NCBI GenBank assembly: GCA_950295325.1 | Contig: OX485804.1 | Location: 22,134,001-22,198,000 of the forward strand | Direction: 5' to 3' | From: Polytrichum commune | Lineage: Eukaryota; Streptophyta; Polytrichopsida; Polytrichales; Polytrichaceae | Length of the DNA stretch: 64,000 nt | Shown: positions 1 through 64,000 of the stretch, piece after piece | Layout: each line of letters begins with the position of its first letter | How positions within the stretch are numbered: position 1 is the first letter of the stretch | Made by a program: the position numbers and the translations under genes | The notes under the pieces: model-generated | Databases searched by the model: none | The model's input: the letters and a program-made list of their open reading frames with translations, nothing else | Told to the model about the DNA's origin: nothing

Positions 1-1082
1 GTTCGAGGAACAATTATATATGAGCACATTAAATAGTCCTATCATAGAGAAGTTTCATAGAGCTCACGTCAATTCCCAACCCTGGCCAAATCTTTAGTTT
101 AAATTTACCATGAATCGAATTGATTGGACAACACTATTCAATTGCTATCAACCATTCTATTATAATAATATATGTGTATTGGTTCACCCAAGTTTTTCAT
201 ATTGAATATGCCAGTGCAATGAACTGTTATGAGAATAAACATACCATAATTCCAAATAGAATATGGCTTATTCTCAACCCCACCCAACATACAAGCACAT
301 ATGAATAATGTTATGTGTTTATCTAGGAAACTGAGGTGGGGTTTTTTTTGAGCTACTTTTAATGTAAGGTGACTAGTTTATTCGATAATAAAAAAAATTG
401 GCGGTGGAAGTCCCAAGGAAGTGTGAAGAGAAGACCCCGGATCTACCCCCAATGTTGATTCATGTACCTCGACTACACAATTAATAGAGTGACCCCCATG
501 TTAATTATTTCCATGCTAATTTTGCAACCACAATAAATAATATGATTAGTTAATGTTACTTGCCATCAAATATCTCAATGTGATGAGAGTTGCATTCCAT
601 ATAGCTTAAGTAAGTAAATAAATAAATAAGTAAGCAACGTCAGGCAATCCGACATGAATTTGAGCCCGTTGGCCCTACCCTGCTCAAGAATCCTCTTGGT
701 GCAGGGCAAGGAACAAGGAGTGCCAGCAGTTAGTTACAAGCTAGCCGTTTGATTTTTGAGAATTTCTAAATGAAATAGAAGTGTTTAGGAAGGGGTTCCG
801 AAAGAAAAATCAAGGTTTTCGGAAATGGGCCGATTAGGGAAAAAAATGTTGGAATTTAGGCAAGTTGCCCCGAAGTATCCACGGCAAATTACCAATTGAA
901 AGGCATTTTTCACAGTGGGCAGCCGACCATACATATATTTTTTAGGAAATATTTTTAATACTACGCATAATTGGAGTCACCGCCCACATGGAAGCTTCAA
1001 ACTCCCTCTTCTTGTAGACCAAGCAACATTTAAGCATTAATTTCTAGCCTTTAAACTTCAGTGCACTACGCAATGGGGGGAT
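1..1082. other. Intergenic, no gene recognised
   Basis: AT-rich DNA without a convincing coding region. Short open frames here lack recognisable motifs and splice sites. Nothing else seen. Confidence 0.6.
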
Positions 1083-1496
1083 AAGACTTTCAAGGATTTG
1101 TGGGGCATGATAACTTGGAATCATGCTTTGTAAGAATGGTACCCCAACCTCTGTAGTCTTGCATAATTAGCTCATGTGCAATGTGTTTCTATAGTGAGGT
1201 GTGAGCGTGCTTTTAGTGTGCAGAATTTGATCAAGATTGAAGTTAGAAATAGGTTGGGCAGTGAGAATCTCGTGGTAATGTTGCAAATTGCCTTGGAAGG
1301 GCCAGATGAGGGGGTAGATGACATTATTTGTCCTAGTGACGTTGTCCCACTTTGGAAGAATGATAGTAAATACGGTATTTTGTATGTTAATCCCTCTTCT
1401 TATTTGAATTATCTTAATACACCGAGTGTGAGTGATGTGTCTTGTTTGTTTGTTGGGGCAGTTGATACTAACGGCAATGGTACACAAATTTCGTGA
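1083..1496 (+). pseudogene. hAT transposase C-terminal (dimerisation domain) remnant
   Basis: One reading frame, interrupted by TAA at 1131 and 1164, encodes the hallmark hAT C-terminal dimerisation region. It runs FKDLWGMITWNHAL, then WYPNL, then CERAFSVQNLIK followed by RNRLG and ALEGPD. The CERxFS...K...RNRL pattern is characteristic of hAT/ZBED-type transposases, where this segment mediates dimerisation. The upstream catalytic part is not recognisable, so this is a fragment. It cannot act alone. hAT-type MITEs occur further along the window, but no direct link between them and this copy can be shown. Confidence 0.75.
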
Positions 1497-4400
1497 CTTT
1501 CAATACTAACCAACCTCCGGAAAATACTTGGACCCTTCGTGGATCTTGTATGTTCTGAAGGCTACATCCTTGGCCCTAAGATGGTAGGGGCTTTGCTAGG
1601 TTCAACTCCTGCTAAGGATACTATCTAGACAAAAATAAAAATAAAGAGTGAATGCCAACATTTTTTTGACTATGAACACTTGTGAAAAAGGAAAAGGGAA
1701 TGAATGACAATGAAACTTAAAGGAAAAAAATGGGGAGGGAATAAACATCCACCACAAAAATACAAAACCAACCCCATTTTAGGCATTTAGGAAACTAGAT
1801 AAATAAAGGAAAAAATTGTTTGCTAATTTCCTAATTACATCAGGAAATGGGGGATATCAACCGATAAAATTTGCGCCACCTCCTAGAACCTAGAAAATTA
1901 TATGTTTTCTCTACATGAGTCCTTTGACTCTGGTGAAGGGTGGGGTTTACTATCTACCTTGCGGTGGGTAGGCTCTTGGCTTCCTACCTATCTATCTAGT
2001 ATTTTTCCGTCAAGTAGAGAGAAGGTTTCACAGCAAAAATTGAACCGCCAACAACTTCATTTGAAAATGGATACTTCTCCACTATCACCCAGTAATGTAG
2101 GGTCATCTCGGACCCCATGTAGCTTATGTGTCATCCTTGCCACATCATCACCAAAATGCAGTTGTTGCTACCCGCGTGTCCGTAAGCCATTTGTGCATCG
2201 AAAGCTTAACACAAATGTGTTTGTTCTTTCGCCGGCCACCATAAAGGGATAACATAGAAAGATATCATTTGTACGTACAACCATTTAACCAACCGGCTTG
2301 CTTGAATGAGTCAAAGAACAAGTAAGCAACCCAAGACATGTCACAAGGTGGCCATGACACGAACCTCCCCCTTGCTCGTCTTTCGGCAACCGTCCAAAGG
2401 TGGCCCACTTTGAAAAGGTAGCATATCAAGACAACGATAACTCAACAAAGCCTTAGAAGTTAGAAGTTTGACTCTTGCATGGACCGAGTTTCCACATTTG
2501 CGTGTGGGTCCAAGTGCAACATTGAACTTCCACTTTCTTCACTATTTTGGTACGAAGTATAAGGTAGGTTTGAGGACATAATGATTGTTATTCAGTTACA
2601 CCTTACAACTCCGTAATATCAACCTCCTTAATGTTACTCCTTCTCTTATATCCCAAAACCTTAGGGAACAGATGTTTTGAGTTTAAATGTCACTCTTTGT
2701 TATCATGTTTCCCTCCCATATATCATAGCTTTTGACATTCAAATTATCACCAAATTTTTTTGAACGTCACGCTTGTATGCATCACGTTGTCTTCATTATC
2801 ATTATTGTATTCCTTACTATCACATGCACTTTGGCTGCCACCACGCTGCCACAAGCATGACACAACGGAGTTTAGAGTGTACTTTTCTTGATCGGACACG
2901 TATATTTGATTGGTGTGTGGTTAGGTGAGGATCAAAGAACAAACATCAAAAAGACACGTGTTTGAAAGAGATTGGACCACATTCTCAAATTTTATTAACT
3001 ACCCCACACTCGATAGTGAACACAATTGGGAGGACCGATGTATGTAGTTAAGAAATCAACAAACATGCACTTATGATAATCGTAACTATGTAAATTAGGG
3101 AGGTCCAATTGTTGTTGATGATTCTTCATCATAGATTCGCAAATGCAACACAAGTTTTGTTGTGTAGGAAGTTGGAGAACATGGAAAAACAAACCAAATA
3201 ACATCCACACACCCTAGAGTCCACTCTTAGTCCCTCCTTGAATGCTCAAGCATTTTTGTGCTTTTTTTCATCTCATAGGTTGAGTAAAAAAATTTAGACT
3301 TCTTGGTTTCCAAAAATATTTCACCTTTCTACAAAGTTATTAGACCACTTAGTAGGCAAATTTCGAGCATTCAATGATAACCTCATAAGATGTAAGTTAT
3401 GGGTGGTTAAGGGGGTTAAAAAGCTATACCTATTTGGCTTGAGAGGCCTTTAAGGGTTAACACGGAGCAATATGTGTTCAGATTGACATGTCAATTTTGT
3501 CATTTGAGTGTGAGGATGGATGTAGACAATTTTGACGGATGACAATAGTGAGCCTACATATATGCTATAGAAATTGAAAACACTAAATTTGGAGGTTAGC
3601 TTGAAGCCCAGTAAAATAAACAAGTCACATAATAGAATCATGATAAATTAGCCAAAATTAACATTCAATAACATTTAGGGCAAACCAAATGTGGACTCGT
3701 TTAGTCATTTGTAAGACTCCTTTGTGATGATGGCATATTCTGCTCGACTCTCACTTTTCTTTACAAAAACGAAGTCTTTATTTTCAAACAATAGTTTTCA
3801 AAACTTCCATCCACCCAATCCAAATAACATAATCAACACCAAAACTGCTATTGATGGTACCACTACGGTATGTGCTTTGTGTATGGATATTACTAAAACG
3901 ACCAACATCAATATGTAAGGTGTTGACTAGGTTCTGGCTTGTCATTCAAGTTGGCCATGTTCATTGATTCTAACATATAGATAATACCTTATTCCTCTTC
4001 ATGTGTGCATTGTAAAACCAAACTTTGACAAGTCATGTGACCACTTGACGCATCTTTATGGTTATTCTAACAAACTATGGGGTTGATTTAACAATTCCCT
4101 TCAAAATCCAAAGTACATAACTTAAATGAGTTATGAAAACTTTAGGTTGTAGACAAACAAGAACATTGTCATTCTTTTTACACGACAATGTCTCAAGTTT
4201 TAAAACAAGTTAACATGTTTCGACCCACTACCATGTGCCTTGATGACACCAAAGTTTTTCTCACATTGTAAATGCTATTCTCATGCTATTGTGGCTAGTT
4301 GCTCCAACTTTGCGACCATTGGATCTTCTCATATTTTGTTAAAGAGAAGAGGTTATTTATCTCAATTCTCCAAAACAGAGTTTGTTTACACATCTAAGTG

Positions 4401-7400
4401 AAATGTCCATAAAGCAAGTTGGTGATAACCAGTTGAATTGCCTTCAATATCAAGGTTGGTATGAAAGTTCCAAGTTCATTAGAATGCACCCTTCGGCATG
4501 ATGTGTAAGTTGTGTAGCCTTGTTGTGGGGACTTTTAACTCCACGTACAATTTTGAGCGTTGGATCAAGTGGGGATATACATCCTCCAATTAATATTTGC
4601 GGATCACATACATTGTCATCTTAAGTTGCATAATCAGAGGTGAAGTGCGAATGTAAGAGTCAAAACAAAGATTTTCTTTCTTTTCAAGTGATCATACGGG
4701 CCCTCCCAATTGTGTTAAGCTTCGAACCTAGGATGGTTTATAACTTCTAAGCATATAGTACATGTCTCTTAGGTGTTCAAGTGAGAGGAGTAACCAAATA
4801 AGGTCCACACATCAGAGTCCTTTGTTACTTGAACTAAATGATGTCAATAATGTTTGTATTTTTTTTTATTCATTTGCTAATTATCACCTCAACCTTGGCA
4901 TTGTCATGGGCTCGACTTCAAGATATGTGGTGTCTTTGTGGTGTTATGTAGGAAAAAGAAGACAATTTCGATGTGTGTATTCACTTTGTCAACCTATGAG
5001 ATTGGGCTACATGTCATGTGTTGGTGAAAGAATATGCAAATCTACCATTGTGGTAGATCTAAAAACGTCCTAGTGATGCATGATAATTTTCATTGATGCA
5101 CAACACTCTACCCAAGTCCTTGAAGTATGAATCACTATGCTTGTGGTGATTCACTCTTTGAAAAACCATGTCCCTTGAGGTATATTAAATTAAACATTAG
5201 ACAAGAGTCAAGGCCCTCAACGAAGTATTTTTCATGTGTGTGCGTTTCATTTTTCTCATTTATGTCATTGTGTCTTTCAAGCCTCTATTTGTTCCATGGA
5301 ACACATAGTCATAATCCCGGAATTTACTAGATTATAATTGAACACAATGTGCCTACACGAGGACAATGGAAGACCCATTGTTAGCATAAGGTAAGAAGGA
5401 AATAACAAAGATGACAGAGATGAAATGAAATGAGTGGAATTTATTCTTAAGTAAAATAAGCTGAAAGGCTTATGGGACTAGAAGTACATCAAGGTGGAGC
5501 CAAAAAAGACCAATTCCTATATTAAAGAAGGGCAATGACCTATGTGAGACAGCGGGTAGTACGAACATGAGGAAGAAGTTGGTGGAGACATATTTTATGA
5601 TGTGGTAATAGAAAGGTGGCACGATTGATTATCAATGAGGTTTGGGATTAGTCGGCCACCCACCACTTCCAAAGACAAGTCTATAAATTGAGATGCCGTA
5701 ATCAACAACATTTTTATGTTGGGATGGTGATAAAGATTGCTTCAAGCATCCTCCACATCCATATCTCAAGAAATCATGGATGCTAATGTAATTGTGGCAG
5801 ACCCAACCATGTCGTCGAAGTGATTGTTGTTTTGTGCCATGTATGAAATCTTTGTTTAATCAAGCATTGAAAAAGTGAGGATGGATTAAACCATCTCAAA
5901 TCCACACGTTTGTCACAACAAATCCATCTAGAATCCCAGGCGAACTCCAGTATAATAACCTTTAGCATCCCTCATAGTACTTTGCATAGCACAAATTTGC
6001 TCACTACGGGTTGGCCTACACTTGAGGTCAAGACCAATCTTTCTTGAGGTTGGTCCCAAGTATTCTTTAGAATAAGAATATAACAAGGGTGAATCCTCCC
6101 ATGTCTAATGGCCTTCATGCCAAAGGACGGAGGCCGTTGCATAAAGCCTCAAAAGGGAAGAGAAGAAGAGAGAGAGAGAGAGTTGTTTAGATTTCCAATC
6201 AATCAAACATACTAGAATGCTTCAAAAAGATTGTATTTAAAAAAATAATTCAAACATGAAATTGATCCCAAGGCCAAGAATTGGCCTTCCAAGAATGGTG
6301 CACTCCTTTGCTTGAGCTCATACCATGTCTGAACATGTCTATTATGAATAGAAATTTTCTATGAAAAAATGAACCTAATATCCACGTGTAATGTGGGTTG
6401 GGACCAATTTCAAAAATTGTATCCATGAGAAGTCTGAATTCTAGCCTTTTGACACAACAAATTGGTCTCAACTCCTAGTCTAAATTGACCCATAGTTATG
6501 TTCTTTCCTTCAAAATGGATGACTCTCCGTGGTCAGTGGGAAGCCGCCCAACTACTTTATTGGACACAATGATCGTTGCACCTAATAATGCATAGGAGGA
6601 GGGGGGGATGGCCTTGCACCTTATTGATTTAAGGACTTCACTTGCCAATTGGATTCTTTTTATTCATGCCACATCAACTTTCTTTACATGTTCCAACCAA
6701 CCATTGGGTGACACGCGATGCCTTTACCTAAGAAGGTTTGTGTTGAAACTAAGAAGGCAGTGAAGCAATTTGGTCTTAAATAAACACTTTTTGCTTTGCA
6801 TCCACTCTTGTCAAATATGAATCACACAGTTAGCGTAAGATGAATAGTTGTATCTATTTTCATTGCAATTTATGAAGCTCTTATAAGTATATTTTTTCAA
6901 TATCAAATTGAAGATCCCTTCTTTCTTTTTTAATAAATGGTCATAAAGGTTCCTCCAATTATGTCGACTATTGACTCCAAAATGGTCAATCAATTCTAAA
7001 TGTGTAATGAAATTTCTTTTAAACATGTGTCTTTCTGGTGTCTGTTGTTGGTTTTACACCTATCCACACATCACTCAAATATAGGTTTATGTTCAAGATA
7101 ACAAACCGGATTTGCCCCGCTTAGCTTATGATATAACCTTGACAAACATCCACCTACCCATCTAATCTATCTACTAGGATGATAAAAGTGTGAGACCGCG
7201 GCACCCCATTATCACATGCCAAATGGCCAAGAACCCTTCAACCACACGAAAGATATTCACTCAATAAAAAAGTCGTCTAAATTCTTGGGTTTTGCAAAAA
7301 AGGTCACACTTGCCACGAATATGTCCCTCCAAGATATTAGTAAGTGATAAATATATTACCTAAAAATGAGGATGGGTCTCGAAGAATGAACAAGTAGCCC

Positions 7401-9422
7401 ATAAATAGTGTGTATTGTGACCCATTGGCCTTGGTAGGTGGACGTTAAGGAGAACAATAACAAAAACAAACAATGCGGGATTGAATATTCAAAGGATTCA
7501 ACTTGAATCTCCACCTAGCATAACAACTTTGATGGCTCATGTGCACTTGGATTTATGAAGCCTTGAACTTAGAGCACCGGACTATGAAAGGAGGAAATCT
7601 CCAAAACTTTTGAAGAGCATTTGGCTAAATTTGGTCAATTGTGAAAATTGGACAACTTGTTATATTGCCATCACTATCATTTGGATGGTACTTGAAACAC
7701 TTTTGAAAACGACTTGTGTTAACTTGTATAGGAAGTGTGACGATTTAATTGGTGTGAGTAGAAATCTTAATGTGGTTTATTAAGAGGCGTTGTAAGTTTA
7801 GTAGATGCTCCTATTCCCGATCAAGACCCCATTGGCAATTTATAGGATATTGGAATTTTAATCAGGCTGGGATTGAATTTCGATCAAGCCACAACCAATA
7901 GTGCCATGACACATGTCATGATTTTGAGTGCTAAAATGAAAAGGAATGATTGGTTATGATTGACTCTAGACATTGGTAATATGTTCGGGCCAACTTTTGG
8001 CTTAAAAAAATCATAGTAATTTCAATTCGAAAAATAAAATCACCAAAAAAAAAAGTTGCAGTGTTCTCGATTTCTATCTTCCTACACGGGAAACATTTGC
8101 ACCGCATTATACTTCTCCAAAAATGGCGCATAATCTATTAAGTGATTGGTTATGGGCACCTCTACTCTAGAGTCCAATTTGAAACTAGCTTGACAATAGG
8201 TAATAATGCAACCTTGAGTGGATCGCATGCTCATCAAACGAAGGTGCTAAGTGTTAAATTCTCCATTCATGGTGACGGGAATAGGTCAACCGATGGGATT
8301 AGGTCATCTTAAAGTATACTAATAAGTATATATCATGCCCATAGACATTTGACTCGGTTGGAGGTTTCATCAAACGTTATCGGTGACAGTTGCCAATTCT
8401 TGACAATTAAGTGAAACCTTTCATTCATTTTCTCGTGTTTCAACTTTCATGGCTTCCAAGTTCCAAGGGACCAATCCTTGAACGAGCCTATTGCGTAAAT
8501 CCACATGGATGCATGATTCATGGACACGATAAACTTGCACACATGTAGTTCCGTTGACAAGTCTTGTGATAGAAGTAACTTAAATAAAAATGTTTATGGT
8601 AAGTAATGTGGGCCACACTAATAACGAGGATCCACATTAAAAGCGTTGGAGGTGATATTGTGGGTGCACACTCTTTACCAATCCACGCTATTTAACATCG
8701 GAGGTTCAAGAAACAAACGATGATGTCTACTTCAAATATTGTTTATTTTTCACAACCAATCTTGTTTATCTTGTAATGTTTTTGGTGCTCTTTCTAATGA
8801 AGACACCAAGATTGCCTCCTAACTCTAAACCATCTGACCACGACGATCATTCAATAATGATGCATGCACATATCTCCAAAAAATCCTTCATATCGACTTT
8901 TGACAATACCTTCCTCAATTTTTAGGCTTAGGAAGTGAGTACATGCTCTTTGGATTTGCACTCTCGATTACTTTCAACGGACACCTTACCCACAACTAGG
9001 TATGAAATGATGAGAACATTCAAGTTGAAGATTCAAGTGTAACTAGAGTCGTTTTCTAGTTATTTTCATGCATGATGGTGCCTATTGTAGGCCATTGTCA
9101 CGATAGGGATGAGAAGGTACATCACATTATACACATGTCCACATTATCTACCATAACCAATATGTACCCTTAAACATGAATCAAATCTCTTGCTATGAAC
9201 ATATTTTTGTTGGATGCATATACAATATTATCGAGTAAACAAATCCACATCCACATTAACCTCCCCCCAACCCCCACCCCACCGACCATCCTAACTTGTT
9301 TTGCAATGTACATGTATTAACAATGCAAATACTCATATGTATTGTCATTTTTTCAACAAATCTTTTGTCCATATCTACTTGTAGAGTAGAGTACTTCCTA
9401 GTCTCACAACAAGCAAGTACTA
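1497..9422. other. Gene-poor region, no feature recognised
   Basis: About 8 kb of AT-rich sequence on which I recognise no gene, RNA or transposon boundary. The open frames are short (under about 120 codons), without motifs, and show no splice-compatible continuation. Probably old, decayed repeat DNA. A short (GA)n run lies near 6,167-6,182. Confidence 0.5.
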
Positions 9423-9794
9423 CACTATATATGATATTTAGTGTCATATGGTATTTTATGTCACTATGGCAACTTTTCGGATGACACTACTTATGAATAA
9501 GTGAACAAACATTGTCATGGATGATGCAGAGTTCATCCATTGGCCCAAACCCTACCTTCTCTTGCCAACAACTTGTGATGAAATGTTGTCATGGATGATT
9601 GACATTTGGATGGGAAATCGCTTGGTAAGTGACAATAATTGCAACACCGTAAATCTATAATGCCCCAAAGTTTTTACACGGAATGACAAATAATGTTGGG
9701 TTAACATTTAGTGTTGGTTGTCCTACACCACGGTTTAAAACGAGTATTGAGCAAGACAATTTAGAAATGGTGACACTAAATATCATATTTAGTG
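9423..9794. mobile_element. TA-flanked MITE, copy 1
   Basis: A 372-bp element with inverted termini beginning CACTA(A/T)ATATGATATTTAG, flanked by TA on both sides (9421-9422 and 9795-9796). A second copy of almost the same length and same internal sequence lies in opposite orientation at 26,000-26,370, which fixes both ends. There is no coding capacity. The termini start with CACTA, but the flanking duplication looks like TA rather than the 3 bp of En/Spm elements, so the superfamily is left open. Confidence 0.8.
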
Positions 9795-9932
9795 TACTTA
9801 GCTTGCTCGTGTCCTTTTGTGTCTATCTTCATGATCACGGTACATTTAGAATATATACATAAATGTTACTTGAAATTGATAAAGGAGATCCCCATGGCAC
9901 CAATTCCAAGACCAATAATTCACAACCCGAGT

Positions 9933-10137
9933 CAGTGTCCGGGGAGATTTTGGGGCATATATAGTTGGTCGAAATCCTAGTGTTCCCAACTCCATCTTTT
10001 GGTTTTTCTTTATTGATTGAGGTATATTCCTTAGATTTCCCTAAAACGATGGCTAAGTTTCCCAAAGTCTTGATGAACTTCAACCGGTTATTTATTTCTC
10101 AAACTCAATCACTAGCGGCTGGTTCTCCCCGTTCATT
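9933..10137. mobile_element. hAT-type MITE, copy A
   Basis: Starts CAGTGTCCGGGGAGA and ends in ...GGTTCTCCCCGTTCATT. The body, which includes a stretch like CTTCAACCGGTTATTT, matches the copies at 10,680-10,891, 14,771-15,456 and 27,277-27,470. The right boundary is blurred by divergence and no clear target duplication is seen. Confidence 0.7.
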
Positions 10138-10679
10138 AATTGACCCAAAGCAAAACTCCCACAATTTTTCTATTGTTTATTGGACATACAAGGGCCACTT
10201 CGCACATGAGACTGAGAGCCCATGACTAGTACACTTCAAGCACTCTCATTGGTGGAAAAGGCGGAGCCGGTCCAAGTTCACTTCTCACTACGCTTGAGGG
10301 ACCAATGTAGTATGCGGATGCAAGATGGATGTAAAGTCTACATGGATTCCTACATGGCATCTCATGGATCATGTTTCATGGTCACTTGGACTATTCTCAA
10401 AAGCCACCTCTTGGAGGTAGCCCTACCACAAAACCAGGAGACCATGGCACTCCGAACGCTCACAACCGTTGGTTTATTCTATTTTATCATGTGTGAGGAC
10501 CCGCATGAATAGAGATTCGTTGAAATAGCATTTGGTTGAGGGCCCGGTCACATATGACTTCACACTGCACTTGAGGATCTGTCACCACACTACATGATTT
10601 TGGAGGTGTCTTGGGACAACCTTTGGACACTTTCTTTTGGGCTCTCACAGTTTCACGGTCACGGCTCTCGGCTCGTGTG

Positions 10680-10891
10680 CAGTGATCGGGGAGATTTTTG
10701 GACATAATCGATTGAGTCCAACTGGCTACATGTTGAAATCCTCCAGTTTTCCTTTATTAAATTGGGGTAAATTCTATAAATTCCTCTAAAATGATCGGTA
10801 ATTTTCCTGCATTCTTGATGAACTTCAACTGGTTATTTCTCAAACTCAACCGGTTCATTTGTAACTAACTGCCGGTTCTCCCCGATCATTG
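10680..10891. mobile_element. hAT-type MITE, copy B (best preserved)
   Basis: A 212-bp element with terminal inverted repeats CAGTGATCGGGGAGA (left) and CAATGATCGGGGAGA (reverse complement of the right end). It is flanked by an exact 8-bp direct repeat, ctcgtgtg (10,672-10,679 and 10,892-10,899). An 8-bp duplication plus a CARTG-type terminus is the standard signature of hAT elements. Non-coding, hence non-autonomous. Confidence 0.85.
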
Positions 10892-11535
10892 CTCGTGTGT
10901 GAAGTGGCCGTAAATGCTTTGATGGCCTAATTATTGTCAACTGCAGCTTTGAATGTTTAGCATTAATACACTTGGGAAAGTGCATTAGAAGGTGATTTAA
11001 TTACTTGCTAATTAACTTAGTGGCTTTCGAGACATCAAAAATTTACTTCACACACTGCTAAGTCTGCAAAGCATACATTCCATAATTGACGAATATTGCC
11101 CACCTTACTTACTTTTGACATTATGCCAATCTATGTGGTTAGGTGGTAATGAATTGGCTCACATTCACATGCTTGCTTTCCAAGCGACCTTTTAGTGCTC
11201 GTGTAGGCCGAGAGAAACCCCTTTGCACGGTTCCCATGGCTATTAAAACCTTTTGGTGTTCAAATTCATTGAGCTGGGGTTTTTAGGGGTTTTTTGAAAA
11301 TAATATTTTGCAATTCATTAGCATAATTTGCTCTTGTGCTAGATGCATGCCTTCCAAGCCATTATTAGTTGGCTACATATACAATGTCCGTACCTATTCT
11401 ACAATGCCATGTACTATGGAACATGTGTCATCATGAGATAGGTTGATTGTTGTGGTTCACACATTGGATGAAGAGTTTAATGAACTTAGGGCTGTTTTAT
11501 GTCATACGTGACTAGTGATCACGAGAAGAATATGA

Positions 11536-11561
11536 ATATATATATATATATATATATATAA
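11536..11561. repeat. (TA)n microsatellite
   Basis: Uninterrupted TA dinucleotide run of roughly 12-13 units. Confidence 0.9.
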
Positions 11562-11726
11562 TGATTTATTGTGGTAATGGTCAGCGGCTTGAAGACCATG
11601 ACCAAGAGAAATCCACATGATATTTTAAAAGCCTTACTCAAGCGTTCACATTGTAAATGCGGATTTAGATGGGGATGTACTAAAAAAAACTATACTAACT
11701 TGATACAACACATGATCATAATCAAT

Positions 11727-11794
<68 letters not shown>
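11727..11794. repeat. Compound (TA)n(TG)n(TC)n microsatellite
   Basis: Three adjoining dinucleotide runs: TA to about 11,748, TG to about 11,767, then TC to about 11,794. Any open frame across it is low-complexity and not a gene. Confidence 0.9.
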
Positions 11795-11797
<3 letters not shown>

Positions 11798-12255
11798 TTA
11801 TTTAGGATCTCTTGCTGCAAAATTTGGATGATCACCAAACATTATCCAATTTGGGACTACTAAGACTTCATGTTAGTTTCTCTACCATTTTTTCGATGCT
11901 CGCATATGGTCGTTTCTATTTAGGCGACCTTGTGTAAAATGAAGCAGAATTGCCACTCATTTCTCAGCCAATGAGATATTCTAGAAAGTGTTGGTCATGG
12001 TCTTTGGTCACTAGTCTAAATTGACCCTTAGCCCAAGGCTTTGCACAATTGAATTTAGTTGTCCTTCAACCTCGAGGTTACGTTTCAAAAGACGTATAAA
12101 CCCATAAAGACCAAATCCAATTTAGTGCTGAGGAGGTCAAATTTACTTTCAACTTCCTTTGAAACATGCATAAGTTGCATAAGTTAATAAGTCATTGCTA
12201 CAAAGATCACACGTCATTGCCAATAATTTGTTATTGCTATAAAATAGATTTGAGG

Positions 12256-12288
12256 TATCCAAATCTATCAACTTGATAGATTTGGATA
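12256..12288. repeat. 33-bp inverted repeat
   Basis: Two perfect 16-bp arms (left arm tatccaaatctatcaa) separated by one base. It could form a cruciform or hairpin. It is not followed by a T run, and no gene adjoins it. Confidence 0.85.
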
Positions 12289-13304
12289 ACTATATAAGCT
12301 ACCTTGTAGTGGCCAAGGACAAGTGGCAATGACTCGTTATCCTTGTAGTGTGCAAAGTAGATGTGAACATCATAATCTTGCGTGGGTTTGTGACAAAAAA
12401 CATTGTGTCAAATATTTCATTAAATTATCACTTCCCATCAGACATTGAGAACATTTGCATACAATCCTATCTCTCCTTCATAACATTCACATACGTGTGC
12501 CCACAATAGTTTCAAATATATCAAAACAATATAATTAACATCAAGAACATCCTTGATGTGGCACAACTATATATTTCAATACAACTTTGGAAGTCTTTAT
12601 TGCATCTTTTAGGGGGAAGTGAGAACCCATACCCGTGGGAGAGAAAACAAGTATGTTGATTACTCCTCAAGATTAGGGTTTGCAACTAGCAATAAGCACC
12701 GTAGTAAAGACCCGCTCCTCATAAGTCGTGGTTGCTTCATCCCATCTTGAGTAACTGGGGGTCTCTAATGCTAATTACGGGGTACGTTTAGCTAAAGGAA
12801 AAATCTTTGTTCACTACAAGGCGTTTCCCAACGTTTTCACTTTCTAATTGCATGGGTGCCACAAATCTTTGCCCAAGTACCCATTTCTCCAACATTTCAA
12901 GTTAATTTCATATATTCAAATTAATAACCCATTAACAAGGGCACTTATATTTTATGTTTCTTCTAGTGTTTGATTTTTGTCTATATATACTGCCATCCCA
13001 AAACATGAATGTTGTATTTAAGTAAATTTGGACATATTTCTAAAGATTGGACTTTTTGGTTGCTTCATTCCTATGAGTAGATCCATCGGAACTCTTCTGA
13101 CATACCTAAACTTTAGGGGAGACATGCGAATCCTTAGTGGTTCCTTGAAGGTTATGCTATTATAATATGATGGGGAAAAACTCTATGTTTTGAAGTAAAA
13201 TCTATATAAATAAATCATGTTGAATAATGCAAATATTTTCAAAACAATTGTTATTATATTATCAAATTCAACTCAATATATTATATCGAAGGATGTTACC
13301 ATCC

Positions 13305-13334
13305 AATCCTATCGTAGGATCCTACGATAGGATT
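13305..13334. repeat. 30-bp perfect palindrome
   Basis: A perfect 30-bp palindrome with half-site aatcctatcgtagga and no spacer. No transposon end or gene could be tied to it. It may be the centre of a decayed foldback element. Confidence 0.9.
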
Positions 13335-13821
13335 CAACATGCTATAATTTTGGACTTGGACTTAGCCCATATTTACTTAAACATGTGTTATGTGTGAACA
13401 ACTTCAAGCATGTGAGTCTACAATCACGTTTTTCTTGAAAGGGTCACCCATGTACGAATTTCGATTTGCAATCAAGAATGAAGGGACATGCTACGCACTA
13501 GACACTTTACCTTTGGTGTCCATCGTTTTAGGCTCACACACCTTAAGTCATGGCCAGTGAAGCAACGTGCCATGGAAATTAGAAGAGTGGACCACAATCA
13601 AGGGAATTCACGGACCGATTTTATTTCAAAATCGTCATAGGTCTCCACGACGTCTTCTTTTATTCCATGAGAGGACGGGCCACAATGACACTCAATACTA
13701 GTAAGGGAGAGATTTCAAATACATACTTTACTCAACATGTACAAATTCACAAGATACCTTACTACCTATCTACCATAGGCCGATAGCAAGTTTGATGGAA
13801 AATAATTCAAAAAAACTAAGC

Positions 13822-13824
<3 letters not shown>

Positions 13825-13852
<28 letters not shown>
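13825..13852. repeat. (TA)n microsatellite
   Basis: Uninterrupted TA run of about 14 units. Confidence 0.9.
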
Positions 13853-13855
<3 letters not shown>

Positions 13856-14847
13856 TGTCAGATGGTCTAGATGAAGAAAAATCAATCATCAAAAATCTAA
13901 ATGTTAGAAAAAAATTTGCATTGGAAATTTTAATTCAAAGTCATAAATGACTGAAAAGAAAGTTACAATTGTATTTATGATATTCTATGTGCTTGAAGGA
14001 ATAAATATACATATACATATTTGGCTAATTTTTCAAAAATGTTTTGATGAACTGCACAAGTTCATTAAAATCTTTGTGTTTTCCACTCAAAAAAAAGTAC
14101 TCCTAGTTTGAGAAACCAACCCTGAAACTTGAGTGCAAAATCTCAAGTCCAAAAACTAGGTGTTTTGGACTCGAGTGCCTTAAACTTGACCTCTAATACA
14201 AGCCCACCCTTACTCTCTATCCGAGCTCAACCATACATACAACATGGAGCTTCACCATGAGCACACCTCCTCAAGCGGAGTGTCGGTTAGAGTCCCGAGC
14301 CAACGTTCCTTCTCAAAGGGGAAAAAAACACATTAAAAACAAAACATGTGGTGGCCTCTAGGAGTACAAATGGGGAAAAAAGTGGGTAAATAATACTTTA
14401 GTGATGTGCCCGATTCCAAAATTGTCACCCCATGTACCGGTTTGGCCTCCACACAACACCCGTACACTTGTGAGCAAAGATTCGATCCGGGCCACCAACG
14501 CACGTCAATGCAACCGACCGTGAGTGGAGTTGCTTAAGTACCGGATTACTATACAAGTGCATGTGCTTGTGTTTAAAATAGCTTCACAATTAGCACACCT
14601 TTTTGTTGCACAATTAGATGAAACATTTCGGTCTAAAAATACCTAATGAGATGCGCTCCTTTTAGAGTTGTGAAAGTGGGGAGCAAGTACCGCTTGTCAC
14701 CCATGAGAAACATGAGGTATATATATGCTCCTATGATTGAAGTCGGAACATTGTGCAGTTCCTTGTGGTTATTTGATGTCCGGGGAGATTTTGGGACATA
14801 ATCCGTTGAGATCCTAGTCTTTTCACATTGAAGGCTCAAGTGTAAAG

Positions 14848-14860
14848 TGGGCTTAATGAA
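14848..14860. repeat. SINE target-site duplication (left)
   Basis: The 13-bp tgggcttaatgaa is repeated exactly at 15,234-15,246 on the other side of the SINE. Confidence 0.9.
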
Positions 14861-15233
14861 AGGCACCACGGGCCTTGGCTTGGTGGTTAGGGCTCATGGC
14901 CCCCAATGAGGAGGTTGTGGGTTCTATTCCCCATGTCGGCGTGGTGCTCACCACCTTAGTCCACCCAACTATGGTGGGGGGTCCTTGGACCTTGTTGTGT
15001 ATGGGTACCTCAAAGCCCTTTGGGGGGATACCATGTCCGGTATCTTCAAGGCACTTGTGGCTAGCTAGGAACTAGTATTGTGTGTCACTATAGTGTCCAT
15101 CCTCGAAAGGGGAGAGTAGTATTGTCCCAATGTCCCCTTGTCCAGTGGGCATCGGGTCATTGACATTACGAACGGACACTTTATTCACGCCGGCCCCTTG
15201 CTAAAAAGGGACTGGAGTTTCTATCTATCTATC
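14861..15233 (+). mobile_element. tRNA-derived SINE
   Basis: A 373-bp element bounded by a perfect 13-bp target duplication. Near its 5' end are RNA polymerase III internal promoter boxes: an A box-like tggcttggtgg (14,876-14,886) and a B box-like ggttctattcc (14,920-14,930), spaced as in tRNA genes. The 3' end is a short (ATCT)n tail instead of poly(A), as some SINEs have. The body is more GC-rich than its surroundings and has no coding potential. It depends on a LINE reverse transcriptase in trans. It inserted into an already present hAT-type MITE and is therefore younger than that copy. Confidence 0.88.
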
Positions 15234-15246
15234 TGGGCTTAATGAA
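15234..15246. repeat. SINE target-site duplication (right)
   Basis: Exact 13-bp copy of 14,848-14,860. Confidence 0.9.
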
Positions 15247-15456
15247 TTCAAGGAATATGGGGAGAAAGAAAGAAAGAAAATAAAATCTCGTTGGATGTTG
15301 ATATCTTTCGGTATTTTCATTTATTAGTTTCAGGTATGTTCTCTAATTTATTCTAAAATAATCAATGAACTTTTTTGAAGTCTTGAACTTCAACTGGTTA
15401 TTTTTCAAACTCAATCGGTTCGTTTGTAATTGGCAATCAATCCTCGCTGTTCATTG

Positions 15457-18439
15457 TAATTGTCTCACAAGGTATGCATGTTTGATATGGTTACCTTTTT
15501 CTTTCTTGTTCGTTATGAAGTACGACTTTGCTTTGCGAGTCCTAATTAATGTTTTGGCTTTGAATAGATATGAGTTTTTGTAGGTGATAGTTAGGGGGGC
15601 ATAACTTGGTCACATAGCTCCTCTCTCCCCAACCCCTGATTATGTTGCTAATATGAGCTTAGAATGGTTAACAAGTTTTTGAGCAAGTAGTTCAATCACT
15701 TTTAAAGACGTATTTTTTTGGTGTCCGACCATGGATCCCCATCTAACCACATAAAGCTCACATATAGCTATCCTTTTCATCTTAGTGACCGAATTCTTCA
15801 ATTGTGCCTTACTTTGAATGCTTTGACTTTGACAAGCTCTTCCGATCTCCTATATAATTCTAATGCCTTGAAATTTCTTCCAATAGGTGAGTTACGGAGG
15901 TCACTAAGTGGTCAAGTGATTCCAAGAACATGCGTGAAAGGAGAGAGGTCCGTAAACATTGGAACATAAGCAAGACATGGTCTCCTATTTTGTTTTTTAA
16001 TGAAGGCAACAAAGTGATATGTTACCTACAAATGCAACTATGCATCTAGGTGCATGGATATCCACAACTACCTAAGTCACATGCATTCTAACTTGAGGGC
16101 CAATTCATTCCATTTAAATTGATCAATTCTCGAAGTCTTTGATGTCATTTCCGGTCATTTTCAGGGTCTAGAATATTTTGTTGTGGTTTCACTTTCCTAA
16201 TGAATGAGTTTATGTAGATATCATGAGTTGAGTTTAGGTTCATGGCGTCCATGTAAACTCATTCGTTGTGAATGACATGGCTCTAGTATTAACAAGTCCC
16301 GGACATGTTGAGTGACGATTTATTCCAACTCAATCTTGCTAGACTAATTTGGGGTCATTGATGCCATGGCCATAGTTACAACAACTAAAAATCATTAATT
16401 TATAGGTCATGGAAAAGTTTGATGTGTTTCCAACTTCCTAATGGATTAGTTTACGACAACACCATGGAACCTTGGCCAAAATGTATTGGTAAACCTTCAT
16501 GACACCTACCGAAGGGGAAGTGAAGATGCTACCACAATTGTAGAGCCCATTGATTCTTAACATAAGAACAAATAACTCCTAAATCGGGGTCAAAGACTCC
16601 ATATTAGTTTATCAAGATTAAATTGGAGTGAATAAGCCACACAAATCTTATGGGGGTGCAAGCACGGTCAAGTGTACCGAAAAAGTGCTCCGGTACACTA
16701 AGAACATGCATTGTTTGGTAAAATGCCAAAAGTAGTAGCAAAGTGTTGTTTAAATTGGATTTTTTTTCCATGGTGGCCTCTATTGTTGTGTTAAATAATC
16801 AAATATAGAATACCAAGATGAGATCTTCAAAACTTATTATTAAAAGTGATGCTCAAAAGAAATGGCTAAATTTGGTCTTTGACAAAGAATTCAAAAGCTT
16901 AAATATTTTAAAGTTGGATTTTTTTACGTTACATATTCCTTGAATTCATTGTAAACTCAAAGGCATCATTCCAATTTTTTTTTTAATAGGAGAACATCAA
17001 TTTGATGTAATTTTATCATTTTTAAACAAAATGTAGACAATTACTTGTTCAATTTCACCTGCTTGCATTGTCCTCTAAAATATGTAGATTTTTTCAACAT
17101 AAATTACTCGGCTTTGTAGATCAATCTGTTTTTGAATTGCTTATGATTGATGTTTTCATAGAAATCAAAGTTTGTATATGGTTTTGAATCGCTTTTACTT
17201 AACCTACACATGGTTCAGGAGTTGTCCACTGAACCGTCCTTACACCCTATAGGGACAGGTTTTGACCTTTTACCACACCCCTTAGTAGGTGTTGTGAACC
17301 TGAGGGTGGATTTCCATTAGGGTCCGGGTCCAATATACACCCCTAAGCAAACTTCACTTTCGGACTCAAAATTGCACCCACAATTGAAGATCAATTTCTC
17401 AAACTAGGATGAGTATTTTCTTGGGTGACGGCAACCAAGGTTGGGGCAGGAAAACAATGCCTCATTAGCACCGCTTCAGTTGCCGTCCTTTGGACCCTAA
17501 AACCCTAGCTTAAACTCCTTGGGTCCCAAACTATGCTCTAGCTCGACCAATAAGTTCACTCGATTTTGGAGTTTGTTTTAGCCTGAGACCCCTTAGACCG
17601 CATGGGGTCCACAACGTTGCTCTCAACCAATAGAAGTGCTTGATTTTGGAGTTCCTTGAGTCTTGAACCCTAGTGTAAACCCACCCCTAAATGCCAAACT
17701 GCAGTAATGGATACTTATTTACCAACGGCACACAATACAAAATACACTAGAAGCACCCCCCCCCCAACACACACACACGGAGTCGTTAACAACCCAGTCC
17801 TTTGCTTTCCTTCTTCCTCCATCAACACAAGTGGAGTGCGAGGGGTAGCCCAACCAAGCGTATTGATTCACGTTCAAAAAGGTGAAATCTACCCGGCGTG
17901 AACATTCTGCGAGCGGCCCGGCCCGACTGTCCGGCGAGACGGGAAACGGTCAGCCAGCGGAGACGAAAGCTCAGCTCAGCTCAGCTCGGAAGAAGCAAGC
18001 CATTATCATCATCGTCACCACCATCGTCGCAACAAACGGCCCGGGACCCAAATCTAAATTTTGAGCACCTCGGGAGCGTTGCAGTGGCACCGAATGATTC
18101 AAGGGCCGGGCGGAAGCTTTGCTACGACTCGCAACTGAGCACTCATCTCTAGGCCTCTGGATTTGGAGCAGAGCGGGCCAGGCACCAAATTGGGTGGGAG
18201 GGGCCAGCAGGCCGCGGAGAAGCAGGAGGGGAATCGATCGAAATAGACTCTGTAGTAGGCTGATTATGGTGTGTATGCGCGCCGGGGATTGGCGGCGCAG
18301 GCAGCAGGCGAGTTGGAAGATTTTTCGTCATCAAGATTATTTTTCGTCGTCACGAAGAGGTTCGACTCATCAGAAGAGGGGGGGCCGGGGCTAGGTCGGT
18401 TCTTTATAAAGAGACGTGTGGGGATTGGAGCGGGGTCGG
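15457..18439. other. Intergenic, then GC-rich 5' leader/promoter of the SAP-like gene
   Basis: No gene recognised to about 17,880. From there to the start codon at 18,440 the base composition turns clearly GC-rich (for example agctcagctcagctcagctc near 17,970-17,990), as expected of a promoter and 5' untranslated region. A tttataaa sequence at about 18,403 is too close to the start codon to be called a TATA box with confidence. Confidence 0.45.
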
Positions 18440-21400
18440 ATGGAGGACAATCTGCACGAGAAACCGAGGAAGGAGCTCAAGCAGCTGTGCACTCAGTTTA
18501 ATATCCGGACTGCGGGTGTGAAGGTGCATAACTTACAAAGCGATTCATTTCCTTTCCATTCCATTCCAGTCCAGTGTTCTGGGTTTCTTCTTGGAGTGGT
18601 GTTTGAGAGAGAAACTGAGGGGGCTGTATCGCGGTTTAGTTTTCTCTTTTCTTTTTCTGCTTGCTGCTGGAGGGGTTGCGGTGGTTCTTGATGAATTAGT
18701 TCCAAGGTTCCAAGAGTTCCAAGAGTTGCTTTGTGTTGTGATGCAGGTTCGAGGATAGGATTGTTTAGATTGATGGCTAATATGACGTGGTCTTTGTTGA
18801 TACGTTTTCTGTAGCATGATGAGCTCGTCCGTTTGCTGCGGAACAAGCTGTACCCTGCGGTGCCGGAGACACCAAGGTATTTGACTTCTTATGATGAGCA
18901 AATTTTCAGAATTCATTTTCCCCTCCTCAGTGCAATATTTACGCCGTCAGGGCTTGATCTTGACGGCAGGCGCAACACGTCCTACGTCTTGAAGTTGAAG
19001 TTGGTTCAAGCTCATCATGAACAGCACAGGCGACGCATCATGATGAGTAGCCCAGTCGATGGTTGAGAAGTAAGATTGAGCTTCGAATTGGAGTCGAGTG
19101 TCAACCATCATGATGTTGTGCTTTTGGAGCGGTGCGGGGATGAATAATCGGTTTGGTATCTTCGAATGACTTTGGTTGGAACAGGTCACCCAAGGCGCGT
19201 GGACAGAACAGCACGAAAGCAAATGGTGCGGGTGAGTCTACGTCGAGTGAGAATGGTGACTCTTACAGGACGCCAAAGAAGTCTGCCAGTTTGGGGAGGT
19301 CCCTGCGCACTCTCTCGCACGAGGTACTTTATCTCTAGCTCCAATTTTATTGCTTACATCCTGATGCACTTAGTTTAGTTTTGATCATTTCTTGTTGTCT
19401 ACAGCTTCTCCAAATTCATAACATACACGTGAGAACAGAGATTCATTGGCTGTGTAGAAATTTAAAGTATGCGCGGGAAATATATTCTACGAAATGAAAT
19501 CGATATGTAACTTCTCCTATCGTTCACAAGTTCCTCGCACCTGCTCGTACCAGTATTCCTTCTTTGTGAAGCTTCCCGCAAGATAGTTTGTAAACCTTAG
19601 TAGTATGAACTCAATGGTACGCACCAGGTACAAATCTCTAGGTCCAATTCTATCGTATACATCCTGCGTTCAGTTTAGTTGAGTTCATTTCTTTGCCCTC
19701 TGTCTCAGCTTCTCCAATTCAGAACATATACCTACGTACTAAGATTCATTGAAACGTGTAGAAATTCAGTGTATGCGTGGGGATAAGACGAATTGAAATC
19801 AATATCTCAACTCCTATTGTTCACAAGATCATAGTAGCCGGTCGTACCTGTATTCCTCCTTTGTGAAGCTTCCGGCGAGATAACCTTGTATACATCAGTA
19901 GTTTGAAACTCAATGGTACGAACGAGGTACACGCTCTAGGGCCAATTTTATCGTTACATCCTGGTTTAGTTTAGTTTAGTTTAGTTCGTTACTTTTCAGG
20001 CTCTACAGCTTCTCCAAATTCAAAACTTATACCTAGAAACGACGATTCATTGAAACGTTGTAGAAATTCAAAGTATGCGTAGGGAACACTACGAAATGAA
20101 CTTTATGTGTAAATTGCTCCTATCGTTCACAAGATCCGCGTAGCTGTTCCTACCTTTATCCCTTCTTTATGAAGCTTTCCGCAAGATGTTTCTCTACCTC
20201 AGTAGTTTGAAACTCAATGGTATGCACGAGGTACGATCTCTAGGTCCAATTTAGCGTTTACACCGTGCGTTCAGTTTACTTTGATTCATTTGTTTTCTTG
20301 TCCTCTACGTCTTGTCCAAATTCAAAACATATACCTAGGAACATAGATTCATTTCAAAGTGTAGAAATTTAGAGTTTGCGTGGGGAATGCGACGAAATGA
20401 GATTGATATTTCAACTCCTATCGTTCGTTCACAAGATCCTCGTACCTGTATTCGTTCTTAGTGAAGCTTTTTCCGCAAGATTGTTTTGTATACCTCAGTA
20501 GTAATTCGGAACTCAATGGTGCTGACTCCGAGCCTCCTCATTGTTCTTCTTGCCTTTTATAATGATTCCAATTTATCCTAGGTTTAGTTTACTTTCAGTT
20601 CATTTCATGTCCTCTACAGCTTCTCCATATCCAAAATATATAGCTAGGACCATAGTTTCATTGACAAATGTAGAAATTTAGAGCATACGTGGGGAATACG
20701 ACGATGAAATTGATATATCAACTTCTCCTTTTATCGTTCATGAGATCCTCGTAGCTGATCTGTATTCATTCTTTGTGAAGCTTTTTCTGCAAGCTAGTTT
20801 GTGTACTGGTTCAGTACATTTGAAATTCAATGGCGCTGATTCCGAGCCTTCTCACTGTTGTTCTTGCCTTTTAGAACGAGTCGCCGAGGGATGCGTGGAA
20901 GCCAAAAGCTTTTCAACCGGATTCAGGGATGCTACGAAAACCACTGCTGACGAAGTCAAACACCACACCAGTTAAACGATCAGATTACGTGCGGAAGAAG
21001 GTGTATCCAGGAGTTGACACGCCCGCGCAAGAGAATACCTATGTCACTCAATCCTCTCTCAGAAGGCTGTGCCAAATAAACGCATCCCCTCTTGCAAACA
21101 AGAACAAAGCTATGGCTGGTAATAATGGTGAGCAATCGCCTGCAGCCTCACCCTCACAGCCCCCGGCTATCACACCATTCATACCGGAAGCAAACACATC
21201 GGCAAATATGTCTGAATTAGGCGCAGCAGCAGGCAGTCCACGTGGGTCACAAGATGAAGCAAGCAGGGCGGCCATGGAGCCAATTAGCGATGCTGGGTCG
21301 GAAAATTTGGGCAGTCCACGCGTATCAGAAGCTGATGTTATGTCAGAATCTGATGAGTTTCGTAGCGTGGGTGAGTCTCATTCGCAATCAAGGTTCGGTT

Positions 21401-24251
21401 CTCATCCGAAAGATATCCAAAACCGGGCATCCAGTAGACTCTCCCTATTTTCTGTGGCAAGTGCTTTGTCTTTCGCCACCGCAGGGAGTTGGGAGAGAGA
21501 GTTAGAAGAGTTAAAAGGTTTTGAGCATGATCTCTCGGAAGCCGGTGGTCACGAAATTGGGTCATCGCAGGCCGGACAGTCTATAGATCAGGAGATTGCG
21601 GCTGCTAAAGCTAGGCATAGACACCATAAACATCACAGCACGACAGAGAATTTGTTCCCGGATTCCTTCGAGGGTACAGATTTTTTGGTGGGTGGAGCAG
21701 ACGCGACGGACTTGTCGTTCTTAGAAGCAGGAGCTGCTGATCCAGAAGAGATAGGCGGGGCACATCATGATGAGGATCAACATGAGAATGACGAATTAGT
21801 TAAGCAGCTCAATCCTCTTGAGACTCACATGGCACATGATTACGTCAACTACAATCGTGGATCCGGTGATACGGGAGAGGAGCAATTACACTCGACATCA
21901 GGTGATGCTGCTGTGACTGACATTACGGAAGACCGGGGTGACGATATTGGAGACATTCAAATCACGCCAGCTGCAGTGCCATTAAAAGAAGACATCATCT
22001 CTTCTCAAGAATTTCCTCCCCTTGGAGACGGCATTCCACCGGAAGCTCTTGAGGATAATAGAGGCAACGACGCATCATCAACGGAAGGTTTGAGCCATGG
22101 CCATGGCTCAGAGGACGAATCGGCAGCGAGAATGCTACTCTCTCCTTCCGATGGAGACGTTGAAGGAGTTTCCAACACTACAGGAACGACGCAAAATAAG
22201 GATGTTACTTCTGCTAATAACTTGGCAGATGACAGCGGACGGGGGGGTGATGACACAATCATCGCTGGACCTTCTTCAGAAGCAGAAAAGGAAGCAGTAG
22301 ATGACATGCTACAACCTGGTTCTTCCAGTAGTGAAGTTCCATCTCATTTTGTGGAGAATGGGGGCCCAGAAGTATCTGCTTCACCCCCACATGAGAACTC
22401 GGCAAATGCAGACCCATCTGTTGACCAGGGTCATACGATGCAAGAAATGGGCAGTAACAAGACATCCGAAGAGGAAATCATAGCAGCTGCAACAATTACA
22501 GGGAGTGTGGAGGGTGCTCCGGGAGAGGTAATTTCTCCCGAAGTAGATCCTGTCTCGATTCCGGAAAGTGAAGCTCCTCCGTATGATGTCACCAAAGCTG
22601 TTGAATGCACTTTCACATCGGTCCGAGATGCAGCAGAAGTTGGATCCAGAGATGGAGAAAGGGAGGTTGCGCCGGACTCTGGAACTTCGAAAGAAGTCGA
22701 CGAGGGTAAGACCTCTGCATCTCCTTCAATCATAGCTCTTGATGATCATAGGGTCGACACAGTACCTGATTCTTCTACTCATGGTGAAACTGATGCCTAT
22801 GTACCCGAGGTCGTCAGAGTTTGGTTGGAGGAGCATGCAACCTCTTCTCCTGAACTTAATGATGTAGATCATGCAGTCTCGGGTGGTGAAGGTATGAGCA
22901 TCGATGAGAATGCACTTAGTTCTGCTTCAGCTTCACAAAGGCTGACAGATCAGGACGAAGGTGATGAAGATGACGACACAGAAATCCAAAAGTGTCTTGA
23001 ATATAATGCATCTTCAAATAATGTATTTGATGCCGTTGACAAGCTCCACAAATTGGGTCTTGATGAGGGTAAGAGTACAATTAAGACCGAAGACTTTAGA
23101 GACGGTGAGGATGCAGCTCCGCCTGTGCCACAGGCTGTTGAGGATTTGATAGAAGCATTGGAGACTTTCCCTCAGAAAATAAATGCAGATCCACCAGCAC
23201 CTTGTGATTTGCGTTCTGATATTGCCAACAATGATAATGGTTCTGCAAGTAATATTGCCTCTGAGCTGAATGCTGTTGGTGATGGTGATAAAGGGAATGG
23301 TAAAGGAGTTGCCGAGGAAACAGATGATGCCTCTACCTCTGAAACACATGGTCCATCATCAGACGATGCAGAAAACACACCGGTGGAGCTTGAGACGGCA
23401 CCTCAGAGCAGAGTTGAAAGTAACGGTGCAGATTCTCCCGAAAGTGAATATGGGGAACCGAGTAGTCAACTGTCAGAAGACTCTGAGGGTCTCAAGGATG
23501 TATGTACTGTTGAAGCTGAAGACCAAGTCTCAACCAGTGGAAACACAGAGGATGGTGAAGCTTCTACATCAAGAAGTTCTGAAGATCAAAGACAGATGGA
23601 TGCTGCTCTTCTAGACTTTACAAAGGGAGGGAGTACAGAAGCATCTCGCTTAACTGACGCGAAGGGACAAGGTGCCGAAGACTCTCAGGGTTTGGAGATA
23701 TTGCCTGAGAAGACCAATTCCGTGCAAGCCGTCAATTGCAGAAGTAATGGAGACATCCAAATTGCCCCACCTTCCATGGACGCTGAGGATAGTCATCCTG
23801 GAAAAGATATATCCTCGTCATCACGTCAAAGTAATGGAGACTTGAGATCAGAAAAGCCTGTTAGGGACAAGGGCGCAGCATCTACCAAGAAGACTGTTGC
23901 TTTCGCTCTGGAGCCGATAACCAGAGTGGAAATGGAAAGAAAAATTGATGAGAAAGATGAAAATCATGTCGGAGGCCTTAACGCAAGACCCGGTAGAGCT
24001 CAGGTTTGTGAAGCATTTGATATCCTCTCTATGTCGAGCTTCATTTTATTTGTTGCGTTGCCAAATGCTCTATGGAATCCTCAAGTACTTGTTAGAAGTG
24101 TTCATTGTACGCAAATCGCCTACTTGTCTCTTGATTAGTGTTCATTTACTCAATAGAAACCGCCTACTGTTTTCCATGGGTAGATAACGAAGCAAGAAAC
24201 AATCAGGGAAGCTTTTGAGCAATGAAGTGAATAAGAGAAAAGTCCGTCGAG
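18440..24251 (+). CDS. SAP-like N-terminal protein with a long acidic disordered region
   Basis: Five-exon model: 18,440-18,523; 18,815-18,876; 19,185-19,323; 20,875-24,003; and probably 24,197-24,251. All donors are GT and acceptors AG, and phases agree, giving 1138 codons before the last exon. Exons 1-2 encode PRKELKQLCTQFNIR and then HDELVRLLRNKLYP, two amphipathic helices like the SAP-type DNA/chromatin-binding fold seen at the N-terminus of several plant nuclear proteins. Exons 3-4 start with basic, proline-containing stretches (SPRDAWKPKAF, KRSDYVRKK). About 900 residues rich in E, D, S, G and A follow, with no recognised domain and probably disordered. Near the end is TKKTVAFALEPITRVEM. 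The start ATG is chosen because it opens exon 1 in phase. The C-terminus is unsure: the likely last exon reads KQSGKLLSNEVNKRKVRR, a basic tail. Probably nuclear; function unknown. Confidence 0.75.
19316..20874 (+). repeat. Tandem repeat (about 5 x 305 bp) filling intron 3
   Basis: The intron between exons 3 and 4 consists of about five diverged copies of a 300-310-bp unit. The anchor 'ctccaaattcaaaacatatacc' recurs near 19,403, 19,711, 20,011, 20,313 and 20,622. Each unit junction in copies 1-4 retains a (G/C)AG|GTAC splice-donor-like sequence (19,321; about 19,627; about 19,925; about 20,229). The fourth-to-fifth junction (about 20,510-20,575) carries a near copy of the true acceptor region (gactccgagcctcctcattg) but with the AG lost. 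Confidence 0.85.
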
Positions 24252-25999
24252 GTAAACGAGAAGAGTGTAAAAAGCTTTCTAGCTTTCTTACATGTGGTTG
24301 CTACTACTGTGGCTTGTTGCCTGCAATGCATGTCTATTTTTTAGAGGTTTATTGATGAACCTGTCGTGCACAACTTTTTGCAGGATCCGCATGAGAAAGA
24401 TGACTTGGAGGCGAGGGTAACCTTTCCACTTTCGTTGGTTCTTTGGTGCTCCGAGTTATGTTCATCACTATTTCATCATCCTAGGGACTCTGCCCGTTAC
24501 TAAAATGGGCTATTGGTAAGTGTTTAACACCTTTCCGAGTGAACGCTTTGCCATGCACACACTCTTCTTTAGATTGAGGACATCCTTATAAGCACAGGCC
24601 TCTTGGAATTGTGTCCTCAATGTGAACTCATATTAGGGTGTCCTGTCTCATCCCAAGTGGTGATCCTAAATTTTACTTGTCTTCTCACCAGGCATGGATG
24701 ATCAAGGACAATGGATTGGCAAAGAAGAGAGTTTTTGAGGACTTGCGTTTCACAATTGTCATCGTTTATGACCTGGGGAGGTGGAGTTCCTCCTCGTGTA
24801 TATTTTTGATGAAAACCTAATGAGCCATGTCTGCGCATTAGCCGTAGTTATAGGACTCAGAAAAAATTCCACTTCAAGTAGGTAGTCACAGCATTCCCCC
24901 AAGAGTAACGGTGGGGATTACATGTGCCGAAGAGTGCTGCCCCTCTTCGGTGCAAACAGTCAGTGTATAATTTTGAGCGGAGTGGTCACTAGAAGGTGAC
25001 TTACTTGAGGCACATGTATCAAACGGAGCTTTTTAGAGGTATACCAACTGTGACTATAAATTAGAAGTATCTGAAGGTGTAACTGTATTGTATTATTATT
25101 GTGTTCTGAATATCACAATGGTAGCACAAATCTACCTTCTGAGATTCAGGTGCCATTCTTTTGTGCTCTTCTGGTGTTTCGTAGAGCTCATTTCCCTTGG
25201 TAAGAGACATCTTTAGACAGGGAAAATGTCTTAATAGCGATCTCTGCAAGGAAACATATTAATGCATCTTCCAAAACTCTTTTCCAGATTTCATTGTCAA
25301 TTATCTCCTGTCTGTTGACAGTATTAATTCAGCAAAGTATACATGTATACCATGTAACGAACGATCAGTGTTTACGGTTTAGGGTTTATACGGGTTTTAG
25401 ATTGGTATCGTCTTTTTTTGATACCATTTGGATATCTATTATGATAATTTTGCACATTTTGATACTAGTAGGGTATGGGTATTTGATGATACTTTTGTTT
25501 TGAATACCATGCGGGTCTATACTCCATGCAAAAACTATCATAACTAGGGAAAACTTTCATACCCTAGTATCAATATGGTTTAGAATGGTGTTGACTTAAA
25601 TAATAATTTGGGTATACAAAGATTGTCTCACCTTGACATACCCACCAAATATCAATATCTTATTGGCATTACAATTTTTCGCTGATGCAATAGCAAAACA
25701 ACATCATTGGCATGGAAGTTCTGAATATAAGTGGCAAGGGGTTGATTCAGAGTAAGAGTGTGGTGTCTGCTATTATTAGGTTTTGCTGAATTTTGTAACA
25801 GATTGAAAGTGCTGTAAAGTGATGTAATTTGAGCTGAGTTGATTTTGTAAAGCTCAGAATGTAGGAAACTATATTAATTGCCGTGCATATGTAACCTTAT
25901 CAAGGATTTGAACCTCCATACCCCAAGTGTTTTTTCACTTCCTCAATTATCATGCATATCGGCTTGTAAACATTTGAGAAAAGGTATCCATCGCTACTA
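24252..25999. other. Downstream region of the SAP-like gene
   Basis: Likely 3' untranslated region at first. A possible small extra exon, with acceptor tttttgcag before about 24,384 and donor after gcgagg near 24,417 (DPHEKDDLEAR), lies here, but its phase does not fit the preferred last exon. Nothing else recognised. Confidence 0.4.
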
Positions 26000-26370
26000 C
26001 ACTAAATGTGATATTTAGTGTCTCCATTTTTAATTGTCTTGCTCGATACTAATTGTAAAGCGTGGTATAGTGTCACCAACACTAAATGTTAATCCAACAT
26101 TATTTGTCATTCCTTGTAAATTTGTTTGGGGATAATAGATTTACAGTGTTGTAATTATTGTCACTTACCAAGTGATTTTTCATCCAAATTTCAATCATCC
26201 ATGACAGTATTCATCACAAGTTGCTGACAAGAGAAGGTAGGGTTTTGACCAATGGATGAACTCATCCATCATCCATTACACTATTTGTTCACTTATTCAT
26301 AAGAAGTGTCATCCGAAAAGTTGCCATAGTGACATAAAATACCATATGGCACTAAATATCATATTTAGTG
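26000..26370. mobile_element. TA-flanked MITE, copy 2 (inverted relative to copy 1)
   Basis: A 371-bp element flanked by TA (25,998-25,999 and 26,371-26,372). It is the reverse complement of the copy at 9,423-9,794 over its whole length with scattered substitutions. Both ends read CACTAAATATGATATTTAG or a close variant. Non-coding. Confidence 0.8.
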
Positions 26371-27276
26371 TACTGCATATCAGTACATTTTCCAGAATTC
26401 TTTCATACTTCATGCTTACTGCATCCTTAATGTAATGTACTTCATCCCATAATTGCATTGAATACTCTCTTCAATGTTAATCTACGGTGAATCTGGAATC
26501 ATGATTATTGTGGATGTTGCAGAGCCAAATATTTGAATTTGCAATGTCAAGTCGATGTGATTTTTCTGAGATAAGTTGAAACTCATTGTAGGATCTTTCC
26601 GTGTCACTCCAGATGAAGAGATAACAGTGGTTGTCATTCCGACAAGTGAGACTTTTGAGATTTATTCGTAATCTGTTGGAGCTTGTTGATAATTGAAAGA
26701 GGATGTCAATGTACCTTATCATATGGTTTCTGTACACCATATGCATAAACGTGAATTTTGAAAATGATGACGTTAGGTGTGTCGTAAACCGACCCTAGGC
26801 TCTTATGCCTAAACCAATGTTGGGCGGGTATTAAAATTGGCACCAAAGCCTTACTCGTTATCAGAGCGGTTCTTTGAATTATAAATGCGGTTCTCAAATT
26901 TTTAAATAACTGGACTTGATTCATAACCATGGTACTTAGAAAATCACAACCCAGTCAAATAACCTTCCCAAAAACCATCAATCCCCTGTTAATTCTTTCA
27001 TGAAAACCACCAAGTCTTTGAATCTTTTCAAAATTACCAGGACTGGAGGTTCTTTTACTGTTAAAACTGTCACATGTTACATATCCTGGGAGAAATGGGC
27101 TAGTCAATAAAACATAACTATTGAAGACCCATCTATATTATGACCTTCAGGAGCAGTTTGACAGATATTTGTGGAAGTTGCCTGCAACTTTAAACTTGAG
27201 GGTCAAAGCTTTTAAGTGGTGAGTGTAGGCCACTCTTCTGAAATTCATGAGGGGAAGGGTCAGGCAGTCCTGGCAA
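26371..27276. other. Intergenic, nothing recognised
   Basis: AT-rich with short open frames only. No motif, RNA or repeat boundary identified. Confidence 0.5.
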
Positions 27277-27470
27277 CAGTGTCTGGGGAGAATTTGCAGC
27301 ATAATCAATCGAGGTCCTAGTCTTTTGGTTTCTCTTTATTAAATTTGAGGTATATTCCATGTATTCTATTCCTCTATAACGATCAGTAATTTTTCTGAAG
27401 TCTTAAACCAGTTATTTCTCAAACCCAACCGGTTCATCTGTAAGTAGCGGTCAGTTCTCCCCATTCATTG
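27277..27470. mobile_element. hAT-type MITE, copy D
   Basis: A 194-bp relative of the copies at 9.9, 10.7 and 14.8 kb. It begins CAGTGTCTGGGGAGA and ends AGTTCTCCCCATTCATTG. The 8 bases on each side are only partly similar, so the target duplication has decayed. Confidence 0.75.
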
Positions 27471-29967
27471 CTCGGCCACAATCATCCCTCCAGCAACTTC
27501 TGGCCCTGGTTTGCAAAGGTGTTGCACAGTGTAAAAACCATAATTGTAGGTTATATATTACTACTTGTAACTGGCGCAGCAAGTAAAGCAACAAGTAAAG
27601 AAAGTTACAAAATCTATCATTATCAAGTTTGCATGTCGGTACCCAGTAGTGGGATTTGTTTGAGTTGTAGGAAGAGTGCTTCACCCCAAAGCTTTCTAAG
27701 TTGGGAGATAAATTGAACCCCTTGATGTGCACAAACCATCACCAACTTGTCACCAATCTTCTGAAAACAATGGACAAAGAAGGGAGCTGGTGTAATAAGT
27801 TGACTCGCATCATTTGGAATATAAGAGCAAAGACAAGCTTAGGTTGAGTTGATGTCAGTGTTGGACTGGTATATAGGTAAATGCATGCGTATCAGTAGTC
27901 AAGGGTAGGGCATCAAATTTATAATACCAATCAAAGATTGGTGTTCAATGGGTATCTCAAAGTGAGAGAATCTTTGTGTACCCGAGCTATTATTTGGGTC
28001 AATAGAATTCTAAACTATACTGATGCTAGGGCGAATATACTAAGGCATGAAGGTTCTTGCATGGTATATGAAAACTAATGCTGGACCACTTTCCTACCAA
28101 ACCTTGGCGGTTCGTACTTAGAAAATACTTCTCCTACTTTTGAGAAACCAATCTTCATGCTCGGATTCAATCGTGAGACTGAAAGTAAAGTTCATTAAGG
28201 GGTGTTTTGGACCCCGAGTATCTTGAACCCGGACCCTAATATAAACCCAAGCCTCAAGGTCCAAGACCAAAAAAACTCCAAAAGTGAGTGATCTTGGACT
28301 CAAGGAGTTACACTAGGAATTACACTAGGGTCTAGGTCCATGGTTGAGAAAATGAAGTGGCACTAACGTGGCATCACTATCCCGACAAATCTTAGCAGTC
28401 TTAACTAAAGAAAACACTCCTCCTAGAAAGCAAACTTCAAACTTGGGTTCAATCTTAGTAGTCCAAAAGTGAGGTTCATTAAGGGGTGTTTTGGACCCTA
28501 AGTTTCTTGGACCTGGACCTAATGTAAATTCAACCTTATTAGATGCGTCTTTCACCCTAGCTTTCCCAGTGCACCCACCCATGCTCTTTTACAAAGTGAA
28601 GTCTGTAGGTGAGAAGTGGAAATTGTGGAAGTGAGAGCCATCCCGATAGGAGGCTGGGAAGGGAGACTCGAAGACGTCCACCCTAGGTTAGGATGAGAGT
28701 ACCAAGGAAGGCGTAGCAATAAGCAACAAAGCAACAAACTTGGTTATACTAGGCCTAGTCTAAATATCCCCAACTCCAATGCACCGTCCCCATGCTTGTT
28801 TTAGTCTAGTGGGACCCAATTGAAAAGAACAAACCTGCAACCTATAGAAGGTACGCTGTTTGGTTGGACAGATGTGAAGTCAACTTGTAACCAACAATCC
28901 CTCCACTTTGTGCTGGTAAGCTGCCACTCCATTAGTAAAACTTTGCACACCTGTTGAGAGAAGTGGGGCATCCTGAAGGTGTGTTTACACACAACTACTC
29001 TTGTAGTTGAAGAGTGTATTTGACAGCTACTCCCAACTATACCTTGTTTCATAAGGTGGAGTAGTTGTGTTGTGCTTGTCATCACTGCGCCCCTCCTTAT
29101 CCCTAGAAAATAGAGCCAAAGAAAGTAAACAACAGCCACCAACCACTGAGACGGTGGTTGTGTAAACTCACCTTGAGATTTGGAGCTCTTGCATAACCCC
29201 TCCTGAGTTTCTGTTCAGGTCTGTAATATGCAGAGTTTCACATGCTTCCAAGACCCACCTTTGTCCCTCTTGTGACATGAACACAACACATTCACCCTCC
29301 AAAGATAGATCCTGATTGACTGTCCTAGAGTCAAATGCCATCTACTTGGCCTTGAGGCTTTTTGGGGGGCACTAGAAGAGAATCAGTAACAGAACATGAA
29401 AGTCTCAAAAGTGCAAGAAATGACAACGTTGAGAACCCTTGAAACTTTTTGACAGTGATGAGGAATTCCTCAACTGGAATTAACTACAACCAGGGCCATG
29501 AAAGCACCGTTTGTTCAATTCATTTCTGCAGAGATTCTGTACATACAGATCCTGGTTAGTGAGATTAATAAGACTTTTCTACACTTCCATGCCTATCTAG
29601 CACTGTTGGCAAATGGTAGAACTAGTGTTCAATCTCACCGTCCTTGACATTGAACTCCAACTGGCAACCATCCCAAGTAGTAAAGATTTGTACTGTGAAT
29701 CACATCTTTGGCAATTTTCCTTCCAGTTAATGGACATATGCATACAGTACCTATACCTGAACCCTTCGACAGGGTCATCTACAACCCATGTTTCTCAATT
29801 CCCACCATCAACGTTCTCTTGACATGCTACCTCTATATTGAAGTGGAACATCCAAATCTTTTGGATACTTCTGAAGCCTACTGAGTAAAATCTCCAACTG
29901 GCATAGACCTTCACAAATGCAGCCAGCAGCTACACTGTTGCCCCATCTTTGCGCGAGACAGACACTT
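27471..29967. other. Intergenic with a diverged direct repeat
   Basis: No gene recognised. Two diverged copies of a roughly 200-bp sequence lie at about 28,115-28,260 and 28,385-28,545, sharing ttcattaaggggtgttttgg and the text before 'ggacctaatgtaaa'. Weaker relatives occur near 14.1 and 17.6 kb. The last few hundred bases before 29,968 probably hold the PAN2 3' untranslated region. Confidence 0.5.
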
Positions 29968-32900
29968 TTAAGGCTGCACTGGATCTACTTGGACAGATTC
30001 AGTAACCCCAGTCCAGCCATGCCTTCGACCATGACGATAGATCTCCAATAGCTGTCCATTATCACATCAATATACGTCAGGCGCAAGTCATTCTTTGATC
30101 CAAGGACAAATCTAGTGATTAATTAAGTGTGTGAGCATTATCCTTCTTGAAAAGAGGTCTTACTGCTCATTTCTAATACACTTACTAGACATCTCCTATG
30201 CAGCAATAAAAAAGAAGGTTCAGTGGAGTCATGAGATCACAAGAAGCTACCTTGTCGTGAAACTCGCCTGCTGCAACTAATTGTTTGTACTTCTCATACA
30301 ATCGTAGTGCCTGCACCACACGAGGTTCACACAAAGCCAGTCACTTACAATACCACTGAGGATCATAGACTTATTCAATAATTAGAACTCTCACTGCCTA
30401 TTTTCAAAGATCAGTATGGCAGAATTATTCTAATTGGTTGCAACATGCAGAGAGTAGACTGATGTTGGTCTTCACATACAAAGTTACATGCTCATAGTTT
30501 AATTTCGGTATCTCACAGTTTGAGAAGATACAATTTCTCTGAGAAAGGCTTATTTTATGAAAGGATTTACACAGATATTGACTACATGCAAAGCACTCCT
30601 ACAGATTTTCTTCTACTTCCACACATAATTGAAACACAAAGTTGCTAAGCTTGTCAAAGTCAAGAGGGACCATGCTTAGAAAGGAGTAGATATATTATGT
30701 ATCTCACAGACAAGGAATGACAACTCAAATGCAGAAAAATTATTTATCACCAAATTATGAATTGACCAAAGGGGACAAACAAAGAGACAGGGTGATAACA
30801 ATGCACCGTGCATGCATCTTCAATGCTGTCATGCGTCTCATTTTGAATGTTCACCTGTACACTCAAAAGAGTCCACAATGCCTCAGTTGGACGATTTAAG
30901 AGACGACTTCAAACATTGCAAGGTGAGTGTCTCATTGCAAAAGAAAAGGTTTATGAGAAGCTGAATGCCATTTAGTTGAGGCTCTTGTGCCATAGACATT
31001 TTTTTAAAGCATAAATGATATAAGAATTCCAATTGAAAACCTATGCATCTTGGATCAACCTAAAGAACAGTGAAAAGCACAGCCTAAGCTACACACCCAA
31101 ATAATTCCTAAGGGATAGGTCATAAAGGATCGAACAACAATTACATCCAACAGCATACATGCACCCAGGAATATATCCAAAGGAAGAGGTCATAAAGGAT
31201 TGAACAGGAATTACATCCAACAGCATTTATATATCTTAGAACCTCTGCAACCTTTGTAAACAAAGGAAGGAACAAATTGTTGCTAACACTTTATGTGAGG
31301 GCAGCTCACATTGAGAAGGTATGAAGCCAAGAATTTCAAGGACAACATTCGTTGACGCTTAAGGTGAAAGAGCTCCACTGTGTCGATAATCTGGAAACAC
31401 GTAATACTAACCAGTACTCTTCAGCTCCTCTCCACATCAAAAACCAATTAGAACATTGGAGCGTGCCAATACTCTCATGAATATTGGCCCTCACATCAAA
31501 AGGACCTGTTGCACTTCTTTAGGCCAACAACTAGCAAAAGAACACTTTGGAATAAGATGCTAAGAACTCCAGCAAATAGTGAGATGCCTAAACATGCCAA
31601 TTCACAACACACAAAGAAACCACAATACAAGAAATCACAATAAAAGAAACCACCCTCAATGGCATAAATAACAGGAACTACCAACCAACTTCATTGAGTC
31701 CCACAAGTGGGTGTAGGAAACCGCACATTTTGTGAAAATATAGTGCATGCCACTGATTGCCACGTTTCACAAGCCATGGGGTTTAGTAAAAGAAGGAAAT
31801 CAAACTTGTTGGGAGAAGGGTGACCTGGGCCTGAGGTACAACAATATTGATCATGCGAAAATCTTTTTTCAACCCATGGCCAACAAATCGACACCCCTTA
31901 TCCACCTGGTGGGACACACAATTCATCAGAGGCATAAGAGGCACCAGTCTCTCAAAATTATGGAAACAATTCCTGCACCTAGAACGTGTCTAAGCCTCAA
32001 ATGCACCAATCAAAATTTAGGTTGTGGCTTTCAATGAGGCAAAGTGGGTAGCCTACCAGGTACCGCAATTTAAGATATGCCTTTTTCAAAGTCGTAACAG
32101 GATGCTTCGATGTTGCTGGATCCTGCACTCAACCAAGTTAGTTGAAGAGCTATGCAAGCCTCATACAAGGACGAACAATGTTTTCTACACTGCTTTTAAA
32201 TGAAGAAAACAACAAAAAATCACTATATTTGGTAATCGGAGACTTTTTCATGATTTTGAGACTATTGAAAGACACAGATTTTCAAATAAAGAACAAAGAA
32301 AAACACAAAAATATATTCAATGTGACTTAATAAAGTGATTTGCGTGGGCGACACTAACCAATTTGGCACAAATACATGTCATCACAATAAGAAATTGAAC
32401 TAGATATTAGACCATTTGCATTTATTTTGAGACTTTCCAAAGTCTCTAATTAACGAATATAGTGATAAAATCTCACCAGATCACCAGGTGAGACACCAGA
32501 ATAACGAGTCAAGTAATCATGTACTGGCTCAACCTGCAAACATCATGTTCATTAACTTTCATCAGCATACTAAAGCCGCAATAAGCCCTTCATTTGCAAT
32601 CTGACATGACACTATACAACAATCTGACATAATATACCACTAATTACCCCTAAAAAAGGTCTATGGATTGCACAACATCTTGTAACAGCCAACATGGCCA
32701 AAGGCCAGTGTCACTGCAATGCAGTTTTCAGTTGGTAACTCCTGTTGGTTGATTACTTCGTAGAGATACACAGAGCAACCAAATTGGTCCACTCCATTCA
32801 AAATCTGAAATTATCCTACATACCTCACGAATGTAATCATCAATGCAGCAAACACCAGCATGTTCACCTTCACCACGAACCTGCATGTACTCGTCCATTG

Positions 32901-33310
32901 TGTTGTTGGCATGAGTAAAAAGGCATGAGCTAGCACTGTTACTGCCAACAAAGAAACTACCCACAGAATAAAATATTGCAACCATGCTGTGTTTGGCTGT
33001 CATGACTGGATTGAATGAAGGACATTGCAAGCAAACATACCACACTAACACGAGCCAAACCCAGGCGTGCTGGCCGTTTCGTAAACTCCGTACCGTCCTC
33101 TCGTGTTCCCTGTTAAAAATGGATTGAATCTAAATGCCTGCTTATATCACATCTATTGGTCACACCATAATTGACTACTCTAAATGAGTTGGTAAAATCA
33201 GAGACATCATGAATTTCAAAATCCAGATTTAATTTTCAATCCATGATGAGACTTACTGTCTCTGCAGGAGAAAGTGCTACAAACTCCGCATCCAAACCCA
33301 ACAGCATTCT
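29968..33310 (-). other. PAN2: PAN2 exons 21-30: DEDDh exonuclease domain
   Basis: Exons: 33,257-33,310; 33,041-33,109; 32,824-32,880; 32,477-32,533; 32,057-32,122; 31,825-31,905; 31,310-31,390; 30,807-30,854; 30,251-30,310; 29,968-30,051. Catalytic residues of the RNase T/DEDDh family are all present: D1044 and E1046 in LDAEF, D1153 in HGLKKDF, H1200 and D1205 in THDSIED. The C-terminus LLEIYRHGRRHGWTG fits the family's usual end. Very small exons (48-84 nt) are typical of this gene's 3' part. Confidence 0.92.
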
Positions 33311-36300
33311 CTGCAGAAGTTCAGTCAAATTGCACATCCTTCAGGCTTTTAAATTAGATGCACAGGTGGAATCTGAAGTAGGCCATGACTGATAGCTCTG
33401 AATGAAGCAGCACCAAAAACTCATTTGTATTTTGAATTGCAGAAATGGGAGATAAGAACTGGCTCTGTATACTGGAGCCAGTTTAAAAGAAAAAGGCTGA
33501 TAAGGAAGTAACTATTACCGGTAAAGGAAAATCTGTGGTCATGTCAAATGGAAGAAATGTACAAAATGGCTTGGTTTCTGAAGAGGTATTTTGTGAAGCT
33601 CTGGTTTCCATTATGAGGTGCTTGAAAATCTCCTCAGATATAGGTGAGGGGTGGCCTCTCTCCTGTCAACATAAGTACAAATTTAAATGGTGGATATGGT
33701 AATCTCGTCAACCTCTGTCATTTTCTTCGGACTCTGAAACACCTACGGGAACTACTAATACATGTAACACCTGCTTTTGCAAAAAGTCACAACTGCATAT
33801 AGCTTTTGACATACAAATACAATCTGGATGAAGAATTATTAGTGTATAAAATTAGTTAGAAGTCTCCTTGAATCTTGCAGAGAAGGAAAAAGCAAATCAA
33901 GAAATAACAACCGTATAAGTGCTCACCAATGGCTGGAAAGCAACAGGTGCAGGTTCAATGTTAAGAGGACCAGTCGGTAATGTCTGGGATGAACTTGTAC
34001 TTGCATCTGTCACAGGCTCCTCTAAGCGGGTGTAATATAGTAAGCAAGGCACTTTCTGTTTGCCATAGAGGGATACCTGAAAATAATGATTAATTAAGCT
34101 TCTTAGTTGTTTTGATGGTGCAAGTTTAGACAGTTATACAATTCACCTTTGTTAACTCCCTGCCAGCAGTAATCATAGTGACAATAATGAATTCAACATA
34201 AACCCAAGCCACTGCAAGCAACCTTGACACAGGTTTATCATTTACATCCTATGCAACTGTTGTGATCATTAAGAATGGCTAGATATAGAGAACAAATGTT
34301 TTGCTCGAGAAATGGTGAGGCAGGTTCCATTCTTGCCATCTTGAAGGTGCATGTGCTGGAGGAACTTCAAACAATCTTTCAACATAGGCAACCCTATGCA
34401 GAGTTGCTGGGAGCAATTCTTAAAACAGGAGGTTCCATTGACTGTCACTAGGTGACTAAGACACCAGAACCTTCATGCATTGCATTAGGCAGGTGAGTAT
34501 ACCACTTCCAGTGCAGATGTTGGAGCAATACAAAAGTCATTAAAGAGAACCCAGTCTGGTGTGGCCGGAGCTCCTCTCAAGGCTGGTGCTGCATCATGCT
34601 GCAGTTTACTGGAGGCTGTTGGTGAATTTATACCTGAACGAGCACGTAAAATACTTAACAGCAAGCTCACAAGGTAGATTACTCAGGTAACAGAAACGAG
34701 CATTTTGGAAATGGACCCGTGCAGAAACTAAAGCTGCACTTCATCAGCAAGATCCAACAACTATATTATGTCAGCACAATCAAATCACATGTTGCCAACT
34801 CCCCAAATTCTCAAGATTTGCAATATAGTGCCTCCCATCCCATAGACCCAGCATGTCCCCAATATGAACACAAGTAGACCTTTCAAAGGTACAGCTCTCC
34901 TGTGTCTGCTTCTATGCAGGAAAGCCAATGCTTGCTTCAAAACATCAGCAATATCTCAGATCAGAGCATACCTGGGCCAGGTGAGGACAGTGCAATGCCT
35001 CCATGAAAATCTGTATATGAAGGAGGAATCTATAACACAGTACACCACAGAACAATTCTTCTGTTAAGACCATGACAACTGCATCTTCAAAGGGAAATCA
35101 CTCGCATAAAGGCAGGGTGGATGTGCACCATTGTTTCTTAAGACAATGGTGACCATAGAACACATACAGGTAACCATCTTGTGAAAGATGAGGAAAAGCA
35201 AGTTCAATACTAAAAATTCAACTCTTGAGCATGACACTCAGGCATGAAACTGAAATTTTCTGTGCTTGTCACCTTCACATGTGCAACAAGGTGTCCTTCG
35301 TTCTCTTCCAGGAATGGTCTATCAGCTTCAAACTCGTCATGCACATGCGCCACCATTGCTGTCAACTCATACAGTGTACGGCTCTTGGAAATCCCATCTG
35401 CTGATCCTGGAACACTTGATTCGTTGCTTTTTACAGTTTCTTTTGTATCTTCAGTGCCACCCTGCAAGTGACTCATGCAAGTGAAGACAAGTTGTAAGAA
35501 GGTTTCCCATATTTACCTCTGAAACTCAGAATTCCATCTATGGTTAGGCACAGAATACAAGTTATGCATGTAGCAAAGGACCTTCTACCAAATTAATGTC
35601 TTTAGGATATGCACCACCCCAAGGGTCCTTACATGTGGAATGCACTTGGGCACCGATACATGATGGTGCATTACTTAAGGTAGAATAGAAACACACCCTT
35701 GGAAGCCTGGAGTGCATTATTAACAAGTAAAAGAATAAAAGATTTACAATATAAGCATAACAAGAAGATATACCTCAGTAACAGTGACAGAGAAAGTCAC
35801 AGGATCAACAGCAATCTCTATGTGAAATGGTAGCCAATTACTACGCACTGTCTGACTGCCAGAGCTTATTGGTCTGGAGCTGTTGGTGGTTGTACTTGAT
35901 GTTGCAAACTTGCTCGAGTCCAAAGTGGTGATGTAATCTCCATCTGCAAACCAGTAATATAGATCTGCCTCTCTTTGTATGCAGCAGTTGACGATCAGAA
36001 TGTCAGGTACACTGCATGGGAAACGAGTCTGCAATCCCACTTTGTCCAATGAACAGCTGACCAAAACATAGTGAGGTGAACACCTAGCTCCAAGAAGAGC
36101 CAATGAGAATTTAGATGAAATAAGCCCAGGACCATGAAACTGGACAGCAATCGGGAGGGAGAGTTGAACAAATCACCTGCTGGAGGGAAACATAAGTTCG
36201 ACAATGATTGCACCAGGCACGCATGTCTTCCTGCTTACAGAGGCTTTTCTCCAAGAGCTCTGCAAATGACGGGCGCATCACATTTGGCTTACCTGCTGGA

Positions 36301-39300
36301 TACTGATCAACCAGTCACATTGCCCAGTATTATGGTGCTGCCAATAGATCCGTCATAAACAATTTTTCTTAACGACTGGGTAATGACAATGACTAGTGAG
36401 GAAAATTGCCAGATATAGAAACCCCACATTGAAACAGAATGGGAGTCATGAGCTAGGTTAGCAAGAGATAAACCTGTAGGTCGACTTGAAATGACAAGCG
36501 CTCTTGTACAACATCTTCATGAGATGTACCTTTATTTTGACACTGCAGTCCCACACATCAATGAACAGATTCATAAATAGATGTTCGAATACAGACACGT
36601 CAAGCAAAAGAATCAACAAAACTGTTAGAAAGTGGAATTTGCCCACATTGCTTCAATCAAAGATTTTACCTTACTGTGAACACGAAACACCATGCCAAAG
36701 AGTTGGTTGCTAATTGACGTTGTTGGAGAAAGGATAGTAGCTTCAGACTCTGTTGAACAAGCTCCTTCCTTATGTATCTACATCAAGAACATCAATAGCT
36801 CTCTCACTTCCTGTTTATTCAACTGATAACACAGCAATCATGACCTAATATTGAATGTCCCCTATATTGACAGGCTTTTGTTGGAGGTATATATTTATAC
36901 ATGCACATGCAGCTAGATAATCTATGCTTCATGAACAAGAAAAGAATGTCTTGGTAAATGCAGCTGGAGCATTGTCATTCACAAGGGATTTCCAAGACAT
37001 CTGAAAAACCTGCTCAAGTAGAAATCGACTGAAACTCTGGATCCGCTTGGCAAGAGACTTCTCTTTGCAATTTTCCCACTCATCAGGACCCTCCACCAAA
37101 CCTAATGCAGCTGCCTCCCGAATTTGATGTAATGCTCGAAGCAAATTGTTTGGCTGCACTATGCAGTACATCTTCTCATGAAAAAGATAATGCAAGACTA
37201 GAGCTGGTCACTAGGTAGTTTCTACTAAGTTGATTTTCCAAATTAGATTGTAAAGTTTCCAGAGTCCTGACGCAGTCCAGGAAACTCAAGGAGAAAATTA
37301 TGAACAAACTCTAGCCAAAATCCTTCACATCTCTCACTAGGGATTATACTAGAATACAAGTCTTATAGAGCGGAAAACCAAATCTAAAATGCTCTAGGAT
37401 CTTCTTGTGCCTACTGAGTAACTTCATGTCATTCCTACCACTGGTGTGTATTGCACTACATGTTAAACAACACACTTCGCATTGTGAACAGTGCAAGGTT
37501 GAATTCCCATATTGATTTCAGATGTAATCAAGAATATAAATAGAACCATTTAGTAGTAAATATAGTGATGCTCTTGGAAAGAAGAAATTGGAGTACCTGG
37601 CAGGTGCCACCTTGTGCAAGGTCCAGCATATGTAGAACAAATCCAAGTTCACAAGTAAGGCAAAATTCTCGCTCACAAACATGAGATGTAACTGCTGCTT
37701 GCAATTTCGGAATAAAATACAGAACCTGTATCCATTTGATCAGTAAGGACAATCAGCTGTCAACACCAGGAATCAGGCATGTCCTCTACTGCGAATGGAA
37801 ACCTCTTTCCAACAAAGTTGCAGACTTTATGATGATGTATTGTCCTTTCACAAATTAATCAGAAAGAAGAGAATGTCAGAGAAAGAATTATCTCAGCTCT
37901 ATGGAGAAGGATTAGGAGCAAAGTAGTTAAGTTCTATTTCCACTTTTCACTTGTCCAAGTAGAAGAGGCAAGCCCAGTATTATTTCTCCTGAAATGAGAA
38001 TTCAAAATTTCTCCATTTCTAATCATAATTACTGTAGTAAGCCTAAAGTTATATGTGCAACCACATCTGGTGATCAACAGAACCCAACAGTATTCCTACA
38101 GTATTTATTTTAAACTCAAATCTCGTGCAGAGGTTTAATTTCTAGATCTAGTTGCATTTTCTATGGGACAATTGAAGGACAGCCAATAGTATAGCTCAGC
38201 TTAAGCATTCAGGACTTGCTCTTTTGAGTATTATTGAATCATATAGAAATGCTCATATGCAGGAGAAACATGTGAATTTCAGAAAGGTATGTGGGGTTAA
38301 TAGTATGATGGCAAAGTCTGACCTGCAAAAGTGCATTGCAATAGCTGTTGACAATGTCATTTTCAAGGCCTGCAAAACGAGTCTTATTGTAGTAGCTGAA
38401 GTCAAACTCCTCAAATTTTGTCTTCCATTGAGATTGTTTGATTTCCACACGTCTGTAAACCTTTGGGAGCCAATTCTGACCAAATCCTTTGGTAGATAAC
38501 TTAGTGATGAGTCCTGACTGGGCTGCACGTTGAACTGCTGCACTTTGTCCTTTGTTGTCTACCTGCATTTAAAAGATACAGAATAATTGGTATTGGAAGG
38601 ACACTCATCAAACAGAAACCTCAAAAGCCTAACTTTCAGTGGTACGGAACAGGCAGGGACCATGCCTTAGATGAGCCCGGTAGTATTGGCACACCTGCCA
38701 TGATCAGCAGGGGCCTGACCATGACAACAGATCTTGTAGATCAATTCACCGTTCTCATAAACATAATCAGCCAATCCTAATGCCTGACCAGTGAGAATAG
38801 AATCCTGTATTAAAATATAGGAAGGTGAGACATCTCGCTCCCACTGCCGTTAATGATTCTGGCACTGATGAAGTTTGAATGATATATGAAAAGCTCTTTC
38901 TGAAAATATTGTGGTTCACACAACACTTACAGATATAGGTAACCAGGGTCCAGTAAACAACAAAACACAGAATCATATAAGTTATTTCTTACAAACACAA
39001 AAAGATTAGAATGTCAATAGCACTTCAATCTACAAGACATAAATTCATATGATTCAGAAGTTAAGCTCAAAGAAGTCCAGCTTCGCACAAACACAAAAAA
39101 GGTGAACACAGAATCTAGTATGAGAATTACCCAAAGTAACATCAGAAAGGTTATGGCAAGCCCAAGGTAACAACAATCAGCCATCTTTCCAGTGTAATGT
39201 TACATGTGTAGACATTACAATAAAGGCATTCTTTGAAGGTACAACTTCTTGAATAGAATGTGGCTTTAGAAAGTTTAAGACCCAACAAATGAAGAAACTG

Positions 39301-42300
39301 AGACATTTTTGTCATTTGAACTGACCACTCCATCATACCTTGCGAGTCTGGCGCATGTTTCTTAGGCCAGCTACAGCCCTTGTTGCTGAGCCATAAGGAG
39401 AGCCCCTTCGCCAAGCTGGATTTGGCACATATCCAACAAATTCATGTGCCATCATCTGCTCAGACAACGCTCTCCCAACTATCCTTGGTGGCAACCCAAC
39501 CCGAACTGCTGTTGAATTGTCAACTGCAGAAAATGGGACATCACTGGATGCAGGCAGGAATACATCGCTGAAGGACTCCAACTCACAAATGTGATTCTCC
39601 ACCATTGGTTGTACCATATCAGGAAGCTGAACCACAACCAGAAATCCATGTAAATTGCTCCACGGCACAAGCTCACTACAGATATGCAAATTACGTTTCT
39701 TATTTTCCTCAAGTGGGTAAAAGTACAGAAGGACATAAGAAAGTCGTGCAGCAGTCCAAACTACCTCTAACAAAGAAGGCCCTTTTCAAAGTTCAGCACT
39801 CCAACACAAACGCAGGGCCATACTGGATGTATAATCGGCTCAAAAAAACTGTAGTTCATACACATTCAAAGTCTTCTGAATCCAGCCTGCACCGTGTATC
39901 ACCAGTGCCCGGAAGATTGGGAACTTCAGATGCAAGGAAATTGTGCAGAATACTTGATGATTCTTTATAGCCCTAAGAAGGCTAGAAATTCTAGTAGAGT
40001 ATGCATCCAAGGAGAAGCTTGGAGGACTGAATGAAAGTTTAGATGCAGAAATAAAGTGAAGACTATACTTGGTTTTCCTAGAATGTTTTTTTATCTCTAG
40101 AGCTGAAACTCATTGACATCTACATTGAGTCGGCAATAGTTTTCCAATTGACCTCAAAATTTACTGCTACATCTCCATAATGCAAAATGCTACTTGTCTT
40201 AGATCTCAAGCCATACCTCTGTTGGAAGAGAGTGCAGATTAACAAGGGCATGGTCTGAGGCAGCCCATAAATGAACATATCCTCCAGAGTCTCCAAAAGC
40301 AAAAAGCTCCCCTGAGCTTGAAACGTCTGCAGCCAGTAGAGCATCCGAATCACAGTCGACCTGCCATCAAGCCAACAACAATCTCGCTCAATGGTCAAGG
40401 GTGCATTTCAGAAATGTCAACAATTGAGGGAATTGTCGTAGAGATGTAGTCAAAGAGTATCCAGACTCTCCTTAGTAGAAACGAACCTGTTTTGTTTTTG
40501 TTTTACTTCAGTATGCATTAAAGCACTGAGGACACAAGTACAAAATGGATTCCTTCATTTCAACAGTTATATATTTTGAATGCAAAGCATGGCAATATCT
40601 AGATAGTGTGTTGTCCATCTTCTGCATCATGTTTAGGCCAATCAATTCAAATCAACAAAAAGAAGAGATCATCACATTCACTGAGAGAATGAAAAGGACC
40701 ATGCTCTGACTTTCCCAACCCAGAACAGAACACACTCACAAGTGAGACCCAAGACAAGTCTAACTCGTTCAACTCACAGAGTTGCAAGGGGTCTACTCAA
40801 AGGAGTTGTCTCCAAAGCAAAGGTGAAAGGACAAAAAACTCAACCTGATGAGTTTGAAAATCTACACCACCTCCTTGAACATCAGTAAGGAGTATTGCAC
40901 CATTGGCTGATGTTGCCAAAACTATGCTTGAAAACTTTGGCTGAAAACGAAGTGTAGTAGCCCCAGGTGAAAATGGAATATGTGATAGAGGGCGCACTTG
41001 TTGCCGAATATCAAATACCTACAGCATAGACTGTGATCAGTGCTCAAGATGTTATACAGAAGTTTCACCTTCGATAGAGGGCCTCTGAAACATTGTGCAT
41101 GTGCAAGGTTCACCCTAAAAGACATTTATTGAACTCTGCTTTGACAAGTGACTCCTTGCTTGATGTAGTCAAATCTTGAAACATAAATAAAAACAGAACA
41201 AGTCAAACCTTGATAAAAGGCTCACAGTACACACGCCCCATTCGCATTGTAAGTCCACAAGATACAAGCAAATCGCCCTTCAAATCCAATGAAGAAACTT
41301 TCCCTGGAAAAGCCAAACAAACTCCAGATGGTCGGTTGCTTAAAATCAACTGTACTGGCCAGAACACCAGTGCATTCTTGCAGGATTCAAGCTCATCAAT
41401 TGCCCAACCCCCAAAAAAATCTCAAGAACCACATCCTTCGACTGAAGCACACATAAAAGAGATATTGAAATACCTTGATGGGCATCTATGGTGTGCTCAG
41501 TCTTCATTGTTCGAAAATCTTTCAAAACAATGTCGCCACCCATGCCACCACATGCTACAAGTCTGCCATTGCTGCGCATCACAGCTATTTCTTGCCCAGC
41601 TAGAGACTGCAGTTTCGCCAGTGAAGAGACAGATAAACATTTCCTTCCTCTACAATTTTTATAAAACTGAATAGATTCAATGTAGCAAATTTTCAATTTA
41701 GAGGTTGTACTTGAAGGCAGGTGCACAAGTCAAGTCTAATATTCACTTTCCCTAAATTGTAAATAGCATGACTCAAGTGAATCTGTTCAACTTCGTGAAC
41801 TAACTGAACATGTCAAAAAGAAGTCACAGTATAACATGTAAAAAGCTCAACAGGGATTGTGAACACAAACCGACGAGGCAATACATGCTGTTGACAAATC
41901 AAGGACTGAAATCCTGGCACTCGAGTGACCAATCAAAATGCGACCAGCTCCAGGACGCTCCCAATCACAACATGTCATGTCCAAGACATCCTCATCCCTG
42001 TGATTTCAAGGAGATCAATGCTTAAACATTAGCCTTGAGCAGCTACGCTGGCCTAACCATCCATAGAGATTGACAGCTCCATTTTTGCTGTTGTTCATTG
42101 GGGTGAACATTACACTGTATTCTTCCATAAACTTTTACATCAAATGTATACTTCTTGGTGTCAATTTACAAGGTTCCATGTCCAGGTCTCACTGAAGCTC
42201 TACAAATTTTCCAACATAATTGCAAGGCTTGTAGACGAATGTTCATGTCATTTATTCGGTAAGATCATGAGAGGCTTCTATGAAATGTGTTGTATTGTAC

Positions 42301-43268
42301 AAGCACATGTGAAAGCAACGATCCCTATAAGGGGCCTCATGCGAATGATAGACCATGTGACGCTCAAAGCACTACAGGAATTGAAGGCAAGCTCGGTCCA
42401 AGGTCATCCATCCATAAGAGGTAGACCATAAGATGATTGTGCTCAGCCCTGTCACCTGGCAAATAGTAACGAGAGAAGACATCTCACCCTGAATAGCACA
42501 TTTTCTAATCAAGGAGATCTCTGACCGAAGTCACCTGAAAGTAAGGATGGGAACGCCTCCTCTGGTGTGCATGCGGACATAGTCTGAACTAACTGAGAGG
42601 ATGCCTTCTGCTGCTCCCAGGAGCCCCACCACACTTTTCACATGCGCTCCAAACACACTGTATTTGTCTAATGAAGGGCACATGAAGGAATGTAATGACC
42701 CCTGTGGCCCAAACCCCCATCCCCATGTCTTGTCAAAATCATGCGAGGACGTTCCAGTTGCATCATTATTAAACTGTACTTCTGATTTCTCTAAATAACA
42801 ACTGACAATTCTACCCATCGATTCCTTGCAGAAAATTCCAGCAATTTTGCTTGACTTTGTTTACTGACTCGGTGAACCATACTTTTTGAATTATCCATTG
42901 CCTTGGAGAAAACACTTCCAACTGTCAGTGTCATCATCATATGTGCGAAGGAAAGAACATAAAGTCCTTTCGTATGTTAATTCAGACTCCATGAATCTGC
43001 AGTTTAGGCTTGAAGAACAGATTCCTGGAGGCAGAGGACATATACCTATTCCTAACACGGGTCAGTATCAAGGTGCCTCTCGAGTGGAATGCAATGTACA
43101 ATATGATGATGCAAAGTATTGCGAGGGAGAGGTTTTTTTTTTTTTTTTTACATTAGGCGAGGCGGTCCATAGGAGTTCCAACAGCGGATCAAATAGAGTG
43201 AGACAGACAGGTTCGCTGGCACGTTGCTGAGGCACATTTAGCAGCTCCCGCAGGTTCGCCCCTACCAT
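29968..43268 (-). CDS. PAN2: PAN2, catalytic subunit of the PAN2-PAN3 poly(A) deadenylase
   Basis: PAN2 shortens mRNA poly(A) tails in the cytoplasm. It works with PAN3 and poly(A)-binding protein and starts general mRNA turnover. I could join 30 exons, all with GT-AG borders and compatible phases, into a 3,768-nt frame (1255 residues plus TAA; human PAN2 is about 1200). Order: an N-terminal WD40 region (residues about 1-360), a linker, a ubiquitin-hydrolase-like pseudoprotease domain (about 456-1000), and a DEDDh exonuclease (about 1038-1255). Recognition rests on strings such as FDFSYYNKTRFAGLEN, EREFCLTCELGF, LDAEFVALSPAE, FVGHGLKKDFRMIN and THDSIEDA. The start ATG follows an in-frame stop. 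No frameshift or premature stop was found, so the gene looks functional. PAN3 is not in this window. Confidence 0.95.
33519..39626 (-). other. PAN2: PAN2 exons 8-20: linker and ubiquitin-hydrolase-like domain
   Basis: Exons: 39,339-39,626; 38,323-38,562; 37,597-37,725; 37,010-37,153; 36,670-36,777; 36,474-36,542; 36,177-36,302; 35,774-36,028; 35,273-35,461; 34,972-35,029; 34,503-34,633; 33,927-34,076; 33,519-33,662. The domain opens GLENDIVNSYCNALLQ. Active ubiquitin proteases have a catalytic Cys in the corresponding GLxNxGNTC motif and here it is absent, as in all PAN2 proteins, so the fold is structural. The 58-nt exon 34,972-35,029 (IPPSYTDFHGG) was found because neighbouring exon phases did not match without it. 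Confidence 0.9.
40217..43268 (-). other. PAN2: PAN2 exons 1-7: WD40 region
   Basis: Exons (high to low): 43,152-43,268; 42,535-42,824; 41,871-41,997; 41,474-41,606; 41,209-41,303; 40,845-41,018; 40,217-40,360. Blade sequences include FDPLLELLWTASPN, the RMHTRGGVPIL segment typical of PAN2, DWERPGAGRILIGHSSAR, GGDIVLKDFRTMKTEHTIDA, VFDIRQQVRPLSHIPFSPG and GYVHLWAASD. In the family this propeller dimerises or contacts PAN3 through the following linker. Exon 1 ends at a donor inside a long A run (on the coding strand), which may affect splicing or assembly accuracy. Confidence 0.9.
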
Positions 43269-46200
43269 TGTCAGCTGATCACACTATTAAGACCTCTTTA
43301 TTCTCCAGCCTCGCCCTTCTCCACTCTCTTGATAAAAGTCTCATCACATCACATTAGTCCTTCAATCTCGCAATTCAAACCCTCCAATTATCATCGCCCC
43401 TCTATACCGTATGCAAAGAATGTGGTCGTCAAAGGGACAGCTCTCCCATCCCTGCTTCCGCATTGCTACTTCATGAGCAATCCAATCCCTGTTGTCAGAA
43501 TACACTCAAGAGAGAGAGTGGCGCTATCAAAGACACTATGCCACCGCATCTCCAATCTGCTTATCATCGCTCATCACACGCCTCACCTCAATTCCCCCTT
43601 CCACCTCACTCCTCACAAATTCTGGCCAGAAAACTCTCAACACTCCTCAAACGATCACGCGTATGTATGCGGAATTCACAAACGCCTCGAGAAACTGAAA
43701 CAATTTGAATGCCCATACGCCTGGGTAAAAGGATTTCTTCTTGAATACTCCTGCCCTGCCTTGCCTTGCTCTCCCAAGGGTTTGCAAGTTCTCAACGCTC
43801 CGTGAGCCGATATGAACGCGAAATGGCTCCAAAAGACGGCAATGCGAAGAGTATTATTAATAAATGAGATAATGTATCATGTGGTGGATGGTGGCGAGTG
43901 TGCAGTGGACGAAGTGCGGGAGAATTGGCGAGGGGTTGTGCATCGCAAGGAGAACCGAGACAACCATTTTCTTCAGCTCCGCTTGTTGGAGAAGAAGACG
44001 TTCCCCATGTTCGCCATGCGTTCTCGTGTTGTCTCTCTACTTTCAAGCGTTCCATACGGGGTTCACTAGCATTTTGCCAAATACTTAACCCTTTATTGCA
44101 TGAGCCTGTTCCCACAACCATATCTTGCACCCTCACATTCATCACTCAAAGTTTCTGATAATTATTTCGTCATTAACTTGTTCTTTTGAAAGCATTCCTA
44201 ATATTAGAAGCATATTTGAGTGATCTTGAATATGAAATAATTATTTGAATCACAAATATTATGAGACAATTTTTAAAATCATAATAAAAATCCAAACCCC
44301 ATGTAACATATGTGTAAGAATACCATATTTGTAACCCCACTTCAAGTTTACATATTAGCTTGTGGCTATGATCAAGGGTGAAGTGTCCCTCTTTTATGCC
44401 AACACAAGGTTGGTCTCTCTCTCTCTCTCTCTCTAAGAAAACCATCTACACACAAACATGAGAATTCAAATGAACTCATGAGCCATTGATATGTCTAAGG
44501 TAGATGAGGCAAATTTGGTTAGCTTCCTTAATTGCACACCTATTTTTGGTTCCTAATCGGTGGTACAGTAGCTTTAATTTGGTGGGCAAGTAATACATGG
44601 GGATTTAGCTGCCACCTTGACGATATTTGGGTTAGTCACCTTCGCAAATGTCAAACTACACTCACCATCCTCCATAATGAGGAGTGATATCCACCGAACT
44701 ATGACACACTTGATTTTTGTGTCCAAGGTGGACAAAATAGGAGGTGGCATGTGGCTATGAGCTGCAGACGAACTTGTATTGTGGGTATTCTATAATGAAA
44801 AAACAATTCAACAATATTTTATTCTACATGCGACCACTTTAGCAACATGACACAACCAATATTGGCACTAAACTTGGATATCATTGGCAAATGACCCATG
44901 TAGAATCTACTAATGATGTTGTCCACTTACACAACATCGAACAATAAAGAAGTTCCCCCTTATAACACCACATTGGGAAGTAGAGAATCTTTGATTCCAT
45001 AGACTATATCAACACCTTCCTCAACTTTGATTTCAATGATTTGAAATTCTTCAACTTGATTCGCAATTGCTAACATGCTCAAGCTTCTAATGCTCATATT
45101 CATTGGTTGGATGATTCCACACAGTTGGAGGTGTCCACATTAGCCTTGTCTGCCTTAGGTGGCAGTTGACCAATCATAGATTGATGAATGCCGATTGGTT
45201 TATTGGCATCGCAATTTCAAAGCATTGGAATTTATTATATGTGCACAAGTTTTTGGCATTGTCCATACCATGGTGGTCACTATGTGTTTGGGGATTTGTA
45301 TGGAACAAAGTAGAGATGGAGAAATGCTTTGTGTGGAAGTCCAAAAACAATGATGTGAATTTGGATTATTAGCAACCCGATTAGTATGCGGGTAATGAAC
45401 TCACACATTCACGTCGGGGCATAGAACCGACACTCCTTTTCATTTCTTATCTAATCTTATTGCCAATCTTGAAGAGAATGAAATAGGCAATTGGCCTACA
45501 AATTTATGGCATTGGCAACCTTTCTATCACTATGGAATGCCATGAGTCTCCAAACAACTTAGAATAGCAGTTTGAATATTTGGCAACTCTTAATTATATG
45601 ATTAATGGTGGTGCAACAATGACACCACCCAAATTATGATTACCTTTGTTGGTAGGCACGTGCTAAGGTTTCATCATCCTCGTTTAAGATGGAGACTAAT
45701 ATGGTTATGGGAGTAGTCTTGTAATGAGTGTGCAAATGACCCCATATTTGTTTGGAACTATCTCCTAATTTGGTGATGGGTGTTCAACTAAGGTTGAGGC
45801 ACCTATAATTGATAAAATAAGAGAGTTTGCATCTGTTTAGGAGGAGTAATAGCGGGGAATTATCTTTCTTGCGATAAGAGAGACATCCTGAGGAGAATGC
45901 AAGATTTTTTATTTTATTTCCATGAATATGAAAATCACTACAAATTTTGAAGTAGTATAGTTAGGGTAACACATAAGTTGATGTACATGTTAACTCATAA
46001 CCGCTCATCTAAATGCTAATGCTTGGCTACGACAAATGTCAAAATGCCTCTACTTTGAGGGTAGAGTAGAGGCACTCATAACCGACCACTTAAGAGATTA
46101 TGTGTCAAATTTGGAGAAGTATAAGGCGGTGCAAGAAAATTATGTGTAAGAAAATAGAAATTAGGAGGACTTCAAATTTTGGGGTAATTTTATTCCTTAG

Positions 46201-46570
46201 AGTTAAATTATTGTGAGTTTTTGAAGCCAAAATTTGGACCGAACATATTACCAACGTCTAGAGTTTGCCATAACCGCTCATTTTAATTGCTCGTTCCTCC
46301 TCACTTTAGCACTCAAACCAAGGGCGTGTGTTGTGGCACTATTGGTTCCAACCTCACTGAACTTCAATTCCCAACTTGATCAAAATTTAGTCCTAGCTTA
46401 ATTGAAATCATGGCACCCTATAGGTTCCTAATGGGGTCCAAATCAACAATAGACACCTCTACTCCAATCAATCGCAAGCTGCCACCACATAAATCTTAAC
46501 TCCGTATCCCCAAAAATGATAAAGCTCATCCATGTCAACATAACATGACTCTGGTGAGTAGTTTAATGGA
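43269..46570. other. Intergenic: PAN2 promoter side, then AT-rich DNA
   Basis: The first several hundred bases should contain the PAN2 5' leader and promoter; no defined element is recognised. The region 43.3-44.1 kb has open frames on both strands but no motifs. From 44.2 to 46.57 kb the sequence is AT-rich and featureless, and forms the left flank of the large element. Confidence 0.45.
44412..44434. repeat. (CT)n microsatellite
   Basis: Uninterrupted CT run of about 11 units. Confidence 0.85.
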
Positions 46571-46580
46571 TACAGTCGAC
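46571..46580. repeat. 10-bp target-site duplication of the giant element (left)
   Basis: tacagtcgac, repeated exactly at 61,519-61,528. The inverted repeats begin directly inside both copies. Confidence 0.75.
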
Positions 46581-46750
46581 GGACGACACTCCTATGTGAG
46601 CGGAGAGCGGAGAGGAAGTAAAAATAGTAAACTTCATAGACTAAATTTAGAAATATTAAAAAAGAACAGAACATACTTAGAATATTCTAGATTCTTCCAA
46701 AAAATAGTAAAATTTTATAACCTATTTCCGTGGAATGTATAGGTCCTAAA

Positions 46751-49284
46751 TTAAATAAAAAGGCCCTGAATTTGAAATGGTGTCATTAAGTTTGGAAACC
46801 GTGAAGTGCTAAAATGATAGGAAAATTGTGATATAATAGATAAGCCCACATTGCCCTTCAAGTACTGGTAGTAATTGACGACTTGTAGGAATGCCTGGAT
46901 ATAGTCATCCACCGTGACGACGTAAAGATCACCGCCATTGTTGCCAGATGCTTGAAGCCACTTGTTGTGGACAGTCTCCGCAAGGTTGCAAGACGGCATC
47001 TCCGCAAGTTCTATCACCGTGAATTTATGGGCATCGCATGCGAGGTCAAGTTAGCATAAAATTCAAAACTATATCACCCTTCAAAGTCCGGATTGATGTT
47101 CATGGCAAAAATCGAATGAGCTTACCCCTGTCATAAATCCACCCCATTGGCGATAGCGGAAGTGCCAAAAGGCAAGCCACAACTCCAATTACTGAACGTT
47201 TTTTCAGTCATGGCCCCAACGGATACCCACCAAGCCCTCAGTACATGGTAAAGACTCTCGGCCTCGGCCAGCGTCCGTGTCGTCCTATAGTGGTGGCACA
47301 TCTTCACGTGTTGTTCCCTCATGTTTTCAGCGATGTGTTTGTCCGTGTATTTCAACATGGACTGGGTCCAGTGAAACTAACAAATCCTCTCTTGATCGTC
47401 CATGCGATCCTCCTTCTTGCCGTTCCCGTATATGACCCGGATGGCATTCCACTTTACATGCGCACTGTCCGCCATGAATCCTTTGAAGTAAGGTCTCTCG
47501 ACGCCATGTCCCTCCATCACTGCGTTGAGGTTTTTCCAGAACACCATCTGCGCATCAATATCCTTGGATTGCATGTCGCAACATGCAATGGTCATCACAC
47601 AGCAATAAGTCGAGTCGTAAACATGACAAGCCATGGTGGTCCACTGCCTCACCCGTTTGACGTGGTCGAACATTATCCAAACATTCTCGAGGTCCCCCTT
47701 GGGTTGCATTCGCTTCATCAAGTCCACCCCACTTCCAGGCCCCACCTCCAACATCTTGAACACGAAGACCTTGTCAAGCTCTGCACCTTGACCGGGAAAC
47801 ATGTTCTTTTGCACAAAAGCCCAGTTGTTGAGACCCCGCAACTTGGTAATTCTATCCATCATGCCATACCTCCTCAAGTATCTAAAGGTGACAACCTTGT
47901 TTCGGATGTTGGGCGACGCCATGTCCTTGCATTGGTCAAGCACCGGAACGAGTTCCTCAAAAGTAAACATCTTCGGCGGATCGTCCTCGGACCTCAACAA
48001 GTAGTTGCCAACAAGCATCTTACTTGCTTCCAACACAACTGCACTCTTCGTGGCCTGTGGAGTCTTCTCGATCTGATCTTTGATGAGGCTACTAATTTTG
48101 ACCTTCGTATCTCTATAGTTGCCAACTTTAACAGGATGCTCATGGGTTCCAAGGTGGATGCAAACACGGGTGTTGTTACGTTTGCCCGAGACATAATAGA
48201 CTTTAGCTCTACAAGTGGCAAGACAAGCGGGAGGTTCCTTGCACACCTTGCAAACCATAGTCGAATCTTTGGGAGGACCCTGGCCAACAACAAATGCTTG
48301 CAAGGTACATCCGTCAAACTTTGTCTCGTTCACTTCGAAGATGTGATGCTCACGGGTCAAGTAGGCGCACTCCTTATTCTCACACTGCAGGTGACCGACA
48401 CAACTTGAGAACCGGAAAGAGAGACCCATATCATTAGTGATGTTGGTCGTGATGGTTTTGGTCCAGACATGACCATCGTATCGTTTATCCATGCCATGCA
48501 TAGATTTTGCCTGCGTCCATGAGGTTGAAGTACCGGCAAGAGGCAACTCAAACATGACATCACCGTTAAATATTGTAGGCAAGTACTTAATTTTCTCATG
48601 TCTAATGGAACTGTAGTCAAACTTCTTTAGGAGATTCTTCTTCCCTGGCCTAGTAGCTAGCTTCTTCAAACAATCTACGAAACTGACGCACACACATGAA
48701 GAAGGCGGTTGCAATGGAGGACACTTATCTGAAACAACTACATGAGACTGCGACCGAACAGAAGGATTGGGTGGACTAGGAACTAAAGGCATGGATCTGC
48801 GAGGACTGTCATCGTCGTCTGATGAAAGGGTGATGACTGAATTAAAAGTGCCCAATTCGACCTTAACTTTTGCAAGAAGAGGAGTCTCTGGTCCTGGCTA
48901 TACCTTGACCTTTACATCAGTAGGAAGAGGGGTATGCATAGTGCACATAGATGAACGGCTAAGGGTAAGAATTTCCGTAGATGTTGCCATCTGGGAATCT
49001 GTCAATCCATAGACCCTATACCTGCCGGGAGCAAGTCTCCACATCTTGCAGTCATTCTCATCACGAATTGATAATTGGCCAATTGTGTGAGTTAGTTCAG
49101 ACATGAGGTCATCAAAAACCTCCTCCTCAATACTAATAGTGTCTTCTAGAAAAGTGAATCTAAGATTTAAACGTTGACTAGACACTGAAGCATGTCCGTT
49201 CTCATCCACACGAAAGGTAAGAGGAATGCACATGCCATTGGCGCGGAGCACAGCCAACGCAGCGGTTGAGACTAAATCCGCCAT
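46751..49284 (-). pseudogene. MULE-like transposase, decayed
   Basis: Starts at MADLVSTAALAVLRANG (ATG at 49,284) and stays in one frame to about 47,170. TAG stops interrupt it at 48,898-48,900 and 47,377-47,379, and a frameshift lies near 47,165. It continues FWHFRYRQWGGFMTG, then after a likely intron with a degraded acceptor, MPSCNLAETVHNKWLQASG and VDDYIQAFLQVV. A Cys/His-rich zinc-binding segment (C-C-H around QCENKECAYLTREH and a later HLGTHEHPV) precedes a DDE-like core with CHVYDSTYCCVMTIACCDMQ and FKGFMADSAHVKWNAIRVIY. The arrangement (zinc module, DDE core, later WW/Cys-rich part) and the 10-bp duplication of the host element support a MULE-type enzyme. The exact catalytic triad is not certain. 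The C-terminus beyond about 46,830 is not recognisable. Confidence 0.65.
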
Positions 49285-49784
49285 GGCGAGTAGAGACTGA
49301 GACCAACTCAACTGGAATGATATTGCTATATAGAAAGACAATCAAGAGAGGCGTGTGCCAATGCATTTATTGAATTGGTAATGGCCTACTCTAGAGTGTC
49401 ACCAGTTGATGAGAATGGAGTTCAATAATTTAAAGGCTTGTAGGATAATTGGTTGTTTTCTAGAATTATTATAGCAGTTGTAAAATTATTGGGCAAGGGT
49501 GATCGAAGGTATGTCAATGCATAAGTAGTTGTGTGGAATATGTGGCAACCAAATTTAGGCACAACCGACGTCATTTATTGGATCAATTAAATATCTATCA
49601 AATTTAGAATCAAAGGTTTAGGTGTAAAGTCGATTGCCCTCGGCCGCAATTTAAAGGATGAAAATAACAATTATGCGATATTATAAGTAATCATTAAAGG
49701 GGTCCATTAAATTGGAATGTAGTGGAGATTTAAACAAGATGCAAAACACCATAAAATTCCTCTCAGATTGCAGAAAGATGAGTT
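49285..49784. other. Spacer between divergent element genes
   Basis: AT-rich, about 500 bp, between the minus-strand transposase and the plus-strand unknown gene. It probably held both promoters; no element is recognised. Confidence 0.4.
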
Positions 49785-50525
49785 GATTTTGTGAATGAGG
49801 TAGTATCTCAGATGCATGCCATGTATCTATTAGACGGTGTGACACCTTCGATCGCAAAGCGAAGGAGAAGGAGAAAACCCCTATTCTCTAGTTCAAAGCA
49901 GATTAGGCGTGCTAGGATGAGAAATGCAGAGACTAATAGAATGCGGTTTGCAAACTTGGACGGTACCGTCAAGTCGTTAATAAACCAATTTGCCAAGCTT
50001 CCAGTCGAGATTGTACAAAATCAAGTTGTTGAACAAAAAATTACTTTACTTTCCCACTGAAAGTGTGAAACTGAGCTCCAACTATCGGTGGACTTCAGTA
50101 TTGTCGAAGAGAGTCAGGTATTTGATTGCCCACTCATTAATTAATGTTGTTTTTTATATTATAAATTTCCACATGGTGCAAGGTTAGGAACAACCTCGAA
50201 TGGGACGTTCACGGATGAGGATTAAGGCTTAGAATTCATATGCGTTGCTCGGTTGGACTACGGGGCTGAGGATAAATAATTAGGGTTACAGTTTTGGAAA
50301 GGGTTGAATAAGAACAAAGGGGTGCCACAAGAGGCGAGGGAGTTGGCAGCTAGAGAAGGGATAGTGAGTGCGGACTTCGTGGGTCTGAGAATTTGAGTCA
50401 TAGAGAGTGATTTAGATTCTGGGGAGATCAGTGAAGGGGAGATAAAAATTGAGGGCGGAACCTTGAGTCCGACTTGCACTGATGTTGACTTGCTATTAGT
50501 TAGATCAAACGCCAAATTAGATTAG
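49785..50525 (+). pseudogene. Unrecognised element-borne gene, decayed
   Basis: The first part (to about 50,115) encodes a basic stretch (SIAKRRRRRKPLFSS, KQIRRARMRNAETNR) and LDGTVKSLINQFAKLPVEIV. A small frameshift near 50,040 leads into FPTESVKLSSNYRWTSVLSK. A donor-like cag|gtattt at about 50,117 and an acceptor-like gcaag near 50,182 bound a short intron. The second part, one frame to TAG at 50,523, includes LDYGAEDK, LGLQFWKGLNKNKGVPQEA and ESDLDSGEISEGEIKIEGG. It is broken by TAA at 50,223 and 50,277 and TGA at 50,394. The stops fit CAA/CGA codons altered by C to T. I recognise no family. A DNA-binding or nuclear role is suggested only by the basic run. Confidence 0.45.
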
Positions 50526-50696
50526 GTTGGAGTCATATGTATTGCTAGCCAAACCAATCAACTGAAGTCCATCAATTGCGGTCCCAAGAAGTCGACAGAG
50601 AAATGAGCAACTCACCACGAGAACAACCAAGCAGTACAAACCGAGCCAGAGTATGTTGTCTGAACCCGAGGTGTGGGATTTTTTTTGAAGTGTTTG

Positions 50697-51647
50697 CGAA
50701 GTGAGGCCACCGAATCTGAGTCCAGTTCAGGGTTCGTAAAGGGTGTTGGATGGTGGTGGTTGGGTCCGACCACTATCTCTGGATTTTTTTTGAAGTATTT
50801 GCAAAGTGAGGCTACCAAGTCTGAATCCAGTTCAGGGTTCGTAAAGGGTGTTGGATGGTGGTGATTAGGTCCGACCACCACCTCTGGATCCTTAGCTAGA
50901 AGCCCCCAGCAGCTTCAGACCTCCATAACTTCCATGTGTGATATCTAATGCTCACATATGACTACTCTATCGTCATTTACGTGTTACATAGATGCGCATA
51001 GACACCTCACTTGTCCCATTTAGGCAACTATTGAGGAAGTTATGCTTGTTCAAACCTCCGTAGTCCCGGGAGCCACTCTCAGGCCACTGATGTTCTAGGG
51101 TGTTGGATGGTGGTGGTCGGGTCCGACCACCATCTCTTGATCATTTTTTTTTGAAATTTTTGCAAAGTGAGGCCACCGAATCAGAGTCCAGTTCAGGTTC
51201 GTAAAGGGTATTGGATGGTGATGGTCGGATTCGACCACCACCTCTAGATTTTTTTTTTAAAGTATTTGCGAAGTGAGGTTACCAAGTCAGAGTCTAGTTC
51301 AGAGTTCATAAAGGGTGCTAGATGGTGGTAGTTAGGTCCGACCACCACCTTTGGATCCTCAACTAGAAGCCCCAGCAGCTTCAGACCTCCATAACTTCCA
51401 CGTGTGATTTTTGATGCTCACCTATGACTACGCTATCGTCATCTACATTTCACGTAGATGCGGATGGACACCTCACTTCCCCCATTTAAGCAAGTATTGA
51501 GGAAGTTATGCTTGTTCAAACCTCCGGAGTCCTTTGAGCCACTCCGATGCCACTGCTGTTCCAGGGTGTTGGAGGGTGGTGGTCGGGTCCGACCACCACC
51601 TCTGGATCCTCTTTTTTTAAGTATTTGTAAAGTGAGGCCACCGAGTC
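50697..51647. repeat. Tandem array, left block, with perfect palindromes
   Basis: Built from a roughly 105-bp unit (agtgaggccaccgagtctga ... gggttcgtaaagggtgttgg ... poly-T) and an interspersed roughly 240-bp unit (agcagcttcagacctccata ...). The short unit holds a palindrome made of two 12-bp arms, ggtggtggtcgg and its complement, around gt; it is perfect at 51,575-51,600 and degenerate near 50,752, 50,858, 51,115, 51,220 and 51,328. The array continues in the same orientation at 55,735 after the inserted PIF/Harbinger element. Confidence 0.88.
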
Positions 51648-51990
51648 TTATGTCCCGATCATACCAATTTCCCATCAACTTCCGGATGTGAAATAATTGG
51701 GAAGTCATGACGGCCAGATGCCAAGTTATTCATACCAACATCCCGGTTTGGTTAACATTTTGGTGGCCGGTGGCTACCATCATGACCGGTCAAACGAGTT
51801 GGTATAGACTTTTAAGGATAATTGTTCTTCCTTCTATAAGGAACCCGCCTTGATTTTCAACACGATGACTTTTGTCTCAAGTTCTTCATCATACTTAAGA
51901 CTCTCTTGAAATGTTCAATTCATCATTTGGGTTGGACACAAACTTGTTAGAAGCGTAGTGCATGTAACATTGGATCCATTAGAGTTTCTT

Positions 51991-53211
51991 ATGATGTCCC
52001 CTTTGTTCCAAAATGATGAAGATAATTGTAACGTTATTTTTTCGTTGATTACTATGATTAGTATGAGTGAGGTTATTCAAAAAATAATTCACCGTTAGTG
52101 GAAATTTCCACGTTCGAGGTATATGTGGAAGGTTATACACAAAGATATTTGGAATTTTGACTCAGAAGTTTGTGATGGTTTATGGATTCAAGAATATAGA
52201 ATGACCTACACATCTTTTTTGAATCTAGTTGAATTTTTTAGGCCTTACGTAGAACATGAAACTACCAACTAAAGAGCAGCAATTGAGGTTGATCGTGCTA
52301 TAGCTATGGTATTGAATAAGTTAGCATTTGGATTTTACAATAGACACGTTGCCAACAATTATTGTGTTGGACAAAGTACGGTTTGGAAGTATACTTTTAT
52401 TATTACAGAGGTTTTGGCTAGTCCACAAAAATTATATTCCCATTTCATTAGTATTTCTCAAGGTGAAATATTGATATCGATTATAGCACACTTTAAGAAT
52501 TTAATTGGGTTAGAAAATATGTGTGGGGCCATTGATGGCACTCACATTAGATTGGTTGAAAAACCTCCTACAAGCTTAATTCATGCTGATTATTGGAACC
52601 GGCATGATCATCATTCAGTATTGTTACAAGGTGTTTGTGATGCTAATCTTGTGTTTTGGGATGTGTGTGTAAGGGCACCTGGAGGAACTCACGATGCAAC
52701 TCACTTTCGGGATTCATTTTTGTACAAGGATTTTTTGGAGAAAACTATTTTGCAAGAATCAAGTATTAAACTAGGCTCTCATTTAGTTCGACCTTATATT
52801 GCGGGTGATTCTGCCTATCCTTTGATGATTTACATTATGAAGGCATATTCTGATCGAGGCAATGGTGATATATATAAAGATATTTTTTATAGGGCATTTA
52901 TATTGGGGAGGGTTAAAATTGAAATTTTTTTTGCCCATCTCAAGAATAGTTGGAAAGTTCTCAAGTGTCTTAATTTTACTGTCCCATATCCATGCCAAAT
53001 TATTATTGCGTGTTGTGTTTTATACAATTTTTGCAGAATGAATAATGAACAACTTGCAAGTAGACAAATAGTGGATCCCCACCCAAACCTTAATGATTTG
53101 AGGGTTCCAAGGAGACCAACTACTGAGAGAGCAACTAGACTTGCCGCAATTGCCATTAATATTCGACATGCTATCTATGAGAAATGGTTACATTCCATTT
53201 TAAATGACTAG
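51991..53211 (+). pseudogene. PIF/Harbinger DDE transposase
   Basis: A single frame of about 406 codons from ATG at 51,991, broken by TAG at 52,096 and TAA at 52,270. Family residues are present: the first Asp in MCGAIDGTHIRL, the second in YIAGDSAYPLMI, and the Glu in VKIEIFFAHLKNSWKVL, followed by a typical CCVLYNFC segment. It would cut and join at TWA targets together with the Myb/SANT-like partner encoded on the opposite strand. The part downstream of 52,306 is an uninterrupted 301-codon frame and includes the whole catalytic core, so decay is mild. Confidence 0.9.
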
Positions 53212-54023
53212 ACATATTACGTGGTTCATTCTACTATATTACGGCATGTATTTTGAAATTTACATATTTTATTTAATACAAATGTGCATATGGTAATTAT
53301 ATATATATATTATTTATCTTTGTATGATAATTTATTTATATCGAGATGCAATAATTGTGGATGCTTTGAAAGTCCTCTTAAGGGGTGAGATTGTAATCAC
53401 CAAAAACAATTAACCAATTACATAATACTAATAGAATATAAACATGTAACCAGTTCGACTTTGAATCACTAGGATATTGACCACTTTATGTATTTGGATG
53501 CTATTTTATTTTTCTCTCGTAATCACCAATTTCTATTGGATATATTATATAACAGAGGTTGTGTTTCATTAGCAAATCTACCATGACACATGCATCAACT
53601 GGAATGGAAATTGGACCTTCTTTGATTTAGTTGTGACTATCAAAAGTGCATATTTATTAAATTTTAAGGGGATACTTAGGTCCTTCTAATTGTATTTATT
53701 ATTGAGTATAGAGTCTTTGTTGATGTTTGAATACATAGTCCAATAAGTTATTTAAATAAATATATATTTATAAATATATATATTACATGCACAAAGTTCA
53801 TACCATCAGTCAATATGTTCACAACATCAATCAATCAATGTTATATATGTATATTATATATAATATATAATATATAACATAATATAATATATCATATACA
53901 ATATAAATGTAATCTTCAACAAAATATATAATTTACTAGCCTAATTCAAAGATAAAAAACATCATCTTTTTATTGTCGTTTGCGCTTAGAAGAATTACCA
54001 ACTTCCATTTTCATTCGGAACAA
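53212..54023. other. Convergent intergenic region of the Harbinger element
   Basis: About 800 bp of AT-rich DNA between the two convergent genes, with TA-rich runs at about 53,750-53,930. It presumably holds both 3' ends. Nothing else seen. Confidence 0.6.
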
Positions 54024-54809
54024 CTACATTTTTAGGTTCTCAGCTCGTTCTTTGGCGTTTGCATCTAACTCATGTAGTCGTAGTTGAAATGCTTGATTAT
54101 CCGAATGCATTTGGGCAGCCAATGCTAAGTGTTTTTCGGCTATTGACATTCTGGTTTCATCTAATGACTTATAGACATCTACAAATCTATTCAAGGAATC
54201 TGCAATAGGTTTGCTAGAAGTGTCATTACGTTTAGAATTCAATTTACCTTCTACATTGGGTAAATTGCAAGCTCGTTGCCGTAAAGATTCTGCAGTGATC
54301 TCTGAAGGTGTAGTATTCATACCCTCTGCTTCGGGATTTGTTGGAGTTATGTGCACTAGACTTACAGGAATATCCTTGTTAAAATTAAATGGCTCATATT
54401 GATCCAAATCAATATTTGTGCTCGTGTAAGGCACTTCACCTCGATCTTGCGATCCTGACAAACCGGAACATTTCGGTGTAGTAGCCCACATTTGGTCACA
54501 TTCTTCGTACCAAACCCAAGTTCAAGCTGTCCCCCCTGAAATTTTGACAACCTCTACACGTTCTTTTTGTATATATTTTTTTGAATTATCAATTTTATTT
54601 TTGAGTGTTTGTTTTGTCAATTGAGACCCTGCTTCGGCATTAAATGAAGCGGTTAGTTTATTCTAATGATGATCTTTTGCATTGCCTCGTCTTAAATGAA
54701 AGTATTGATCCCGGAAAAGAGTCAATAAAATCATTATCCATGCATCCAATCAGTGGGTGGCAAGTCCCTTAGAACTTGACTCCGTTTCGTTTACATTTGG
54801 TGGCGCCAT
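54024..54809 (-). pseudogene. Myb/SANT-like partner protein of PIF/Harbinger
   Basis: One 262-codon frame beginning MAPPNVNETESSSKG (ATG at 54,807-54,809), with three in-frame stops. All three fall at positions where the Myb/SANT-like family usually has Trp: after KGLATH, after NAKDHH, and in SGGTA(stop)TWVWYEECDQMWA. The rest shows the typical trihelix region (LTKQTLKNKIDNSKKYIQ) and a C-terminal helical stretch (RMSIAEKHLALAAQMHSDNQ). In this superfamily the protein binds subterminal DNA and brings the transposase to the nucleus. It lies convergent to the transposase, as usual. Confidence 0.8.
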
Positions 54810-55731
54810 CCTGTAAAATATATTCATAATAAATCTCAAAGGATTTTTGTACATTGTTATGATTAGAGAGAACCGACAGTTAGTTTGTTCTCAATGCCTA
54901 AATACGTAACAAAACAACCAATTCACGTAAACATATGGTACAACAGAGATCCCAAATTGAATTAAAAAGTTCAAACTTTGATTTCAGAGGAAGATTCAGA
55001 AGCCGACAAGTAAAGATAGCCTAAACAGTTTGCAAAGAAGGTTTATGGCATTCTCATCTTCGCACCCACTGAAACGAAACTCAGGATCTCAAAATAATCA
55101 CAGTACATACACACTATTATTCAATCAAAGAAATTGTGAGAAGCGTGTCAAAAAATAACCTTGGAATTTTATTCTTATTCAGCTCGGAGTTGTGCCAGAT
55201 CCTAACTTTACATGCACTGCATTGAAACAAACACACATACATTTTTACTTGAAGGGCCCCTTTCTCAGATCTACATCTGACTACTACTACTGCTAATAGA
55301 CATTTAAAGCGAGTAGAACTTACAGTTTAGCAATGACAAAATAGTAACCATGGGACAAATCTACTATACATTGCATCAACAAAAATAAACCAGAGTTGCA
55401 CAAAGATGAAGCTCAAGAATTAAAGAAACTAACATGGAATTATGTTGGATGTAGAGATGCACAACACAATGAGGAAGTATCTTATAAGAAACTTCTCAAT
55501 GTGTAGCAACCGGAATAGAGTAACCGGCAGATGTTAATATTGGAAGGGTTACTATTTTCGGTGGTGGGACCCACACTCCCGACGCACGTCCAAACGTGGA
55601 TGTCAAATTATAGTTGGTGGCCATCTCCGCCGCCGTCATACATCATGGATGGTGATGGCCCACTATGAAAATCACTATTAAAGACTTATTCATCTACTGA
55701 AAATGAACTTTCCGTTTGGTGTGATCGGGCA
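54810..55731. other. Right non-coding part of the Harbinger element
   Basis: Upstream region of the Myb/SANT-like gene up to the right inverted repeat. No coding sequence recognised. Confidence 0.6.
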
Positions 55732-55734
55732 TGA

Positions 55735-56240
55735 ATCCAGTTTAAGGTTGTAAAGGGTGCTGGATGGTAGTGGTTAGGTCTGACCACCACCTCTGGATCC
55801 TCAGCTAGAAGCCTCCAACAGCTTCAGACCTCCATAACTTCCACGTATGATCTTTGATGCTCACATATAACCATTCTATCGTCATTTACGTTTCACGTAG
55901 ATGCGGATAGATACCTCACTTGCCTCATTTAGGCAAGTATTGGAGGAAATTATGCTTTTTCAAACCTCCGTAGTCCCGGGAGCCACTCCCAGGCCACTGC
56001 TGTTCCATGGTGCAGGATGGTGGTGGTCGGGTCCGACCACCACCTCTAGATTTTTTTTTTGAAGTTTTTGCGAAGCGAGGCCACCAAGTCTGAGTTCAGT
56101 TCAGGGTTCGTAAAGGGTGCTGGATGGTGGTGGTCGGGTCCGACCACCACCTCTGGATTTTTTTTTTTAAGTTTTTGCAAAATGAGGCCACCGAGTCTAA
56201 GTCCAATTGAGGGTTCGTAAAGGGTGTTGGAGGGGCCAGG
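55735..56240. repeat. Tandem array, right block
   Basis: Continuation of the array at 50,697-51,647, in the same orientation and register. It contains two perfect 26-bp palindromes (56,019-56,044 and 56,126-56,151) and a degenerate one near 55,768, plus one roughly 240-bp unit. It ends about 100 bp before the first ATG of the methyltransferase-like gene, so it may also have served as that gene's upstream region. Confidence 0.88.
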
Positions 56241-56341
56241 TTTAGGGTTTGAGTTGCATTTGTTTGATTTCTGATTTGACGGGTGATGTTTGCTTGTTAC
56301 CTAGATTGAGGCCGCTTAGAGTTGTTTTTGTGTAGATTTGT

Positions 56342-59300
56342 ATGATGTCGATTGTAAGTGAAGTTGTGGAGGTTGCAACTGGAGGGTCATCAACAAGAGT
56401 TTCGGGGAGTCTCTGCAGAGGAGCCATGGACTTGGAGGTTACCCACGGGTCGCCTGATGTAAGCATTGCACCAAGGAAGGGAAAGGGAATGGTGCGGCGC
56501 ATTCCTTAGTCTGAGTCCAGTGAGAGTGGAGATCGCGACGACGGTGATGAGTCGCAGCCTTCGTTTGGGATGGACTCGGTAGGGGGATCATAGTCACCAT
56601 CCTCTTGCAAATTTTAGTCAAGGCCAGAGTAGTGGTGATGGAGGCCATTTTGAGTCACTTGTGGAGCATGCTCGAAGGCAAGTTAAGGGCCTAACAAAGG
56701 TTGAGAACAATGTGCAAGCCACATTGCTCCGTGACAATATGTATGAGGTAATTGAAAGTATGAGGCGGCAACCCGTCTCAAAAGCAGTCCTTCGAATTCT
56801 ATTGTGTAAGAAGATTCACATACCTATGGTTAAACCTACACTTCGATGTGATGTTGTTAAGTTGATAGGAGCGTTTCGCTATGGGGATAAACCCCATTCA
56901 GGTGCTATTTATGTGTCCGTGACAGATGACGAGGATCAAAACATGGTTGTCACTCAAGAGGATGTACAACATGGAGCCCTTGTTGGATTCAGGAAAATGA
57001 TGCATTCGAAAACTGCTTGAAATCCGATGCTAACCTTGTGAGCTTGAGTGGCTCAATGTTCTTTGTTTATGATGGTAACCATAGGCTCTTAGCTTAGAAG
57101 GAGATGATTGAAACTCTTCATACTGAAGATCAACATTGGATTTCGAAGAATGGTAATCCCGAATACGTTGTACTTGACACCACTGGAGGTCGTGGAGATA
57201 TTCTCACTGCCATGCACGATATCAACAAATAATTTTTTTGTTGATCTCATATTGTTTTTGATCTTCTTATTTGGCGCTTCACAATTTATGCAATCTGACA
57301 TGCCAACTGTACAGGTCCAATCAAATGGCACATGTGAAGAATAACTTAGTTCATACTCTTCATCGTATTCGGAATTACGGATCATATGACATTGAGTACT
57401 TCAAGCCCATGCTTACTTAGGAGCAGATAAAATCATGCCTGACGAAGTCAAAGAAGACGTAGTACCCATTTACTAGAGATTTGATGGTCAACTTCATCTT
57501 CATTGTAAGGATCTCATTTCCTTCTGGTTTCTTTCTTATCTGCAATCACTTGATTTGACAGTTTAGTTCTGATTGTTTGCTTCATTTTTCAGGATGATAT
57601 AGTCCAAGTGGCTAGCGAGGCTGGGCAGTTATACTTGGAAGAGGTGGATGAAAGCGTGCATAGCAATTCAGGCCTCCATGAATATGTTGACAAGGCTATT
57701 GCTAAGAAGAAAGAGGAGCTATTTACCTACTTCAACAAAGCCCAATCAGTTGCTAATCCAGCCGTAGGGGAGGGCTTCATGGAAGAGGTGAGTGAATTTT
57801 ACTGGGATTTTGATTTTGATTCAAGACCTTAGCTTTGCCTCTACTGATGCATTATTTCCTTGGACATGCAGGTTATTGCGCATTACAGTGCACACGTTGC
57901 TGCCAAAATTGAGATGTCACTAGAGAAACTGCAGATGGTGGCAACTGCAGCGGTTGAGCCCAAGTACAAAGTGCGTTGGCTCAAGTGGTGGAACAGTTCA
58001 GATCTTGTTCGAAAGGACCTCGGGTTTTCAAAGTACCATGTTGGTGAGGACACGCTGAAGAAATGGATGGACCGTGCTGCTCTTTGGGCAAGGATAGAAG
58101 AAAGTGCCACTCAAAAGCTTGTTGGTTACATAGCACTAGTGGGTGGGGTTGATAAGTCCAAAGATGTAGAGAGTCTTGAGGACTACATTGACACTTGGCG
58201 AATTTGCCTTTGGGACAAGGCATTTAACTCCCTCTTATATGGTTCTGATGCACACAATAAATCCATTGTGTTTAATAAAGTCAAGGATGGGGATCTTCTT
58301 GTGAAGCGGCTTTGCCTCAGGTATGAGTTAGTTATTTATTTATTTCATTACATTTTTTTTTCAATGCCGATGGCTACTTGCGGTTTTGCTTTAGTGTGAT
58401 GCTATGTGTGCCTTGTTCATTCATGTCTTGTTACCAATCTCATCTAGTGTCTTTTGCTAAATTTTGAAGGTATATGAAGCACGTGCTCCTTAAAGTTGGG
58501 GCAATTCGGAAGCTACCTCCTTGTGTGCAGGGGTGGTGCGATTCTTCTTCACCGACCTTCATCTTCTCAAAGGCACAGAAGAAGAACTTCAGTAAAGAGC
58601 ATTTCATTGAATATTGTTGGTACATCGAATGTCCTAAGGACTTTGTGCCTGACTCGGAGTATGAGATCAATAAATCCTTAACTGTCACATAGGATCTCCC
58701 TAATGATGATGATGCACAAGAAGTTGAAGAGATTGCTGCTCTTGAAGTTTCACCTACCTTGGATGGAGAGAAGTCTTCTGGTAAGAAGAAGCTTGCTGCA
58801 AAGACTTCAACAACCGGAGTATCCAAGAATAGTAGAACGATTCTTGCTTCAGTGGTTGCCACTGGATCTGCCACAGTTGAAGACACTCTAATGGATGAAG
58901 TTGATAGTGAGCCACTTCTACTCACTCAGAGCTTTCTGAAGGTACCAACTCCTCCCTCTCTGTCTCAGCATCCTTCTTATGAGAGCAAACCGCAAGTCCT
59001 TGTCATCAACGACTATATTCTTAAGCAGCAATGGTTCTTTCGTGAGGTGCGCAAGTTTGTTGTATCATGCTCTCTTTCTCGCTCATGGAGAATCCACGGG
59101 TTGCCTTCATTGCGTGGAGCAGCTGACTTGGTGATTGCAGACTTACCGGAAGGTCTGTCGGTTCCAACTATCTCGGTGCCATCATCAGTAGTACCCACTT
59201 GGAATGAGAAGAATAAAGACTACTTGCAAGAGTTGTTTGATTTTGCAGATGAGATTCTACACGATAATGGTGCCTTGTTACTTTTTTTCCATTTGATAAT

Positions 59301-60382
59301 GGAGAGTTCCTTGAGGACATTGAGAGGTTTTATGATTATTTTGGCTTTGTTGTGTGCAAGGAGTAGATGGGGGTCAATCTCTTGCCCATGAGCTCGGCAA
59401 GGATTCCCAATACCACCACGAACATATTCAATATCCTTCTTCTCAAGCGGGTTTCACGGCCCGAGGACTCCGTGTCTTGGACTTTTACATTTTCCATTCG
59501 TTATGTACCAGAGTTGGTGGCGCAGGGTGTGGACGTTGGCCTCAACGACACATTGATTAATTTATGCACCAATCCACTCATGGATGGTGCTCGACCGTGG
59601 AGAGGCCCAAAAGAGAAGGATGAGTACTTCTTTTCATGCCTCATTATGGCTCTAACCACAGTCGGGGACTTGGTTATTGATGTTGCAGCTGCCATTGGTA
59701 TGAATTTCACTTCATTGATGTCATTGATTTGAATTCAAACTAATCACTTTGTGAATATGGTACTTATTACAAATTGTTGATTTCTTTGTAGGCAATTCTA
59801 TTCGTGCTTGCAAGAGTACTGGCAGGCACGTACTGGGCCTAAAGAGTGACAAGAAGTTGTTTGGGGTTGTTCTTCAGCCTATGATGACTATTGCTCCATT
59901 TCCTCCACCTCCTCAAGCCCCTGTGCCAGTTGCAAAGAAGCCAAAGAAAGTTGTTGCAGTGAAGCGGCGTCGTGTTGAGGACTCTGAGTAAGTAAGCACC
60001 GCTTACTCTTTCTATTTCATTGGTCAATATTCATAGTTTTTTAAGAACCATGATATCACTTGTGCCTAAACTCTTTAAAATGTTGCAATATTGCAAAGAC
60101 TATCCTAGTCCAGCTAAGAGTTGGAGACTCCCTTCTTATGCAGAAGAAATTGCTAAGCTGCAAGCACTACATGCATCTCCATCTCTCCAGTCAAATGCCT
60201 CTCCGAAGTATAACCCTCGTGTTTTGAAATTCTTAGATGTTGCTGCAGATGTTGATTTTGAGATTGGCTTGATTGACACTCAAGCCAACCCTAGTGATTT
60301 TGTTGGTGGTTCTATTTCTCTATCCACCAACTTTGTTGGTAACATTTTGATTTATGTGGATGATGAGGCTATTAATGAATAG
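56342..60382 (+). pseudogene. ParB-like / beta-class DNA amino-methyltransferase-like protein, decayed
   Basis: Multi-exon gene. The N-terminal part (56,345-57,230) ends in FFVYDGNHRLLA, a GNHR motif like that of ParB/sulfiredoxin-fold domains. Middle exons follow (57,314-57,509; 57,595-57,787; 57,872-58,320; 58,471 onward) with HYSAHVAAKIEMSLEKLQ and WLKWWNSSDLVRKDLGFSKY. The C-terminal part has methylase motifs in beta-class order: a motif IV-like ADLVIADLPEG (59,122-59,154), then NDNGALL, then WRGPKEKDEYFFSCLIMA followed directly by TTVGDLVIDVAAAIGNS and CKSTGRHVLGLKS (across the intron at about 59,701-59,791). A basic tail KKPKKVVAVKRRR and a last exon (to TAA at 60,380) follow. Stops lie at 56,507, 56,591, 57,095, 57,418, 57,460, 58,690 and 59,364, with frameshifts near 56,610, 56,997 and in the T7 run at 59,282. 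DPPY is replaced by DLPE. The methylase fold is fairly sure, the ParB part less so. Confidence 0.6.
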
Positions 60383-60609
60383 ACCTCAATTTCGTTTTTC
60401 TCAACTAGTCAATCATATCTCCAATCTGGAGAGCCATTGTAATGGCTACTTTTATGTTTTCAAACTGTGTTAATCTCATTTTTACCACTGAATTACAACT
60501 GTAATCAATCTTTGCCTATGATACATCCATACCCTAAACCCTCGCATGAAACATGCATGAGTTATATGTTTTTGAGAGAAATTGGAAAAAGTTAGTATGG
60601 CTGTAAAAA
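60383..60609. other. 3' flank of the methyltransferase-like gene
   Basis: Short AT-rich region directly after the last exon, probably its 3' untranslated region. Confidence 0.4.
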
Positions 60610-61220
60610 TGAAAATAAGCAACAAAGAATTGAAGAATAGTCTTTGAGAAATCATGAGAAGAGAGAAAAATGAAAATTAAGATAGATAGGGCATTGATGT
60701 TATCCAAATAGTTAATCATTAGAAGAAGAGATCATTGACAAATAAACAACCCCAAAATGAGTTTTCTCAAAAGGAAAAAGAATAGAAAAAAATCAAGAAT
60801 GTAAAAATTAAAAAAACAATGGACAATGGATAATTTTTTTTTTAAAAATGAAAAATGAAAAAAAATTGATAAGATAAAAAAATTGAAGGTAACAAGTCTT
60901 TGAGACTAAGAAGTGAGGAAAATAAAAATTAAAGATTATAGGGCATAAATGTTAACAAAATTGTTAATGAATAGAAGGGATGATTCACAATTGAACAACC
61001 AAAAGAATTAGGATTTTATAAGGGATAAATTAAAAAATGTTAATAAAAAAAATTAAACATAGAAGATAATAAGTCTTTGAGAAGTCTTTAATGTAAATAA
61101 AAAATAATTTAAGATTGATTGGGCATGGATGTTAACCATTTAGTGAATAAATAAAAGAGGTCAGTGACAAATGAACAATCACAAAAATTTCAATTCTTAA
61201 AAGGAAAATGAATAAAAGAT
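60610..61220. repeat. A-rich diverged tandem repeat near the right end of the giant element
   Basis: Three diverged copies share agtctttgaga (near 60,639, 60,896 and 61,073) and gggcat(t/a/g)(g/a)atgttaac (near 60,688, 60,941 and 61,122), with an A-rich body between. Spacing is uneven (about 250 and 180 bp). It is non-coding and lies 300-900 bp from the terminal inverted repeat. Confidence 0.65.
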
Positions 61221-61518
61221 ATTGAGATAGATAAGTGAAGGCCAATGCGCGGCTCTTGAACTTTGACATCATCATGATGTCAGCTCTAATTGATGCATAG
61301 AAATTGTGATGAACCCTAAACCAAAACGGTGGAAACATGTACATAGATTATATTCTTAGATTGAGAATCCACAGTTATACATATCAAAAGTTTAAATTAG
61401 TAATAAAGTTGTCAAAAAATTCCATGGTTATAGGAGTTGATTCATCTTAAAATGACATTCCAAATGTCTATTTTCTACTCTCCGCTCTCCGCTCTTTGCT
61501 CGCATACGACCTTTCCCC

Positions 61519-61528
61519 TACAGTCGAC
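61519..61528. repeat. 10-bp target-site duplication of the giant element (right)
   Basis: tacagtcgac, identical to 46,571-46,580. Confidence 0.75.
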
Positions 61529-62449
61529 TATGGATGCCTCGACCTAACTCCAACTAAGATCTTGAATCATGGCATGGACTTATGACCACTAGTCAATATA
61601 CTTCATTCTCACATACTAGAGGTGTTAAATTTGTTGGAGATTCAACTTTGGGGAGTGGGCGGGGGGTGCAGAAGTATGTCCACCCTTTGGGGCAAAATGC
61701 CTCACTACCAACCATTGTTGCAAAAATGGGAGCTATGAGCATTGATGATATATCTCCAAAACATTGTGCATTGTGCTAACACGTGTAGATTGGGTGACCC
61801 CCCATGGCAAAACAATCGCAAGAAGTTATCAACATGGTACCCATATAGGAGAAATGCAAGAAGAAGAAGAAGAAGAAGAACTCCGGTCCCTATTGGGGGC
61901 CGGAGTGAATAAAGTGTCTGTTCGTAGGACAACCGCGGCCATACCCTGAGAAATGCAATATGATAACCGTGATCAATTCAAGGTCAACGGGCTCAATTCA
62001 TGCCGGTACATAATATCAGAGTTCTTTTTCTTTTTCTTTTCTACAGGAGAAAAATGTTATGTGACACCGTTACTTAGTTGGGATATACAAGTTGGATGGT
62101 CAATTCATGGGTGCGTTGCTTCCCTACTTCCTAGAGAGTACCATGGCCATTTAGCGCCCAAGTGGAGCAATTTAATGCATGGCTACAAGCGGTTTAGAAG
62201 CAAGGAAAACAAATTCTTCCATATCACATGTCAAAACCTCCAAAAACAATTCCATGGATTTTTTTAATACACATATTGGCACTTGAATGTTGAAGCAAAG
62301 AAGCTATGTATGACGGAGCTCGTGGTGGTGAGAGACTGCACCCCAATGTACTTTCCAAAGAAACATGGCCATATGTCAAAAATTCTTCCCCAAATCAAAC
62401 ATGTGACAAAAGAAAGAGAAAATGAATGTGAAAAAGTGGGGAACTACTA
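61529..62449. other. Right flank of the giant element, nothing recognised
   Basis: Short open frames without motifs. A (GAA)n run lies at about 61,858-61,880. Confidence 0.5.
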
Positions 62450-62658
62450 CATCATTTATGGTATTTAGTGTCACTTGCTGTTTGGAGTTATGTTGTGCTA
62501 TAATTTTTTAACTATGGATCTCATTTCTACCAACAAAGGTCAACTTGGTTGTTATAACATTAAAAAATTTACTTGGTACAAATTTATAATAACTAAATTA
62601 TGTTATAGCATGCATGTAACTCCAAATAGTAAGTGACACTAAATACCATAAACAAGTG
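62450..62658. mobile_element. TA-flanked MITE, shorter relative
   Basis: A 209-bp element with long inverted arms (left arm includes tttatggtatttagtgtcac; the right arm is its complement with gaps), flanked by TA (62,448-62,449 and 62,659-62,660). The subterminal tatttagtgtcac is shared with the 371-bp MITEs at 9.4 and 26.0 kb, so it is probably a related subfamily with a different interior. Confidence 0.75.
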
Positions 62659-64000
62659 TAGTGCAAAAGGTGGGCATGGTGGGGGGGGGGGGAACTAAGG
62701 GGAGGTGGCATGCACGGAGCCAAGGTGGCAACGTGGCATGTGTAATAGGACAAAGTAAGACAAATTAATTAAAAAGAAGATAAAATACATTGTTTTTTGT
62801 TAAAGTGCTCCATGGGGGCAAGATAGTGGGTCATAGGGGGGCTATGACACATGAACATGGACATGTATGTATATGATGGGTACGCACGGCATTGATAGCT
62901 GATGACATGTGCGCATGGGTGTACGAGGTTGATTTCATCTGGGATTTAATTCATTTGGACATGTGCGATAGACTCGGATGACATGGGTCCAAGCCAGTAA
63001 ACTACAATATTCCTTCATGAAATCTACAAATGTTGGGAACAAAATGGAGGGAAGAAATCTTCATTTACCATAACAATGACACTTCAAGGAAAAAATTGAT
63101 TGGTATACCTTCCTACCATGTATGTTTGATCTTTTGCTTACTTACTCAATGAGAGCTTTTAAGGCATTCAGATGATTAGAATTATTGTAGTTGAACATAG
63201 TGCCTACGGAACCAAAATCAATAAGGTACAATGGTACACATTATATGATATTTTAATGGATTGTTGTTTAAAAAGAGACGTCGATGGACCATCAAAGTAT
63301 AGTCATGTCCACGTAGTCAAACATCATAAGTTTCTTAAAGAATAATCTTTAAAATTATAGTATTGATCATTTTACAATTTCAAAATACCTAGTCCTTGTT
63401 TTCACCTCAAGAATTGGTACTACAAGTGGCAAAAGAAGAGCGAAGAAAAATATATATGATGTTGCTTAGCATATTCCATACATACCTACTTCCTTTAGAC
63501 ACCGATATGTTCTATCTTTAATTGACATTTAAGTATATTTGGACAAACCACTTGTCCCAAAAAAGAAGGGGATGTGTATTTGTGGGGACAAAAACATCAA
63601 ACGGCGACAACAAAAACAATGACACAAAAAACATAACTTTGAATGTTTGTATGTCATGTTCACCAACCATCATATTTGTGTAGTTTCACAATCTAGTGTA
63701 CGTCATATTGACGGTTGGAATTATCCAATATTCATGCATAAATCCAGATATACTCAAATCCTAGTTCTTTATATAACCAAGAACCCTCTCATTCTCTTGT
63801 CACCTATGTGCACATGCATCTCTTTACTCATCTCACCACTTGTGTACTCCCCAAATATAAATCAAAATTTCTCAACGTTATGTTGCGTTATAACATAGCA
63901 GAACGACTGAACTTCCTGGTTATATATGAGTTGTTAAAACATGTGTTGAAAGTGACAAATAGATATGGAAAATTCCTTCAAAAAACTTGAGTCGGTCCTT
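62659..64000. other. Intergenic, nothing recognised
   Basis: Contains a run of about 11 G near 62,682 and short open frames only. The window ends without a gene. Confidence 0.5.

Follow-up and report, generated by a model that had tools for sequence, protein, structure and literature searches.

A giant Mutator-like transposon of Polytrichum commune with a recurrent methyltransferase-like partner gene

A 64,000-nucleotide stretch of contig OX485804.1 of Polytrichum commune, hereafter the window, to which all coordinates refer, contains a transposase-like and a methyltransferase-like gene between inverted ends. This arrangement raises the question of whether the locus represents a single giant transposon and, if so, whether the methyltransferase-like gene is incidental cargo or a regular partner of the transposase.

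Boundaries of the element and its copies

The segment 46581-61518 is a real transposon of 14.9 kb. It is flanked on both sides by the perfect 10-bp target-site duplication TACAGTCGAC (46571-46580 and 61519-61528), and its TIR arms (46590-46614 and 61485-61509) match in inverted orientation and at equal offsets in 21 of 25 nucleotides (84%); a sequence-only reading of this DNA had already proposed an element with this duplication and inverted ends. Among 2702 exact 10-mer pairs in the window with a spacing of 1-20 kb, the TACAGTCGAC pair ranks at the top, its 21/25 arm matches being equalled solely by an AT microsatellite, while the maximum in 20 Markov-simulated windows was 16/25. Comparison of copies places the left arm in a terminal block (46581-46844) and extends the right TIR to the element end (61485-61518; ...CCTTTCCCC). 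The terminal 9-12 bp pair poorly between the ends, yet are conserved from copy to copy: the outermost sequences, GGACGACAC at the left and GGGGAAAGG at the right (read inward), recur in other copies, with one-base deviations in C3 at the left and in C6c and C4 at the right. The poor matching of the outer 12 bp, previously regarded as the weak point of the proposal, is thus present but constitutes a family trait.

A left-end survey of the 408-Mb genome (element base 1 = query base 11), in which 40 of 371 candidates were scored, identified 39 other places. Homology begins at query base 9-12 in 28 of these and at query base 26-32 in the remaining 11, and in no other scored copy does it traverse the left duplication. 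At the right end, homology ends exactly at 61518 in 6/8 other long matches and extends 3 and 9 bases further in the other two. Besides the window copy there are four full-length copies (C3, C6b, C7 and C1), 12.9-17.0 kb in size and with an identical gene order. Both C3 and C6b are flanked by perfect 10-bp duplications of their own (GAGAGTGGAT and ACCTCTCAAC), so that three of the five full-length copies carry one, while no target-site duplication was found for C7 and C1. The genome search with both ends, proposed earlier as a check, therefore recovered further copies, the homology of which breaks at coinciding rather than unrelated places. These copies support the original claim of a giant element of Mutator-like type that includes a methyltransferase-type gene.

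The window stretch itself is a dead, decayed copy of this giant Mutator-like transposon family. A deletion is located at ~46844, where ~1.8 kb is present in three of the full copies and 2.5 kb in the fourth. Furthermore, C>T plus G>A substitutions account for 102 of its 168 private changes, as expected if the copy had been methylated by the host in the past.

The transposase gene and a nested Harbinger-type element

Copy and protein comparison delimits a decayed Mutator-like transposase gene on the minus strand (46845-49341), which is interrupted by stop codons at 48898-48900 and 47377-47379 and a frame change near 47170, and lacks its C-terminal exon through truncation at 46844. Candidate catalytic residues, chosen by eye from an alignment in which one aspartate is invariant, a second is almost so, and an E..N motif is present, are found on the minus strand in HVYDSTY (47605-47625), GFMADSA (47461-47481) and NLAETVHNKW (46958-46987). 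A Pfam search of the transposase yielded no MULE family match, and its profile gave a chance match only against solved structures. Weak Transposase_mut matches were observed in 2/51 transposase relatives (best E=0.034), while the last exon of C3 gave a near-threshold match to the SWIM finger PF04434 (E=0.0017; 18.3 bits, below the cut-off of 19.6). The Mutator-like assignment is as such supported by the 10-bp duplications, the SWIM-like finger and the weak Transposase_mut matches, rather than by a curated MULE domain match. Across 15 copy pairs, the transposase dN/dS ranges from 0.32 to 0.64.

MULEs have been described as having 8-11-bp duplications, inverted ends, a transposase of the DDE type in which a SWIM finger is common, and sometimes a second antisense ORF (PMC6446971). 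The 10-bp duplication and inverted ends of the Polytrichum element conform to this description, whereas its size of 12.9-17 kb, the lack of a Pfam MULE match and its methyltransferase-like second gene differ from the surveyed MULEs. The word methyltransferase is absent from the main text of that survey, which does record SET in 14 members of a Phytophthora group (PMC6446971).

A nested PIF/Harbinger-type element (51653-55727; approximate ends TGTCCCGATCATACCAA and the reverse complement of TGCCCGATCACACCAA) contributes ~4.1 kb of the window element. It carries a DDE_Tnp_4 transposase on the plus strand (52273-53211; Pfam E=1.4e-18) and a second ORF on the minus strand (54024-54521). Positions 51661-55725 are without a match in the eight fetched copies, the nested element being private to the window among the nine compared. 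PIF/Harbinger elements generate 3-bp duplications of the TWA type; here inverted ends are visible, and the flanking triplets are TTA and TGA, with no clean 3-bp duplication. In two copies, the flanks alone give remote matches to Harbinger-like proteins, at 29% and 23%. Two genes foreign to MULEs had been proposed for this locus; the methyltransferase-like gene is one, while the candidate at 52273-53211 was rejected as a cargo gene, since it represents the nested Harbinger transposase and its DNA is absent from the eight fetched copies.

A methyltransferase-like gene recurrently paired with the transposase

The second gene (56428-59991, plus strand, start codon uncertain) was resolved by copy comparison into six approximate exons (56428-57235, 57316-57505, 57594-57789, 57873-58320, 58471-59698 and 59793-59991), and in the window is decayed by stops and frameshifts. 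Domain searches were performed with the spliced domain of its relative P0127, which matches the DNA methyltransferase family phrog_3008 (E=2.1e-8), phrog_6952 (6.9e-8), the CcrM model (7.3e-7), DpnA structures (9e-6) and Pfam N6_N4_Mtase (1.9e-4; 21.9 bits, under the cut-off of 26.7). Motif I, forming the SAM pocket, is retained and alignable to DpnA and CcrM; in the window it is split by an intron (VIDVAAAIG / NSIRACKSTGRHVLGL; 59673-59850, plus strand). The significant matches to DpnA, CcrM and Pfam stop short of motif IV, at the position of which (59133-59153, plus strand) IADLPEG replaces DPP[YFW]. Fifteen aligned relatives have D[LI]PE (13) or DLPD (2), and never (D/N/S)PP(Y/F/W); none of them retains either the initial proline or the aromatic residue. 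Judged by these matches the protein is beta-class DNA-methyltransferase-like, a label preferred to that of an enzyme because of the D[LI]P[ED] motif, which also makes ordinary N6/N4 methylation by this protein doubtful. Beta-class amino-methyltransferases have the motif order IV then I. This order and the SAM pocket are shared with DpnA and CcrM, from which the protein differs in its motif IV, long N-terminal part and introns.

In the N-terminal exon, an FVYDGNHR motif (57062-57085, plus strand) bears a ParB-type resemblance that serves as a lead only. A subfamily-2 relative shows a weak match to the ParB-like phrog_1033 over the DGNHR motif (E=0.41), and the subfamily-2 N-terminus matched no Pfam family. 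Seventeen relatives were found in a protein collection with a 410-aa exon query, while a 958-aa read-through query found none among 7998 scored candidates, a failure probably due to the single-exon entries of which the collection consists. A profile of alignment A4 gave a chance match only against solved structures, probably because most of its members lack the last exon. No relative was confirmed in the viral and prokaryotic contigs searched for the methyltransferase; among the best 20 of 66 phage records, the top tblastn match (E=4e-3) covers the motif I region and a few longer matches share 21% identity (E=0.7-0.9). Of the 28 copy pairs compared for the methyltransferase exon, 22 have a dS of at least 0.07 and show a dN/dS of 0.26-0.88, while the six youngest (dS <0.04) show values of 0.63-1.65, with no sign of constraint.

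At 29 of the 87 listed methyltransferase places, one of the 61 listed transposase places lies within 30 kb, in divergent orientation in 28 cases, while random placement yields a mean of 0.86 and a maximum of 4 such pairs (2000 trials). Among the places listed, 58/87 methyltransferases are without a listed transposase nearby and 32/61 transposases without a listed methyltransferase. The paired genes are separated by 3-19 kb, apart from two gaps near 25.7 kb. Pairing extends to relatives sharing 32-49% identity with the query, and the exon order is kept at L055, the one subfamily-2 place examined. Both genes are present in the four further full-length copies, with the transposase reading leftward and the methyltransferase-like gene reading rightward from either side of a palindromic tandem array. 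Relatives of the two proteins in the protein collection, one at 90% identity with 47% of the query covered and the other at 89%, have the same longest contig size, 12,669 bases. The methyltransferase-like gene is a recurrent transposase partner across divergent elements and not a one-off cargo, which refines the earlier description of a methyltransferase-type cargo gene.

The intergenic array and the possible role of the partner protein

The intergenic tandem array comprises a left part (50640-51652; periods of ~105-107 bp and 466 bp) with palindromes at 51109-51134, 51217-51242 and 51575-51600, and a right part (55728-56240) with palindromes at 55766-55791, 56019-56044 and 56126-56151. Repeat units differ between the two subfamilies, and the palindrome core GTCGGNNCCGAC is common to both. 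The arrays contain 22, 13, 12 and 2 sites in the four full copies and 4 in the window, the array regions of C6a and C5 contain 17 and 10, and 16 are found upstream of the subfamily-2 gene at L055, the one place examined. No site occurs in the remainder of those elements, in the 49 kb of the window outside the element, in 18 kb of flanks, in loci L001-L038, or in C6c and C4, for which copy comparison revealed no array. Within the sequence examined, GTCGGNNCCGAC is confined to the arrays.

The odds appear even that this family is a MULE with its own accessory protein, a DNA-recognizing methyltransferase-like product acting on the palindromic array between the divergent genes. The transposase would move the element by cut-and-paste, while the accessory protein would recognize the array, located where the promoters of both genes should lie, and act there through its methyltransferase-like domain. 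It might mark the element's own DNA or, considering its altered catalytic motif, bind without methylating and shield the element from host silencing. Alternatively, the palindromes could be binding sites of the transposase or of a host protein. An anti-silencing role of the accessory protein is perhaps to be considered. The accessory protein would work like VANC of Arabidopsis VANDAL elements, an apparently different protein. VANC is an anti-silencing protein (PMC5735166, PMC10398659), the targets of which are often tandem repeats in non-coding parts that vary between related elements (PMC5735166). By description, the two systems share an accessory gene in a MuDR-type element and variable tandem arrays.

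Among other transposons with epigenetic-modifier genes, fungal DNA transposons encode TET/JBP dioxygenases, and SET genes are found in HarbingerS and oomycete MuDR elements (PMC12730594); their enzyme families and hosts differ from those observed here. DNMT has been reported in dinoflagellate LINE/DIRS and charophyte elements and a Dam-like enzyme in DIRS, while DNA transposons with DNMT are mentioned for marine viruses (PMC5890265). These retrotransposons likewise encode a DNA methyltransferase, of the C5 or Dam-like type, whereas the Polytrichum element is of the cut-and-paste type and has a beta-class-like domain with an altered motif IV. A full-text literature search, with most subscription papers outside its reach, gave no report of the transposase and methyltransferase-like combination among the matches listed.

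These observations might be explained otherwise. A composite of unrelated nested elements and a chance repeat, with no element at all, is scarcely credible: a nested Harbinger element does sit in the window, but both ends, the gene order and the 10-bp duplications are common to copies, and independent copies with the same breakpoints and their own duplications rule out a chance repeat at the ends. Passive capture, by which a methyltransferase-like gene of host or foreign origin entered one element and was carried along as a passenger, would accord with the dN/dS near 1 in young copies and with the proneness of MULEs to acquire host gene fragments (PMC6446971). It is disfavoured as very improbable, because passive cargo is not expected to persist over a divergence at which the gene still recurs beside the transposase and, at L055, retains its exon order.

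The protein is also unlikely to be an active methyltransferase that deposits 6mA or 4mC on the element, its D[LI]P[ED] serving as an atypical but functional motif IV. The retained SAM pocket would fit such a writer, as would the constancy of the substitution among relatives, unlike random decay, but the two residues lost in 15/15 relatives and the end of the significant alignments before motif IV argue against it, as does the loss of activity upon an SPPY change in a bdelloid 4mC enzyme (PMC8885841). There is a lesser but appreciable chance that the protein is a second transposition component, involved in end or target recognition or in marking freshly replicated ends, with the palindromes serving as sites for the transposase or its complex and silencing uninvolved. 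That the gene holds its place and direction with respect to the transposase across divergent relatives is consistent with this role, as are the second, sometimes antisense, ORFs of several MULE groups (PMC6446971), whereas the location of the palindromes midway between the genes, and not at the ends, speaks against it.

A tentative extension of the accessory-protein reading is partition-like self-recognition, in which a protein that combines a ParB-like N-terminal part with a methyltransferase fold of rewired active site would bind the GTCGGNNCCGAC sites between the two genes and mark or shield the control region, such that these giant elements might evade host silencing and keep spreading. 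If true, this would represent, in a eukaryotic transposon, an equivalent of parS/ParB or of the self-marking of DNA by phages. DNA transposons face silencing by DNA methylation, against which few of their defences are known; a bacterial-type methyltransferase-like partner that recurs over deep divergence, together with a palindrome core that outlasts the replacement of the array repeat unit, provides a concrete system for studying how transposons handle epigenetic marks, and whether they use non-C5 base methylation or binding proteins of the methyltransferase fold.

Element ends and genomic copies

The exact 10-bp direct repeat that the sequence-only reading had placed around inverted ends was confirmed as TACAGTCGAC at 46571-46580 and 61519-61528, and the inverted arms (46590-46614 and 61485-61509), equally offset from the ends, are identical at 21 of 25 positions. 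The repeat pair with its arms ranks first among the 2702 exact 10-mer pairs in the window, tied solely with an AT microsatellite, and the best arm match in simulated windows (n = 20) did not exceed 16/25. The outermost bases of the two ends mismatch, as had also been noted, yet other copies carry the same bases, apart from a single-base difference in each of the genomic copies C3 (left end) and C6c and C4 (right end), and the poor outer matching is therefore a family trait.

Searching the 407.8-Mb assembly (64 contigs) in which the window lies with both ends recovered full-length copies of 12,891-17,016 bp. The left-end query (46571-46900, with the first base of the element at query base 11; 40 of 371 candidates scored) returned 42 rows, of which one is the window, 39 are places elsewhere and two are additional short pieces. 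Across these 39 places from the scored candidates, homology begins at query base 9-12 in 28 and at base 26-32 in 11, and stops at query 273-275 (window 46843-46845) in 36. The right-end query (60980-61528) yielded eight other long matches, six of which stop exactly at 61518, the remaining two overrunning it by 3 and 9 bases. Scored copies of the left terminal block outside the window number at least 39 (371 candidates), compared with eight long matches for the right block (22 candidates, all scored). The left end may be common to other element types.

Four of the eight right-end copies, around each of which 19.7 kb was fetched, are full-length, namely C7 (17,016 bp), C6b (about 16,480 bp), C3 (about 14,560 bp) and C1 (12,891 bp), the C3 and C6b lengths being calculated approximations; in the other four, the 19.7 kb fetched contained no match to the left end of at least 80 bp. 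Perfect 10-bp duplications flank C3 (GAGAGTGGAT) and C6b (ACCTCTCAAC), and none was found at C7 and C1. Missing from the window copy at 46844 is about 1.8 kb retained by C7, C3 and C6b (2.5 kb in C1), a segment which in C3 contains the last transposase exon. Of the 168 changes private to the window copy, 102 are C>T or G>A, as are 95 of 159 in C1, a pattern such as host cytosine methylation would leave. C5 (loci L045 and L046; blastn) has lost the counterpart of window 58040-59763, which covers most of the methyltransferase domain, but keeps the exons on either side and the right end; on this alignment C5 is a natural deletion derivative.

The transposase and its methyltransferase-like partner

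For the leftward, transposase-like gene the protein collection contains 265 relatives with E<=0.001, the top one among the 120 listed being 77% identical, and its relative P0083 shows 90% identity across 47% of the query. A Pfam search of the transposase gave no MULE match, and Transposase_mut matched weakly in 2 of 51 relatives (best E=0.034). One aspartate is invariant and another nearly invariant in the transposase alignment, and the last exon in C3 carries a visually chosen E..N motif together with a SWIM-like finger that falls narrowly below the cut-off (E=0.0017). Together with the 10-bp duplications, these features class the protein as probably Mutator-like, with a domain that appears unusually diverged, in line with the MULE-like transposase initially proposed. 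Two non-MULE genes had also been claimed, of which the methyltransferase-like gene does recur beside the transposase, but the DDE_Tnp_4 gene belongs to a nested PIF/Harbinger-type element (about 51653-55727) with a second antisense ORF. This insertion divides the tandem array of the window in two and was found in the window copy alone, its DNA having no match in the eight other fetched copies.

The rightward gene comprises six exons with GT-AG introns in a model taken from C3, whose own first exon contains stops, and the window copy is disrupted by stops and frame changes. Beta-class methyltransferases carry motif IV before motif I, and the same order is seen in the C-terminal half of this protein. 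The spliced window sequence matches the structures of DpnA (4e-4) and CcrM (4e-3), and a relative from a second subfamily (subfamily 2) matches DNA-methyltransferase families (2.1e-8 and 6.9e-8) and a CcrM model (7.3e-7). At the motif IV position, 13 of 15 aligned relatives have D[LI]PE and the other 2 have DLPD, and since the replacement is constant among them, a change of function seems a better account of it than decay. Ordinary catalysis seems unlikely; a passage of PMC8885841 describes an SPPY mutation that abolished activity in a bdelloid 4mC enzyme. The N-terminal exon encodes a DGNHR motif reminiscent of ParB, a likeness that profile searches of the N-terminal part did not confirm. The methyltransferase exon gave dN/dS values of 0.26-0.88 in 22 copy pairs with dS of at least 0.07 and 0.63-1.65 in six young pairs, and the transposase 0.32-0.64 (15 pairs). 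The young-pair values are those expected of copies that decay once inserted; the older pairs and the conservation across subfamilies suggest that the source lineage was under constraint.

A genome search with the methyltransferase query (100 of 1878 candidates scored) gave 114 rows, merged by hand to 87 places, the 27 dropped rows being treated as additional fragments of genes already counted, although one, near C4:42.84 Mb, may be a separate place, as its nearest neighbour is 32 kb away. The transposase query gave at least 61 places among 2395 candidates, and one of these lies within 30 kb at 29 of the 87 methyltransferase places; the window's own pair falls outside the 29, its transposase not being among the 61. 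Random placement, which was uniform and ignored transposon clustering, gave a mean of 0.86 pairs and a maximum of 4 in 2000 trials, against 29 observed, and 28 of the 29 pairs are divergent, head-to-head, an orientation bias independent of clustering. Identity to the query among the paired methyltransferases includes values of 93%, about 44%, 41%, 36% and 32%, with a gap near 25.7 kb in two pairs, including that of 32% identity. The methyltransferase-like gene is a recurrent partner of the transposase. P0083 and the methyltransferase-like relative P0121 both give 12,669 for the longest contig, consistent with their genes lying on one contig. Stop-free open frames of 757-762 aa, 93% identical to the collection protein P0003, occur at 15 of the at least 61 transposase places, which suggests that subfamily 2 spread recently.

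The intergenic array and its palindromic core

The array between the two genes consists of units of about 107 bp, and many of these contain a nearly perfect palindrome of 26 bp, GGTGGTGGTCGGGTCCGACCACCACC. At L055, the sole subfamily-2 place read, the unit is different (about 170 bp), and its local alignment to a 107-bp unit scores 20, less than the 30 reached by the top-scoring of 200 shuffles. Most L055 units carry the palindrome GGGCACTGTCGGATCCGACAGACCCC, which has the core GTCGGNNCCGAC in common with GGTGGTGGTCGGGTCCGACCACCACC. A separate 190-bp L055 block shows 79% identity with a portion of the window array, and the two arrays thus have some common ancestry. The core occurs four times in the window array, 22, 13, 12 and 2 times in the intergenic regions of the four full copies and 16 times upstream of the gene at L055, and is absent from the remainder of these elements, 49 kb of the window outside the element and 18 kb of flanks. 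The array regions of C6a and C5 hold 17 and 10 sites, and none was found in C6c, C4 or loci L001-L038. As the core was kept while the array unit changed, this one subfamily-2 place points to a putative bound site.

The C7 intergenic region (loci L041 and L042) also contains a long low-complexity stretch with proline-arginine-rich open frames in several frames. Elsewhere in the window, a tandem array (19316-20873, unit about 304-309 bp) immediately precedes a 1087-codon open frame (20875-24138), and a minus-strand open frame (41346-41729) may resemble the deadenylase subunit PAN2.

Proposed function and known systems

What the sequences show directly is the ends, the duplications, the order and recurrence of the genes, the altered motif IV and the array with its core. 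In the proposed mechanism, the transposase would move the element, and the methyltransferase-like protein would recognise the array and affect silencing. The closest functional model for this second protein is VANC of VANDAL elements, whose targets, according to a passage of PMC5735166, are often tandem repeats within the non-coding parts of the element. Epigenetic-modifier genes are already known in other transposons, as passages of PMC5890265 and PMC12730594 indicate, and within the full-text literature searched it is the present combination that appears to be new.

Follow-up and report, generated by a model that had tools for sequence, protein, structure and literature searches.

The ParB-methyltransferase gene in the window, that is, the whole 64,000-nt stretch of Polytrichum commune DNA analysed, belongs to a DNA transposon of 14.9 kb (window positions 46581-61518) as its right-hand, accessory gene; the copy at 56342-60382 on the + strand is the decayed version of a genuine gene. 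ParB-methyltransferase accessory genes have already been reported in algal transposons; the moss element adds a variant with palindrome arrays. We propose, at a probability of roughly 55% and by analogy with VANC of Arabidopsis, that protein and palindromes together make up a parS-like system, regulatory or epigenetic, by which the element targets itself. The ParB-like domain would bind to the element's own palindromes in the way ParB does to parS, and might load there and spread from them. The domain resembling SAM-dependent methyltransferases would thereby be brought to the element's own two promoters, and DNA or chromatin would be modified or masked there, leading to escape from host silencing or to tuned transposase expression. 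The parts of the element are as follows.

46571..46580, no strand: left target-site duplication TACAGTCGAC, identical to 61519-61528
46581..46601, + strand: left transposon end GGACGACACTCCTATGTGAGC, with 13 of its 21 positions identical to the reverse-complemented right end
46844..49293, - strand: decayed transposase gene (tblastn; 67% amino-acid identity over 709 columns with the 762-aa open frame of copy L010, plus shorter pieces)
50676..51644, no strand: tandem array with 105- and 466-bp periods, palindrome cores at 51117 and 51583
52273..53211, + strand: second transposase frame (DDE_Tnp_4; Pfam E 1.4e-18)
56009..56231, no strand: tandem array, 107-bp unit, two palindrome copies (candidate binding sites)
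56342..57228, + strand: exon 1, ParB/Srx-like domain with GNHR, decayed (homology to exon 1 of the intact copy L006; fold of the L006 domain)
57315..57504, + strand: exon 2 (homology, L006 junctions, landmarks)
57593..57787, + strand: exon 3 (homology, L006 junctions, landmarks)
57872..58320, + strand: exon 4, matching exons 4 and 5 of sub-family B (homology to L006, landmarks)
58470..59697, + strand: exon after exon 4, with the linker and methyltransferase motifs IV to I (ADLVIADLPEG, WRGPKEK, VIDVAAAIG; reading frames, relatives, CcrM profile)
59792..59987, + strand: following exon, with the rest of motif I, motif II (NSIRACKSTGRHVLGL) and the basic tail (reading frames, landmarks)
60097..60382, + strand: last exon and stop codon (landmarks; homologous frames in L001-L003)
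61498..61518, + strand: right transposon end GCTCGCATACGACCTTTCCCC, with 7 exact genome copies (control 0)
61519..61528, no strand: right target-site duplication TACAGTCGAC, identical to 46571..46580

Ends of the left type occur 356 times in the genome at up to two mismatches, against 0 and 1 for the controls. Fourteen of 18 end pairs (the window, two copies and 11 of 15 more) have target duplications that agree at 9-10 of 10 positions, where unrelated end pairs agree at 2.5 of 10 on average, and the 14 copies so delimited span about 11.6-26.2 kb. This pairing used 100 listed of the 356 left ends and, on the right, 66 of 100 listed ends (117 in total) together with the 7 exact copies. The other four pairs are without matching duplications; a crossed match at 10 of 10, between the left end of L024 and the right end of L027, suggests rearrangement, which would account for part of them. 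Among the 59 scored transposase matches, 27 have a methyltransferase exon within 30 kb (one row per methyltransferase copy, secondary pieces dropped), and in all 27 the two genes are divergent.

The carrier is most likely a Mutator-like transposon, a group in which target-site duplications are 9-11 bp long. A reading of the window made earlier from its sequence alone had pointed to a MULE-like transposase as a possible neighbour: the divergent transposase and the 10-bp duplications agree with this, whereas the Pfam MULE models gave no match to the transposase at E<=10, and SWIM (E 0.051-0.14) stayed below its cut-off. The 21-bp terminal repeats are short and imperfect, and no long TIR was seen. 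The DDE_Tnp_4 frame at 52273..53211 is probably a nested insertion and outside the ParB-methyltransferase system. A DUF7869-type element was rejected as the carrier, there being no DUF7869 frame in the delimited elements read (the window and the element of L010 and L006); a DUF7869 gene does lie beside one B2 copy (L005), which has no recognised element end. Likewise rejected was a host gene adapted from bacteria, since target-site duplications enclose the gene and it turns up repeatedly with the transposase. The earlier view of a gene adapted to its eukaryotic host therefore gives way to that of a transposon accessory gene, of which at least roughly 200 relatives are listed in the genome.

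The motifs of the window copy follow one another on the + strand, beginning with GNHR at 57.08 kb; 3' of it come the motif-IV-like ADLVIADLPEG at 59.12 kb, WRGPKE at 59.60 kb, the motif-I-like GDLVIDVAAAIG at 59.66 kb, GRHVLGL at 59.82 kb and, last, the basic tail KKPKK..KRRR at 59.94 kb. The copy is broken by at least six in-frame TAG stops. In addition, its frame shifts by one base at three points, 9 bases are deleted and two splice sites are changed. The four relatives compared have sense codons (Q, W or P) at five of the TAG positions; at the sixth, at 57.46 kb, and at one more, at 59.36 kb, the relatives show W, as read by eye. Substitutions private to this copy have an excess of C>T (114 of 224), highest per site in CHG (28/252, with 15/188 in CG and 71/1,361 in CHH); of the four other copies, two peak in CHG and two in CG. 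The excess in the window copy fits decay after cytosine methylation. A reassigned TAG code is thus rejected, given both the sense codons of the relatives and a C>T excess that fits decay. Pfam searches with single exons of the broken copy returned nothing useful.

Structure prediction supports a ParB/sulfiredoxin fold for the N-terminal domain, and it is the fold, not a significant sequence match, that carries the assignment. The domain of L006 was modelled by AF2 at pLDDT 85.9. In the VIA fold comparison the predicted domain matched ParB 7bm8 best (Z 9.8, 1.9 Å over 94 residues), a moderate margin since VIA itself notes that best Z values of 7 to 8 are common, and the top 14 rows are all ParB, Noc, KorB or PadC. 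Foldseek placed sulfiredoxin, ParB-type or SbnI structures in rows 1-40, with a best E of 8.7e-3 and none at or below 0.001. The G-x-x-R nucleotide-binding motif is present as GNHR in all 22 members; we take it to be the equivalent of ParB GERR, as a motif and not from a residue-by-residue alignment. Pfam ParBc had no match at E<=1 in the 22 members, nor at E<=10 in five of them, the PHROG ParB-like partition protein was matched by 10 of 22 (best E 0.084), and PDB sequence profiles of the domain gave nothing relevant. No DNA-binding helix was identified C-terminal to the domain.

By its sequence relationships, the C-terminal domain is a CcrM-like beta-class methyltransferase. Against PDB profiles it matches CcrM 6pbd at E 5e-9 over profile positions 17-230 of 245, an alignment in which motif IV precedes motif I. 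Pfam N6_N4_Mtase (PF01555) is matched by seven of eight members at E<=10 (best 3.6e-9), with sub-family B1 at 28.7 bits for a cut-off of 26.7, and NCBIfam CcrM by all eight at E<=1 (best 2.1e-8), at a score short of the equivalog cut-off (27.4 of 830 bits). The sequence-only reading had described a ParB-like domain joined to a beta-class amino-methyltransferase fold, distinct from the MT-A70 type, with motifs in the order IV then I, introns and a basic tail. The fold and profile matches above, the motif order of both the window copy and the CcrM profile, and the exon structure given below confirm this description. Of the profile searches suggested there, that against N6_N4_Mtase gave a clear match, and that against ParB/Srx found no Pfam counterpart for the ParBc part. 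The plant genome of that reading is borne out too: this genome has four LEAFY-domain matches above the cut-off, as expected of a land plant, and 14 control genomes have none.

The catalytic (D/N/S)PP(Y/F/W) motif, DPPY in the CcrM class, is replaced by D[LIV]PE in all eight aligned copies, with D55, P57 and E58 invariant; D50, P52 and E53 are invariant in all 12 rows of alignment A4. In the SAM-site region, D239, G245, R256-H257, E262 (motif II) and D264 are invariant in 8/8, and the first Gly of FxGxG varies among copies. Every aligned copy lacks the DPPY aromatic residue and one of the two prolines, so any adenine methyltransferase activity is putative. With this replacement everywhere and much of the SAM-site signature kept, the domain may be a methyltransferase that has been remodelled or inactivated and acts by binding, or one with a different substrate. 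The methyltransferase exon modelled alone, without the next exon, reached a pLDDT of 56.5, so that the Foldseek result for this model (CcrM first, E 3.5e-4) is consistent with the assignment and is not counted as evidence.

Intact paralogs, which the sequence-only reading had suggested looking for, exist in the same genome: L006, of sub-family B1, has 1,096 uninterrupted amino acids in 8 exons with GT-AG introns. The ParB-domain piece has at least 150 scored relatives there (150 of 757 candidates were scored), and the 416-aa methyltransferase exon is open throughout in 18 of the 20 best matches among relatives of the second half, for which 100 of 1,871 candidates were scored; the corresponding samples were 59 of 2,377 for the transposase and 150 of 1,216 in a further search for accessory-gene relatives. 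Values of dN/dS (NG86) are 0.06-0.42 in 17 ParB-exon pairs and 0.11-0.37 in six methyltransferase-exon pairs, and one very close pair, compared over 118 codons, has 0.98 (dN 0.026, dS 0.026). These 24 of 107 pairs are those listed with dS below 2, the other 83 having a dS of 2 or more, zero or undefined. By these values, the coding exons are mostly under purifying selection. Both domains occur together, with conserved motifs, in five diverged lineages, A to E.

No prokaryotic or viral relative was confirmed, and the idea of a recent transfer from phage or bacteria thus gains no support. The ParB alignment gave 40 pattern stretches in viral_contigs and 99 in genome_contigs, none confirmed, and a best E of 0.7 (240 aa) against phages; the methyltransferase alignment, compared with viral_contigs only, gave 32 stretches, none confirmed. 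The contig scans sought short patterns, by which distant relatives may be missed.

The centre between the divergent genes holds non-coding tandem arrays whose palindromes differ by sub-family. In four sub-families (A-D) these share the core TCGG-NN-CCGA, with outer arms that change symmetrically. In the window, whose copy is of type A, the palindrome GGTGGTGGTCGG-GT-CCGACCACCACC occupies 56019-56044 and 56126-56151, both candidate sites. Its 20-bp inner pattern has 50 exact sites in the genome, all in seven A copies (1 to 14 per copy) and none at element ends: 37 lie between the divergent genes in the five copies with both genes located, and the other 13 lie 5' of the ParB exon in the two copies for which no transposase is listed. 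The B and C palindromes have 374 and 124 genome sites (controls 0), and among the first 50 listed places of each, 46 (B) and 42 (C) are within 10 kb of the exons entered for the comparison. Family D, retrieved once the prediction had been made, has 12 occurrences of TCGG-AT-CCGA or a near variant, nine of them in the array adjoining the ParB exon. One B1 array holds 15 palindrome sites. When array units were compared, each of the five alignments between B1 and B2b overlapped the palindrome; for D, the query there was a doubled 56-bp segment of the unit.

In families E (L070) and L071 the arrays that adjoin the gene lack TCGG-NN-CCGA; those of L071 contain other perfect palindromes, and E one imperfect palindrome, seen by eye. 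When units were shuffled, the best perfect palindrome was significant in five of 10 arrays (p 0.003-0.013) and non-significant in B2b, C, D, E and the second L071 array (p 0.07-0.68). Per-column conservation within arrays is not clearly better in the palindrome than in the rest: it is 0.962 versus 0.891 in A (11 of 80 windows are as good; six of eight units have the exact core), 1.000 versus 0.970 in D and, worse than the rest, 0.964 versus 0.990 in B2b. Family C has many short 85-bp units without a palindrome. GATC is present in the B and D palindromes and absent from those of A and C. The A and B centres have in common a 197-bp stretch that is 79% identical, and part of the palindrome similarity can accordingly be put down to shared ancestry of the array DNA.

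The self-targeting reading can be extended to a nucleation-and-spreading version, which we consider less likely than not: the ParB-like domain would load at the family palindromes between the two promoters and spread, the catalytically re-purposed CcrM-like domain would help to keep the element's own chromatin open, and protein and palindrome would diverge together, with recognition limited to self. Somewhat doubtful is an autorepressor or copy-number control, in which the protein on the central arrays would repress both promoters in the manner of KorB and the methyltransferase part would be a structural remnant. The position of the 37 A sites between divergent genes, the place of KorB among the best folds (Z 8.7) and D[LIV]PE, suggestive of lost catalysis, are in its favor; however, the SAM-site residues invariant in 8/8 exceed the needs of a remnant, and in most copies the sites (1 to 14 in A copies, 15 in the B1 array) outnumber those of a simple operator. 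The rival readings are not all mutually exclusive.

That the protein is an active N6-adenine (or N4-cytosine) DNA methyltransferase marking its own arrays or ends, the mark excluding silencing or labelling the element for the transposase, we consider unlikely. The palindromes have no single adenine-containing target in common and all eight copies lack the DPPY aromatic residue and one proline, even though the CcrM relationship is clear across the domain and the available part of the Ectocarpus account suggests self-binding and self-modification by a homologue (PMC12477816). Nor do we expect a transposition accessory like mudrB that would bind element DNA to assist synapsis or integration and would leave expression untouched: linkage to the transposase and the mudrB precedent, as excerpted from PMC6446971, would suit it, but the 50 A-type sites are central, none being at the ends, a layout resembling VANC targets. 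A functionless passenger, captured and copied with the transposon, is very improbable. It would explain the decay of the window copy and the close pair at 0.98; the dN/dS well below 1 in 23 of the 24 listed pairs already contradicts it, as do intact young copies and the retention of both domains and their motifs in lineages A to E.

If the parS-like self-targeting reading is true, the element would join VANC as a second kind of plant-transposon system that recognises its own family, and would show a ParB-type domain and parS-like sites put to use in a eukaryote. Irrespective of this, a ParB-methyltransferase transposon is placed in a land plant, with at least roughly 200 listed copies and young intact members, and the conserved D[LIV]PE in place of DPPY prompts one to ask what role a methyltransferase fold has without its usual catalytic motif. 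The idea of a self-binding, self-marking ParB-methyltransferase, put forward for the alga in the available part of PMC12477816, becomes testable with named candidate DNA sites.

Compared with bacterial ParB/parS, Noc and KorB, the moss system has a similar N-terminal fold (Z 7.4-9.8), the GxxR motif and clustered palindromes near the gene; it differs in having no Pfam-level sequence match and in belonging to a eukaryotic nucleus. With CcrM and other beta-class N6-adenine methyltransferases (PF01555) it shares the motif order IV..I and a whole-domain CcrM profile match, whereas D[LIV]PE stands for DPPY and the first Gly of FxGxG is variable. MuDR and other MULEs resemble the element in their duplications of about 10 bp, a transposase accompanied by an accessory gene and a possible SWIM finger. 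The genes of MuDR converge, whereas those of the moss element diverge from its centre, its terminal repeats are short and imperfect (13/21), and it lacks a Pfam MULE match. We know of no relation between VANC and the moss accessory protein. According to the available part of PMC5735166, VANC of the Arabidopsis VANDAL elements is likewise a plant-transposon accessory gene, with family-specific arrays of short motifs in non-coding parts, and motif and protein diverge together by sub-family; the VANC21 motif YAGTATTAY forms arrays in one orientation, in contrast to the moss palindromes with their 2-bp centre. Closest in make-up is the transposon accessory protein of Ectocarpus Sola1-1_Ec32, as described in the available part of PMC12477816. 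The moss gene has D[LIV]PE as its catalytic motif, that part of the account mentions no palindrome arrays, and the moss element lives in a land plant and makes 10-bp duplications instead of being a Sola element. Both proteins nonetheless are about 1,100 aa long (1,104 in the alga, 1,096 in the moss), both join a ParB-like domain to an N4C/N6A-type methyltransferase, and both are encoded on the strand opposite the transposase.

The accessory gene has a ParB-like and an MTase domain, is linked to a transposase, and its coding sequence is under selection. Two young copies of the transposon, when compared, are units of 17.0 and 15.6 kb flanked by 10-bp direct repeats (CTTACGAAAG; GGTCTCCTAC), and the window element is bounded by the same ends: on its left side the duplication TACAGTCGAC is followed by the end GGACGACACTCCTATGTGAGC from 46581, and on its right side the end GCTCGCATACGACCTTTCCCC runs up to 61518 and is followed by TACAGTCGAC again. 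Eleven of 15 further end pairs match at 9-10 of the 10 duplication positions (the mean for unrelated pairs is 2.5), and the 14 end pairs with duplications enclose about 11.6-26.2 kb. Two B copies lie in inverted orientation at G000:C1:20217184-20268296. The left flank of one of them (L024) and the right flank of the other (L027) match at 10 of 10 positions, and the reciprocal pair does not match; this crossed match is a sign of rearrangement between copies.

The transposase is encoded on the - strand in the left part of the element (window 46844-49293) and has an open frame of 762 aa at another locus, L010. An MTase exon is found within 30 kb of 27 of the 59 transposase matches, in divergent orientation every time; for the remaining 32, none is among the MTase matches listed. 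Since the MULE transposase models searched gave no match to the transposase, we call the element "MULE-like"; the 10-bp duplications suggest the Mutator superfamily, as does a possible SWIM finger, whose E of 0.051 does not reach the cut-off. Other features of the window and of L005, a locus with a B2 copy of the gene, are:

window 19316-20520, 304-bp tandem repeat, preceding the next frame
window 20875-24138, open frame of 1,087 aa, acidic and Ser-rich, with no Pfam match at E<=0.01
window 52273-53211, DDE_Tnp_4 frame of 312 aa (E 1.4e-18) in an AT-rich stretch inside the MULE-like element, PIF/Harbinger-like and probably a nested transposon
L005:5682-8848 (- strand), a pair of long open frames, DUF7869 being encoded in one of them (E 1.1e-42), adjoining the B2 copy; these are another transposon type

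The window lies on contig C2 of a 408-Mb genome in which four LEAFY-domain matches exceed the cut-off, against none in 14 control genomes, in agreement with a land plant. With the ParB-domain piece, 150 relatives were scored among 757 candidates in this genome; seven copies at 73-100% identity, the window's included, constitute family A, and the others are at 30-45%. An intact gene is found at L006 (C1:37678000-37687900), where eight exons with GT-AG introns give a spliced product of 1,096 residues without a stop, and 18 of the 20 best matches to its 416-aa exon have a full-length open frame. In diverged copies the motifs of the MTase domain are kept in families A to G, and both domains are seen in A to E. 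By NG86, with values listed only for pairs with dS <2 (24 of 107), dN/dS is 0.06-0.42 in 17 ParB-exon pairs and 0.11-0.37 in six MTase-exon pairs; one further pair, whose copies are very close, has 0.98. Because dN/dS is well below 1 in most listed pairs, the protein has mostly been maintained by selection. Family A has one exon (window 57872-58320; L001) where B has two (L006 exons 4-5), an intron gain or loss inside a transposon gene.

The GNHR motif and the methylase motifs, IV before I, that the sequence-only reading had described can all be read in 56342-60382, on the + strand and in the order claimed. The copy is decayed: its frame is interrupted by TAG stops and shifted by one base at three points, 9 bases are deleted, and two splice sites are altered. 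Its single exons gave no significant match in Pfam. The copy's identity to four other A copies is 93-94%, against 97-98% among those four. C>T accounts for 114 of its 224 private substitutions, with the per-site rate highest at CHG. Depending on the strand that is hit, C>T can turn CAG or TGG into TAG, and the run of TAG stops would fit such changes.

In an alignment of 22 ParB-domain members GNHR is invariant, and the AF2 model built from it has a pLDDT of 85.9. The first 14 rows returned by VIA are ParB, Noc, KorB or PadC (Z 9.8 to 7.4, where VIA's own note calls Z of 7 to 8 common), with sulfiredoxin and others below. Foldseek is in weak agreement (its best E is 8.7e-3, and no row reaches 0.001), and sequence searches on their own gave no significant match to ParB. 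A profile of eight MTase domains (A1) matches the DNA-bound CcrM structure 6pbd (E 5e-9); the alignment takes in profile positions 17-230 of 245, places DLIIADIPENLPV opposite DLIFADPPYNLQL and includes the motif I/II region. All 8 members match NCBIfam CcrM at E<=1 (best 2.1e-8), with scores that fall far short of that model's equivalog cut-off; Pfam N6_N4_Mtase finds 7/8 at E<=10 (best 3.6e-9), with B1 over the cut-off. Invariant columns of A1 include D55, P57, E58, D239, G245 and E262, and D[LIV]PE stands in place of DPPY in every aligned copy, including the 12 rows of a second alignment, A4. Judging from the invariant columns, much of the SAM-site signature is kept.

The DNA between the transposase and ParB-MTase genes contains tandem arrays, in whose units lies a palindrome built around a 2-bp centre:

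family A, GGTGGTGGTCGG-GT-CCGACCACCACC
family B, CTGTCGG-AT-CCGACAG
family C, GGGTTCGG-TC-CCGAACCC, restricted to the longer units

The A pattern occurs genome-wide at 50 places, all within the seven A copies. A transposase was located in five of these copies, where 37 of the places lie between the two genes; the remaining two copies hold 13, which lie upstream of the ParB exon. In family A the palindromes are confined to the element centre. The C and B patterns occur at 124 and 374 places; uniform-base expectations for A, C and B are 0.006, 0.09 and 1.5, and backward controls gave 0 for each. For B and C, respectively, 46 and 42 of the first 50 places listed have a typed ParB exon no more than 10 kb away. 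One C-type palindrome, with CG at its centre, is found at G000:C2:63185324-63185341; a right transposon end is 122 bp away, and none of the listed ParB exons is near.

The prediction that other families would share the core TCGG-NN-CCGA was recorded before three of them (D, E and L071) were fetched. The core was found in one of the three: D has TTGTCTCGG-AT-CCGAGACAA or close variants at 12 places, nine in the array adjoining the ParB exon. It is absent from E and L071; L071 has other perfect palindromes instead, and E only an imperfect one, so that recurring perfect palindromes in arrays are present in two of three. The L071 arrays, both upstream of the ParB exon, are:

L071:675-985 and 1728-2296, tandem arrays of 32-bp and 64-bp units, with perfect palindromes GTTTGGGTCG-AC-CGACCCAAAC and CTGTGCGTTAACGCACAG

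A palindrome similar to these occurs in an array of 78-bp units at L005:8940-9837. Among the units compared, a single 24-bp C-B2b match is all that could be aligned between A, C or D and any other family, and 5/5 B1-B2b unit alignments overlap the palindrome; outside the units, a stretch of 197 bp is common to the window and L006 at 79% identity. Of 10 arrays, five have palindromes supported by unit shuffling, and conservation within arrays gave no clear signal either way.

We propose that the ParB-like part binds these candidate palindromes. Their outer arms change symmetrically from one sub-family to another, as would be expected if a dimeric binder had diverged along with its site, and the central position would place the candidate sites close to both promoters. 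In this scheme, the step that is least certain is what the methyltransferase-like domain does.

Because a ParB-MTase accessory gene of an algal transposon has been published (PMC12477816), such genes are a known kind. Among the open-licence PMC papers listed by our searches, which include few from subscription journals, none reports such a gene from a land plant or describes palindrome arrays with one; further related papers are PMC6446971 and PMC12695648. According to PMC5735166, VANC has family-specific motifs in tandem arrays in the non-coding DNA of VANDAL elements, and its binding is accompanied by loss of methylation. With arrays of family-specific motifs both here and in VANDAL elements, VANC is the closest working analogy.
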